From Moniliella sp. 'wahieum' (taxonomy: Eukaryota > Basidiomycota > Moniliellomycetes > Moniliellales > Moniliellaceae): 64,000 nt of DNA. The stretch covers positions 806,001 through 870,000 of the forward strand of contig RSEE01000013.1 in NCBI GenBank assembly GCA_003971905.1, in the 5' to 3' direction. Below, piece after piece: positions 1 through 64,000 of the stretch. How positions within the stretch are numbered: the stretch's first letter is position 1; every line of letters starts with the position of its first letter. The position numbers and the translations under genes were made by a program. The notes beneath the pieces are model-generated. The model saw nothing but the letters and a program-made list of their open reading frames with translations, was not told where the DNA came from and did not search any database.

Positions 1-431
1 TGCCGGTGCTGCCAAATTTGTGGGCGAGATCGACGACAGACTTATGTCGCAATACCCAATGAATGGGTGTACCCTCGCCGATGGCCCCAAGCTCGATCAT
101 GATGTTCTTGACATAGTTGGCGTCCCAGTCATCATATCCTGCCGTATAGCGGCGGCGGTACTGGTAACGCTCTTCGGCTGAAATGGATCGCACGACACCG
201 GCACACCGTACACCATCAGTAGGCATCCGATGTGGAGCGTGCCTGGATGGGATCTCCCGCCAAGTCGGAATCTGTATACAGCGCAAATGGCCGGTGCATC
301 TGATGTTGGGGTCAACCTCAGGCCCTTTCCTCGAGTATGGACAGGTAGCGAAGGAAGTCATCGACTGCTTGATGATGCTGCTGCTGCATGGGTCGGCAGC
401 GGCTCTGCTGAGGGGCCGTGATAGCGAAGAG
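1..431 (-). pseudogene. copia RNase H domain, broken, partial
   Basis: After the TGA that closes pol, the same frame continues for some 35 codons (LFAITAPQQSRC..., then VDDFLRYLSILEE) and meets a second TGA. Copia RNase H signatures then appear in other frames: TDSDLAGDP near position 265 and a C-terminal block ending PIHWVLRHKSVVDLAHKFG near position 10-65. At least two frame changes and two stops lie within about 430 bp. It is either a decayed copy or a stretch with base-call errors. The end of the domain and the 3' LTR are outside the window. Confidence 0.7.
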
Positions 432-3203
432 TCAGGCCGGCCCATTCGTTGCAGCCCACAGTCCCGATCCGATCTTCCCCTGATATGCCTTGCGCAAGGC
501 TGGGAGGGATGGGGGTTCAGGGTCGGCACGGGGCGGTATCATCCGTACGGGATGTGGGAGAGTCCGGATCCACGGGGCTTTGATGTGGTGCTTTGCCACC
601 ACTTCCTCGATGAACTTTGGTTGGCTCAGGTACAGCTCCCCACCGATCCGATCGTATTGGCATCCCAGGTGGTAGTGAAGGGGACCGTTACCACGAACAT
701 CAATGTGTGTGTTTATCTCGGCCATAAACTCCTCGTACTTTTGGTGTGACTTGCATGCGAGGAGCAGATCGTCGGTGTGGACCGCCAGGAGGATCTGCTC
801 ACCCGGTGGTGCAGCGCGCACGAACAAGCAGGGCTCGGTCAAGCTTTGCGTGAAGCCGAGCTTGTCACGCAGCAGGTTCCGGATGTATCGTGCCCAGTTT
901 GCTCCGCTCTGATGTAGCCCGTATAGACTCTTCTTGAGACGCCACACGCGACCACCCGCTTCGGGGAAGTAGGGGGGTGGGCGGATGTAGACTGCTTCTT
1001 CGAGGGGGGCGTTCAGGTACGCTGCATTGACGTCCGCCGAGAAGAGGCCAAACTTATACTTCTCGGCCAGCACGACGAGGGTCAGGATGGCAGGTGTGCG
1101 CACCGATGGTGCGAACGTCTGGCCCCAAGTCTCGGCCGATTGTTGGTGTCCGCCCGCGACAAAGCGCGCGCGGTGGCGCAGGAACCGGCCCTCGGCGTCC
1201 GTCTTTGTGGTGATGCGCCATAGTCCTATGAGGATTTGTGCACCCGGTGGTGGGTACGTAGCCTCGTAGGTGCCGTATCGCGCGAGTGTGGCCACCTCGT
1301 CGGCCATAGCCTGCTTGACCATGGCAAAGGAGGGGTGAGTCTCGAGACCCTTGAGCGTCTTGGGAGCGAGGGGTACGCCATCCTTGGTGAGCTGAACCGT
1401 GTCCGGGTGGATGGGTGCGCTGAGAGCAGTCATGGCGGCGTATTCGGGAGGTTGAACTGTGTCGGCAAACGGGGGGGCGGATGTGTCAGGTAGGGGGCGG
1501 GCGATGCCGATCTCTGGTGCGGCGCAGTGGGGCGTGGCGGCTGCAGCACGAGCATGGTAGGTCGTGTCGGTGGGGTCGTCAGCGATTGGGAGTGTGTGCA
1601 GGTCGAGGGAGGTGCGGGTGGTGCGCTGGCGGAGGGGGTAGCGGCGCGGAGGGGGGGTGGTGGTGGGAGCGGGTGTCTGGGGTGTGGCGGCGGTTCGGGG
1701 CATGGGTGCTGCCGCGGCTGGCGGAGTAGGGTTAGCGTCTTTTTCACTGTCGATTTTAATTTGAGGTGATTTGGAGATGTCGGGTGGGAAGTGGTCGGGG
1801 TGGAGATGGGGGTAGATGGCGTTGCCCCATTTGTACGGTTTCGACCAGCGGTAGGTGAAGGTACCCAGGGATGGTTGGTATGTGGCGAAGAGCCATCCCT
1901 TTGATCCGCGCTGATGGTGGTATCCTACCAGCATACCTTCCTCTGCCCGCGCGCTGAGCTTGTGCTCGCGGCGTGACTCGGGCAGATGGAGGTATGCAAC
2001 GCGGCCAAAGGGTTGCATCGGTAACGAGTATGCGTGGCCTTTGTATCGCTCAAATCGCGATTTGTTGTCTTCCCCGGATGTTTTGAGTGGCATTTGGTTT
2101 TGGGTGAAGCACGCAGCGTGGAGGCTGTGTTCCCACCAGTCCGACGTCGGAAGACCTGTACCCAAGAGCAACTGCCTTGCACGAGTCGTTATGGTTCGGA
2201 TGGCACGCTCAGCCACACCGTTGCTAGCACTCTGCCCCGGGATTGTCCGTTCTGACGTGATGCCTTGCTCGTCCAGAAAAGGTTGCAGTGCGCTTGTCAA
2301 TTCGGGGGCGTTGTCCGTGCGCAAAGTCCGCAGCAGTCTGTCCGGGCCGTAGCGTTGCTCCCGCAATATGAGGTTCCGCAGTTCCTTCGTTGCAGCGCCC
2401 TTTGTCGGGATCGCTGTGGTGAAGACGTACCGCGTGAAGTCATCAACGGCGACGAGGGCGTATCCGTGCCCCATGCCGGTTACCCGGGGGAGGTCTACTA
2501 CGTCGACGTGGAGGACCTCGAAAGGTCTTTTGGATCGGAGGCGGTCCCGGCTCGGATGGGGCGATGCTGTCGCTAGTGCCACCGCGCATGTTGGGCAATC
2601 CCACTCTGAACGACAGAGGGAGATATGCTTGGCTGTGACGCGGAGGCCTGCGGTTTCCGATCGTGTAAGCCAGGGGAGGAGGTCGATGGCTGCGTGGTTC
2701 CAGCGTTTGTGGGCTTTAGAGACGTGGTCCAGGGCCAGGGATGCTGCGAGGGAGTTTGGGGTTGAGGGTGGGTCGGCCGGTTTGATCGGTTTGGTCGCCA
2801 TGGCCCGCAGGGGTGTGGGTGGCGTTCGCGGGTTGTGTAAGATCGTGAATTGATAGTCACTGCCGGTTACTTTTCGTAGGGTGGATCCTGGGTTACCAAG
2901 CCAGATACCCTTCTGGTGTGGGGCGAAGTATGATGCGATTCCGGTGTTCGACAGGTGTGCTACACTGACGAGATTTCGGCTGAAACGGGGCATGTATAGG
3001 CTGTTGGGGAGTTTTATCTCCATTTGGTGTCCTCCTAAGCATCGGATACGGATTGTGGCCGTGCCTCGTCCTTCCGCCTTTACATGTGTCCCGTTAGCAA
3101 CCTCTATCTCGTCGTCGCAAGGGGTCATGGATGTGAAGACGGATTTGTCTTTCCAAATGGATGGGAATGCCCCACTGTCATATAATGCCCGGATGATTCG
3201 CAT
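432..3203 (-). CDS. copia Pol: protease, integrase, reverse transcriptase
   Basis: A 923-codon open frame. At the N-terminus ALYDSGA is the aspartic protease motif D-S-G-A. Near residues 150-215 lies the pre-integrase zinc domain (His pair, then CPTC). The integrase core shows the DDE triad in HVDVVDLP, RTDNAPE and NGVAERA. A Pro/Thr-rich linker (about residues 470-560) leads to the reverse transcriptase, with RARFVAGGHQQ, FSADVNAAYLNAPLEE, KKSLYGLHQSGANW and the catalytic VHTDDLL. The frame stops at a TGA just where RNase H should start (KIGSGLWAAT). No ATG of its own may be needed: the frame is continuous with gag apart from one TAG. It is likely expressed as a Gag-Pol fusion if the TAG can be bypassed. 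Confidence 0.92.
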   Translation of the reverse strand: MRIIRALYDSGAFPSIWKDKSVFTSMTPCDDEIEVANGTHVKAEGRGTATIRIRCLGGHQMEIKLPNSLYMPRFSRNLVSVAHLSNTGIASYFAPHQKGIWLGNPGSTLRKVTGSDYQFTILHNPRTPPTPLRAMATKPIKPADPPSTPNSLAASLALDHVSKAHKRWNHAAIDLLPWLTRSETAGLRVTAKHISLCRSEWDCPTCAVALATASPHPSRDRLRSKRPFEVLHVDVVDLPRVTGMGHGYALVAVDDFTRYVFTTAIPTKGAATKELRNLILREQRYGPDRLLRTLRTDNAPELTSALQPFLDEQGITSERTIPGQSASNGVAERAIRTITTRARQLLLGTGLPTSDWWEHSLHAACFTQNQMPLKTSGEDNKSRFERYKGHAYSLPMQPFGRVAYLHLPESRREHKLSARAEEGMLVGYHHQRGSKGWLFATYQPSLGTFTYRWSKPYKWGNAIYPHLHPDHFPPDISKSPQIKIDSEKDANPTPPAAAAPMPRTAATPQTPAPTTTPPPRRYPLRQRTTRTSLDLHTLPIADDPTDTTYHARAAAATPHCAAPEIGIARPLPDTSAPPFADTVQPPEYAAMTALSAPIHPDTVQLTKDGVPLAPKTLKGLETHPSFAMVKQAMADEVATLARYGTYEATYPPPGAQILIGLWRITTKTDAEGRFLRHRARFVAGGHQQSAETWGQTFAPSVRTPAILTLVVLAEKYKFGLFSADVNAAYLNAPLEEAVYIRPPPYFPEAGGRVWRLKKSLYGLHQSGANWARYIRNLLRDKLGFTQSLTEPCLFVRAAPPGEQILLAVHTDDLLLACKSHQKYEEFMAEINTHIDVRGNGPLHYHLGCQYDRIGGELYLSQPKFIEEVVAKHHIKAPWIRTLPHPVRMIPPRADPEPPSLPALRKAYQGKIGSGLWAATNGPA

Positions 3204-3218
3204 TTCGCCCCCGAGTTC

Positions 3219-4466
3219 CTAGTAGTCAGCTGTGCCCGCATCAACGTCAATCACTTCAGACTCGGGAGAGCTCGCTCTCTGAGCGACGTGAGCGTTGGCT
3301 CGGCCTGGGTTGCGCGGAGGGACAACAGGTTTATTAGACGTCGCGCTGCGCCAGGGTTGGTTGGTGCGGTCTTGCCCCTTGGTCTTTGTGTCCGCGAGGT
3401 TGTCGTCGCCGGCTTTGCCCCCGCTGGAGTTTTTTCCCCCGCTGGTGGGTCGTCCCCCGCTGTCGGGTCGAGTCCAAGGCGTTCCTCCGTTGACCGGCTT
3501 GCCTCCGTTTCTCTTCCTTTCTCCACCGGGATACGTGGCGGCTGGTATGTCCATCACGGCCTGCCGTAACTTGTCTAGACTCGAGCGCTCTTCACGCTGG
3601 CGAATGCTCATGTCGCGTAAGCCGAGTAGGATCCCAGTGCGTTCCTGCTCTTCCGTAAGTGGGATGCCCGCTCGCGTCAGGCTTGCACTGATCTCTTCCA
3701 TGTAGTCGAGGTAGTCTCGACCCGATCGGTTTCCTTGGTCGGCCGAAAAGTAGCGAATGAGTAGAGGCCCTCTGTTTGCGGTAGGCGTATATCCATACCG
3801 CTGACGCAGCATGTTCAGCGTGTCCTGGGTGCATGATATTTCGTGGTGGGTGCGGATCGTCCGGAAGAGGGTTGACGGCATGGCTTCCCTAAGAAGGTTG
3901 TGCAAGCGTCTGTCGAGGTCCTCGGTGAAGTAGCGGGAGCTGCGACCATTCTGGACGACGTCGCTTGCGTGGGGGTGGGCATCTGTTATCGCGAAGAGAA
4001 ATTCGTCTTCCCAAGCGCTGTAGGCGGACGGGTCTTTGTTCAGATCAGGCCACTTGATATTCTTGGTGGGAGACTCGCGTAGTGATCTGTAAAGGTCGTA
4101 CTCGGGTCGCGAGGCTGCGCCTGTAGGTGCCCCCAAAGTTGCGTTGGGTTGAGTTTCCATTTGGTGGATGTTTTGCACCACAAAATTCGTAGCCCGTCGA
4201 ACCCAGTTTGTCGTGATAGACGTAGGTTCGTCCTTCCATCCAAGCCACTCGGCTCTGTCGTGTATAGCTCTGTTGATCTTCTCTTTAACGACATCGATGT
4301 CGTTCGTCTTCTTGAACCACAGGTGCGCTTCGGCGCAAAGCATCATGAGTTCCTCGTTGTCGGTGCCAATCGGTGGCGGATCGCGACCGGTTGGTGTCCA
4401 GTAATCGCGCTTGTTCACCATTGTGGTGTCGCTGACCGAGAGATCGGTGTTAGCGTTGGCGCCCAT
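3219..4466 (-). CDS. copia Gag (capsid) polyprotein
   Basis: About 415 codons from the ATG at 4466. The open frame extends upstream to an ATG at 4685, but that one falls inside the putative LTR. The middle part (a region around SAYSAWEDEFLFAITDAHP and the following helices) resembles copia-type Gag. The tail is rich in Gly, Lys and Arg with repeated GGK/GGR motifs and ends in an acidic stretch. No CCHC zinc knuckle is visible, so the basic tail may bind the RNA instead. The frame ends at TAG (3221-3219), only five codons before the first Met of pol in the same frame. Confidence 0.8.
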   Translation of the reverse strand: MGANANTDLSVSDTTMVNKRDYWTPTGRDPPPIGTDNEELMMLCAEAHLWFKKTNDIDVVKEKINRAIHDRAEWLGWKDEPTSITTNWVRRATNFVVQNIHQMETQPNATLGAPTGAASRPEYDLYRSLRESPTKNIKWPDLNKDPSAYSAWEDEFLFAITDAHPHASDVVQNGRSSRYFTEDLDRRLHNLLREAMPSTLFRTIRTHHEISCTQDTLNMLRQRYGYTPTANRGPLLIRYFSADQGNRSGRDYLDYMEEISASLTRAGIPLTEEQERTGILLGLRDMSIRQREERSSLDKLRQAVMDIPAATYPGGERKRNGGKPVNGGTPWTRPDSGGRPTSGGKNSSGGKAGDDNLADTKTKGQDRTNQPWRSATSNKPVVPPRNPGRANAHVAQRASSPESEVIDVDAGTADY

Positions 4467-4545
4467 GGTTGTGGGTGTAGTTTTGGCCAGCTCAGGGATG
4501 AGCAGATAAGGATGTAACTCTGTCGGCCTCGCTACTACCACAGAA

Positions 4546-4862
4546 TGTGAGCACTGAACGTCGTATTGGACTAAGAAGCTTCTGCGACTGACTCGTCCAG
4601 AAGACTGGTGCGAGCTCGGAAGGAATGAAAGCTGACTCACGTGACTCAGGGTCCGCGCGGTCCTAGGACGGATGTCACCACACACCCCCTCTGTCTGCCC
4701 TGTTCATCATGAGCGGCAGATGGGCTGGTCGCGGGTGCGTGGGCGACTATTCCCGTTTTGATGTTGAACGTGCCCTTGCACCACCTTGAAATGAGCAGAA
4801 ACACAACATCACCGCCTCTTCGTCACTAACCCTGACCCTGCGCTCCTGCACGTAAACCAACA
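4546..4862 (-). repeat. putative 5' LTR of the copia element
   Basis: Read on the minus strand, the segment begins TGTTGG at 4862 and ends CTCACA near 4546, fitting the TG...CA ends of copia LTRs, and is about 317 bp long. A few bases downstream lies TGGTAGTAGCGAGG, a possible primer-binding site. The Gag start chosen here (4466) lies just outside, as expected. The partner LTR is beyond the window, so the boundaries are an inference from end motifs only. Confidence 0.4.
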
Positions 4863-6481
4863 GGATAGCACCGTTACTCATGGGCAGCATTCGCCAACTG
4901 GGCAGTCAGGGGGCGATCAGGTAGCCCAGCTGAGCCGTCATACAACAGTTTTTGACACCACCGTTTGTGTCCAGCAGGGCTATCCCGCCACAACCTGTCG
5001 TGAATGGCCAGCGTCTGGTCGGCAAACACAGGACTACAAAAGACGACACGTCCCGGTAACGATGCCCACGGCTTGGCGTAAAATTTGGATTCTGCCAATG
5101 GATCAGAGTGTCATCTTGCAACGTCACTGCTTTGGAGTGCAAACAAGGCTTGGCTCCGGTTCCAAAGTCATGCTTGAATGGTAATTAGACAGAGGTGCGT
5201 GCGTGTCATTTTGCCCCAAACCGGTTCTTGGCATTCTCCTTGGGCACCATCAACTGTACACGCGGCGTCTCGTTGCTCTCCCAATCGTCCTAGTCCATCG
5301 GCCGCTGCACATTGGGCTCATAGGCCTCACGCTGTCCGTGTGTTTTCTTTGGAGTAACTTGGGTGTCTCCCCTCCGGGGTTACAGGGTCGAAGGAACAAA
5401 TTGAGACTCCATAGGTACGGAACGCGACAGGGATGCAGAAACAATCAACGATAGGATAGTCCCACGCGGAGTCGCACGTTTCGATGGGAAAGAACTGCCT
5501 TCACAGCCCACCGGGAAGCCATGATAGTTGCGTTTTGTTCATGGGGGACAAACTGGGAACACCCGGGCAGGAGAATGGGAGGACACCGGGTTGAGTAGCT
5601 CGGACTCGGGTGGTGGAGCTGCCGAGTGCCAGGGTGAGCGATCCGGTGTGGGAAAGGTGAGCGACGAAATTCAATCACCATCCGTTGATAGAAAGAGAGG
5701 GGGGGGAGAGTTGGTGGAGGCGGTATAGAGAAGGCCGTAGCCCATGACATTGGGACGATCGATGTAACTAACCGATCTCTTGGGCTGAGAGGCGGCGACT
5801 CTCCAATGTCGAATGGGCATCTACGCTTCGTGGGTGTGCATGAGCGCACGAGTTACGCAGCAGTCCTACGCTCCACTTGGTTCATCCCTTTTTTCGTGCG
5901 CAAGCTGCTCCACTGCCCTAGCTCGGTGTCTTCCGGTATGGTCCCTGTGTCCAAGAGGACACCACCAACCAACCAAGCTGAGTTGATGAGGAGGGAGCTG
6001 TGGTAAAACGGCCTGGTTCCTGCAGGTACCGAGGGGGGGGGGGGCATAGGCGGTATGCCGCCTCTGTCAGTCAGGTATTGTCATTTCTGCTTGGAACATT
6101 TTCTGCCTTGCTTGAGACACGGATAAGGAGCACTTTCGAGCGCAGCGTCAACGTAACGACGAGGAGATATACATGTGCATGAGCGGAAAAAACAAACACG
6201 ATAGCGTACGCCGCCACAGCACTTCGGGTTGAAGCCATTGACGAGATGGCGTGGAAATAACGGGATGATTGGTGCTATTTACCCTACTGTGGCTATCCGG
6301 GCTTACACCGTGTGGAGGGAATCAAGGTGAATATATAACATAACAAGTCAAGACAGTAACATGATCGTGTGTGTGAAAGTACAAACAGAGATGCAGCAAG
6401 TAGGAAGCACCGAACGGAAAGTGTTGAGGAGCGAGGCATGCGGACATGGGGAATAGGGCAGAATGGGCAGAAGATTGGAGC
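4863..6481. other. intergenic, no gene recognised
   Basis: Flanks the retrotransposon on its 5' side. Short frames exist (for example 5445-5849 minus) but show no domain, biased composition or splice pattern that would support a gene. A run of G occurs near 6031-6041. The right end (about 6350-6481) would be the 3' untranslated region of the minus-strand gene that ends at 6482. Confidence 0.5.
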
Positions 6482-7424
6482 TCAGAGGAAATAGGTGTTC
6501 AACTGAATCTGGGTCAAGACAGCCACCAAAAACTGCATCACCCAGGCTCCCATCTGAGAGAAGTGGGCACCAACGCGTTGGGACAGCGGTGGATCGCCGG
6601 TACGCACCCTGGTTACTGTGATCACCGCCGTCCTGCCGTCCTGGGCAATGTTGTGATTGATGCCATGCACCCCTGGTTCCAACAACCCCGTCACATACTC
6701 CACCTTGGCAGACCATTCCCAGTTCCGGTAGGAGCCGCCGGCAAGCGAAGCATTGGCCAACAAGTCACGGCCATGGTTGTACCCGTCCTTAATAATCTTG
6801 TGTTGGTACGCCAAGTTCTTCTCTGCAGATACAGCGAGGAACCAAGCGCCCGTTTGACTTAGGGGGCCGTACTGTTTCCATGCTGCAGGCATCGTATCAG
6901 TCAGTAACACTTCCTCTGCGCGAACAATGACGGCGGTGGGACGTACCTCGGAAATGATTGCCACCCGAGACGGATTCGCGACAGGAGCCAATGGTGCGCC
7001 CAGCGTCCCAGGCATTGACTTCACGGTACTCAAACCGCTCCTCCACCATGCCGTTTCCATCACCCAGGTCGGCGCGCATGGGCGTACCCAGGTGCATGTC
7101 GAGGCACTCGAAGCTAAAGCCAATCGAGCGGACGTAATCCCGAAAGCCGGCATCGGACAACACATATGGGTCCGAGTGGCCCGATACAATCGCATTGATA
7201 GGTTCGCGCATACCGTTCTCGACGAGCAGTAGCATGCTGCCGCCTACCAGGGAGGGATCGGTGTACCCGCGCCCGGCATGCAGTCCGTTGAGGTAGGACA
7301 GCTCCGGTTCCTCGGGCACAGGGCCGTGGGGGTCGAGAGCGGCGGGCAGGGCGAGGGCACTGGGGAAAAGAAGGGCGGACCAGGCGGTTAGCCGGAGGAG
7401 GCGGGAGAGGCGGAGGGAAATCAT
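6482..7424 (-). CDS. predicted secreted protein, unknown function
   Basis: The ATG at 7424 opens a clear signal peptide: a basic start (MISLRLSRLLRL) then a hydrophobic core ending near ALALPAAL, after which the mature chain is acidic and polar. The N-terminal half continues to about 6990 (with YVLSDAGFRDYVRSIGFSFE). The C-terminal half continues in a neighbouring frame (VAIISEVRPTAVIVRAEEV..., then GAWFLAVSAEKN) to the TGA at 6482. The change of frame near 6990-7020 has no obvious GT-AG pair, so it is probably an indel. The last residues (MGAWVMQFLVAVLTQIQL) are hydrophobic and could be a membrane or GPI-attachment tail. I do not recognise the family. The gene lies downstream of ATG7 on the same strand. 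Confidence 0.6.
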
Positions 7425-8027
7425 GGTGGATGCGGGTATGCTGTGCCGTGCCCCCCGGGGGAGATGGTGGTAGGTGGGGAGATAGCCGGGTGCGGCGGCG
7501 TGCTGAGTACCACTGCGGACACAGGCTGGTTGCGGGGTTGCCGGGTTGGCCGACACAGTCGCCCCGTGCGGCTGCGGCTGAGCGCAGACGGGGAAAAGGG
7601 AGCAGCTGCTGGCAGCAGCCCAGTGTAGCCCAGACGGCCGGAACCAGGCATGGGGCCAGCCTCTGTGAGCGGCCAAGCACAGCGCTGCCGACACAGGTGG
7701 CATGCGGCCCAAGGACTGTCCCGCAGCGAGCTGCGAACAGCCAAAGTCCCGCATGGGGGCTGTCTAGCCGGCGTTTGGAGCCCACCCAGGCACTGTCGCC
7801 TCATCGCCGCGTCTCCTGTCGGGAGCGTGCCGAGACGCGGAGGACGGCGGGCTGCGGGGCACTAGGCGGCACTAACCTGCTCTAGCCTGAGCTCGCCTGC
7901 TTGACTACACCAGGCACTCGACACCAATCCCCACCCCCAGCGGCGGCTGCTGCTGCGGATCCACCCTCTGCCGCACCCTTCTTAGCACACAGGGACGGCA
8001 CAGAGGCAGACCAGAGAATACGGCATC
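7425..8027. other. GC-rich intergenic stretch between two minus-strand genes
   Basis: Upstream region of the secreted-protein gene and 3' region of ATG7. Several overlapping frames on both strands reflect GC-rich, CAG/CGG-biased sequence rather than coding. No gene is supported. The promoter of the gene starting at 7424 must lie here. Confidence 0.5.
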
Positions 8028-10317
8028 TCATCCATCGCTCCCTCGGCCCTCTCGCCATGCCACCTCAAAGTCATCCTCGTCATCTTCCAGGTCCAGGTCG
8101 TCCATAGCCTCGGCGGCGCGGTGCAGCTCATCCAGCCCCGTCAGCCGCTCGAGGTACTCCCCATCCGCACACACGTTCCACACAGTGTGTGGCCATCGTT
8201 GCGGTAAGCGTCGACCACGTGCTGGCTGCACGCCGTGCAGTGCGGATAAGCTTCCCCCGCCACCAGCATGTTGTTGAACTGGGCTAGGAACCCGCGCACC
8301 TGGTGCGGCACAAGTCCAAGGCAGCTGCCGGACTGCGTGCCGCCCCGTTGGGTGGGCGAGGCAGCGGCGCGCACGCCATCCGGATGCTGCAGCACTGACA
8401 CCACCAGTTCCACCGCACTTGCCCCGGCCACCCCGGCCAGACCGGGACGAGAAACGGTGCACATCTCGTCCAGCGTGCGGTCCGACAGCGAGTCAGGGGC
8501 GCCACCACGTCGTTACAAAAGTAGCACCCCAGTCGTTTCGGTGGCGGCGCAGAGGGTTCTGCATCCACCAGCGGGTGGGCGGTGCCTCTTCCGGCCCAGC
8601 CCCGTGACGCATCACGACAAACGTGTCGAACCCCAAAGCGGCATTGATAACAATCTTGTTCTTAGCTGCTCCCAACAGGGTGGGCAACCAGCGAGACTCG
8701 CGTGTGTCCATCAGGAGGAGGAAGAGCACGTCGTGCTCGTCAACCAACTTCTCGATCAGCGTTAGTTCCTCTGTCACGCGCTTCTTCGATCCTCGGGCAC
8801 CGGATGCGAAGGCATGGGGATCGAAACGTTGTACCCAGTTGCCGTGACGCCAGGGTAAATCTTGCGCAGCTTCGGGCCGCTGTCGGTGCCTTCCACTTGC
8901 CCCCATCGAGACAGTCTTCAAACTCGTACAGTGGCTGCCGCACGGGATTGGAGTAGGATACCCGTCCGTTATCAATCAAGGTGATGTGCTTCGCTCCCCA
9001 GCCAAGCAGCGTGCGTGCCACATAGCACCCCAATGTGCCGGCACCAAACAGGAGGAACTTGGCTTCCTCCATTTTGGTCAGGTCGATCGACGGCATCAGA
9101 CGCCAACGCATGAGTTTCAGATTCAATCCCACCGCTTGGTCTGCCAGACTGGTGGGGTTCATCAGCGGACCTAAGTCGGTCACCTTAGCCCCCAACTTGC
9201 CCGCCGCATTCCGTTCCCACCCAAACGCCTGGGGCGCCGTCGGAACGAGCGAGCTGCGTGGGATCGGTAACGGGAGGCTCCCCTCTTTTGGCAACCAGGG
9301 CGTGGGTGCCTCGCCAGAAGGAAGGAAGGCGGTCCCGATGAGACTACGGACGTCCCCCTCTGTGGTTTCAGAAGCGAGCAGGGAGTTGTCATCGAGCCAG
9401 CGAAGAACGCGGATCTGGGTCACTCCAAAGCGCACTCGCAGCAGCAACAACAGGTTGCGCAAAGGCCAACCAGGATCCGATGACGAGGGGTCATGAACCC
9501 GACGATACGCTACGCAACCAGTCAGAGTACAATCCATGCGATAAGGCGAAGAACGCAGTAGGAGAAAGGGGGGGGGGGGTGATATGCGTACCTCATCGGC
9601 AGGAATGGTGGCAAAAACTCATTGTATTCGGATACTCGAGCCAACTGGGCCGTCCCTTCCTCCTTGCGGAGGAGAAAAAGCACCCCAGCCCGGTCACTGG
9701 CTGCACCGAGGAGAAGAAGGAAGAACGGTACCCACGCCTTGAAGAAAGTCAACGCCCAGAGTGCTGGCGCTTTCCATGGGGAAGCAGTCCATTTGGGTTC
9801 AGTTGCGATCGCCGGTACAGCAAAGAGGTAGAAAAACTTGTACTTCTTGAGATCAGCGAACGCCCAGAACGAAAAACCGAGTCAAAAAGTGCTCAGGTTC
9901 GTCGCTTTCCAGCAGTCCCAATGCCATCTACATAAGGTCAGCATTACCGCAAGAGCCAATACAGGTAAGGGGGATGTCGACGTACCTCAGTGGCAAGAGC
10001 GTGGAAACGAGCGACCTTATCAGCATGGCTAAAGGCCTCAATGGTATTAAAGTTCTTGAGAGTACCCCTGACCGGAATACGCAGAGGTTCAAACGACGCG
10101 TTGGGGTCAAACGCATCGCCCTCGACAGATAGTGAAGAAGCGATGGTGACTCCAGCATCTTTGCTCTGCCGTCCACTGGTATATGACGCCGACAAGGGCA
10201 CCTCAGCATCCGATAGTTGCAGCTCGTTCACTTTCAGGGAAGCAAACTCGTGCCAAACTCAGGGGACACCTTGGAAGTAAAGGGTGCGAAGTGAATGAGC
10301 TTGGCGGAAGCGCTCAT
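8028..10317 (-). CDS. ATG7: ATG7, E1-like autophagy activating enzyme
   Basis: ATG7 activates the ubiquitin-like proteins Atg8 and Atg12 with ATP and passes them to Atg3 and Atg10. The start at 10317 gives [15 protein letters not shown], typical of the N-terminal domain, followed by FADLKKYKF and [10 protein letters not shown]. The adenylation domain shows [40 protein letters not shown] and [20 protein letters not shown]. The catalytic cysteine lies in [11 protein letters not shown], and [18 protein letters not shown] with an acidic C-terminus ([10 protein letters not shown]) follows. Introns with good splice sites include 9928-9985 and one beginning near 9590. Several single-base frame changes break the frame, for example near 10250 and 9868; each falls inside a conserved block. 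Divergent from the membrane-protein gene at 11186. Confidence 0.93.
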
Positions 10318-11185
10318 CGTGAATGAAGATATTGCGCCGAGAGACTGAGGATTGAGGTCTGGCGGGGCGGCCGGGGCTGAGGTGGTGGTTGTAGAGGTGA
10401 TTGGATCGAATTGAACTAGTGGATGGATATAAAGGGGGCTGCCGCGGCGCCACGGGTATTATGTCAGCACGCATCCCGCCAGTGCCAGTTTACCCCGCAT
10501 GCATCACCCAGCTCGCCTTGTGGGCTGGCTTCTGCGAGAGTACGATAGTATTACGCCGTCGGTAATAGTTGGGAGGATGGGACGCAGAAGGGCATGGCCC
10601 CACAAGGCGGGATGAGCACCACTCAATTTTCCCTTTCCAGTGTGCCATTAGAACTGTGGGTCATCAGCATCATCGACATCATCACTCATCCATCTTCATC
10701 GCATTCCGCAGCTGCGCATATATTGTGTGTGTGCATGTGTGATGGTCCTTTGTTCGTATGCTATAAGTATATACCTTTTTTTCTTTCCCCTTTCTTGTTT
10801 TTGGTGCGTCTCTGTCAGTAGGGAACGTTAAACCCTTAAGAAGCTGCACCCTATCTGCATCTTTCCTGAACTGCAGCTAAAATAGAATGATGCGGAGAGC
10901 GAGGAGAACGAGAAAAGGCAGAAATGGTCACTGCCGTCCGACAGCTCTGCAATTTCTATGCATAAGCTCCACTTCTTTCTCGGACACCCCACCCACACAT
11001 TGCTCAACATCCGCGATCGTGTGGCAATCACATGTCACAGGAGAGATATACTATCCGCATCATGCTTTTCCGTAATACCCCTTCACCACAGGCAGGTGTT
11101 TCCACACCATCATCACCTTCGTTGGCCTCACCGCCACCACACACATTGTTCCCTGTCACGCCACTCCTTCAAACGGTTCCATTCA
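10318..11185. promoter_or_regulatory. shared upstream region of ATG7 and the 11186 gene
   Basis: 868 bp between two divergent starts. It contains pyrimidine-rich tracts (10770-10800, 11120-11160) but no gene was recognised. It must carry the promoters of both neighbours. No specific factor site can be assigned from sequence alone. Confidence 0.45.
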
Positions 11186-12289
11186 ATGAACGCGACGGAC
11201 CTCTTCGCTCCTGCACCAGAGGGTGTCGTAGTTCATCTACCACCTTTCCTAACCAAGGAAGAGTTTCATTCCCTTATGTACCGCGGCATGTATTTCGCCC
11301 GCAACGTTGACCCTTGGGTATGGGAGTACGTCATATCCCATCATGCCCACATGTGCTCTTCCATCTCTCTAACGGAGCTTCGCTGGGAATGCTAACCCCT
11401 CACACCTCACTTTTTTGTACCTCAAAGCATGATTTTAACCCTTGGGGCGGAGTTGGAGATGTATCGCAAGCGAGGCTGGAATTGGCAGGTCACACCTCCG
11501 TTCCTCATGGTGCGTTACCTCCCCCCCGTGTCGATCGCATTGTACATCATTGTAGTACGACAAGAAAGTTGGACGTCGCGCAGTTGCTTCCTCACTGGCC
11601 GATTTGGGCTCTACTTGAGCACGGTTGTCACATCTGCCGCCACTGCTCTGTTTGGGCTGCGTACCTGCATCATGTGGCACCGTCGACACGTTGTTCTCCT
11701 TCTCGTTCTCTCCTCTGGGTCACCCAGATTGTTTGTGAACTTTGTTGTGGCCAACTGGTCGCCCATTTGCAAACTCTCAATGGTTTTTGCGTTTTCCACA
11801 TGTCGCACCATGCGTTTATTGGTACGTTCTCCTCTATAATTTGCATCTGCTCACGCGATATGCTAACCATCGCATGTGCCAGGGTCTTTTTTCTGGTCAA
11901 CATGGGCGTTGATGCCATCCTGATTGTGCTTGCTACCTGTGCTCTCGTATTCGACCTGAATGCTCGCAAGGTTGTCTTCATTGGCCCCAAGCTCCACCGG
12001 GCACAAATGCGATTGATGCAAGAAGGGATTATTACTACGTCTGCGCCTTGCTCGTCAATCTACTCAACCTGATCGTTTACCTACTCCCTTCTCTCAGTTG
12101 TGGCCGACATCAAACACTACCCTCGCCACCGCCTTGACCTCCATCTGTGCCACCCGCCTGGTTCTGCACAAAATCACAGTCGACAGCGACTGGCGCCACT
12201 TGTTCGGTAGCAGCCGCCGCTTTGACCTCCCCCATCGCACCACCCCCTCGCCCCTCTTCCTCCTACGCTCTCAGAGAAAAGGGGGATGA
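11186..12289 (+). CDS. multi-pass membrane protein (DUF6533-like, seven-helix type)
   Basis: The ATG at 11186 starts an amphipathic N-terminus (MNATDLFAPAPEG). An intron opens with GTACGT near 11330 and ends CAAAG near 11427; splicing joins DPWVW to DMILTLGAELEMY, which matches the first motif of fungal DUF6533-type seven-helix proteins. Hydrophobic segments follow: VRYLPPVSIALYIIVV, the LYLSTVVTSAATALFG region, VNMGVDAILIVLATCALVF, and YYYVCALLVNLLNLIVYLL, each in a different frame because of indels or small introns. The C-terminal ATALTSICATRLVLH fits the last helix and cytoplasmic start. The exact end is uncertain: the frame chosen stops at 12289. The function of these basidiomycete proteins is unknown. 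Confidence 0.6.
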
Positions 12290-13204
12290 TACTTCCTTCC
12301 TCTGCCTGTCCTCTCGCCCCCACCTGCCACAGCGGCCGGTCTCTACTGCTCCAGTGCCCGCTCCGCCCCCATCGCTTACACGCTCGAGACCCGTGTCCTC
12401 CATACCGCCGCGGCGAATCACCGCCACCCTCGACAACAGAGGACGCAACCTGGTTGTCAAAAGGTTACGTCCCGGCCTTGGACACGCTCGACCCTTCCTT
12501 CCCTCCCAGCCCACTCTTTCCCGGCTGAGCCGGTGTTCGCTTCCGCTCTGCCCCTCTAGGATGGTATAGGACATCAATTTTATGAATCCCCCCCCTCCCC
12601 TTTTATTTGTTGGGGAGACTTTTTGTTCCACATCTCTTACCTTGTCACTGGCCGTTGTCTTGTCTGTCCTTTCCTGTCACCAATGTTTGGCAGCACCCAA
12701 CACCACGGGTTGTATGTACTTTTCCCCCACTTTTGTCTTCCATGAATCCGAATTAAGCCTTCTACTAGCTGCCAACATCCACAGCTCGGCGAGCTTTCTC
12801 GCTTTCACCTTCACATGCATCACTTCTTTCAGCAGAGCAGTCGGTCGAAGATTGCACCACAAGAAGCAATGTTTGGCCTACAGGAGAGGACAAAACTGCA
12901 AACGATCATTATGAGCAGAAAACATAATAGAAATAGTGGAGAATGGGCGGCAACAACTAAGCAAGCAGGCCACAAAAGCAGATGCATGAGATAAAGGCGG
13001 TTAGGCCGGGCAACGCAAGAGGGTCAGAGAGAGGGGGGAAGGGGAAGGGAGGGGGATAGTGCAGCAAAAGCAAGGAAGAGAGGTAAGTGGGGAATACAAA
13101 TACAAATGCAAAGAAAAAGCTGCAGATGAGGGTAAATGGGATGGGAGGGAGGGAGAAGACATGATAGAAGAGTGATAGATACGAGGCCAGAGCGACGGGT
13201 ACCC
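12290..13204. other. intergenic, convergent 3' regions
   Basis: Lies between the ends of two convergent genes. Contains pyrimidine-rich then purine-rich low-complexity stretches (about 13020-13160). No gene seen. Confidence 0.5.
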
Positions 13205-16158
13205 TTACCCTCCCCAATCAAAGCTTTCCACATGGATTTGCACCACGCCACGCGAATCGCCTCTCCAGACGGGTGGGATCGGCGGCGCGAGCAGCAGCGA
13301 TGCGGACGGCGCGAGCAAACACAGGGGGTCCACAGGCCGTGACCAAGGTGGGTCCGGTACTGGCGCGCGCAGCGTCAGCCACGACTTGGTCCAAGTTTGG
13401 GCGACGGGGTGGACGAGCTCAGCCAAGACCTGAGCATCGGTTTCCTCTTCTTTGCTCAGGGGTAACTCAGAGATAAAGGGGCGCAAGGATGCGTTTCCAC
13501 CACCTTCGTACACTGCCCTCTGGCCCTCCCTGGCGGGAGAAAAACGCGGGGGAAGCATGGCAGGTGTATCGGTTCCAGCTTCATCGTGCTTGTATTTGTC
13601 TTTGTCCTTATCCTTGTCCTTGTCTGGGTCCTGGACCTCCCTGACGTTTCGCTTGGCCCGCTTGATGGTCGCTTTGCGGGTGCGCGCTCTCCGTAACTTG
13701 CCCTCTGAGTACAAGGCTTGGTTCAGACCTACATCTACTTGGTCCGGTCTTGCATCTTCCCCATCAAAGTCGGTCAGGTCAATCTCGGCGTTGTGGCGCG
13801 GGCGGCAGAATCGAGCGGCGGGGGGAGAGGGAGCGAAACGTTGAGTGACCAGGTCGATCTCGAGTTCGACGTCAGGTGGAGCGACGAGGAGGTAGGAGTG
13901 CCATCGGTGTACCCGGCCCAGGGGCAACATCCTCTCTTTGCTCATCCCCGTCACGTACAGATCAACTTTGAGCAGGTTGGGCGGGAGCGCCTCGATGCAC
14001 CGCAGCGGGGTCGCAGCCCAGAGGAGGTGGGCCAGGTCACGCATGATCCAGACAAAGTGTACCTGGTTCGTCTTCCATTCGTGCTTGCGTGCCGCACCAA
14101 CGGGAAGGGCAGGCACACCGAGCAATGCCGCCGCTGCCCTGGCGGCGGGAAGCGTACTTCCTCCAGTTTGGGCCGCTAGTGGGGTCTGAACCGTCTTGAG
14201 CATGCCAGCACAGAGGTACTGCAGGGCCGCCACGCCGTATGCCACACCGCTCCCGGCACAGACGACGACGGTGGTATGGTGGGCACCCCAATCGACACGC
14301 GGGAGGAGCCAAAGGCCCATCGACCAGAGCGCGGAGGTGGGTTCCAACGATTGTCTTGGGGACGAGGTTGTACAACGAGCGGGTAAAGCCTTGGCGGGCA
14401 CGAATAAGGAGGACGAGGGTCAAGCCGTCTTGGTAAGCAACCGATACTGGCTCCACTGGCTTCGCGCGCGGCGCGAACGATGCACTCTCCACGGCCGAGG
14501 CGATGGTAAATGGATGGAATTGCAGCCGGCTCACCTCGGGGATGCAGAGGGACAGCCACTGTCCTGGGTACCAAGGAAACGGGCGGAGCAGACGCAGCGT
14601 CACCCGAACGGTTTGTCCTGGCAAGGCCTGCACATAGGCCCATCCCGGTTGCAGCTCCGCCGCGATTGACGGGGGGATAGGAGGATGCGTGCCGCAGCAT
14701 TGGCACCAAAGACGGCGGGGGGTATCGCATCTGTCGAACCTGGATCCTGCAGCCGGAGGCCCTCGGGAACCGGCTGTTGGGAACTCGTCTGCCCGTACGA
14801 TGAGATCAGGGCATCAATCTCCTCATACTCCTTATCTTTGCGCAAGGTTGTGAGGGAGCGGCCGGGCGGTGCGTGCGGATCGGGAGTGGGAATAGGAAGC
14901 AGGGTTCGGACACTGGCGGGCCCGACTGATGGCAGCGATGGAGAGGAAACGTTTTCCCTCAGCTACACAGGGTTTGGGGCGGCTCCAGAGACGAGGTCGG
15001 TCTGGGTGATGTGAGCCGAGGAACGGGGTTCATAGGATAGGCTTCAGTTGGTATGGGGAGTTTCGTTTCTTCTTCTTGCACGGGAGTGTAGGCGGAAACA
15101 TGGAAGAGTGCGTTGACCCAGATGCTCTTGACGGCGCGAAGGACGCGTTCGGCCACCCACCAGAGCAATGCGGCCCAGAGCCAGGGCGCCAGGGGCGGGT
15201 GGTGCAAGGCGCCCGCCACCAGAAACCCCAATGCATACCACATGAGAGATGTAGAAGAACTCATACGCCCTTCTCCTGACAATCGGGAGGGAGAGCAAGA
15301 CCAAAAGAGTGAGAAAGATGTAGGAAACGATAGCCCAGCGGAAGCGAGTCCAGACCAGCGCAAAACTGATCACCTTCTTGTCCCCATAACTGTCTTTGCC
15401 TGTCTGGACAAGCCAAGGGATGGTGTGCCCCGTGGCGACGACCCAGAGAAGGTAACCAGCATAGGCGTGTAGACCCGCCAGGCGGTCAAACGCGTTCGCT
15501 CCAAATATGCGAAATGACAGGAGAGCAAAGGGCACCTGTCGCAACGCGAGCAGAACAACAAGAGGGGTGAGGGCATTGGTCAACAGCCCCAACCGCCCAC
15601 CAACAGTCCACCAGGTGCGGTATCCCAACGCTTGCGTCGGCGCAGTAGTGGTGACGGAAGGATAGCCTCCCTGGGTCCAAGAAATTGCACGAGGGCAGGG
15701 CCTGTGCCCGGGGGCGGCGGGCTGGACGCCAAGGCAGAGGGAAGGCTGCGCTCGCATTCCATGCAGATGCATGTGGGTCGGGGTAGTCTGCCCCAATGAG
15801 CGTAAGGAGGAGTATAAGCAGGCCGAGGGCGGCGGGGAGGAAGAGCGAGGCGATGGATGGACGGCGCCAACTGGATGAGCGGGGCGAGGGACAAGAGAGT
15901 GTTTGCGCCACCACATGGCGAGTGTGGTGAAGGAAAGACGGGGGCCGAGGGCGAGGCGGACGCCCTCACATAGCACACAGGCGCGATGACGAGCCAAAAG
16001 ATGTAGGCATATCGCCATGCGGACGGCGGCAGCTTGTGTGCGTCAAGATAGAGGGCATGTAGTGGTGGTAGTCGTAGGCTGTGGTGGTGGTGGCGGCGGC
16101 GCTTCCGCTGCTGCTGGTAGCGCCCCCCGTCCCGGCCAGCCGGGCGGGGGGCAGACAT
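13205..16158 (-). CDS. ferric reductase-like transmembrane oxidoreductase (FRE/NOX family)
   Basis: This family moves electrons from NADPH through FAD and two haems across the membrane. The start at 16158 gives MSAPRPAGRDGG and a basic cytoplasmic stretch, then helices such as YAYIFWLVIAPVCY and LFLPAALGLLILLLTLIG. The haem domain shows FDRLAGLHAYAGYLLWVVATGH, with two haem His on one helix, and ISHVV plus AGALHH on the next. After a loop come the FAD motif LQFHPFTIASA (preceded by PWYPGQWLSLCIPE) and the NADPH-binding VVVCAGSGVAYG. A long cytoplasmic insertion carries a (Asp-Lys) repeat near 13590-13625. The reading frame changes several times, so this is a span. Divergent from the MFS gene at 18781, with a 2.6-kb gap. 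Confidence 0.85.
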
Positions 16159-17791
16159 GAGAGGAAGAGAGGAGTGGCGGAGAGAAAGAGAAAAGAGGGT
16201 GGGGGCGCTGGGGTGTGGTGGGACGGGGAAGACAAGAAATGGCTGGTACTTTACCGCTAGGACTGGCAAACGCAAACTGCAGTCTTGGCGTTGTTCCAAG
16301 TGGAAGCGCCAGCGGGGGGCAGTGGACCAGCTGCAATCAAGTCAATAGCAAGCGAGCGTTTATCCGATCCCAGGTCACCGATCATCTCGCTTCCAACTCC
16401 ACTCCCGCCCCCCTCCGCTCCGCCCCGCCCCGCTCCACTCCTCTCCATTCCACTCTACACTCCACTATACTCCACTCCACTCCCACTCCCCTCGGTTCCA
16501 CACTGCCCCCCCCTCCTCAGGCAGCCAGCGCCGATGCGCGCTGATGCACTGACTTGAGGAGCGTATTATTGACCGGCCTGTCCTTCCCGCCTGATCATCA
16601 GATTCAGATGGCTCCGTGTCGGCAGGGCATGTCCAGCTTTGGCGGTGGTATATGGTAGACCTTTGCCTGTACTGCCCGACAACACCGGTACCAGGCCCTG
16701 CATCCCTCCCACGTCAGCCATCCATCCACTTCCGGTATCCACCGGCAGCGTCAGGCGCCGCCACGTCCTATTTGCTCGGCAGCACCCTGAGCCTCAGCGC
16801 CTCAGCAAGCCCAGCGCCTCAGCACTACTAGCACAACACCCTTCTTGGCCCTTCTCGGCCTTCTCCCTCTCGCATCCCACGCGTCACGATCGATGATCTC
16901 CTATCTCTTACTCCATCGATCATCATAAATCATCGGTCATCGCACACCTCGCTCCGATCGCAGATCCCCTTGGCACGCGGTCCCATCTGGTACGACAGGC
17001 ATCACACCACATCCCTGAATATTGAATCTTGCCAGTCTCACTATCACCTACCTCCCACCTCCACCCATATCTCCGAGAACCGGCGAAACCTTCTCCTGTT
17101 CTCCTGCTCGAGCGTGGCCAACTGGCGTCCAACTCAGAAGGTCCCGGCAGGCTGCGTATGCAAGAGATGTACAAAGGAACGCCGTGTTGGTCGCGGAGAG
17201 ACAGAAGGGAGGAGAGCGAAAATGGAGCACAAAGGAAAGCGAAGCCACGTGGCCAAGGCAGTGGCCTAGTGCCACACAGGGAGTCTGTCTGGGAAACTAT
17301 CTGACTAGGTCACAAGAATATCACCCCAGGCGCGCCACACGCGCTGCAACAGCAAAAGGCAGCAAGTTCGTAGCCGGTTATGAAAACCAGCTATTAATCA
17401 GTAACTAGTTACTAGTCCCCGTAACGCCTGAGTAACTAGTAACAAATAGCCGCAACCGCGTAACCGATAACCCTCATTTACCGGGTACAACACTTTCGGT
17501 GCCCCGGGGGTTACCGGTTAGCGGCTACCATGTAATCCATGCATCCGGGGGGGGGGGTGGGGGTCTCACGGTCACATGAAGGTTACCGGTTGCACGCTAC
17601 ATGCTACAGAGACTCCGCGCTCGCGCGCATTGCGTTCCATTAATAATTGACTCTGAGAGTACTGAGGTACCAAGGATATGTATACAAGGGAACCAAGTAC
17701 ATTGAGGACTCAGACCCACCCGGCGTCGGCCATATCCTGTTACTTCTCTGCCCTCTTCGGTAAATCGGGAGATTTGGTGATGGGGGGGAGA

Positions 17792-17884
17792 CCGGGAGGT
17801 GGCCTTGTGGGGTGGGGGACGGGCAACCGGGAGGTGGCCTTGTGGGGTGGGGAGGGCAACCGGGAGGTGGCCTTGGGGTGGGAA
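17792..17884 (+). repeat. G-rich tandem repeat, about three 33-35-bp units
   Basis: The motif CCGGGAGGTGGCCTTG recurs at 17792, 17827 and 17860, followed each time by a G-rich spacer. The strand is strongly G-biased, so it may form G-quadruplex structures. Confidence 0.85.
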
Positions 17885-17964
17885 GGGTGGGATAACTGTG
17901 GTGCTCAGGACTGGGGGTTGGGGAGATCAGAGAGTCGTAGGCTCAGGGGTGAGCTTCGGATTGT

Positions 17965-18200
17965 AACTCTAATGATCCTGGTGACCCCGACGTCCTAAGT
18001 GCAGTTATGCAATGGCAGAGAGAAGACAGGAGCTGGGTTGAACGTTGAACCCAGACTGAGGATCAGAACAAGAAGGAGAAGAAGGAGAAGGAAGGAGAGC
18101 GGCACTAGGCCAGGGGATAGGGATACTGGTGTGGTGCCCGGATGAGTAAGATGGTCAGGAGTGCCGCGGAGGTGGCTGGCCCATAGGACCTTGGTCAACC
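17965..18200 (+). repeat. dispersed repeat, copy A
   Basis: Aligns over about 230 bp with 41299-41541. Shared blocks include AATGATCCTGG, AGAAGACAGGAGCTG, a GAAGGAGAA purine tract, GGGGATA, GTAGTGCCCGGATG-like and GAGGTGGCTGGCCC. The copies differ by substitutions and small indels, one of which is exactly 7 bp (an extra TGAACGT unit at 18039). Probably the end of an uncharacterised mobile element or a non-autonomous element. Confidence 0.85.
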
Positions 18201-18344
18201 AAAACCGTCCGAATCTGAGTGTGATGCGGCACTTAGACCAGAATCCACACCCAAACCATTTCTCAGAGAGCAACTCACCTGCCGCCTCGTCCCTATCACC
18301 CATTACGTCACTCGTCCGCACCACTCACACCGGACTAATAGAGG

Positions 18345-18391
18345 CCTAAGGCCTAAGGCCCAACAAGGTTAGGCCTATAAGGCCTAGGCCG
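18345..18391 (+). repeat. 7-bp TAAGGCC repeats and related GGCC palindromes
   Basis: Two perfect TAAGGCC units at 18347 and 18354, followed by degenerate AGGCCT palindromes to 18391. A member of the heptad family (TAA plus self-complementary GGCC). Confidence 0.8.
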
Positions 18392-18780
18392 AAAACTCCT
18401 AATAACACCCATCCATTCTCGGCTCGCAACCGTCCGACGCCCGTGGGGATCGCCCACTGGCAGCAGAGGCTTCCCACACGCGCGCCGTCCTACTCGTGAT
18501 GTGCAACCTCCTCCTTCGCCCAGATCACATAGACACCCCAGTCGAAAACTCTCTTTTGTTAGTTCTCGGCCCTTTTGGCGGTCCGAAGCCCGCGGGAAAC
18601 CCCCGAGAGTATATTAGGCTGCACATGCTCCCCACCGTCATGCAACTTCCTCCTCCGCTCATCTCATTAATAGACGCCAGTCGGCCGGCTGGCTTATCCC
18701 TCCCTTCCACCATTACCTTCTGCGCCTTTCTCCCCTCGTTTTCGTGCCCACATCAGTAGTTGTGCGGTGTCCCAACAGCA

Positions 18781-20669
18781 ATGGAGTTTGACAGGCACAC
18801 CCAAGAGAGGCAGAGATCCTCGATGAACGTCTCTGATCAGGATGAAGACTCCAAAGACTTGTCGGGATCCGAGCCCACTCACATTCCTGCCTCCCTCACC
18901 GTCGATGCTGAAAAGAGTCTCGTGCGATCCGAGCCCGACCTACCCTCCAGCGGCAACAATAATGATGAGGACGCGAATACCTTTATGTTGGATGGGAAGG
19001 CGAAGACGACCCTGCCAATCCCAAGAACTGGACCCGTACTTACCGGTGGTACATTACCATTTTGTCTGGCTTCCTGGTTCTCAACTCTACCTTCACCTCT
19101 TCGCGCCTAGTGGTACGGTGCCATTCGCGATGAAGCGGTTTGGATTTGGTCGTGAGGTTGCCACCTTGACCATCTCCATATTATCTGGTACGCCCGTGAT
19201 GCATTCCTCCCTCCTTCCATACACCAGCTGCCTGACCAGAGTGTAGTGGCTACGTCCTTGGGCCTCTTCTGTGGGGTCCCATGAGTGAGCGGGTAGGGCG
19301 GTACCCTACCTTTATGATCGCTTTGACCGGATATGTCGCTTTCAATCTCGGCTGTGCTCTGGCACCCAACACGGGAGCCCTTCTCGCTTTCCGTTCCTAG
19401 CAGGCACATTTGCTTCCTCTCCCTTGACCAACGCAGGCGGTCTCATCGCCGACATTTGGGATGCTAAAACCTTGGGAACAGCGGTATCGCTTTTTCCCTC
19501 GCTCCATTTGCTGGTATGTTGTGTTTGCCGTGGTTCTTCTCGTCCAGTTTTTCCGCGGACTGTGTTCCTAACCTAGTGTGATAGGGCCTGCTCTGGGTCC
19601 GATGGTGTCTGGGGCCATTGCGGTGAGCAACGTGGATTTCCGGTGGACGTACTGGGTGTGCTTTATCTTTTCCTGCGTCTGCTGGATCGCCACCGCCTTG
19701 ACCATCAAGGAGACTTATGCCCCCATCATCCTTGCCCGCAAGGCCAAGCGCATTCGCAAAGAAACCGGCGACGAGCGGTACCAAGCGCCGATCGAGATGG
19801 TCAAACTCAATTTTGGTGAGCTAATGAAGGCCACCTTGCTGAAGCCCTTCATTATGCTGTTTAAGGAACCTATGCTGATGGCGGTGACGATCTACCTTAG
19901 GTACGTCCCACCCTTGTTGTCCTCCCCTCCCCTTTTCTCTCCTTTTTTGTTCCTGCTCCTCCTTACGCAATGCTGACCTGAGATGGGTACAGCTTTGTGT
20001 ATGGCGTTCTCTATCTCCTCTTCGAGGCAGTCCCGATTGAGTTTGAGACGCCCAAACCGAAGGGTCATGGCTTCAACAGTCTCATTGGTGGGCTCATGTT
20101 TCTCCCTCTCTTTCTGGGTTGTGTGTTGGGAGTGGTCCTGTATGTATTGATTGAGAACCCACGGTACGTGCGTCGGGTCAAGGCCTCGCCCAATGGCAGG
20201 GTGCCTCCCGAAGAACGGCTCGTGGTTGGTATGATCGGCGGTGCCACCTTTTCATATCTTTCTTCTGGTACGCCTTTGGTCTCCATCTGCTACTCTTCTA
20301 GGCACTCACAGTCAGGACTCTCCATCTAGGTTTGGGTTCACTTCCTACCCTTCCATCTCATTCTGGAGCCCGATGCTCTCGCTGTTCCTCTTGGGACTGA
20401 GCATTCTCTTACTCTTCCTCAGTATGCTGAGTTACCTGGTAGAATCCTACCTTTTTGCTGCTGCGTCCGCTTTGGCAGCCAACACAGTGGTCCGCTCCGC
20501 CGCTGGCGCCGGGATGCCTCTCTTTGCCACCCAGATGTTCGAAGCGATGAACGTCCGATATGCTAGCCTGTTGCTCGGCTGCATTTCCGTCGCCCTGGCA
20601 CCCATCCCGGTTGTCTTGTGGAAATATGGCGCGGTCCTTCGCGCACGATCCTCCTATGCCCATGGGTAA
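18781..20669 (+). CDS. MFS transporter, DHA1 type (polyamine/drug exporter-like)
   Basis: Plasma-membrane proton-coupled exporter family. From ATG 18781 an acidic, Ser-rich cytoplasmic N-terminus (MEFDRHTQERQRSSM) leads to the NPKNW-type motif and TM1 (WYITILSGFLVLNSTFTSS, in an adjacent frame), then VALTGYVAF-like TM segments, GGLIADIWD, GPALGPMVSGAIA (antiporter motif C) and WTYWVCFIFSCVCWIATAL. The central loop holds YAPIILARKAKRIRKETGD and the second half contains GLMFLPLFLGCVLGVVLYV and a C-terminal AANTVVRSAAGAGMPLF. Introns are likely near 19180-19245, 19395-19436, 19514-19585 and 19900-19991 (GTACGT...TACAG). Some frame changes are not at splice sites. Substrate cannot be told from sequence. 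Confidence 0.85.
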
Positions 20670-21686
20670 CTTCTCACTCATCTTCCCCTTCACTTTCCGC
20701 CGTGCGTGCGACTGCGCGTGTGCTCTTCCATGCTCTCATCCGATTGGAGTACGCTGTTGGGGCCGGGGGCAGACGGAGCCTCTCCGCTCGCACCATCCTA
20801 TTTCCTGCAAGCACGCGCTCGCTTTCATTTTCAAAGCCATTGATGATGGTTTCACTCCTTCCCTCTATGTCCCCTTTCGGAGTCTCATACGTTCTTACCG
20901 CGTTTCCTTCCCCATCGCCTCATCGCCTCAGGGTCCCACATGGTGGGGCGAGGGGGGGGGGGCTTCGGTGGTACCATGATGGGTTTCTTTAATTTCGGTT
21001 GTTACTTCGCCCCTCTCTCTTCGCCTTTCACAACTCTCGAGATAAGTTATTATGGTATCTTCCTACAAGGCGAAAATGTTTATATATAGCACAGTTTCAT
21101 TTGTCACTCAACCCTTGGAGGAGGAAAGAGATGGAGGGCCGATCGCACCCACGAGCTTCTCCGCTCTGGAGAATGAGAAATGTCACAGTGATGAGACAAA
21201 TTTGTAGCTGAGGGACTACTGGTAGAAATTCTCTCGTCGTTTCTTTTACAGCCGTAACTGTGGTGTCAATCGCCTCCTCTCGGCGGGCCCTGCTATTATA
21301 TTATAGACTGTAAGAGATGAACTGAGTAAAAAGAGCTATAACCGCTTTCTTGCTTTCTCTCCCCCTCCTCATCGCTTCCTCATGTACATCATGCACATGC
21401 GAGATGCGTACCAAAACCGTGATGAATGGTAAAAAAAATTGCCATCGCCCTGATGCTTCAAAGGGTAGTGACGTCCAACAGAGATGGGGTGGTATAATGT
21501 GGGACGTGTGAGCACAGGCGCTGGGTATGAGGCGGAAGAGCGGTATTGACAAAAATGAGGAAAGGGAAAAGTGACGAGGAATCCAATGGGTGTGGGTGCG
21601 AAGACGGATATACGGATACGGATGCACGGACACAGATATATGGGTGGGGTGAGGAGCAAAAGAGGATGGGTCACACAGGCCGCTTG

Positions 21687-22049
21687 TTACGGTTCGTTAC
21701 ACCGTACCCCCACGAGGGAGTGGTGGCAAGACGTGCACTCGCTCAGTTTGACAATAATGTTGTTGCAAAAGGGGCAACGGACGTATGGCCCGAGAGCCAG
21801 GTCGACTTCACGGCAGGCGTGGGTACACGTTAGCCTTCCGTCTGGGGAGGGAAGAGGCGGGTGGAGTGGGAGGGAAGGGCGTACAGAGTGGTCCGGGAAG
21901 GATGGGCATGAAGGGTAAGGTCTGAAGTCGGTGGCGGTGGTGGAAGTGGGGACAGTGGCCGCTCGTCTTTTAACCTCCCCCCACTCTAACCCTTTTGCGC
22001 CTGATATATAGGGGCGTACCCTAACACCGAGAGCGCACAACGTATACAT
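21687..22049 (-). CDS. small hypothetical Cys-rich protein, doubtful
   Basis: 120 codons. The C-terminal third has spaced cysteines: CTHAC, then CPFC and CTSCHH, which look like a zinc ribbon (CPFCNNIIVKLSECTSC). The N-terminal part is Pro/Ser/Thr-rich and unremarkable. No homologue recognised. It may be a real small gene or chance; the zinc-ribbon-like spacing is the only reason to keep it. Confidence 0.3.
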   Translation of the reverse strand: MYTLCALGVRVRPYISGAKGLEWGEVKRRAATVPTSTTATDFRPYPSCPSFPDHSVRPSLPLHPPLPSPDGRLTCTHACREVDLALGPYVRCPFCNNIIVKLSECTSCHHSLVGVRCNEP

Positions 22050-22979
22050 GCGTTACAATTCAAAAGGTTATACTTGTTCAAGCTCCCCGGGGGGTAACAC
22101 TAAGGTACCACCACGGTACCTCCTTGCTGTGCTGCGCCAGCCTTGGCGGCAGATGACTCAATGACGGGGGGTATTGTGGGGAGCTATTGTGGCCATACCA
22201 CAGGCGGACAGAGTGGGCGGAGTCCTTGTGAGGCTGCCTCGCTGCCAGCAGGCTGGGGGGGGTTGGGGTCCAATGGCTGTCACACGTCATGAGGGTGGGC
22301 GCAGGGGGAGACGATGCCGTAGAACTTAAGTATGGCATCAAGTGCGTCAAACCCCGATAAAAACGCCTCCACCTCGCCAAGCTCACATAGCTTTTGCGCA
22401 CGGGTGGTTTTAGCGTTGCATATTGCCCACGAGGACGAGCGTCAAGCTTCAAGAGCACTTCCTGTACATATAATGTGTGAGGTCCGAGATCCCTATGGCA
22501 TCCATCTCAGATCCAAATGGGCGAGACACAGAGCGGAATCGAGTTGCGCGCCTGCAATCTGGGGTTACCGGTTAGCGGTTATCTATCTCTGATCGCTCTC
22601 TGCCCTTTGATATATACATCCTCTTTTTTTTCTACCCCGCCGTCACCGCCACCGACGTCATCAATATCACAGGTGAGTTAGATTTGTCGCGCACGGTAGA
22701 TGCCTTGGGAGTGGCATATAAAGAACCAGTTCATGAACGGTGGTCACCCTACTCCAGGGTAGTGTGGGGACCTGCCTGTCTGTCCCTGATCGGCCCATCG
22801 TGCAATTGTCTCTCGGCCAGGGGTCTTTCGCCGCATTATTCAAAACGCGCGTCATATATGTTCTTTCCTGTTGGTGGATATATATGCTCTCGTGTTGTAC
22901 GCATCTCCCCACACAGAATCCATCTCTCGCCGAATGGCCTCCGTGAGACAACAGAGCGGCCGATATATGTGGATGGCGT

Positions 22980-23012
22980 TGAGTACTGAGTTGAGTACTG
23001 AACTCAACTGAG
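22980..23012 (+). repeat. TGAGTAC heptad cluster, palindromic
   Basis: TGAGTAC at 22980 and 22992 with a TGAGT between, followed by the mirrored AACTCAACTGAGT. The block from GTTGAGTAC to ACTCAAC can fold on itself. Heptad family with tetramer GTAC. Confidence 0.8.
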
Positions 23013-24340
23013 TGCCGTGGACATGGGCAAGAGCATGCACCTCTCTCGCCTGCCTTGCCGCGACGCTCGCGTTGACCGCGCAGCATAATATGCCCACAGG
23101 TGTGGTTCATAATATCAGCGCAGCCATCACACATGCGCCTGGTCACACATCCTCCTCGCTGGTCTATTCTATTCGGCTTTCTCCTTGATGTTTTCCGTAC
23201 TGTTCTGTTGCCCCTTTCAGTTGGGGCGTTACGCGTCACGGGCTTCTCTGTTAAACTTAAAATGGTACTACCGTCACGCGTCATCGCTCTCCTCTCCTTC
23301 CTCTGCTCGATGCGATACCATAATCCATTTGCTTTACCGGTTAATACGGATTACCGATATCCGATTGCTATGCTCATTGGAGTTATCCCGGTAAGGTTAT
23401 ACCCCTGTCCGCAGGGTATAGAAATAGGGATTGATCTTGTTGATACGCAATAGAGATGTGTCCAGCGAGGACAACAGTACATATGACCTGAACTCTGACG
23501 TAAAAGCTGAGACGTCTTAGAGACCCCTGAGGCCTGACTGTTAAAGTACAGTTCCCTCTCTCTCCTTTGGCCCGTACGTCTGTGTGGTTATAATAGGCCC
23601 AAATACTAGTAGGTCTTATCAATATACCAATCCCGATTTAACCCCTGCCTGCAGCCATCTATGATCGATCGCCTGATCGATCGGATCGATCATGGACATC
23701 ACGATGCCTGGCTCCCTCGGGCTCCCCCGTAATTGGATCTTTGAGACAGTATACGACGCGCATACGATGGCGCACGTTTTGACCAAGTTTTGTGACATGT
23801 GACCCCCAAAAATATATAGCACACAGTCCCTAGTCCCGCAAAATATAAGAACCGAGACAGTAGGAAGGGGCGGGGCTATCTCTTATCGTATGCGCATATA
23901 GTCTCTTCAATCGGGTCACTATCGACTATCCACCCCCCTCTGTTTCTTTCTTTGGTACCTGCACTCCTCCCCCACCCTCCCTCACGCCTCTGTTGCACGG
24001 CTGTTGTGAGTGGCACTGCCTTTGTTTAGGCTTAGCCTGCGCCGCGCGTCTCCTAGCCGTGGTGCCTCCACCTTGTTCCAGTTGTAAGCAGCTCGTGTAG
24101 TAGACACCGCTGGTGCATTCCTCTGTTCTTCCCTACCACCGCCACCTCTTCGCTCAACTCGTTACCTCGTTCTCGCTCATCTGCCTCTGGTAGCTCAGAC
24201 CGCGCCGTCCGCCTGCCGCAGTGCATCGCTACACTTCTGCCGTCCGATGACTATATGGCTCCAGAATTAGTTGCATGGAAAATGGGGGGAATGAGCAAAA
24301 AGATGGACACATTCCAGCAAAAGCTAGCAGCGAAGTGAAT

Positions 24341-26160
24341 CTAGGTAAACTCTTCGTTTGCCACCTCCTCGGCCTCGGCAAGTTGAAGACGGTATTGCTC
24401 CAACTCATTTTGAAGGAGATGGTACTTGTACTCCCTAGATTGCTGATACGCTCGCAGCGCCACGTTCTCCTCCTGCAACGCAGTCAAGAGCGCTGCATCG
24501 GTCGCCGCCTTGTCAAATAGGATTGCCGATCCATTCGCGATTGGATTGTCGGCCTCGACGGGATCTGCGGTAATCAAACCGGCATCTTGCATTGCCTTGA
24601 GCGACATGACTCTTCCTTCCAACTCCTCCCCATGGGGCGAGGGGGGGTCCAAGTGCGGCTCGAGCAGTGTGTCTCCCAGATCATCACTTGGCTCCGGCCC
24701 GAGGTCTACTTGCTCCAGAACATCCACTTCCACCCGTCCTGCTTTCAGAGCATGTAGGACAAGACGAAGCTGTGCCGACGCTGCCTTCTCCTGAGCCAGG
24801 AGTCGTTGCATCTGGGCTAGAGTAACGGCCTCTCGATCATTTTCTTCTTGCACCGACTCGGTCCAGGTTTGCTTGTCCTTCTGGTGAGCGGCCACAGTGG
24901 ACTGTTGTAACGTTTCCAACTGCTCTTCCCGATTCGTCACCCGCTCTACCAACAGCGCCAACTGTTCCCGGAGGTACTTGTTTTCCTCTTCCAACTCGCC
25001 CAGCACGTCCTGTGTCTCTTCCACTTGAGATCGCAACGTCTGGCTCTCGGACAACTTCACACGGGTCAGTTTTACGATTCATCCGCATCCCCATCATCGC
25101 GGCAGCTCCCAAGGCACAGTGTGTTCGGAGGGGAAAAACGTACTTTTTCTCGCCACGCTTCTTCCAACTGCACCGCCAGCGCGCGCAATGTCTCCCGCCT
25201 CGACTCTGACAGGAGCAGGTGCCGTGCCTCGGCAAACCGAAACACATCGGTTGCCACTTGCTCCTCATCCACGTCCCGCCGGGGAGACGGACCGGCTCCA
25301 CTTCTTCCTGTGCCGGACGGCGCACCGCTGCAATCCCCGCTGCCAGGCTACGTCCCAGCCCTGAAGTCAGCGTCGATGCGCTGGCAGAAACGTGGGCAAG
25401 GTTGACTCCTGGCCAGAGGGGTCGGCGTTGGCCCAGAGAGGATACAGCGGGAATCGGGGGGGAGCAGAAGCAGTGAAAGGGGGGTAGAAGCAAGAACAGG
25501 AGCGGGCGGGAAGTAGGGACGATCGGAGGCAGTGGGGACTTCCCGCCAGCTCACCGGCCGACCTGCGTCCAGATCCAGGATCCTGATCGGGGCGGGGACG
25601 AAGGCGAAGAGAGCGGAAGGGGGTCGGGATCCGTCTCGCGATCGGCAGGCTGTTCGTCCCCCGGTTCAACTGTAGCCGCGACTGTGGCTACATGGGACGG
25701 CGACGCAATGGCAGCTCCAGCCTGGGGCGAGACAGGCTCGTCACGCTCGGTGGATCCGGCTAGGTCGACGACAGACAACTTGCTCTCCTCCGGAAAGAGG
25801 CTCCTCCAGTTACCCACCGAGGTGCGGACCGTGTGTCTCGAGGCGCGCTTGTTGCTCACGGGCGGGGTGAGCGCGCTGGGGTAGGAGGCTGGTGAGTTCT
25901 GCACCGACAAGGACGTGGGAGCCGGCCATGGGTCACGGGATTGTGGGGCTGCACCGGCCGCGTCCTCAGTGGCTTGGTCTGTGGGGGGCAGGGCTCGTCG
26001 GAGGGCGGGGGCGAGTGCAGGGGGAGGGCGGGGCATCTTGGAAGGAGTCGAACTCAGCCGAGTGGGAGGAGGCGAAGGAAGGGGATGCAGGTCGCTCGGG
26101 GGATTTGCTGCGGTCGCGTCGGTGCTGGAGGGCCTCAGGCCCCTCAGGGGTTTGGGACAT
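24341..26160 (-). CDS. coiled-coil protein, unknown function
   Basis: The start at 26160 gives MSQTPEGPEALQHRRDR followed by a disordered Ser/Pro/Arg region. A conserved-looking block then reads SVGNWRSLFPEESKLSVVDL. An intron opens with GTGAGC near 25553. The next exon carries LAHVSASASTLTSGLGRSLA and a helix (FRFAEARHLLLSESRRETL). A second intron (about 25050-25140, GTACGT...GAAG) joins LEEAWREK to LSESQTLRSQVEE. The last 240 residues are long heptad-repeat coiled coil rich in Glu, Gln and Leu (EELEEENKYLREQLALLVERV) and end at 24341 with EVANEEFT. One or two indels occur before 25960. Such layout fits a structural or septation/transport adaptor protein, but no family can be named. Confidence 0.6.
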
Positions 26161-27820
26161 GTGGTGGATGTGGGGCAGAGGGACGAGGGTGACCCCATGA
26201 GCATGGCTGGACAGAATTGAAAGTGGTAGGGGAGATGGAAATGCCGTCTTGGTCGGTCTGATGCATCTGAGGTGTTTTCTGAAAACTCCGTATGCGGGGT
26301 GGACAATAGATCACCGATCACACACGACATGTTGCCAGCTTTTCTCCCAAGCAGACACTCCCTGATCGGCAAAGCCAACTCACAGGGAAGTGCCTCCCTC
26401 AGGCCCCTCCCCGCCCCCCAAGGCAGCACAGACAGTGGGCTCAAAAGCGCAAGTAACCAGGAGGACACTCAGCTGGACCAAAGACATATAGTAATGATGA
26501 CGAGAAAATGATGAGACCTCTGGAGTCATCGTGATGGTCGTCGAGGGTGATGCAATGGCACCCTTGTGGTGGCGGTGGTCTAAGCCAACCAGCAACGCCC
26601 ACAGGAACATCACGCAGCGAGTTGCCACCAGGGGCTAAGCTGCGGAACAGGAAAACAGTAGGGGAGATATAAAACAACGGAACTCCTAGGCCTGAGGAGG
26701 AACTGAAGGGACGTTGGCCAAAGCACGAGCCACCCGGTGGCTCAGCAGAGAATGAGATTCCACGCCAGAGGCGCGTACTCTGATAAAACTACTTTGATAG
26801 AAAGTCTCTTTATCCCCCCCTGTATGGAAGCGGCCTTAGCATGCAAACTCCTGTTGTGCTTTGCGTTATTCTTTTTAGCATCGTAGCGTCAATATCAGGG
26901 GCCTTAGGCCTTATGCATGCACTGCCAGCCACAGCGCAGGGTTTGGCGGGGATAGCGATCGCTTGCTAAGGGCTGCCGATGATCGAGATGAACTCCACGT
27001 GTGGGGGTTGCGAGGTAACCCTTGAGAGAGGTATGTATAACGAGCTATGGACAGATGTTGCTTGTCGCAGTTTGTCTCCCTTTCCTCTCCCGCCTTTTGC
27101 ATTCAATTGCCCCCGAGGCCGGACCGAGGGGCCTGAGAGAGGCTGGCATCTCCTTGACTTCGTGCTCTCTCGTCTGATCAGTCGCTCTGTCCAAGTCGCG
27201 GCCTTCCATTTGTTCCTACTGTTGTTGTGTGGGGAGATGTGCGATTGCATCATAGTATAGCAGTAGCCAAGCCACTCGCATACGCGCGCGCCCATTTGCA
27301 GCCCCTTTCTCGACTTTGGCATGTCCTGTCCAGGCCTCCTTCTCTTTCCCTCTCTTTCGCGGATATAATTGAATCAATACCAGCTGCTTGGGTGACTCGC
27401 CAAAGACGAGGCGTTTCTATACGGCTCTGTCCGTCGGCGTCGCGTCTTCCCCGTCGTCGCCTTGGTTCGCGGCGTCTCTCTCATGCATGATGCATGATGC
27501 AGATGCAGGGCATATGGCATCATGGATCCATCACCGGGTGACAGTGATGCTTGCCGTTCCGCTCAGAGGCGGAAGTTTGGTCCTACGTACCACTTTTTTT
27601 TTTTTGGCGTAGCCATGCTAAAGTGGGTGGTTCTGTACTTGGCCCCCCGAGCGCGGAGTCCATCCAAGTGGGGTTTGTTTTGCCTGGCTTGGCAGTTCGG
27701 CCGGCCGCTAAATCTGGAACGCCGATGGGCAGATCTGATTTTCTGCATCCATCAAACCGCTTGCCCCTTTCTTAATACCCCCTTCCCTCCTCCCCCTTTC
27801 TTTCGCAGACCAGCACCACC
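26161..27820. other. divergent intergenic region
   Basis: 1.66 kb between the coiled-coil gene and DOHH. Contains GGCCTTAGGCC near 26901, a TGATGCA repeat (27481-27508) and a T-run at 27593-27604. The CT-rich stretch just before 27821 is a typical fungal promoter-proximal tract. No gene supported. Confidence 0.5.
27481..27508 (+). repeat. TGATGCA heptad repeat
   Basis: Two perfect TGATGCA units at 27488 and 27495 with partial units on both sides. Heptad family with tetramer TGCA. Confidence 0.75.
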
Positions 27821-29058
27821 ATGTCTAGCGAATCGACATACACCGGCAGCGCTGCACACCTCGACAAGCTCTCGAGCGCTCTGCTTTCTTCGAGCGAGCC
27901 ACTCGATGCTCGCTTCCGTGCTCTCTTTACGCTCAAAGGCCTGGCAGCCAAGCGTGACGATTTGGTCAAGCCCGTAATTGACATTATCAGCAAAGGCTTT
28001 TCGGACGACAGTGCACTTCTCAAGCACGAACTCGCTTACGTCCTTGGCCAGCTAGCAGACGAGCGCGCTGTGCCCATCCTGGAGGACTTGGTGGAGCGGA
28101 TGGAAGCGCAGCCCCCCATTGTGCGTCACGAGGCCGCAGAGGGTCTGGGTGCCATTTCCTCCGCCAACGCCTTGCCTCTCCTCCGCCGCCACGCGGAAGA
28201 CCCCAAGGAGGACATTCACGTTCGCCAAACATGCGAGCTTGCGATCGCCAAGATTGAGTGGGACCATACCGAGGAGGGTGCGCGCCTGGTTAAGGAGAAG
28301 GCAGACAAGACCAAGCTGGCCGCTCGCGGACAAGGGAGGAACACGAGGCATTTGCGCCCATCGACCCAGCCCCTGCTTTTGTGAAGGAGGGCAGCTCGTC
28401 CATGCGGCCCCTCGCCCCGGAGGCATACGACGTACCGGCCCTCCGGGCGACGTTGATCGACGAGGAAGCAGACTTGTTCGCTCGGTACCGTGCCATGTTT
28501 TCGCTTCGCAACGCGGTACATTCGTGTCTGCGTGCGAGCGAAGCATTGGCAGGGCGAGACGCTGCGCAGGCGGAGGCGCTGGAGAAAAAGGCGGACGACG
28601 CCGTCTTGGCCCTTGCCGCCGGATTGGCTCGGCCAGCGCCAGGCAAGGAAAGGCCTGGTGGGGCACTGTTCCGCCACGAGATCTGCTTCGTCTTTGGCGA
28701 GCTGTGCCACAAAGCCTCGATCCCGGCCATGGTGGACGTGTTGAACGACGGGGAGGAGAACGAGATGGTACGGCATGAGGCGGCCGAAGCGCTCGGTGGG
28801 ATTGCCGAGGAAGCTGTGGACGAAAACCCGTCCGAGTTGGATGCCGAGAACAGCGAGAGGGAGTGGGACATGTGCTTGCCACCCTCCGGCGCTGGGCTCA
28901 GGACATGGGTGCCCCCCGTGTGGTGCGTGAAAGCTGTGGTGGCGCTGGACGAAATCAAGTGTGAGTGTGGTGGGGATGCGTGTGTGTGGGGCGGCGTGCT
29001 GACGTCCTTTTGTGTGGCAGACAACAACGACCCATCGCAGTTTCAGCCGATGGAGTAA
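27821..29058 (+). CDS. LIA1: deoxyhypusine hydroxylase (HEAT-repeat, di-iron)
   Basis: Catalyses the last step of hypusine formation on translation factor eIF5A. The ATG at 27821 gives MSSESTYTGS. The two HEAT-like halves each carry two His-Glu motifs that bind the di-iron centre: KHELAYVLGQ (H69-E70) and RHEAAEGLGA (H103-E104), then RHEICFVFGE and RHEAAEALGG. All four are intact. A 60-nt intron (28961-29020, GTGAGT...GGCAG) splits a Tyr codon and leads to the C-terminus NNDPSQFQPME, very close to the conserved family end. The frame shifts near 28333 and again near 28937; correcting either by one or two bases recovers conserved family sequence, so these look like sequence errors. DOHH is normally single-copy. 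Confidence 0.93.
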
Positions 29059-29562
29059 CCTATCTGGGAAGCTGTATGAGGCTGGTTCTTTTCCAAAACG
29101 ATGCTATGCTCGATCCATCAAAGATAGGCTCTGTTTGCTCACGCTTGGGGCTGAGGGCGAGAACGAGGAGAAGCGAGTGGGGGTGTGGGGAGGGCGGTAT
29201 ATAGCACTCTGTTCACCGGAGCTTTCGCCAGGCCAACTGTGCAAAACGTTCGCGATGGAGTAAAGGTTGAGCAACTAGTGAACATTGAACGTTGAACATT
29301 GAATCGATTTGCTTTGAAAGTTGCAGGCTGCGACAGGATCTGGCCGATACACGCTAAGCGCTAAACCTTCATTTCATTTCATGCACTGATCGATGCATAT
29401 ATGCCTCCGCTCGCCTTTCACGTGGCGTGGGGTAGCAAAGCCACCAGAGCTGCCTCCTGCCCTCGTCGGATCATCCACCGTCGCCCTCAGCGCCCCCGCC
29501 ACCACCCCGGCCGCTCCCTTGCCTAGCACCCCCACCCCGCCCATGGCGTAGCATCCCTGGCC
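29059..29562. other. intergenic, between DOHH and the hydrolase gene
   Basis: 504 bp with the TGAACAT/TGAACGT heptad array at 29279-29306. The right part is C-rich and leads into the start at 29563. No gene seen. Confidence 0.5.
29279..29306 (+). repeat. TGAACAT/TGAACGT heptad array, four units
   Basis: Units in 7-bp register at 29279, 29286, 29293 and 29300: TGAACAT, TGAACGT, TGAACAT, TGAATCG. Heptad family with tetramer ACGT and variants. Confidence 0.85.
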
Positions 29563-32500
29563 ATGGCGACCCCCTACTCGGCCGGACAGCTAGCCCGGCG
29601 TGACTCCCTTCGCCGCCCCCTTGCCCCTGCCCCCTCCGACCTCACCATCAGCACCAACACCAGCACTAGCACAGCACCAGCACCAGTCTCAACACCAGCA
29701 CCAGCCCCAGTCCCAGCGCCGCCCCCGGCCCCACCCGTCGCGTCGCCGCCGCCTCTCCCCGCGTGCCGCCACCCCTCCTCCTATTGCTGGCGGAGTGGCA
29801 GTGACCGACATTTTCATCCTTGCTCTCTCGGGCATCCTTGCCCTCCTTCGCAGCCTTCCTCTTGCCGAGCTCTTCGACTTTGTCATGGCGCGGCCTGCAA
29901 GCATGTACGTGATGATTTCTGCCCGGCTTGTTTCACTGGACGCGTCTAGTTTCTCGGACCTAACCTAGCCTCCCCTTCTCTCTCCCGTTTCAGCTACCGC
30001 GGTCCTACCACCGTATGTCCCATGTTCCATCTCAGCCGTTTGGGCGGGACCGATCAGCTCTGGGCCCACCAGGTCTCAGTCTGCGTCCGCCAAAGGGGAT
30101 GCTCCCCGCCGTCGAATCTCCTCCCGTCGTATGACGCCGCACCAGTCCCTACCAGCACTCCCAAATCTGGAATCCGCCGCTCCCACTCTTCCGTCTGCAT
30201 CGGACCCCCCCAGCCTTACTCGCACCCCTTCCCCATGTCAAGCAGCAGTACTCCGCCCATTTGGCTCGGCGGAAGCAGTCCACCCACTGCCCTTGGCCCT
30301 CTTCCGGGCCCACTTGACCGCACCAATCCCCATGCGCTCCCCTTGGATTTATGGAGTCCGTCGGACGACGCTGGATCCGAGTCGGAGCCTGAATCGGAGG
30401 CGAGCATTCTGACTACTGCGGGCGAGGCACGCATGACCCTCTTCCATCATGTTGTCCTTGTCTTGGCTCGGTTTGCCTGTGAGAATTTCCCGTTTCTTGT
30501 TCCTCGCGTCCTGCTGTCGGAGGAACAATGACGCCCTTTGTGCGCTGGCGCACCGGCGGGGGGGCTGGAGCATTGATCCGTGAGTATGGCCCAGATGGGT
30601 CCACGGACGGATGTTCGTCGGGGTCAGCCCCGAACAAATCGTTCCGCGCCTATTGGATCGGAGGGGATAGCCACCTGTCTTCGGAAGTGCGAAGGAGCGA
30701 CCCGGCAGGGCGCCAAGCCACGACCATCGTTTGGATCCACGGCGGGGGCTTCGTGCTAGGCAGTGTCGCCTTTTATGCTGAATCGCTCTTACGCATCTTG
30801 GCCAAAGTCTGTGCGATAGAGCACGATGCGGCAGTGAACGAGGGTGCCCCGCCCCCCTGGCCTGAAGCACGGTGCATCGCCATCGAGTATAGCCTCGGTC
30901 CCAACGCCCGCTTCCCTGACGCTTTGCTTGAGTGTCTGCGGGCCTACGCCCATTTGATTGAGGTAGAGCGGATCGACCCTGAATCCATTGTCTTCGCGGG
31001 CGACAGCGCAGGAGGCAACTTGGCCCTTGCCATGATCCTCGCCCTGAGTGGACAAGGTCAAGACCCGTCTGTATGGGACGAACGGGATTGGTCCGCCCTC
31101 CCGCTGCCGGGCAAAGCCGTGCTTCTGTCTCCCTGGGTGGACCTTCGACCCAACGAAGCTATGGCCTTTCAATCCCTCCGCCCAGAATCTGCCCCCGGTC
31201 CTTCTGCTGGTGAAGCGGAGCCCACCGAGTCAGAATCTTCCTCCGACGAGACCGAAACGGGTCGGTCGGAAGAGCGTGGGTTCGACAGTGACAAGCAAAA
31301 GTGAGAACCCAGGGACCGACTATTTGGCGCCTGAGGGGCTGCTGCACTTTTCCCAAGTCTATTCAGGTGTTCTGGACACTCCTCGGCGGGTCAGCGGTCC
31401 AGCCGGATGGATTGCAGGGCTATTGCGGAAACTCGACACGGCACCGGCGGTCGAAGCGTTGGATGCATTTCTTCCTGAGGCCAGCCGGGGAATGGCTTCC
31501 TTCGGGCGATCAGTGAGTAGTGCGGTGTTGAGCGTGCTTGATGCGCCTCTGTTTGAGCGCTCTCTTCCACAAGAGGGCAAGAACAGCTCAGCAGTGATCA
31601 TCCCATCCAAGGCTTACTTTGGCATGACCCCTCTCTTGGGTCCATCAGAGCGGGCTTCAAAGCCAGTACCCAGTTCAGGCGAGCTGTACGAGGCAAGCCT
31701 GGCGTTCGGGTCAGGACGCGGCCAAGAAGCCGATCGAGAAGCCGATCGAGAGCTGGATGCACATGAGCTAGCAGCAGAAGTCCAAGCGGATGAGCCATTA
31801 ATGTCTCCCGTAGCTGGGGATTGGTCTCAGATTCAACTGGCCCGCGGGATGGTGGCTGTGTACGGCTCGAACGAATTGCTCGCCCCTGACATTCAACGGT
31901 GGTGTGAGGCTTCAGGTGCGCGGTCAATTGTCCAGCATGGGCCAACGGGCGTACATGCCTGGCCGCTGGTCAACATGTACATTGCTGGTACCCCCTATGA
32001 ACGCGAACGAGGATTGGACTTGGTGGCTCGTGCCATGGCTCGGGTCCGACGAAGCTACCGTCGTCTACCGGAGCAGGACTTTTATTCCCATCCTGGCTCG
32101 TCCCCCAGCGTCGAGTTGTCGCCGGGATCCATGCCTTTGGACGCGTGGACCATCGACAGTCCCAACCTTCCCCAGGAGGCGCCGCACATTGCGTATCCGC
32201 CCGACTATCCTTTCCCCCTCTTTGGCGACACGCCCAGCGAGCCCACCCCCTCCGATAGCCCTGCAGGGTCTAACTCGGACGGGGAAGAGGATGGCAACAA
32301 GCTGAGCGGTACGCCGCTGGACACGTACCCCCTTCGCGTCCCCTTGCTTCCTCAAGCGGCACCAGCGCATGGTGGACCAGCGTGGCGCTTACTCCTCCTC
32401 CCAGTCACAACCCGTCGCACCCCCTTGAACCCATATCGGAACATGCCTTCACACCCCCCTCCAGTTGTACGAGACCCGCTCCTACGAGACGTACGTCTCG

Positions 32501-32906
32501 ATGGGTTGTCAGACATCACGGAAAGACGGAAATTGGGAGTGTCAGTTCTCCCCCCGAACTGCTCGCCCGCGCAAGCGGGAGTGCATTCGGCCTCCCTAGT
32601 TTGGCCGCAGCGGCTACCGCCACCACCTCGACTGCGGGCACGCCGGACATGGGACCGGCTTTGCATGTCCAAGGCTTGGGCAGAGCTGGGGACAAGCTTC
32701 GTAGTTACCTCGAGAAGGGACCGACCCCAACGCTGACGCGCCGTCTGTCGGAACCTCGCGCCGCGCTGGCTCAAGTTCCGGAGACGTATGGTGGTAGTGG
32801 TGAGTACGGGGTTGCCACCATGTTGCAAGCACGCATGCAAGCACGCATGCACTTGTACAAATGGACTTTGGATGTGGCGCACGTATCTAGTGCGTTGCGA
32901 TTATGA
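29563..32906 (+). CDS. alpha/beta hydrolase fold-3 protein (esterase/lipase-like), membrane anchored
   Basis: The ATG at 29563 starts a disordered Pro/Thr-rich tail, then a hydrophobic helix (VTDIFILALSGILALLRSL, adjacent frame). An intron (GTACGT near 29907 to CAG near 29994) follows. The catalytic domain shows the oxyanion motif IHGGGFVLGS (near 30735), IAIEYSLGPNARFPDAL, and the nucleophile elbow GDSAGGNLAL (near 31001). An acidic Ser/Glu-rich insertion (about 31190-31300) interrupts the fold. The later part holds VAVYGSNELLAPDIQRW, fitting the catalytic Asp/Glu region, and GVHAWPL with the likely catalytic His. A long disordered C-terminus ends at 32906. The layout resembles fungal steryl-acetyl-hydrolase/HSL-type proteins with regulatory insertions. 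Several frame changes occur, near 30530, 31190 and 32560. Confidence 0.75.
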
Positions 32907-34055
32907 CTACGATCATCGGCTCTTTTTCTTTGGTTTGGGTGTTGGCCCTGGGCCCTTTGATGATGTTCGGCTTACCTGTGTCGCATTCGTCTGGCTTCTT
33001 CATGAATCTGGGGAGTATTCCGATGTCAATAGTTTATCCCTACGACAGCGAAATCACTTGCAGGGCGCCTGCTAGCCTGGGAGTTCACTGTTCAGTGTGT
33101 AGTTTGCTTTATAAACGTGGATATCCGCGCAGTGCGTAACACGAATGTCCTGTTCTCATGCTCGCTCCCCCGACGTGGCCGGCGGGCCTCGCCCCAGCCG
33201 CCAGCAGAGATGTGCGGCAGCTTGCGACACCCGCCATGGCGCCTGAGCGATTCGTGAGAGTATCGTCGAAACCTGTTGATGAGTGTCATGTGCTGTGGCA
33301 CATCAATCTGGCGGTAGCCAACTGGCAGTCGTATAGCGGCGGACTTTTAAGGGGCACAGCATTCTCCAGCGCTAATGGTGGAAAACTCATTGACGTAGAG
33401 CTACGATAGGCCCGAAGAAGGACTTTGACTCTTTACCTCTTCGTTCATCAGCAATCCTCGAATCTAGTACATCTTCCGGTATTTGCGTGGTGGGGCGCGG
33501 GTTTACCGTCATCAGGTTGTGAGAGCACATATAACAAGCGTGAATTGCATGCATATACTGTTGCCTCCGTCCTACACCCCGCCTTGATTTACGTCCATCC
33601 TCACCGCAGCCGTCAACTAAATCAAGGCCCCTGTGGTCCGGCCATCAACAGAGTCCGTCGGTTCGCTATAAGGGGGTGTGCATCAGGGGAAAATAACCAA
33701 ACACTTGCACTGTTTGCGACGGTGGATCATCCCCTAGGTGCTACTGGCCATTCTGGGGAAGAGGGATAGGTCGATCACGTGCCAGAACCCTAACGTGTCA
33801 CCATCCCCAGCGGGTGTGTTGCTGCGGCGCAATCTCCAAATCCCTACTGCAGTAGTGCTGCCACTCGATTATTTTACAGCCGAACCCTATTTCTGTCTCC
33901 GCCACCGAGGCCATCTCCGCTGTTGGCGCTGTGCCCCCCACCCACTCAACCACAAGACCATCAAGGCTCGACTGGTGAGTAAGAGCTCCGCCAAGCACGC
34001 CCTGCCACCGCTCCGGACGCTAACGTTGCCCGTTATTCCCCTGACACAGATCAAA
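32907..34055. other. intergenic and eL6 upstream region
   Basis: No gene supported. The 3' part includes the eL6 leader with an untranslated-region intron at 33975-34049 (GTGAGT...CACAG), ending six bases before the ATG. Introns near the start codon are usual in fungal ribosomal protein genes. Confidence 0.6.
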
Positions 34056-34652
34056 ATGGCTGCCGTCAACGCTGCTGCTCCCAAGACCAAGCCTTTCGGC
34101 AAGGGCACCCGCACGCTGCCAGCCCAGCGGGCACACAAGTACTACCCTGCCGTTGACGCTCCCCAGCCCAAGGTGTCGCGCAAGGTCAACAAGCCTTCCA
34201 AGCTGCGCGCTAGCATCACGCCCGGTACCGTGCTCATTCTCCTTGCCGGTCGCTTTGCCGGCAAGCGCGTCGTCTTCCTGAAGCAGCTCGCTTCGGGCCT
34301 GCTCCTCGTTACGGGCCCTTTCAAGGTGAACGGTGTTCCCCTTCGTCGCGTCAACCAGGCCTACGTGATTGCCACCTCGACTAAGATCGATGTGAGCAGC
34401 GTTTCGGTGCCTGAGAATGTGACGGATGCCTACTTTGCTCAGGAGAAGACCCGTGGCCCCAAGCCCGAGCAGGCCTTCTTCCTCGACCCGGCCAACAAGG
34501 CAGCCCACCCGGCTGCCAAGGTCGCCGACCAGAAGGCGATTGACCAGGCTGTGATTGCGGCCGTCAAGAAGGCTGGCCCCACCCACCTCAAGTACCTGGC
34601 CACCACCTTCTCGCTGAGCAACTCGGACAAGCCCCACGCGATGAAGTTTTAA
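34056..34652 (+). CDS. RPL6: 60S ribosomal protein eL6
   Basis: Large-subunit ribosomal protein, 198 residues in one intact frame (yeast L6 is slightly shorter). The start ATG at 34056 follows a spliced leader and has a good context (TCAAAATGGC). The N-terminus is basic (KPFGKGTRTLPAQRAHKYY). The diagnostic core is LRASITPGTVLILLAGRFAGKR, then VVFLKQLASGLLLVTGPFKVNGVPLRRVNQAYVIATSTK, all characteristic of eL6. The codon choice is strongly biased, as expected for a highly expressed gene. One of the few genes here without frame changes. Convergent with eL33. Confidence 0.97.
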   Translation: MAAVNAAAPKTKPFGKGTRTLPAQRAHKYYPAVDAPQPKVSRKVNKPSKLRASITPGTVLILLAGRFAGKRVVFLKQLASGLLLVTGPFKVNGVPLRRVNQAYVIATSTKIDVSSVSVPENVTDAYFAQEKTRGPKPEQAFFLDPANKAAHPAAKVADQKAIDQAVIAAVKKAGPTHLKYLATTFSLSNSDKPHAMKF

Positions 34653-35536
34653 GTGGGGATTCCCCTCACCACGGTCTTACAAGTGTCTTTTCCCCTTCCA
34701 TGTCCCTAGCGCGCATGGCAGGGGAAGAGAACTTCGGTCTGTCTGCCGATGGGCTTGTCACTCCGCTGGTTTCCACAGCGACCAGGGGGGATAGCTTATG
34801 GGACATGGTGTTCCCCCCGTTCGCACCTCATACTTAGCCGCTCTCTCCTATGCCTTGCCATGTACCCCTCCCCCGGCGCTACGCGCCCAAATGCTCATAC
34901 GCCAGTATGATCGGAACAAGTGTTGATTGTTGGCTCGACTCGATAGATACGTACCCGCATCAGCAGTGTGGCCTGGTGAAGATAGATACCTGAGCGTTGG
35001 ATGGCACCCAACTTGACGGTACGGATCACAACGCTCTTCATATTGGGGGCCCTGGGCTCCTCGACAGCCGATACGCTTGCACTGTGGTTCCTTCGGCCGG
35101 CATTTCTTTCACCTGCGTAGATGTATATTTGTAGACGATGCCTCACTTTCAAAGGGGACCAGTGTCCTGCTTACTTAGCGTAGAACGGCTGATTGGTGCG
35201 GGTGGCGGGAGCTTCCTTTGTGACATGGCGACGACCCCTCGCAAATCAGGTACTACGGCAGAACAACCCCTCCCCATGGCCAGCATCACGGGCTCGGGGT
35301 TGCTTCCTTCCTCCCGTCCGGACCTATCAACGAAACCCTTCCCATCCACACAGTCGATCGCATGCGGGATCGGCTAGGCGCCAAATCCAGGAGGGGATGC
35401 ATATAAGCATGGGTAGCGCCAATTACCGCCAGGGAATAACAGCATGCTACAAAGTAGCAGGGCCCAGGGGCAATTGGCAGTTTTGTGGGTGCGTGCCGAG
35501 CCAGTGGTGTAAGCGAACAAGTTGTACAATCCATGT
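34653..35536. other. convergent 3' region between eL6 and eL33
   Basis: 884 bp. Small frames on both strands (such as 35138-35377) lack any coding signature. No gene supported. Confidence 0.5.
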
Positions 35537-35908
35537 TTAGACTGCCAAGCAAAATAGGTTAGCAAGGTTCGGGTAGGGGTGGGGCGAGGTAAACGAACTG
35601 TTCGAGGGGTAGAGCATGATGCGCACGCTCTTGCCAAAGGCAGCAGGGGGAATGTTGGTGGCAAACTTGGCGCGGACCACACCAGAGTTACCGTGGGAAC
35701 GAGTGACGCGGCCCCAGATGACGCGGACCTTGGTGCCACGGATCTCCTTGGTGCCCTTGTACACGTAGGCCACGCGCTTGCCAAGGTAGAACTTGGACTC
35801 GGCCTGGCTGCTCACACCATCGATCTGGATGAGCGAGGTGTGGGGATGGCTGACGTGCTTCGAGCGCTGGTGGCCCTGGATGCGACCCTTGGCGTAAAGG
35901 CGCGACAT
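35537..35908 (-). CDS. RPL33: 60S ribosomal protein eL33 (L35a)
   Basis: Start at 35908: [17 protein letters not shown], then [50 protein letters not shown] and [13 protein letters not shown], all typical of eL33. The open frame seems to run on for about 19 residues past YPSN. A GT-AG intron at 35542-35598 (57 nt) resolves this: removing it joins AACA to TCTAA and gives the conserved family end LYPSNI followed by the same stop. The mature protein is then 104 residues, matching the family (yeast 107). Being 57 nt with no stop, the intron is invisible to frame-based prediction. Divergent from GPI10. Confidence 0.96.
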
Positions 35909-36320
35909 TGTTCTTGCTGGTAACGTCGGTGCGGTGGGAGTAACGTCCTGCTGCGTAGGCCACCGCGGTGTTGCTGGGGGCGAAGCGAGGCGGCAGGAGG
36001 TATAATAGGGTTGCATGCGGCACAGGCCGACTGTTAAAGTCATTTATTGCGCCTGCCGCAGGGTGCTGACCCCAGCCGTCCTGGTCATACTGCTGGTGGC
36101 GGAGTGGATCGAGGTCACGTGCATCCAGATCGTCTGATCTCCTTGCCATTTTGAAACCGAGAGGGGCGGAGGCATCACCCATCACACATCAAGCCCGTGC
36201 ACCACGGATTGTGAGTCGGGATCGCACTGCTACCACTACCAGCAACTACAACAGCGAAACGACGACGGCTGCCACCCCTAACATCACCGCCACCATCGCC
36301 ATCACCACCTGCCGCCCTAC
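35909..36320. promoter_or_regulatory. bidirectional promoter of eL33 and GPI10
   Basis: 412 bp between divergent starts. Contains ACCACCATCGCC-type runs just before the GPI10 start. No specific site assigned. Confidence 0.5.
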
Positions 36321-38080
36321 ATGGTAAAACCGGTGAAGTATCAGATGCTGGCGGTCATGTGGGTGGCTGCCCTGGCCGTGCGTCTGCTCAATGCCGCAAC
36401 CGTCACCACCTACTTCGTCCCGGACGAACACTGGCAGGCCCAGGAGGTCGCCTACTCGCTCGTCTTTGGTGTAGGGTACCGCACATGGGAATGGATTCCA
36501 GCCTCCCACTGCCACCCCCTTCCTTGCCATTTGTCTTGGGCCGAGGCGGTACGCACTGGGCCTCTACGCAGCCTGCTCCCAGCCCTGCTCTATGTGCCTG
36601 CCTACTGGTTCATCCGTCTCGGCATCACTTCCCCTTGGCTCGTAGGCGTCGCGCCTAGAGCCACGCAAGCTCTGATTGCTCTGTAGGAGACGTGTTTTCA
36701 GCGGCTATTGCAGCGGCTGCCGTTCCAGGATCTGGAATGGCGGCTTTCGTTCTGTGCCTTTTGTCTCCCTGGCTTGGTTCACCTCGACGCGCACGCTGGC
36801 AAACTCGACCGAGGCAGTGCTCCTATTGGTATCCCTTTATTTTTGGCCCCTGGACCTATCCAGACGTAGGAAGAGGGAGAAGGCAATGGTTGCCCTGCTG
36901 ATCGCAAGTTTTGCCCTCCTCGTTCGACCTTCCACCGGGGTGATCTTTGCTTATTTGGGTGTGCGTACTCTCTTCTCTCTGCTGGCGGGATCCACAGCAC
37001 GTTGAGGTTCCTCCTGATTAGTGCTACTATGGTTAGCACAGTGGTTGGTTTCAGTGTGCTAGTGGATTCCTATTTCCACTCGGAACCAGCCGTGCCCATG
37101 TTGGCCTTTGGGCACGCAATTTGCTCCAAGGGCTGGCGACCTTCTACGGCACCGCTCCGTGGCACTTTTACCTAACTCAGGCTCTTCCACTTTTAGGTGG
37201 AGCCAGCTTGTTGCCTGCCTTACAAGGAGGAGTCAAGGCGCTGCGGGCGAAAATGTACGCACCCCCCCACGCCGGAGGTCAGGATCCTCTTCTCCTCCGG
37301 GTGGTGCAGAGGTGGGGTTACTCTATCTTCTGCTCCACTCCATTTTGGGACATAAGGAGCACCGCTTTGTGCAACCAATTGCCTACTTCTCTCCCATCCT
37401 GGCCTCCTACCACATCGCCTTTAGTGGAAGGTGGCCAGCGCGTACAACACTTAGCATGACCTGGCGTCGCTTCTCCCCCATTCTGCGAGCAGCGCTCCCA
37501 CTTGCTTTTGTGGCCGGTATTTACCTGACCTCGGTTCACCAGCGCGGGCAAGCCCTGGTGGTACACGATATTGCTTATCTAGCGCGGCAGGGAGGTGTGC
37601 ATTCGGTTGGCTGGCTGATGCCCTGCCATAGCACACCCTGGCATGCTTCACTTCATACCCCCTCTGTACGATACGCATGTTGACGGGGAGCAAATGCGCA
37701 AAACCTGGTTCCTCACATGCTCCCCGCCCTCCTGCACATCCGAAGGTACCAACCTGGCCTCTTCCTCTGAGGAGTACTTGGACCAAGCCGACCAGTTTTA
37801 CCTCGACCCTGCCGCGTGGTTACACAGCGCCATGGCTGACCACGTCGACCCCACCTTCCCTCCTGCCCCAGCTCATCTCTTCCGCTCTCAGCGGCAAAAG
37901 CAAGAACGCATTCCTTGGCCCAGTCACATTGTCTTATTCAACGGCTTGCTTGCCTCGCCCCATGTCGAGCAAATTCTGCAGCAACAGGGGTACCACCCCA
38001 TCTTATCCCGCTGGAACGCCCCCGTGACGGATGATTGGCGACGCTCTGGACGCCTCGAGATCTGGGCTTGGCGACCATGA
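36321..38080 (+). CDS. GPI10: GPI mannosyltransferase 3 (GPI10/PIG-B, GT22)
   Basis: ER multi-pass enzyme that adds the third mannose to the GPI-anchor precursor using dolichol-phosphate-mannose. From 36321 (MVKPVKYQML) TM1 leads to the luminal motif TTYFVPDEHWQAQEVAY, diagnostic of the GT22 family, and YRTWEW. Later: SLAWFTSTRTLANSTEAVLLLVSLYFW, LLIASFALLVRPSTGVIFAYL, and NLLQGLATFYGTAPWHFYLTQALPLL-type segment near 37115. The family motif HKEHRFVQPIAYF lies near 37350. LMPCHSTPW near 37617 and a C-terminal globular part with HIVLFNGLL end at 38080. The frame changes near 36684, 37000, 37110, 37320 and 37640; no splice sites fit most of these, so they are likely base-call indels. Confidence 0.92.
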
Positions 38081-38453
38081 CGCGCAGAGTTTCTGTCTAT
38101 ACTGCCTACTGCTGTATAGATTGGATTATGTTTATTCCCCCTATTGTCCCCAGCATGGACGATGTGATTGCAGCTATAAACAAAGCTTTTTGGGTTCTTT
38201 TTGCTCTTCTTCGATCGTCATGTGAACCGATCTCTTAGGATATCCGTGGAGGAGTACGAGAATGATCGACAATGTTATTGTTACGCGTTAACCGTCAATG
38301 ATGCAAAGTGTAACATGTACAACAGCAGATAACACTTTCTAACTGAGAAAGTGGTAGTCCTCTCTATCCACAATGATTATAATGACGAAGAATTAAGGTG
38401 ATTAACCGGCCTGAGGCTGAAACCTGTGAGAGGCGCGCTGTCGCGGGACTGCT

Positions 38454-38481
38454 TGAATCTTGAAGCTTGAAGTTTGAAGCT
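38454..38481 (+). repeat. TGAAGCT heptad array, four units
   Basis: Units in register at 38454 (TGAATCT), 38461 (TGAAGCT), 38468 (TGAAGTT) and 38475 (TGAAGCT). Heptad family with tetramer AGCT. Confidence 0.85.
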
Positions 38482-38973
38482 TGACCACAGAGTGTGAGTA
38501 CTGATTATAGGCATATACTATGTGGCTGCGCATTTCTTTCCTATATCCCGTACCTGAAGAACTGTAAAAAGAGACGAGGCCATACATTACTCAGTCAATG
38601 TATCAAGCGACCGAAAGCCGATCAAGAAAAATCAAGCGCTGCCCTGAACGCCACGTTTTTGCTTACCACTGTTGGTAGTGTCTGACAATCAGGGGTCGAA
38701 GATCATGATCTCCATGTTATCAATCAGCGGTGAATCACCGTTTCCTGCCCTGCACTGTACGGCCGGCGGTATTCACTTCAGCGACTGCATTGATTGTATG
38801 GCGTTCTTTGTTGGGCTGTGGCATGCAATGACCAGTATGTATCGCCATCACCACCATTAACTTCGTCCTCGGGATCGCGTGACGAGTATACCTAGTATAA
38901 TGGGCACAGTGTGGCATGAAACATGGCATGCCCCCTCCCCCGCGCGCAGAGAAGGAATTACATATGCGGCTAT

Positions 38974-39028
38974 ACTCAGTACTCACAGTACTCTCATCAG
39001 TACTCAGTGAGTAATACTCAGTACTCAC
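38974..39028 (-). repeat. TGAGTAC heptads and palindromes
   Basis: On the minus strand TGAGTAC-type units recur several times, with inverted partners (CAGTACTCAGTGAGTA). Heptad family with tetramer GTAC; same motif as at 22980-23012 on the other strand. Confidence 0.8.
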
Positions 39029-39184
39029 TTTATATATACGTCACTTCTATATATAGGTGAGTCCCTGACGCAGACGGGGGAGGAAGATTCATGCGCTCAA
39101 TATGTGCATCACATGCACATATTTCTCTTGGCCGGCATATGTTATCACGAGGAGACCACCGGGCCTACGGCCCGGTCTGCTGCG

Positions 39185-39436
39185 TCGCCACCGTAGCCAC
39201 CGTTCCCCCTTCGCCACCTTAGCCACCGTTCCACCGCCGTTCCGCGGTCCACCATTGCCACCTTAGCCACCGTTCCCCCCTTCCCCCTTGCCACCTTAGC
39301 CACCGTTCCACCGTTCCCCCGGTCCACCATTGCCACCTTAGCCACCGTTCCCCCCTTCGCCACCTTAGCCACCGTTCCACCGTTCCCCCGGTCCACCATT
39401 GCCACCTTAGCCACCGTTCCCCCTTCGCCACCGTAG
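39185..39436 (+). repeat. minisatellite of about 69-75-bp units
   Basis: Long units begin CCACCATTGCCACC at 39249, 39324 and 39393 and are built from sub-blocks GCCACCTTAGCCACCGTT and CCACCGTTCCCCC. A minus-strand frame through it encodes a repetitive Gly/Val/Lys peptide, which is a by-product of the repeat, not a gene. Confidence 0.9.
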
Positions 39437-39555
39437 TTATAATATCACCGATACGCGCTGGCTGGGGTGGCTGGGGTGGCTGGCTGCGCCCCCGGTGGCT
39501 TACGCAATGCTGATGTAAAAGAGTGGTGCACACCCCGTTTGGGATTCTAATATAT

Positions 39556-39631
39556 CCCCTGCAAGATGAACGATTAGGTTTAGACGTAGCGTTCCCCCTG
39601 TCCCAGCCTTAAGCTCTGTCAATGAAATGGA
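39556..39631 (+). repeat. 75-bp direct repeat, copy 1
   Basis: About 90% identical to 42856-42930; shared core TTTAGACGTAGCGTTCCCCC. The partner follows a reverse-transcriptase-like relic, so this may be the 3' tail of a 5'-truncated element. Confidence 0.9.
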
Positions 39632-39639
39632 CGTGGTCT

Positions 39640-39722
39640 AGAGATGTCATGATCATGTCATCGATGTCATCGATGTCATCCCGACATGATGCACATGATG
39701 TGATCGACCTGATCACAATGTA
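39640..39722 (+). repeat. ATCGATGTC repeats and TGATCA palindromes
   Basis: Two consecutive 9-bp units ATCGATGTC with adjoining CATGATCATG and CATGATGTGATC. Built from the same small palindromes (TCGA, GATC, CATG) as the heptads, but with a 9-bp period. Confidence 0.7.
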
Positions 39723-40135
39723 ATTATGCGCGCCCGTAACGCGTAACGAGGACTCTCCTCTTGATCTCGTGCGCCGCCGACAATAGTACTATATGAGCCA
39801 TGATGCCTGTGAGGCCTGAGGCGAAACAAGGGCATGTATGGCACAGTAGAGATTCGTTTTCTTTTTCTTTATGTGGGGGTTAGTATGTTTAGTACTTATA
39901 CTGTGGGAACTGACTATGCTATTAGCCAACACAAAGGGGAAAATATATGGAAAGGAACTAACGAACATTGAATTCGGAGAAACACGCCACTGTAGCTGGT
40001 CAGGCAAACCGACGGAGAGGGTCCGGCCTGGGATTTCCCGGACCCTCAGCTCAGCGATCAGGACTCAGTGTACTCAGTGGTCATTTCGGGAGAAAGGATC
40101 AATTGACCCTTGCATGGCTTAACCTCTGTGGGCGC

Positions 40136-40156
40136 TGAAGCTTGAAGCTTGACGCT
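40136..40156 (+). repeat. TGAAGCT heptad array, three units
   Basis: TGAAGCT at 40136 and 40143, then TGACGCT at 40150. Heptad family with tetramer AGCT. Confidence 0.8.
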
Positions 40157-41298
40157 CGAGCGCCAGAGTACCTGGATACATCCTGAAGGGAATCTCACTT
40201 GAAAATCTCACCATCAACCCATTATGATGAACATTGAACACGGTCATCTCATTCCCCAAAGTCCCTCTCGAATTTGGATGGCCGCCACTTTGTAGTATAT
40301 ACATAAACTATCTCGAATAATTAAGTAACCCTCAAGACAAGCCACAACTTATTCCCTTAGACCTCGCAGGCCTGACAGGAGGAGAAGGAGCCAGACGCTG
40401 CGGAAGAGCGCTAGAGGTTTAATAGGGGACGTGAAAAGATTAGTGGGGGTGTACCATGTAAGCCTTTGGATGGGCAATCAGAGCTACACAACGCGGTATA
40501 TATGTGCTGCTTTTGCATATAGATGGTTGTAGTGAGCAGAAACTTTAGAGGCGTGTAAAAAAGGCATGAATAAGGGAGAAAAGGGTACGATTATATCACT
40601 CCTATGATAGTCTACAGAGAGATAGAGCGCCGGTGTATTTGGTCTTCAAGAGGCCACATATAGAAAAGGCGCGCTGTCTCTGTCGTGACGTTAGTACAGC
40701 TTTCGCAGGAACAGTAGTGCAGTGTATAGACTCTCGATGTGTTGGGGAAAAAAAAAGAGATGGTGAATAGGCCTATAATATCAATGGAAAGCACCAGGTA
40801 ATAGTTAGAAACGAATCTAAGTGTCACAGTCGGGGCTAAGGCGAGGGAGACCAGAGAATCGGGACTATAGGCCAAGGGGTAGCAATTGTTCGTGGGGAAG
40901 GAGCAGAGCAGAGGACATGGTGCAAAGTGGAAGAAACAGGGGAGGAGCGAGACGCTTGAGACGAAGAAAGAAATAGGAGCGAGATCAGCTAAACTATGAC
41001 AATAAGCGTTGCCGAGACTGAGCACTGATACTGGAGTATATAGATGAGCGGTGCATCAGCCAAGGCTCTGGATGCAAACCAAGGGAATCAACACGATTAT
41101 TATGCTATATACGCACCACAGTCATGATGAGCACAGCTGCCACAAGTCTGGTCTTAGGATATAGCAGAGAGTGCGGGTTTTCGATGGTGGACAGTGGACA
41201 GTGGACGGAAGGGAGAGGGATTGTTGATGTCCGGATATGTTCGGCTGACGCGGCAATAATGACGAAGATTCATCAGGCCTCGAGCACGATCGTAACGG

Positions 41299-41541
41299 AC
41301 ACCTTTAATGATCCTGGCTACCCAGGGATGTCCGAAGTGCAGTCATGCATGGTAGAGAGAGAAGACAGGAGCTGATGGGTTGAACCCAGAATGGGGATCA
41401 GAAGGAGAAGGAAAAAGGAGGAGAAGGAGAAGAAGGAGAGTGGCACAAGACTACAGGTTGGGGATACTGGCGTAGTGCCCGGATGTGTAAGAGGGTTACG
41501 GTGACCTCGGAGGTGGCTGGCCCTTAGGACCCTAGTTAACC
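41299..41541 (+). repeat. dispersed repeat, copy B
   Basis: Homologous to 17965-18200 in the same orientation. It ends 55 bp before the first frame of the relic at 41596, so it could be part of the same mobile element. Here the GGGTTGAACCC palindrome lacks the extra 7-bp unit present in copy A. Confidence 0.85.
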
Positions 41542-41595
41542 ACCTCTCGTCTCCACTCGGGCACGTCTACACACTTTTGTAAATGGAGAGACTTT

Positions 41596-42834
41596 ATGAA
41601 GGGAAACATGTCTAAGTTTGATGGCATCACCCGCCAGGGACGCCTCTTACTATGGCGGCTCAGTACTCAGACCAAGCTGCGCCACCTGCTCCGCACCATG
41701 CAGATGGAAGGAGAGCTAGATGACGTGCTGGCCGAGATTGATGCCTTCATCTGTACGGATTCAGACGGATCCGGGGTGACGAGGATCCCCAAGGTGCCAA
41801 GGACGACCACTTCGACATGCTCATGAGCCTGCCTCTCCGAATGGGAGGATGTGGCAGCCCGCTTACTCGTATATCGCGCCCCACGCCCGTGCCGCGGCCA
41901 ACGAAGTCAACGACTATCTTATTACCACTTATGTTGACCGTTCGGGACCGCAGACGGCAACGGCCAACACATTTACGAAGCAACGCCAGCGCTGCCGCGA
42001 GATGTGGGAGCAAAGTCGACAGGAGCTGCTCCAGGCTGGACGCTGCCGCTGGTCGCCATGTGGTTGAGCATAGCAACCCGCTGAGCCACAACTGGCTCTC
42101 CGCCATTCGTCCGTCCGTACCTCAAGCTCTCTGACCAGCAGGTCCAGGTTGGTCTCCAGCTCCGCACACTGTGCCGCACCACGGGCAGCATGTGCAAGTG
42201 CGGTGTCATGTCCTCGCTGGAGCACATCATGTCTGGCACCCCCACCCAGGCCAAGTTTAGTGCGTTGCATGAGGCATGTGGGGCCCATTCTCCAGCTAAT
42301 ACGCTCCATCCCCGACACTCACGTCCGCAACGAACCTATGGTGTGGAGGACGAGGATGGGACGAGACGTGGACCGAGGGCACAGCGCCCGACTACCGCGT
42401 GAAGGGGCCTGGAGCACTGGGAGGGATCAGGAATGGAGGTGGACCACACGCTGCGCGACACGGGAACGCAAGACGCGCAGAGCGCGTACCGGCGGTGGTG
42501 CACGAGAGCACTGCGTCGCCTTTGGAACGCCGGGAGAAGGAACTGCTTCGGCTGCTTCACAAGCAGAATGCGACAAGAACGCCAAGTACCAGGGACGCAC
42601 TTAAAGCCGTTTTTTCCCCCTGGTTTTGACGCCGCCGAGGATACTACGGCACCAAGGCAGCGGGCAAGTTGTTTTGCGCATTGGAAGGAGTTGGCTACTA
42701 AGTCTCAGTGGAAAGGTTTTCTCTCTCGGATGTCAACCACGTTCATCCGTGTCCACACGCGCTTCCTAGGGTACGGGACCGGATGGCGAGAGCCGGAGGG
42801 TCCTGATATCCTGGCGATCCCCCTGGTTCCTTGA
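41596..42834 (+). pseudogene. degenerate relic, possibly the C-terminus of a LINE-type reverse transcriptase
   Basis: Coding-like pieces follow one another in different frames: MKGNMSKFDGITRQGRLLLW (41596), then VNDYLITTYVDRSG, then LQLRTLCRTTGSMCKCG...SSLEHIMSG near 42150-42240, then THVRNEPMVW and VDHTLRDTGTQDAQSAYRRW near 42320-42490, ending at 42834. The order Cys-x-Cys with EH, an EP motif, an RPD-like motif and a D-x-T-x-RD stretch resembles the region after the palm domain of non-LTR reverse transcriptases. No reverse-transcriptase palm motif is seen here. At least four frame changes. A divergent host gene cannot be excluded. Confidence 0.35.
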
Positions 42835-42855
42835 CCTTAGTGCGCTTCCAAGTAA

Positions 42856-42930
42856 CCCCCGCAAGATGAACGGTTCGGTTTAGACGTAGCGTTCCCCCTG
42901 TCCCAGCTTAAGCTGTGTCAATGATATGGA
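42856..42930 (+). repeat. 75-bp direct repeat, copy 2
   Basis: Matches 39556-39631. Begins 22 bp after the stop at 42834, in the position of a 3' untranslated tail of the relic. Confidence 0.9.
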
Positions 42931-44196
42931 TTCAAAGAGGAGTGTGTTCAAAAGACATCCAGACCCAACTTCAGCTTCATGACGCTGAAGCATTAAGGGC
43001 CATATTAGTTTGGTCGATCTCGCTCCCATTTCGAATTCTTCGTCCCGAGCGTCTCACTCTTTAGTTCTTTACCTTCACACCGTGCCCTATGCTCTTGCTT
43101 CTTACCCGCCAACGATTGCTACATTCCTTACCGATTGATACATTCCTTAACTTAGTCTCGATTCTGGCCTCCCTCACCGGTCACCTTCATGCCCTGCGAC
43201 TTGTGGTGGACCCGTAGCCATCACTAGCGAAAACGTACACCGCCTCTCTCTTGGTTCCCACTGCATCCCCACATCCACCACCGGAATCTCAATGCGAGAC
43301 GTTGGTTCGGCCAGTCGGGAACAAAGGTGGGGGGCAGCGAACATGCGAGCATTGAAGTGGGCCAAGAGTTGACTCTCTGTATTAGAAATTTGATCTTCTC
43401 GTTGCTACGCTTCTCTCTCCTTGGTACGTGTGGGACGGATGGGCAGAGGGCCGTGGTGTTCCGTATTCCCTCACTCTACCACCAGTTGTGCTCCACAGCC
43501 CACCGTTCCCTTCTTACCACTGTGCACAGCGTGCTATACGCGTATTTTCTGTCACATACATCGGATTCCTCCCTGCGTCCCGTCGTTACTTTCCGTCGTT
43601 ATTGGTAAGTATTGCACATCCCGTTGCTTCCCTGGAAGCCGACGTGAGGCAAGACCCAAAAAGTGGAGCAGAAGCGAGCAACAGGTGATGTGTGGGGGGA
43701 AAACCAACCTGAGAGCCAACTTTCCCCCCGACTCCCCACCCACCCTCGCTGGGAAGAAGAGTGTCAAAAAAGTAACGGATGGGTATGAGTGAAGAACGGG
43801 CGGGCAACAATCTATGTTACAGGTGTTGAACGTTTTGATGTGGCAGTTGATGAGAGCGATGAAATGATCGTTCCCAAGGTTGACGCTAAGCCGATATGGA
43901 TTGGATGAGACATGCCCCTCTGCGGCAAAGGTCTTCGTTACAATCCTGGCCTCGTGGTTGTTCTTTTTGTTAAGTCAACGGCCAACGTTCAAAATGGTTT
44001 TCATGAAACGCTGCGGCTATACATGAAGGGAACCGCGTCACGGATCGTTTCCATTTGACATGGCACCTCTGTCGGGTTGAACACTAACATCTTACAGAAG
44101 ATTTCACTCGATCTCACAAGCGTCGAAAGCTAAGTTTTTTATAGCTTCTGCTAAGCTTTCAGCTTCTATACTACTTTGAATACTAACACTGCTTGT

Positions 44197-44231
44197 TTAA
44201 CGTTGAACGTTGAACGTTGAACGTTGATCGG
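44197..44231 (+). repeat. TGAACGT heptad array, five units
   Basis: TTAACGT at 44197, then three perfect TGAACGT at 44204, 44211 and 44218, then TGATCGG at 44225. Heptad family with tetramer ACGT. Confidence 0.9.
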
Positions 44232-44410
44232 CCTTTCTTGGTAACACACCTATGTCTTTACCCTCTGTTGGTTCGCTACAATCACGCATCGTATACATCA
44301 CCTGCTATTATCTCTTCTTCGTGCATCTCGCGCCATCAACATCATAGATTATCGATTGAATCAGGAAAGGTTTACTTGAACGGATTGCCGGATGTGGTAT
44401 TTAAGCTTCT

Positions 44411-44447
44411 AGTTACCGGTAACCGGTAATCGGTAACCGGCAACCCC
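44411..44447 (+). repeat. GGTAACC-type heptads (TAA plus CCGG)
   Basis: Repeated GGTAACC/GGTAATC words in 7-bp register around an ACCGGT palindrome. Related words occur at 17460-17600, 22563 and 47555-47575. Confidence 0.75.
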
Positions 44448-45177
44448 GTAATCAGATAGTTACTCGTTTTAGTAGTTACTAGTTACATGTTACAGGCCAC
44501 AGTCTTCGTTGTAAGAGTCTCTTGTGTCTTCTATGCACGATTCGCACAGTTACTGGTTAATATACAGTAGACCTAGTGGGCTGCATATATAGTTGAGGAG
44601 CGTATTAGTGGATGGCCAGTTCAGCGTGTCTGACGTCCAGGCCTGAGCCTTCGGCCTCAGGCCTTCTTGCCTTTCAGTTTAGGGAGTTGAGTGGTTACGG
44701 TAGTTGTAGGAACACGTACGATGGGGGAAGGGGGCATGTATAATGATATCTGAGAGAGGATTGCATTATGGGGGAGAGCGACAACAGAAGAATGTTGTAA
44801 CAAAAAAGCTATATACACCTCTCCCCCGTATAAGCGACTATTAGTAATAAGATTGGAAACTACAAGCACTTGTAGAGGAGAGAGAGAAGACGCTCACGAG
44901 GGAGAGCATGCCTCCCTATTGCTATCATGATAAATGGGGTCGTCTCTTCCCCGATCGATGCTGAAGATATCGAGAAGGGGATGGCCTGGACAGGCAGGTG
45001 CCATAATGGGGTACAGTGTCATATACATGCCTCTCGTCATGCGTGACGCATAACTCCATGGCCGCCTTTTTGTCTGTGGCGTACAGACGTTAGAAGTATT
45101 AATCGCGGTTCCGACGGGCATATAGTTCGACCTTTGCGGGGGCCTTGTGTTTCCACGGGCCATATATCCCTCTGCGG

Positions 45178-45262
45178 TGTTGAACGTGTTGAACGCTGAA
45201 TGTACGTTGAACACGTTGAACGTTGAACGTTGAACGTTGAACGTCGAAGCTTGAAGCTTGGA
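45178..45262 (+). repeat. composite heptad array: TGAACGT changing to TGAAGCT
   Basis: Irregular TGAACGTGT and TGAATGTACGT units lead into four close TGAACGT copies (about 45216-45243), then an 8-9-bp step (CGAAGCT) into TGAAGCT at 45252. Two palindrome families meet in one array. Confidence 0.85.
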
Positions 45263-45449
45263 GGTAGAGTAAGTACGTACATGGTAAGGATACGAGTTGC
45301 CACGGATGTAGGCTCAGCCTGAGCGGCTCAGCGCTCATCCTAGCATGTATTACTTGATCAGTGAACAAGGGATGGTCATCGGTCATCTCTGCGTAGCGTA
45401 TTTGTAGTGTGTAGTGGCACGTCACGCGTCAATATTCAATGGCAATTGA

Positions 45450-45470
45450 TGATGTATGATGCATGATAAT
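45450..45470 (+). repeat. TGATGTA/TGATGCA heptads
   Basis: Three units in register at 45450, 45457 and 45464. Heptad family with tetramer TGCA. Confidence 0.65.
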
Positions 45471-45738
45471 CTACTCGTGCTGGAAGCTCTCTGGGGGTGG
45501 CGTTTGATTGCGGTGGCGGAGAGTGCTGGGGAGGTGCAGGCCAAGCGCAGAACTGAGATGGGATGGTCGACGGCCGATAGGACGGGAGGCATGTGCGTGT
45601 GCCAGTTAGGAATGTGTGTGGCCTGGCATAACGGAAAAGGGCGGTGCGTTTTCTTGTATAAAAGAGGTGGGCGGCCGGAAGAGAAGAGAGCACAGAGGAC
45701 TCGCGGTGCGTTATGCATTAAGCCGTCTCCTGCCGACC

Positions 45739-45774
45739 TGAGGCTTGAAGGCTTGAAGCTTGAAGCTTGAGCGG
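45739..45774 (+). repeat. TGAGGCT/TGAAGCT heptad array
   Basis: TGAGGCT at 45739, an 8-bp unit TGAAGGCT at 45746, two perfect TGAAGCT at 45754 and 45761, then TGAGCGG at 45768. Heptad family with tetramer AGCT. Confidence 0.85.
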
Positions 45775-45861
45775 CCGCTGGATCGAGGTGCTGTGGAGGG
45801 GGCTGCGCCTGGCCCCGGTGGCGAGGCAAAAGCTACATACCGTGATGTGTGACATAACCTC

Positions 45862-45910
45862 TGACATGTGACATCTGAGATCTGACATGGGACATGGGAC
45901 ATGGGAAGCT
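45862..45910 (+). repeat. seven-unit heptad array with changing unit (CATG, GATC, AGCT)
   Basis: In strict 7-bp register from 45862: TGACATG (45862), TGACATC (45869), TGAGATC (45876), TGACATG (45883), GGACATG (45890, 45897) and GGAAGCT (45904). Three different palindromic tetramers follow each other. Confidence 0.9.
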
Positions 45911-45941
45911 GTGAGCGGCATTTGAATTCCATGCATGAGCA

Positions 45942-45973
45942 TGATCATGAGCGCCATGAGCGCTGAGCCCTTC
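45942..45973 (+). repeat. TGAGCGC heptads
   Basis: TGAGCGC at about 45949 and 45958, followed by TGAGCCC; preceded by TGAGCATGATCA. Heptad family with tetramer GCGC. Confidence 0.7.
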
Positions 45974-46588
45974 GGCCGGAAGAAGCTTAAGCAGCGGAAG
46001 CAGGAAGCTTGGACATCTTGAACCTTCAAAGCGCCAGGCACTCCGCCTGAGGCTCGTACTTGGCAGTGCTTTGGCACTGAGCCTGAGCGCACACGCCGAG
46101 TGCGCAACTGAACTGAACGTTCAGTACGTTCACGACGCGGCATGCCATCGCCCATCCAGGAAGCTTTGGCGCCTCCCAAGTAGGGCATCTGCCGCTGTAC
46201 GTACGGTGTGTCGCACGTGCCGGCTGACGTTTGTTTGTTTAGTGGCTGAGCACCACCCATCGACCCCATCGTCCATCCATCCCACACCACACCTGAGCCT
46301 CAGGCTGAGCGCAGCTTCAAGCAGAAGCACAGGTACTGAGTACTCCGTCCAGCGGCCGAGCACGATGTGCTGGACGCAAGGGCAGGACATGGCCCTGCAG
46401 GGCCTTGGCAGGGCAGCCCAACTGATATTGGATTTGACGCTGCACCAGCGCTATCGATTATCGGCCACCGGCCACCACATATGACAAAATGGGACGGCGG
46501 GTGCCCTGGTGCCCAGTACGCACGGTACTACACCAGCGTGCGCCAGTGGCGGCGGGCTGGTGGCCACCCGGTGGCGGTGTTCCAGCAG

Positions 46589-46672
46589 TGACGCGTGACG
46601 CGTGACGCGTGACGAGTGACTAGTGATGCATGATGAATGATGAATGATGAATGATGCATGATGCATGATGGT
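46589..46672 (+). repeat. twelve-unit heptad array changing from TGACGCG to TGATGCA
   Basis: An uninterrupted 84-bp array. TGACGCG at 46589, 46596 and 46603; TGACGAG at 46610; TGACTAG at 46617; TGATGCA at 46624; TGATGAA at 46631, 46638 and 46645; TGATGCA at 46652 and 46659; TGATGGT at 46666. TGA is kept in every unit while the tetramer moves from CGCG via CTAG to TGCA. Confidence 0.95.
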
Positions 46673-47847
46673 GCTCAGGTGGCCGGTGGGGCCGCACCAG
46701 CAGGCACTGGGTGGCGAGGCGGGGAAGCGCAGTAGGCGCCGTGGGCGGTGGGCGAAATGTGAGATCTGAGAAGATGTAAACAGGTCCGAGACAGATCAGG
46801 GCCCGTCGCCGGCAGGCGATCGGCACAGAAAACCGTCGGATGATCGATGAAGGGCACGTTGGGGCTGCTGTGGGGCTGATGCACTGATGGGGCTGATGCG
46901 CTGATGGGGCTGATGGGTCAGGCGCTTCGTACATACTCATCAACACACCCTCTCGCACTGTAGTCTCCCCCACCCAGCCAGTCTGCACCACGCAGTCCAG
47001 ACCTGTTGCGCACGCACGTTGCACCATCTGCACCCTGCTTCTCGACCAGAGCACTACATCTCACACATTTGGTGTGCAGCATTCGCCATGCGAGACAGCT
47101 CAGCGGTGAGCCCACCCATTTGCTCACCCTTCACCCTCTCAACCCAACGGCCAACGTTCGAAGCATCAACGTATACGGTTCAAAGAACTCTTCTCTCTCC
47201 ATCAAGCTCAAGCTTCGTCAACGCAACACCACCCCCCGAAACCTTCTCTATTTCCTTGCCCCCCCCCCTCCCCCCCCACCCACCCACATGCACCAAAAGA
47301 TGTGTTGACCCTGCGGCCCTGAAGAGTCTGCCTCAAGCTCCAAACCCTTCAAGCTTTGAACTGCTGGAGCTGCCGGCAGGCCTCTGGTACACAAGGTGGA
47401 TTAATTGGATTGGGGAAGCAACGGGCAAGTGTATAGTGTGCGTACTGTGTCTGTGGCCAAGTGGCCGAAAGCTCGGCGTGAGCGTGTGGCGTGAAGCGCG
47501 AAGCTTCAAGCCTAAGATCTAACTATCTTAGGGCAAAAGCTTAAAACAGGAGGTATAACCGGATAACCGGTAATCGCAGTAACTGGCGGATGGTGACGCG
47601 TGACGACGCGACGACGCACACCGCAATGCAGTCGGTGTGTGGCGGGCTGGGACTGCGAGATCTGAGACTGAGTACTAAAAGCCAATGATTAATGATTCAG
47701 ATTCATTATGCCGAAAGCAGTAGCCGGTGGAGTGGGAGGCAGAACAGGGCAGGGCACGCGAACAAGGCATTAGGCCTAAGGCCTTAGGTGAGAAGAGGTG
47801 TTAGGCAACTGGTCCTGGCTAGATGAAACGCTCCAGGCCTAGGAGCA

Positions 47848-47876
47848 GCGCTCAGCGCTCAGTATCTGGGCGCTCA
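47848..47876 (-). repeat. TGAGCGC heptads, minus strand
   Basis: GCGCTCA on the plus strand at 47848, 47855 and 47870, that is TGAGCGC on the minus strand. Heptad family with tetramer GCGC. Confidence 0.8.
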
Positions 47877-48827
47877 GCCTACTAAGCACGTCAAAAGAAG
47901 GAAGGTGCGCAAGAGTGTTTTGGGGAGGGGGCTGGGCGCAGACATAAAGGTGGCGAAGCGTGCTCAGCTGGGCCTCAGCACTGAGACTCAGTAACTCGGT
48001 GCTGAGTTTACATGCTGTGACATGGGAGTTCACTGAGTGCGGACCGTGACGGTGAGGGGAGGTGGTACCGAGGGTACTGGCCCAGCCACTAATAAGCTGC
48101 CATAATGCATAATCCATAGGCCTTGGGCCTGCTAGGCCTTTTACGCCTTAGGCCTGAGCCTCAGGGAGGCACAGGTGTTGCTAAGCTGATGCGCGGATGG
48201 CTGATGCACCGGTGGGCGACAGACTGCTCCAGAATTTATGGGGCGCAACGCGGCTGGCACTGGGCGCACACAATGCATCACACACATGGGATACTGTGGC
48301 TACGTAGAGCCTCGTGCTACGTATGTGTCCACTGTGTTGACGGTACGTTGCCGGGCAACCACAGGTCTGCTGCGGACAGGGCAGAAAGCAGGCACCAGGG
48401 CAGCGGCCACGCATGGCCGCCCGCGGCGTCCCAAGTTCTCCGATTCCAGCACCCACAACCCACAACCCCAGGAGAAGACGGACGGCGGCGGAGGCTAACC
48501 TGGCGCCGCGCAATGGCACCTCGCACCTGGCAACTGCTCCCAGCAGCCAGCAAGCGCAGGCGGCTATATAGGTGCGGCTGCCAGTACCTCGGCCTTCTCT
48601 CTACCCCACCCCCCTCCGTCTCTCAGTTTCTTCTCTGCGGTTGCCCGGCACTTCTTCTTCTGCTCCACGCGGTGGCGCTCGGCCTGATATCCATCCATAC
48701 CCTCCCCCTCCCTCCCTGCCCAGGCCGTCCCACCCACACCCCCATACCTGCAGCACGACCCCCTCCCTTCCCCTTTTCTTTGTTTCCTTGATTCTCTCTT
48801 CCTTCCCTCCCCTTCTTTCTTTCGCCA

Positions 48828-50832
48828 TGACGACCGCCGCCATTTTTCCGGCCCCCACCGCCTTTACGCCTGCTGGGTATGGTACCATCTCCATCTCCAT
48901 CCCCCTCCCTCTCCGTTGCGCCTTTTGTGCACACTCTCACCCCGGCTTGTTTTGCCAGCTGTCTTCCCCTGGCACCCACGCCCCCCGACGCTGTGACGAC
49001 GCTTCGTCAGGCGCGGCAAGCCCCTCGTCGGACGGTCTGCAAAGCGAACTCGCTCAGCCCTCTGCGCCCCCATCACCCCCCGATACGACTCATAAGCCCT
49101 CGCGCTCTTCTCGCGGCGAGGGTGACGAATGGGCCCCGCGCCCTCCCAATGCTTGGATCCTCTACCGCAGCGATAAGAGCCAGGAGCTCAAGCGCCGCAA
49201 CCTCTCCAACCCCCAAGTCGACTCCATGAGCAGCCGGCAGCGCCAGGCTGAAATGTCGCGCGAGATCTCGGTTCTGTGGAAGAACGAGTCCAAGACCGTC
49301 AAGGACCTGTATGCGCGCCGCGCCGAAAAGAACGGGCAGATCATCGCCAGCGTTACCCCGTATGTTAACCCTCCCCTCCCCTCGCCCGAGCCTCCTACTT
49401 TAGTTTTTTGCCCCTTTTCCTCACTGTGTATGCTGACCGTCTTCTCTCCCCTGCCGCGCAGAACAAGTATCGCCCCAAGCGCCGGGCAGCCGAAGCGAGT
49501 AGGAGTATGTATGCACTGCGGCGTCACAGCTCCTTTGATCCTCTCCAGCTCTCAATTGCGAGAGAGACGGGGTCGATGAGCTCAGGCATGTTTGACCCGC
49601 GCGCTTCCTTGGCTGGCTACACCTCTACCACCCCTACGCCTCCGGCTCCGTCTCTGCACTTGGCAGCGCACGCGAGCCAACAGACCGGGCCGTACTATGT
49701 TCCTTCCTCCTCGGTCGGTTCCTCCTACACTGTCGCGAGTGTACCGGCTGGCCCACACATCGCTTCCACGGTCCAACTGCACCGTTCCACCGCATCTCCA
49801 CTTTCTTCGGCGCACTTGTTCCCCTCCGTGCCCCTTGCATATGCACCCGACTTGGCGCTTTCGGCCCCACCTACGACGGGCCCAGGCTCCAGCGTCGTTC
49901 CTACTTTTCCACGGCCGGTTTCCCAACCCGGTCTATCCTCTCGCCCCTTTTCCTTGGCTACGCCACACTCGCATGAATTTTACGTGACCTCCACCCCGCT
50001 GCCCCTCCTGGGCAAGCCCCGCTTGTCCTCCACCGACTCGTCCATATCGGACCTGGCGCCGTACACGTCAAGCAAGCTGGATCCCCCTTTTCTTCTACCG
50101 GGCTCCTCTCAGCCCCTGACGGCGGCGGCACCGTGCACGTTGCCTCTCAACACACCGCACCTGGATGCGCCTCTGTCCTTGCTGGATCCCTGGGGTAGCC
50201 TGGACCCCGTTGACCCAAACCCACTTTCCGCCCTAGCTTTCCGTCGCACGCCGATCCTCATCCTAATCCTAATCCTCATCCTTATTCCCATTCTCATTCC
50301 CATTCTTATTCTCACCACCCCCGCACCCGATCCAACCGAATGGGAAGGCCACTCGCCCCTCTCGGCTCCGCACACGCTACCCTCTACTACCTCACTGCCT
50401 CTCTTCCCGGCCGGGCTCGTCTTGTCGGATCCTGCGGACCAAGACGGGCCCCCGGTCTTTTCTTCTCCTTCTTCGCCTCTCACTACGTCTACTTCCTCCT
50501 GTTCGCCCCGCCGTCCGCGTGAGCTGTGCTTCTGCGTGGCTTGGTTTTCTCCTGCTTTTTTGCTTTTTTGCTCTCCACACTTGTCTCGCTTTTTGTCTTT
50601 TTTTTGCTCGTTCACGACCCCCCTCTTCTATGCTCGCATCTTGTTGGCCCAGGTTAATTTGTCTCCGTTCCACGGTCGTGCCGATCGATACACAGTTCAC
50701 CGTTCACCGTTCACCGTCCACCCTCCCCCTATGCCACATGCGCCCCTAATAATGCTGCTGTCAAGTCGCCGGAATCAAATGTATTCGCTCTGCCCTTCCT
50801 CGGGCTTTCCATACATGATGCGTCTTCTCTGA
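48828..50832 (+). CDS. HMG-box transcription factor (MATA_HMG type)
   Basis: Nuclear DNA-binding regulator. From ATG 48828 a short exon may end near 48880 (GTATGG) with an acceptor near 48959 (TTTGCCAG). The HMG box reads RPPNAWILYRSDKSQELKRRN, then QAEMSREISVLWKNESKTVK and LYARRAEKNGQ. It is interrupted by an intron (about 49359-49461, GTATGT...CGCAG) and resumes with NKYRPKRRAAEAS, the conserved end of the box. The rest is Ser/Pro/Thr-rich activation-type sequence. Near 50255-50320 a CCTAAT/CCTCAT repeat encodes an Ile-Leu run in this frame but Pro-Asn and Ser-His runs in the next, so the frame and the C-terminus after 50250 are uncertain. Candidate relatives are Prf1- or Rox1-type factors; which one cannot be decided. 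Confidence 0.75.
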
Positions 50833-51592
50833 CCATCTCTTAATATCTCGCACTATAGCCCCTCTCTCCTTCCCTGCCTTCCTCTCTCTCGTAAGTGCCT
50901 AGCCCAGATCGCCGCACCGGCGCACGAGGTGGGAGAAGAATCGTTTCCCACTCGTCTTCTCAATTGCTGACGCTGGGTCCCTGTCGCCCTCCACATGGGC
51001 TGCCAGGTTCGGGGTGCACGGTGCGCCACGGTAGTATGGGGCCACGTCGCTCTGGCGCGGCCTGTTGGAACGGCCTGGGGGGGGTGGACCCGCGCCAGCC
51101 TACTGCTGCGCTCCTCGACGCCAACCGTATCGCACAAGGATCACCTTAGGCCTCAACTGATACCACTTGCAGCACATCAGACCAGCGGCACGTCCGTTCG
51201 CCCAGCCAGCTACCCCGGTGCGCAGAAAATGATCCGTTGAATTGCGCCCCCCCCTCCCGGGCGCCGATTCACCGCATTCCCCGACCGAAACGCGACCTGC
51301 TTCCCCTCTGACTAATGCCTGCTATATACGAATCAGCATAACCACGGCCGGTACCTATTCCCCTCCGCCCTCACCTCTTCCCTCCTGCATACGATGCCTA
51401 CATGACCTTTTCCCCTGTTCTATCTATCCGCCGCTTCTCTCGACTCGCCCCCCCACGCTCACAACGTTCACGCGATCCGTCATTACAACACTATTGCCTT
51501 GCTCTAGCTCCAGAGCAGAACAAGCACGCCGTCGCAGCCGTCGCCGTCTAAATGCCACAGCATGGGCACGGGACCGGCAACGGCCCGAGGCT
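50833..51592. other. convergent 3' region between HMG-box gene and CENP-C
   Basis: 760 bp, pyrimidine-rich in places (51350-51480). Overlapping frames lack coding signatures. No gene supported. Confidence 0.5.
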
Positions 51593-53838
51593 CTAGGCAC
51601 AGGGAAGGGACATGGCGCCTCGGTTCCGGCCCAGCCTCACCGTCGACGCGTACCCGTCGTGGGCGTTGCCTGGCCCTGGCCGGACAGGCTGGAAGCGAGG
51701 CGCGTGGGCCCAAGGGGTGGTGGAGCAGTGCCGAGGCCGGTGCCGGGGCTGGGGTAGCCGTGGTCCTGCGTGGCTGCACCGACGCGCGCAGGGCGAGCGA
51801 GGGAGAATGGCGAAGGGTACGCGATGGGTAAAGAACAGTCTCAGTTCCCGCGCACCCACATTCTCAATCGAATACGCATTGCCGCGCGGGACGAGGAACA
51901 TGCCGCCCGGCGCAATGGTAAATGCGCTGCGGCCGACTTTGATCAAGGCGACGCCTTGGATTACCACAAACACCTGTTGGATCCCATGTTAGTCAGTTGA
52001 TTGGCCTGCCCCACCTGCCCAACTCAAGGGGGAACCCGAAGGGGCACGTACATAGTTGTTGTCCTTGCTAGACTTGGTCGGTTTGCTCCCGCCGACCGGA
52101 ACAGACAGCACGCCAGCGGCCAACGCATCGTCGGCACTCAACAGCTTTTCAAACCCATACGTCTGGCCTTCGAACGTACGTGGGTTCATCTGCATCGACG
52201 TGCACGCAATCGTTCGTTCCACTTCTTGGTTCAGATCGGGATCCCACACCACCTGAACCCGCTCCGTCGCTTCGTCCATCCCATCCTCCACTGCCACATT
52301 GTCCGCCGTCGGGTCCAGCTCAACAAACCCATCGTCTTCGTCGGCAGAAAGAACCTCCTGGTCCTCCCCGTTCTGCTTCGCCTTTCCATTCGCCCGCGCT
52401 GCCGATCCCCCAGTCCGTCGGACCGCAGCTCTGGCTTTCTTGCCCTTGTGGAAACGCAGCCCGGAAAAGGTCCCTTCGCCTCCGCCCGATTGACACGGTA
52501 CACTCGCCGCAACGTTGGACCCGGCACGCCTGCCATCTCCCCCTTGCCCACACTCGGACGACCGTACTCGGCCCTCTCGCCACGCCACCATTCCAGCGGC
52601 TTGATCCGATGGCGCGTTCCGCGTCGTAGCCCGCCATCGGCTTCGGCCTCTTGCCCTTCCCTAGCCAGTTGCACCCTCTCCTCTTCCAACCGGGCGCTCG
52701 GGTCGACGGGACGAGCACGGGGGGCCTTGCCGGTCTTACCGCCCTTGGCTGCTCCACGGCGGCGCGGAACAGGAGCAGGCGCAGGCACAGCGTCTTCCGC
52801 CTCACTGCCCTCACCAGCATCGGCATCAGTGTAGGCATCAGCTTGCGGTAGCTCGTCCGGGAGCTCGGGGGAGGGCTCAGGGAAGGCACGGGTTGCTTGC
52901 GCGGTCGGCCACGCGGCTTGGCCTTGGGCTTCGGAGGCACCGCCGTCGGGGACGGAGCATGGCTTGGTTGGGTTACTTTTGCACGCCCACGCGCAGGCGC
53001 CGTCTTGGTTGTCGGTTTGGTCTTGGACCGCTTGGCCGGCGCAGCATTCACTGCTTGTCCTCGGCGTTTCCGCGGAGGGGGGGACGCATCCTCCTCATCT
53101 TGCCCTCTGCTCTTCCTCATATTGTTCGTGTTCGTGTTCTTGCTCTTGCTGTTCCTTCTTTCCACGTTGCACGGCGAAGAGATGCAGGTTGGACCGGACT
53201 GCGCGTAGCCGCCGGAGCGCGTTGGCCGCCCGAGGCTGTGGACGCGGGCGAGTCCGGGACGAGGAGGCCGGCTGTTGTGAAGCTGGGGCCAAGGCCGAAG
53301 CCAGCTCATCATCATCATCATCATCATCGTCGTCGTCCCCTGGCTCAGCCTCGGCCATCCAACTGTAATTGCCGGGCTGGGGCTGACGGCGCGTACGCGT
53401 ACGCGTCGACGCGGCGGGACGCACGGAGGTGAAGAGGGAGACTGGCTGATCGATCGCGGGTTTGCGGCGGCGCGGTCCGAGCGGCGGGCCGAACGGGGGG
53501 GGATCGCTTCCTCTTCCTCCTCAGAGACAAGGGGGACAGCGCGTCGTTGGCAGCGAACAGGCGCGTCTCTCTTCTCCTCCTCCTCTCCCTCCTCCTCCAC
53601 AGCAGGGGGGAGGCACGGTGTTGGTGGCGGCGGCGGTGCTCGATGCTGCGCTCGACGGCGGCGCTGGGGGTGTCGCTGGGGGGCGGTGTCCATGTGGTGG
53701 TGCTGCTGGGGTTGGCGGCGCGGGTGCGGAAGAGGGACTCCATCTGGGCGCGCATGGCGGAGGGGTCGGCGGGATGGCGTCGGGGCGCATGCCCGTGCGG
53801 CTGCCGACGCCGCGCTCGTAGAAGCGGTGGGTGGCCAT
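51593..53838 (-). CDS. MIF2: CENP-C/Mif2, inner kinetochore protein
   Basis: Links centromeric CENP-A nucleosomes to the outer kinetochore. The start at 53838 gives MATHRFYERGVGSRTGMR, like the N-terminal Mis12-binding start of fungal Mif2. A long disordered basic/acidic part follows, with a poly-Asp tract from a trinucleotide run (53305-53337) and an AT-hook-like KPRGRPRKQ. The CENP-C motif is clear: TRHRIKPLEWWRGERAEYGR. The C-terminal cupin dimerisation domain contains MNPRTFEGQTYGFEKLL, SVPVGGSKPTKSSKDNNY, an intron (about 51975-52050, GTACGT...CAACAG), then FVVIQGVALIKV and GGMFLVPRGNAYSIENV. The tail past RLFFTHRV to the stop at 51593 is less certain. Several frame changes in the N-terminal half. 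Confidence 0.92.
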
Positions 53839-54192
53839 GGGCGGCGAGGGGGGCGGCGGGAGGCGGGGGCAGACGCGGGCGAAGAGACGACGGAGGCGGG
53901 AGCGATGCTGGGACGCGCCGGACGGCTTCCTTGGTGCGCCCGACGCGCCGCCCAGATGCGCCGTCGGCTCGGCGTGGCACCAGCCACTTAGCTCAGCCGC
54001 CCCGGCCCACACTGCCCCGCCGCCGCGCGGACCAACCCTAGCAGCCCGCCCCGATCGGCCACGTCACGTGCACGCGTCCCCCGCGCCCGCTGCCGGCCAG
54101 CGCTATCGAACCCACGCGCTATGTCCTCGGCACCCGCCTGCCCCTCCCAGTCGCAATTGAACCAATCCATTCAGGCACCCCCCACCCCATCC
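53839..54192. other. CENP-C upstream and VMA1 3' region
   Basis: 354 bp, GC-rich. Tandem minus-strand arrangement, so the CENP-C promoter lies here. No gene supported. Confidence 0.5.
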
Positions 54193-56065
<1,873 letters not shown>

Positions 56066-56322
56066 GGCGGGCAGAGCGGAGGGAGGGAAGGAGACGGAGA
56101 GTGGTGGTGGTGGTGATGGTGGTTCGAGCGCCCACCTGCGCCGGCGCTCTGCCTCGCCCCCCCGGGCGGGCGGCGGCCCTGTTTTCGAACTCCTGCCCAG
56201 TACGTAATCCGCCGCCGAATTTCGCCCGCGAAACATTTCAACTAGGCTGCTTGTGATGCATGATGGCCATCCGCCCGACCCGCTTTTTTTTTTGTGGCAG
56301 TCGCTCTCTTCCACCAGCCAGC
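56066..56322. promoter_or_regulatory. bidirectional promoter of VMA1 and ELP3
   Basis: 257 bp between the divergent starts. Includes a poly-T run just upstream of ELP3 (56284-56293), GGTGGTGGTGATGGTGG near 56103 and a TGATGCATGATGG word near 56254. No specific site assigned. Confidence 0.55.
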
Positions 56323-58126
56323 ATGTCGGCCACCGCCACCGCCACCGCCACCGTCCCCGTCACCCCGGCCGCCCCGGCCCCCGCCAGCACCGCCAGCACC
56401 GCCGAGCAGCTGCTCCGTGTCTGCGCCGATGTGGCTGCGCGCCTTGTCCAGGCCTACGAGGCTGGCGAGACGGTCAACCTCAATGCGCTGCGCCAGGACA
56501 GTGCGCGCAAGTTCCGCATGAAGGGCGTTCCCAAGCTCACCGACGTGATTTCCGCCGTACCGGACCAGTACCGCAAAGAACTGATGCCGCTGCTCAAAGC
56601 CAAACCCATTCGTTCTGCCAGCGGCATTGCTGTTGTCGCCGTCATGTGCAAGCCGCATCGGTGCCCTCACATTGCGTTGACAGGCAATGTGTGCGTCTAC
56701 TGTCCTGGCGGGCCCGATTCGGACTTTGAGTACTCGACCCAGTCCTACACTGGCTACGAGCCGACTCCATGCGTGCCATTCGGGCACGGTATGACCCGTT
56801 TGAGCAGTCGACCGGGCGAGTGCGGCAACTGCGTGAGTTGGGACACGATGTGGACAAGGTCGAGTACATCATCATGGGCGGGACGTTTATGAGCTTGTCG
56901 CAGGAGTACCGTGACACCTTTATTGCACAGCTGCACAATGCTCTGTCGGGATACACAGGACTGGACGTGGATGAGGCGGTACGCTATTCGGAGCGGGCGC
57001 AAACCAAGTGCATTGGTATCACCATCGAAACACGGCCAGACTACTGTTTGCGACCGCACTTGTCCCAGATGCTCCGCTATGGCTGCACACGTCTCGAAAT
57101 CGGCGTGCAGAGCGTGTATGAAGATGTGGCGCGCGACACGAACCGTGGACACACAGTCAAGGCTGTCTGCGAGACGTTCCACCTTGCCAAGGATGCTGGC
57201 TACAAGGTCGTGGCTCATATGATGCCCGATCTTCCTAATGTTGGGGTGGAGAGGGATATGGAACAGTTTAAGGTACGTTTTCTTTTTCTTTGTCTTTTTC
57301 CCTCTTCCTTTTTCTGCTACGCGATAGTAACTCTCTTCCCCCCTGCAGGAATACTTTGAAAACCCAGCGTTCCGATCGGACGGCCTTAAAATCTACCCCA
57401 CGCTCGTGATTCGAGGGACGGGGTTGTACGAGTTGTGGCGGACGGGGAGGTACAAGAACTACACACCTTCCTTCTTGGTCGACCTTGTGGCCCGCATCCT
57501 CGCCCTGGTCCCGCCATGGACCCGAGTTTACCGCGTGCAGCGGGACATCCCCATGCCCCTCGTTTACAAGCGGGGTGGAGAATGGCAACCTACGTGAACT
57601 GGCATTGGCGCGGATGAGGGACTTTGGCGTGTCATGTCGTGATGTCCGGTACCGCGAGGTGGGCATCCACGAGCTGCACCACAAGATCCGTCCCACCGAG
57701 GCCGAGCTGATCCGGCGAGACTATACGGCGAACGGGGGCTGGGAGACATTTTTGTCCTATGAGGATCCAGAGAAGGACATTCTGATTGCGCTCTGCGACT
57801 GCGCAAGTGCTCCAAAGAAGGCACTTACCGCCCCGAGTTGACAGCTCAACCTTCGAGTATTGTGCGCGAACTGCATACGTACGGCTCGGCTGTTCCCATC
57901 CACAGCCGGGACCCGACCAAGTTCCAGCACCAGGGCTTTGGCACGCTGCTCATGGAGGCGGCGGAAAAAATCGCGCGCGAAGAGCATGGAAGCCACAAGC
58001 TTGCCGTCATCTCGGGTGTGGAACCCGGGATTACTACCGCCGCCTGGGGTACGAGCTGGACGACCGTACATGAGCAAGATGCTCCGCCCCGAGGAAGGGG
58101 AGACGCTAGAGGATGACATGTGGTAG
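56323..58126 (+). CDS. ELP3: ELP3, Elongator catalytic subunit (radical SAM, tRNA U34 modification)
   Basis: Elongator modifies wobble uridines of tRNAs. The ATG at 56323 gives [14 protein letters not shown] and an Ala/Thr-rich lead. The radical SAM cluster is intact: [16 protein letters not shown]114-x9-C124-x2-C127. Next come [72 protein letters not shown] and [15 protein letters not shown]. An intron at 57273-57348 (76 nt) joins this to [19 protein letters not shown]. The GNAT-type domain holds [19 protein letters not shown]; the end is [23 protein letters not shown]. Frame changes near 56766, 57563, 57792, 58020 and 58061 each need one base to recover the family sequence. Divergent from VMA1. 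Confidence 0.95.
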
Positions 58127-59380
58127 AATGTGATTATGCTTCCACACCCTGCGATGTAATACCCACCCGTGGGATTCCTGGCCTGCGATGCATGGTAAAC
58201 GTGGTGGGCAGGTGGGAGCGACACGCCATCTGGCTAAAATAAGAACAAGGCAGCCTACATGTAGTGTCTCTTCGCACGTTCGCACACCCGACTCGGAATT
58301 AATCAGGGCCACTGCGCCGGGTCACGTGGCCTTCCCCAAAGCTGGCCCGCCTGCTCTGCCCGGCTTTCGTTTAGGCGGAAGAGTAGCGCCGGGCGGGGCG
58401 ATCGACCACCCAGGATGTGCCTCATTAAGCTTGACCAACATCGCCTCAGGCCCATGAAGACAACCGCAACCGCAAAGCCAGCGCCTTGGTGCGTACCCGG
58501 CCATATACCTATGCCCGCTGGTTGGCATGTACGCTCTGGCCCAGTCTGCCCGCCCGCCGCGCCCCTTGGACGAGGAAGAGGCCGAACAAGATGTGCTCAA
58601 TGACCACCACCGTCATTCTTACCCCCCTCGTCCCCTTTCCGCCTTTGACCCGCCCTTACCACTTCCCAGCCCCTATCCCAGCCCCTACCCCAGTCCCACT
58701 CCCACCCCAACCCCAATCCCAATCCCAATCCCACTGCTCTCCGCCCTTCCACTACCTTGGCCCCATCCTCTGTCCCTGGCATCGCTACCCCCGTCGGGCC
58801 AAGTCTCGACCACCTGACCAAAAATGACCATTGGCGTTCGGCGTTCCAGCAAGCCGGTTCTGGCTTCGGTGTCCTTCCAGGGCAAGGTGAGGAGCGGTGG
58901 GCACTTTCTGCGCCTACAATCCAGCGCCATTCCTGGCCACCACGCATCAGGCGTCATGAAAAGAGAAGTGAGGGAGAATGAAGCACGTTCAATGGTAAGG
59001 CAGTGCCAGGCATAGGACACCATATGGTTCGATACGATGCGATGCGATCCGATACGATACGAGTCAGCTGTGCCCTGCCCGACTGGAAAGAGATGATCAA
59101 GGGAGGCAGACACTGAAAGCGATGCGAGGGGGAGAATAACTGAGCATAGCGCGGATGGGGGTGGACGCAAGACAAGAGGACAAACAAACAAAATGGGAGA
59201 GAGGGGGTGGAGGGGGAGATAGAGCCAGAGTCGGGTGGCAGCATTACGGGCCCGGGCGGGGAGTGGGAGGAAAAGCGGCTTGGCCAGAAGGTGGGGCTCG
59301 TAAACAAGAGACCTGAGGCTGCAGTGCAATGGGCAAAAGGGGGAGGTATCGATAAATAGCGTCAAGGGTCCGACGGGTGG
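58127..59380. other. intergenic with low-complexity tract
   Basis: Convergent 3' regions of ELP3 and the 59381 gene. Contains CCCCAATCCC-type repeats (58668-58735) and a GATACGATGCGATGCG stretch (59032-59060). A plus-strand frame from 58527 (MYALAQSARPPRPLDEEEAEQD) could be a small gene, but its continuation is only the repeat. Confidence 0.45.
58668..58735 (+). repeat. C-rich microsatellite (CCCCANTCCC-type)
   Basis: Repeating CCAGCCCCTA, CCCCAATCCC and ATCCCA units. Encodes Pro-Thr and Pro-Ile repeats in one frame, which argues for low complexity rather than coding. Confidence 0.8.
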
Positions 59381-61415
59381 TTACGTGCAAATCGTCAAGG
59401 ACGAGTCTTGGGTTTTACGGCGGGAGAAGGAGGCGGTGCGCGACGTGTCGGGTAGGTTGGGGGTGGACGTGCGGCTGGTCCGGGACCCAGCGGGCGAGCT
59501 ACGGCCCGGGGGTGGGGTCGACCCCTCTGCCGTGAACAGTGAGGGGGCGGAGCCCACCCGAGCACGACGAAGACTCGGCAAGTTCTTCCCCACTGCCCGA
59601 GACGGCCGCACCGAGCCCAGCGGAGCGGAGGAGGCCACCGAGGCCGCGGCTGCATTCGCCTGCACCATGATGCGCGACAGGGCTTTGCGGGACGAATCGG
59701 GGGCAGGAGGATCAAAGAGCAGTTGAGCCACCTCGTCCAGTACCGGCTGAGCCTCGTCATCCATTGCCAGTGGCTCCTCTGGCCGCGAGACTGGATTTTC
59801 TCGAGACCACACTTTGGGGGCAGAACGGTAGGCTGCACCAGCACGCCGTGCAGCCTCCTGGGCGGCCCGTCGCTCATGCAGCATTCGTTGTGGCGTAGGC
59901 CGGCGCCAGTCCCATTCGGGCCCAGCCGCAGCACGGCCGGGGAAGAAGCGTTCAAACCAGAGATCGGGTTCTTCACTCGATGAGAGAAGGGGGGACGTCG
60001 TTCCATCCGGCGAGGGGGAGAGGGGAGCAGAGGAAGCGCCATCATCGGGACTCAGAGTAGAGGGGAAGGAGCGGGGCTCGTCGAACCCCTGGCCTGAGCT
60101 AGAGCGCAGGGGAGCGGCATGCCGAGCATGGGAGCGGGCGTGGACTTGCGCATGGGCAGCCGCATGCATCGCATGCGCCGAGATGGCGTGCCAGCGCAAA
60201 TCTCGGCGGGAGCTGGCCGTCAATCCCATACCACCCAACGATTCCTCGAGCGAAGAGCGTAGGGACGCATGCTGTGTCCGGTCGCGGGACGAATGCAGGT
60301 CGCGTGCACTTGATAAGAGCGCATTGAGTTGAACGCGAGTGCGGGCACGTGCGTGGGACTCGACATAGGGCTGCCAATCGGGTTCGGTGAGCCGGATTCG
60401 GCGGCCGGCACTCGACCCTTGCGATGACCCCGATGCCCGTCGAAACATCCGAAACGAGTCGGAAATGGGAGCGCGTACACTCGATGAAGAATCCAACACT
60501 CGTTGGGGGGAGAGAAGGATGGGGTCGGGGGCCGAGGCTCGCCTTTTTCCCACGGTAGACGACGGTCGGAAGTCATCACTGCCGACTCCTAGTGGCGAAA
60601 CGGATAGGGGGAAAGCGCTGGGTGGAGGGGATGAGGCCTTTCTTGCCTCCTCCTGGGCCCAGTGGACGGTGATGGGGTTGGACTGCAAGGGGGTGGTGGG
60701 GTCGTTGGAGGTAATGGCAGCCAGGAGAGAGCAATCTTCGCTCGAGTCGAACGTATGATCTTGGTCCTCTTCCCTGATGGCATCGGGGTCCGACATGGAC
60801 ATCAGGCGATCTGACGCCTGTCCGCGGACCACACGCGATCCAGCTCCGCCTGGGCCTGCATGGCCATGTGGTGCAACTGGAGCGCCAGACCTTGAAGCGG
60901 ACCTTCGGATCCAGCAGGGCCGGGATCAGATTCGGAGTCGGTATCGAGCGCATACTCGCTGAAACTGGACGGTTCGAGGCGGACGCCTCCCCGTTTCCGT
61001 CCATGCGATGGAAAAGAGTTGTGCAGGCTGCGGACCTTGGCGTGGGGCGATGGTGGATGTGGTGGTGGTGCACCTGGATCGGAGCGTGACGAGGGGCACC
61101 CAGGCGGGAGGAGCGGGTGGGTTGGCGGGCCATGAGGTCATCGTCGTCAGCACTGACGTAGTTTTCTCCGTCGCTTGGCACGCCGCCGTGGCCAAAGGGG
61201 CCGAGGCGCAGGAGAGCGTGCTGGAGCAGGTGCAGGAGCGGAGCCAGGACGGCGCCTAGACCGCGCAGCGCGAGGGTCAACACCACGGTCACCATGCGGA
61301 GGAGCATGGGGAGGAACGGGGGCAGGGGCAAGTTGCGGGTGGGCGAGGGGGCGGGTGGTTTGGCGTCTGGGTGGAGCCAGCGGGGGTACGCGGGCGGGGG
61401 CGAGGCGGGCGGCAT
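59381..61415 (-). CDS. membrane-anchored protein of unknown function
   Basis: The start at 61415 gives MPPASPPPAYPRWLHPD. A hydrophobic stretch LLRMVTVVLTLALRGLGAVLAPLLHLL (about residues 38-68) is a likely membrane segment, followed by an acidic patch and a His-rich stretch. The frame shifts between about 61000 and 60830 into a long open part (60832-59381) that is Ser/Arg/Pro-rich and mostly disordered, with some possibly structured pieces: EPDWQPYVESHARARTRVQL, EEPDLWFERFFPGR, RRPTPQRMLHERRAAQEAARR and RKALSRIMVQANAAA. Ends RKTQDSSLTICT at 59381. I do not recognise the family. The second part could in principle be a separate gene starting at 60802. Confidence 0.55.
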
Positions 61416-61835
61416 GGGACGTGGGGTGGATGGATGCGGAAATGACGACGGTGGCGGTGGCAGTGGCGGTAGCAGTGGCGGTGGCTAGAGGACGGCGCGG
61501 CTGGTGGACATGGAGAGGGGGCTGGAGGGGGTGGGGGGGGGGAACGGAGGCGATACGGGGCGGGGGTGTTGGCTGAGATGGATGGGATGGGATCGAGAGG
61601 CGGCGGATGGGAGCTCAGGCCGAGATCAGAGAGGCTCAGCGCAGAGCACATGTGCTGAATGCGCTGGATGCGCTGAATGCGCTCCGCACCCAGCCGCAGC
61701 CATGCTGAAAGCCAACCCCGCCAGCGATTGCGGGGCGGCGTCCCGCAGCGTGCTGCACGGGGGCAGTCGCCTGCGTGTGTGTCCGGCCGCATCCACGCGG
61801 CAGGGCGTGAGTGTCCATCCACCCGCCGCCCACTG

Positions 61836-61877
61836 TGACGCGTGATGCGTGACGCGTGACGCATGACGCGTGAAACG
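61836..61877 (+). repeat. TGACGCG heptad array, six units
   Basis: In register: TGACGCG (61836), TGATGCG (61843), TGACGCG (61850), TGACGCA (61857), TGACGCG (61864), TGAAACG (61871). Same unit as the first half of the 46589 array, 15 kb away. Confidence 0.9.
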
Positions 61878-62754
61878 CCAGCGCCAGTGCTCGGCTGGTG
61901 CCAGGGACCAGGGTCCGGGGACAGGGCACACGGCCGCACTCTCAGGACTGGCCGCTCGGCAATACAGCGTGCGTGCGGGTGGTGTTTGCGTGCAGGTGCG
62001 TGCATCTGCGTGCGCCGGCCGAACATGCACAGCTGCCCCCCAAATGCATCAGCCATCATCGACATCATCGATCATTGGCCAATCGACAACCACCCAAGAT
62101 CTAATCCCACACCCTCCCCGCCGCCCACGCCCACGTTGCCAACGCCCTACCACCGCCTCTCCACTCCTCGCGATAGCATGCCGAGCATCTTCGACGCCCC
62201 CCCCACACTGTCACTCACGCTTATCCACTCAGTACTCACATGCACTCACACTTCTCCACACTCACATTCTCACAGGTGCCAGTGATCTCGATCATGATCA
62301 ACAGTAGTGACTATAGTGTTAGTGACTAATGGCTGCCCTCGTCTCTATCTCTCTCATGTCCTTAATTTGTCCTTCCTCCACGCTCCACCGGCCACCCTTC
62401 AAGCTTCTCTCCTTGCCCTCCTGCCCGCACAGCCGCAACGGCGTCCATCTACATCCACACTGCCTACAGCCATAGTGGTCACCGTCACCAGCCACCTTTT
62501 CGAACAGACTGTGTATCGAGTATCCTTCATTTTGCATCATTTTCCGATTCCTCCCTCCCCCCACTGCCCAGCCTCACCGGTGAGACTCACCAACTCCGCC
62601 TCGCTGTTGCTCGGTGCGATTGACCCATGCTAATCGATTACACTCAAGCTCGCGCCCTCCCGCGCAGCGATATCGTCTTCCCGCCCCGTCACGCGTCACG
62701 CATCCTCGTATGCCGACCACAGCGACCACCGTCAGCTACCGCTTCAACCGCCGA

Positions 62755-62775
62755 TGATCGATGATCGATGATAGA
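62755..62775 (+). repeat. TGATCGA heptad array
   Basis: TGATCGA at 62755 and 62762, then TGATAGA at 62769. Heptad family with tetramer TCGA. Confidence 0.85.
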
Positions 62776-64000
62776 TGAGGACACCCCTGCTCCACCTTCT
62801 TTTCACAATGAGTAATGACGTCAATGGCGGCACCGTCTTCGAGAATGTCGACGACGGGCACATGAGCACAGTCATCACGATGATAACACGTAACATGCAA
62901 CACCTGTGGGCAGGGGCGTGATCGATGATCAATCATGGATAATCTCGATCAATGTCAGATCGAAGTAAAAAGGTAGTGGACTTGGGTCGACGGCGTGGTC
63001 ATATAACTGCTCGAACGCAGTCTCGGCAAGAGCCGCAGAAGAGACGTGGCACAGAACAGCCAGTCTACCACACCATCATGGCCACTCCATACCTGTCATA
63101 CCTGTTGCGCTCCATCACTTCTGTGTCCTGCATCCATCTTCCATTGCATATTGTTACGGGCCGCGTCGGATCCAAGATGGTCTGATCCTAGCTAAGGCCG
63201 CCTGCTCTGCACCAACCCAGTGGAGCGCGCCCCCAAGCCCAACCAAGTTTGACGATGGTTGGTTGTACCCTGTACGGTGGTCCGAGTTGCCATGCGTACG
63301 CGCGACAGTAGTCGCCTCCCGCCCAAGTCCAAGTCGGTGGTCAAAACGAGACCACCAAGTATTCAGTATCTTTGCGACGTCCGTCGCCCGTCACCACTTA
63401 TTTTCCTTTCTCGATCGCGCCTGCGGCGATCAACCCCTCTTTTGACGTGCCTTTCTTTCTACACCCCTTTTGTGTCTGTTTCCCCTTTTTCGATTAAGCC
63501 TGTACCCCGGTGGGTGGGGGATCTTTTCCTCCACCCTCCATTTCGTCCCTTTCCCGCCTATCCTGTCCGACTCCTGCCCGTTTCCAGCCAATTGATCCAG
63601 TACAGGCAGCTCTTCTTGTTAGCGTCCGACTTCTCCTCCGACCTCGTCCTCCAGCCCCTCGTCAACCCCATCGCGCGAGCCCTCCTTTGGCCGCGGCGAT
63701 TCCCAGTCTCAGTTAAGGCAGTGTTTGTCCGCCGCTGCCTCCTCCCGTCCCTAAGTCCCGGAGGCTTCAGACACGTTACTACGGCCCAAGCCGGTGCAGA
63801 CGCAGCCTTGCCACACGTGCAGCCGCCCCACCAAAGGCCTCTCCTCGTCCCTAGCTCCGCTCGGATACACCAACCAGCCCAAGCCCGAAACTACCGTGAG
63901 TCGTCCTTCCGTCTCCTAAGGGATTGTACCCCAAGAACCTGGGTGAGCCCCTGGCGGGGCCCGCCCGTGACACATATACTTCGTATACTCTGCTGCTAAT

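Follow-up and report, generated by a model that had tools for sequence, protein, structure and literature searches.

The 64-kb window (the whole stretch of DNA analysed here) is rich in short tandem arrays with a period of 7 bp, featuring 32 exact two-copy arrays of this period against 4.1 in Markov simulations. The repeated unit is palindromic in 20 of the 32 (0.35 in simulations) and has the form N-A-pal4-T in all 20, where pal4 is a self-complementary tetramer, which bears out the preliminary description of a TGA or TAA lead followed by a palindromic tetramer. The opposite-strand form of this lead is TCA or TTA. Within the window, palindromic units are without excess at period 5 (15 versus 13.4 simulated), are found in one of 12 arrays at period 9, and do not occur at periods 11 and 13. 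Same-N TNA-pal4 units form 36 runs in the interval 38081-48827 and use 14 distinct palindromic tetramers there, against twelve listed in the preliminary description; across 324 kb, 15 of the 16 possible tetramers are present. The individual sites are listed in Table 1.

Table 1. Scars, arrays and 9-bp variants, in positions of the 64-kb window; left and right types as defined in the text.
Positions	Strand	Feature	Remark
38461..38470	+	Scar ct TGA AGCT TGA ag	Fits either flank; extra unit 38475-38484 does not fit
38976..39027	+	Cluster of three TCA-GTAC-TCA scars	Order left, right, left type
39656..39700	+	9-bp variants: overlapping TGTCATC-ga-TGTCATC x2, then CATGATG-ca-CATGATG	7-bp TNA-centred repeat plus two mirrored bases
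39737..39746	+	Scar cg TAA CGCG TAA cg	Symmetric site
40136..40152	+	Two-unit array TGA AGCT TGA AGCT TGA	Flanks gc/cg, outside grammar
43174..43183	+	Scar TCA CCGG TCA cc	Right type
44204..44227	+	Array gt [TGA ACGT]x3 TGA tc	Left type
44420..44429	+	Scar gg TAA CCGG TAA	Left type
44476..44492	+	Mixed array ag TTA CTAG TTA CATG TTA ca	Tetramer 1 from left flank, 2 from right
45179..45221	+	Two 9-bp variants, GTTGAAC-gt-GTTGAAC and GTTGAAC-ac-GTTGAAC	
45217..45240	+	Array gt [TGA ACGT]x3 TGA ac	Symmetric site
45328..45337	+	Scar gc TCA GCGC TCA tc	Left type
45422..45438	+	Mixed array cg TCA CGCG TCA ATAT TCA at	Tetramer 1 from left flank, 2 from right
45754..45770	+	Array ct [TGA AGCT]x2 TGA gc	Left type
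45862..45885	+	Compound array tc TGA CATG TGA CATC TGA GATC TGA ca	Plain 7-bp junction between a right-type and a left-type unit
46589..46668	+	Compound array: right-type CGCGx3, CGAG, left-type CTAG, TGCA, TGAAx3, TGCAx2	Longest compound array of the window
46760..46769	+	Scar TGA GATC TGA ga	Right type
46841..46850	+	Scar ga TGA TCGA TGA	Left type
47594..47603	+	Scar TGA CGCG TGA cg	Right type
47852..47861	+	Scar gc TCA GCGC TCA	Left type
62755..62771	+	Array ga [TGA TCGA]x2 TGA	Left type; outside interval 38081-48827

The pattern extends well beyond the window. Twenty sampled 10-kb stretches outside it held 117 period-7 arrays against 14.7 simulated, of which 59 were palindromic (1.0 simulated), 54 of these with the A..T form. 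In a sample of 324 kb, representing 0.47% of the 69.5-Mb genome, N4 was self-complementary in 330 of 840 occurrences of TNA-N4-TNA, versus 3.9-6.9%, the chance level, in the remaining 15 XNY frames; other lead trinucleotides are hence not equally palindromic, the case that the preliminary description had named as its refutation. Whole-genome counts gave 564 matches for TGAACGTTGAACGTTGA against 4 for its reversed control, and 2,907 for TGACANNTGACA against 118. Among the first 100 matches listed for TGACANNTGACA, a hand count found NN to be TG, the mirror expected, in 77. The 26 sampled stretches had a density of 627 runs per Mb, which, when scaled to 69.5 Mb, corresponds by extrapolation to approximately 40,000 scar loci genome-wide; 100 kb of E. 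coli K-12 contained five runs, all of a single unit. We found no published description of the pattern in a search limited to the open-access literature and to the terms used.

The symmetry is the product of a process and not a recognised feature. The starting site is a 7-bp sequence xyTNAzw, mostly asymmetric, which gains 7 bp to become either xy-TNA-[zww'z']-TNA-zw (right type) or xy-TNA-[y'x'xy]-TNA-zw (left type), the added sequence being a duplication plus two mirrored bases (primed) taken from one flank. Among 133 isolated units, the tetramer agreed with the right flank in 45, the left in 44, both in 17 and neither in 27. The tetramers thus follow their flanks, in line with the earlier proposal that one process generates the symmetry and so makes different sequences alike. 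Two agents suggested at the same time, a recombinase recognising the symmetry and a DNA-binding protein, gain no support: the tetramer usually agrees with one flank only, and the TNA core is all that the sites clearly share. Of 175 isolated units, 143 have an identical N in the two TNAs, which indicates direct duplication.

Forms with two mirrored bases prevail among the isolated products, with 37 exclusively right, 27 exclusively left, 21 with one more matching flank base and 24 symmetric cases, against 1.7 in simulation for all these classes together. One mirrored base is also above chance (24 versus 4.2 simulated), three mirrored bases occurred once (0.2 simulated), and this product-class count further includes 29 units agreeing with neither flank (6.7 simulated) and six plain 7-bp duplications without mirrored bases (0.5 simulated). 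Products of +3, +5 and +11 bp show no excess over chance when set against other XNY classes. Full 7-bp tandem duplications account for no more than 35 of 142 isolated units, and 89 oriented sites have only the TNA core clearly in common, extending weakly to RTNAY.

The arrays consist of 7-bp insertions piled up at TNA sites. The grammar xyTNA[y'x'xyTNA]^m[zww'z'TNA]^n zw fits 181 of 226 runs and leaves 45 outside, whereas permuted flanks gave 30 fits (maximum 46). Multi-unit runs make up 36 of the 226 and are uniform in 24 cases. In the mixed arrays, the first tetramer was taken from the left flank in 12 of 12 and the right flank fitted in 10 of 12, compared to 0 of 12 and 0 of 12 with the flanks swapped; six of 25 two-unit arrays were mixed, where re-hitting predicts one in four.

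The extent of the duplication is seen in the 9-bp variants, in which two mirrored bases accompany a direct repeat of 7 bp and which are TNA-centred in 24 of 60 cases, with at most five in each other class. This centre indicates a duplication of the 7 bp NNTNANN. A 5-bp duplication (TNAzw) accounts for the main class but fails on the 9-bp class with its full 7-bp repeats, and a 3-bp TNA duplication of the Harbinger/CACTA type was rejected, as flank dinucleotides are among the bases copied and TNA-TNA pairs are not more frequent than the corresponding pairs of other classes. Plain 7-bp duplications at TNA (9 of 321) were likewise no commoner than in other classes (5-16 per class), and the tetramers at the junctions within the 45862 and 46589 arrays were therefore not counted as evidence.

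For 12 runs with an aligned partner copy, a clean 7-bp gap was present at the scar in four, an 11-bp gap in one and a gap of ambiguous form in four, while two scars were common to both copies and one run differed by substitution only. The youngest duplicated pair (95% identical) shares both loci and has no new canonical scar; steady accumulation of scars was dropped on this account, and the present data do not show the process still running.

With moderate confidence, we interpret the insertions as scars of hairpin-forming breaks, left most likely by a putative cut-and-paste transposon with a 7-bp NNTNANN target-site duplication (TSD). Each insertion would mark the repair of a double-strand break, both ends of which would carry a copy of the duplicated 7-bp site and be closed as hairpins. 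If each hairpin were nicked 2 nt 3' of its tip, 4-nt 3' overhangs zww'z' and y'x'xy would face each other over a 4-nt gap and be ligated, and the heteroduplex would later resolve to either strand. This model predicts a gain of 7 bp that includes two P (mirrored) nucleotides, equal frequencies of left and right outcomes, which never occur together, and joining without mismatch where the site is symmetric. A transposon with hAT-like chemistry, forming hairpins on the flanks, with a TNA-core 7-bp TSD and repeated action at favoured sites, would be the likeliest agent. Against this reading stand the failure of the searches to yield a candidate transposon, the runs outside the grammar, the units agreeing with neither flank, the excess of products with one mirrored base, the ordinary frequency of plain 7-bp duplications at TNA, the ambiguous and 11-bp gaps, and the lack of a new canonical scar in the youngest pair.

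An odd repeat class thereby becomes a countable mutational signature, and the roughly 40,000 loci would keep a record, precise to the single base, of breakage, opening of hairpins and joining. The two-outcome rule offers a direct test of hairpin-end sealing in a fungus, scars of vanished transposons would be recognisable without the element, and mixed arrays would give the number of separate events at a single base pair.

Several known systems share parts of this behaviour. Ac/Ds footprints are of the same hAT type as those of TcBuster. V(D)J coding joints carry palindromic 2-nt P nucleotides from hairpins that Artemis opens by nicking 2 nt from the tip; these additions resemble the present scars, but the joints lack a target duplication and a TNA core and are confined to fixed gene loci. 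CNG and other hairpin-forming repeats have units that are self-complementary save for one mismatch, yet they share a sequence, while the sequence of the present units is set by the flanks. According to the TcBuster account (PMC3499496), hAT excision footprints are explained by the end joining of hairpin ends, the bases inserted being complementary to the flank, and they have in common with the present scars a target duplication and a few flank-complementary bases. As in hAT footprints, the scars are insertions relative to an empty site (the four clean 7-bp gaps), include a short direct target duplication (the same-N units and the TNA-centred 9-bp variants) and contain bases complementary to the adjoining flank, as hairpin-derived bases should be. 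However, hAT footprints are usually variable, whereas one product dominates here (+7, two mirrored bases, one side), and the scars further differ in the 7-bp TNA-centred duplication and in stacking; no hAT transposase was found by profile search. The hAT7 and Kyakuja transposons share 7-bp TSDs and basidiomycete hosts with the present scars, but the available part of their account (PMC12730594) gives neither a TNA core nor a footprint rule, and KDZ and hAT were undetected in the present genome. The palindromic A/T microsatellites of Fusarium mitochondria share the label "palindromic microsatellites" and a fungal host; as described in PMC7218506, they are mononucleotide (A)n-(T)n, mitochondrial and structurally unrelated to the present arrays.

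Among other readings, hairpin and end-joining scars due to a nuclease, either the host's own or a domesticated one, that cuts chromosomal TNA sites without insertion of an element seem to us unlikely. RAG and Kat1 exemplify domesticated transposases. In favour of this reading, no transposase family exceeded the cut-off save for one of two Transposase_21 matches, no convincing flanked element was among the matches listed in 324 kb, and sites were hit repeatedly, with runs at only 226 of 11,869 TNA sites (1.9%) and yet more than one unit in 36 of the 226. On the other hand, duplication of 7 bp with the dyad centred on TNA is the trace of target capture by a DDE transposase; for a simple nuclease, both the duplication and the closure of hairpins require additional steps. 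No candidate gene was found, and the youngest duplicated pair gained no canonical scar. We are similarly doubtful of a resident mutational process in which a host enzyme, with no mobile element involved, repeatedly makes hairpin-ended TNA breaks and writes 7-bp scars containing a palindrome by a fixed two-outcome rule; if it were so, the breaks at a site could be read off its array as m left and n right events. Replication template switching, in which the nascent strand would reverse for two bases at TNA, turning there because TNA is a near-palindrome, and return to the same TNA with no break, so that the dinucleotide would be mirrored and the TNA duplicated, is less probable again. It agrees with the copying of immediate flanks and with TNA as the only clearly common core, but a zero-loop turn within one strand is sterically implausible, and the reading leaves unexplained both why CNG, GNC and ANT, likewise near-palindromes, show no such units and why two mirrored bases are so strongly preferred over one or three; the retention of the same N in both TNAs also speaks against it.

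Slippage had been proposed in the preliminary description in a hairpin-templated form, of which hairpin DNA as a likely intermediate is retained and slippage of symmetric repeats as the origin is not. An origin as hairpin-forming microsatellites, in which 7-bp tandem duplications grow by slippage through a self-complementary unit as in CNG repeats, is very improbable. The units are indeed self-complementary save for the central N, and uniform arrays do occur; part of array growth may be by slippage. The isolated units, however, are one-sided, which already contradicts this origin; they lie mostly in asymmetric sites, full tandem duplications are a minority among them, and CNG and GNC, with stronger stems, show no excess units, nor does ANT. 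Flank-ordered mixed arrays are beyond slippage alone, and given these arrays and the flank rule the units do not copy one another independently of their flanks. Selected protein binding sites have hardly any likelihood. Most units do fall outside long open frames, with 43 of 277 inside frames of at least 200 codons, which make up about half of the sequence, but 15 tetramers are in use, most of them predictable from their own flanks, and the 89 oriented sites lack a clear consensus beyond TNA; the dependence of the tetramer on its flanks and the little that the sites share past TNA led us to reject this reading.

For the transposon that we favour, profile searches for hAT, MULE, KDZ, Harbinger and Plavaka gave nothing above cut-off in the genome. 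PF05699 gave two sub-threshold matches (best E 0.04) and matched no control genome, so absence of a hAT transposase is unproven; the matches lie in the two copies of a 95%-identical 4-kb region, where the only matches from the seven frames scanned were to ketopantoate hydroxymethyltransferase, overlapped weakly by NanE, and to an 11-bit fragment of hAT. PF14372 (hAT), PF18758 (KDZ transposase) and PF18759 matched neither the genome nor the control genomes, while PF10551, which did match control genomes, and PF13359 (DDE_Tnp_4), which matched 1 of 14, were without a match in the genome. PIF/Harbinger elements (3-bp TNA/TWA duplication) were rejected, PF13359 being absent from the matches and the duplication extending past TNA. 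Transposase_21 had two matches, one above cut-off, and its locus on contig C17 has a 92% copy on C62. Inverted-repeat and TSD scans of the 324 kb, 0.47% of the genome, gave no convincing terminal-repeat element with a TNA-centred duplication among the matches listed; one scan had nine TNA-centred flanking pairs versus about four expected, the best of which (29469-33731) proved to be a host gene region (alpha/beta hydrolase). Multi-copy repeats, when aligned, were LTR-like in appearance, two copies having 5-bp duplications lacking TNA. The inverted-repeat element L032 is interrupted by an 853-bp repeat.

The analysed sequence comprised the window and 26 ten-kb stretches from contigs C1-C12, together 324 kb of a genome of 69.49 Mb in 223 contigs. 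Its L6e protein matched Tilletiaria anomala at 75%, followed by Tilletia and further Ustilaginomycotina, while two entries with higher scores carried the label Glycine (55-56% identity) and one contig protein reached 82%; the host is accordingly an Exobasidiomycete-like fungus. In the window, exact two-copy arrays of period 7 numbered 32 against 4.1 in simulation, and 20 of these had palindromic units (0.35 simulated), all 20 reading N-A-pal4-T, where pal4 is a self-complementary tetramer. Across 20 independent stretches, 59 of 117 period-7 arrays were palindromic, with A..T in 54, and the palindromic period-7 arrays of the preliminary description are thus borne out. Periods 5, 9, 11 and 13 gave no excess of palindromic units in the window. 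The refuting condition set in that description, other lead trinucleotides being equally common, did not hold: among XNY-N4-XNY pairs the N4 was palindromic in 330 of 840 of the T.A class versus just 3.9-6.9% in each of the other 15 classes. The effect was strong at a spacer of 4 only (15 versus 4.0 at spacer 6, 120 versus 104 at spacer 2), and TNA pairs with spacers of 8 and 10 gave palindromes close to chance. Genome-wide counts were 564 for TGAACGTTGAACGTTGA and 4 for its reversed control.

Isolated TNA-pal4-TNA units carried the same N in both TNAs in 143 of 175 cases, so the TNA has been duplicated and not mirrored. The outer half of the tetramer equals the two adjoining flank bases, mostly on one side only: of 133 units, 45 matched the right flank, 44 the left, 17 both and 27 neither. 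Writing the site as xyTNAzw, with primes for complementary bases, the products are a right type, xyTNA-zww'z'-TNAzw, and a left type, xyTNA-y'x'xy-TNAzw; the right type reads TNAzw-w'z'-TNAzw, a direct repeat whose two copies are separated by its last two bases in reverse complement. In a count that covered both strands and included arrays, this form was found 308 times with TNA (1.3 simulated) and at most 25 times in any non-TNA class. Among isolated units, a single mirrored base was rarer than two, yet above chance (24 versus 4.2 simulated), three were not above chance (1 versus 0.2), and palindromic tetramers fitting neither flank numbered 29 against 6.7 simulated. A 9-bp variant, in which two mirrored bases accompany a complete 7-bp repeat, had a TNA centre in 24 of 60 cases (overlapping cases counted) and each other centre class in at most 5, so that the duplicated site is best described as NNTNANN. 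The genome held 2,907 matches to TGACANNTGACA versus 118 to the reversed pattern, and NN was TG, the mirror of CA, in 77 of the first 100 matches listed (hand count; about 6 at random).

Arrays are this one insertion event repeated at a site. A xyTNAzw site hit again would gain a left- or right-type unit at the original TNA, and the new TNAs, being in symmetric context, could only reproduce their own tetramer, which predicts the grammar xyTNA[y'x'xyTNA]^m[zww'z'TNA]^n zw. This was satisfied by 181 of 226 runs (series of TNA-pal4 units), compared with a mean of 30 and a maximum of 46 in 2,000 permutations of flank pairs among runs; by sample, 48 of 63 runs fitted in the window, 133 of 163 in the 26 stretches and 26 of 36 in the interval originally described (window 38081-48827). 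In the 12 mixed arrays the first tetramer matched the left flank in 12 and the last the right flank in 10, and swapped flank matches were 0 and 0. Mixed arrays made up 6 of 25 two-unit and 6 of 10 three-unit arrays, where equal re-hitting of TNAs predicts 1/4 and 3/8. Runs occupied 1.9% of TNA sites (226 of 11,869), but 36 of the 226 had more than one unit, so re-hits exceed those expected from single random hits. For comparison, 100 kb of E. coli K-12 gave 5 runs, 2 obeying the flank rule and 0 multi-unit. When the rule was extended to allow plain 7-bp junctions, it accounted for only 27 of 76 multi-tetramer grids (null 2.7, maximum 9) in a test that took in non-palindromic tetramers and also L035, and many of the unexplained grids start with an unrelated or altered neighbour.

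Every run with 10 aligned flank bases in another fetched copy was compared, giving 14 comparisons of 12 runs, with the L036/L037 locus at 1216/1249 entered once. A clean 7-bp gap lay at the scar, i.e. the 7-bp insertion, in 4 of the 12, and the clear gaps stem from copy pairs 76-83% identical. Between L036 and L037, the youngest pair, one 8-bp difference (TAAACGTTAG versus TAA) was off-rule and no new canonical scar was found, so ongoing activity is not demonstrated.

Runs compared with aligned copies, and other features of the analysed sequence (L numbers are fetched genome stretches, C numbers contigs; the number after the colon is the position within the stretch)
Location	Feature	Observation
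L032:2081	CTTCA-AG-CTTCA vs CTTCA in L009	clean 7-bp gap
L009:2774 and L016:2130	TCTGA-GA-TCTGA; 7 bp absent from L032	clean 7-bp gap
L024:5185	TGACC-GG-TGACC vs TGACC in L033	clean 7-bp gap; another 3-bp gap close by
L035:233	exceeds two other copies of that repeat by 11 bp	compound event, beyond the simple rule
L012:6437, L024:5113, L033:3883, window 18039	run	alignments too heavily gapped for a reading
L036 and L037, two loci	scar	present in both
window 41660	partner differs by substitution alone	probably chance
L024:186-8221 and L033 (contigs C5, C11)	~8 kb in common	77-92% identity; usable indel record
L029:7342-7574, L032:967-1203, window 26508-26744, L017:7596-7815	~235-bp repeat	ends TG..CA-like; 5-bp duplications at two copies
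L035 (C17:555301-559300)	Transposase_21 (tnp2) gene	adjoins multi-copy repeat and dense heptad scars; copy on C62 at 92%
L036 (C13:749901-753900), L037 (C69:123001-127000)	4-kb regions with ketopantoate hydroxymethyltransferase frame	95% mutual identity; L036 ~52 kb upstream of the window
window 432-3218 (-)	Copia-type retrotransposon polyprotein	RVT_2, integrase core and SH3-like domains
window 37063-37683	Alg9-like mannosyltransferase (Glyco_transf_22) fragment	immediately ahead of array-rich interval
window 39185-39436	minisatellite, GCCACC/TTCCACC repeats	69-bp higher-order unit; adjoins heptad arrays
window 48572-49579 (+)	HMG-box protein frame	downstream of array-rich interval

Loop-free perfect mirror copies are the hallmark of covalently closed hairpins that were opened away from the tip, and are familiar as P nucleotides in V(D)J and hAT studies. 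For hAT excision, PMC3499496 gives hairpin ends together with end joining as the origin of footprints whose inserted bases are complementary to the flank. The sequences show the product rule; we infer a break, hairpins and an agent making them: both break ends would carry xyTNAzw, each covalently closed as a hairpin, and nicks 2 nt 3' of each tip would leave 3' overhangs zww'z' and y'x'xy, which, placed end to end, would fill a 4-nt gap exactly and upon ligation give a heteroduplex resolving to the right or left type. This model predicts a usual gain of 7 bp, two mirrored bases, left and right in equal numbers, and no both-filled (+11) or both-trimmed (+3) products above background. Neither exceeded background, with 1 both-filled case in one count and 0 among isolated units. 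Symmetric sites, which would give complementary overhangs, accounted for 17 of 106 flank-matching isolated units (about 7 expected). At its midpoint the duplication has the TNA dyad, which is reminiscent of the flexible target centre preferred by DDE transposases.

Hairpin footprints and P nucleotides are already known, as are 7-bp target-site duplications of hAT7 and Kyakuja in basidiomycetes (PMC12730594); our search of open literature turned up no description of 7-bp scars that are stacked, flank-templated and built on a TNA core, nor of the two-outcome (right or left) rule. Whole-genome profile searches gave no match for PF10551, PF18758, PF13359, PF18759 or PF14372, two sub-threshold matches for PF05699 (hAT) within a duplicated region, and two for PF02992 (Transposase_21), one above the cut-off; control genomes gave matches for PF10551 and PF13359 only, and for the other profiles a lack of matches is therefore no proof of absence. 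By a rough decay estimate, about 307 of some 391 excess TNA-N4-TNA pairs are still palindromic, which suggests that the scars have a mean age in the region of 6% substitutions. Such an age is compatible with an element that is now extinct or rare, and it also leaves room for a host process as the maker of the scars.

Extrapolating from the 163 runs in 260 kb, minus about 2,000 chance runs, the genome would hold approximately 40,000 loci. Units ranged from 1 to 28 per 10-kb stretch, and 43 of 277 lay inside frames of 200 codons or more, which span about half the sequence.
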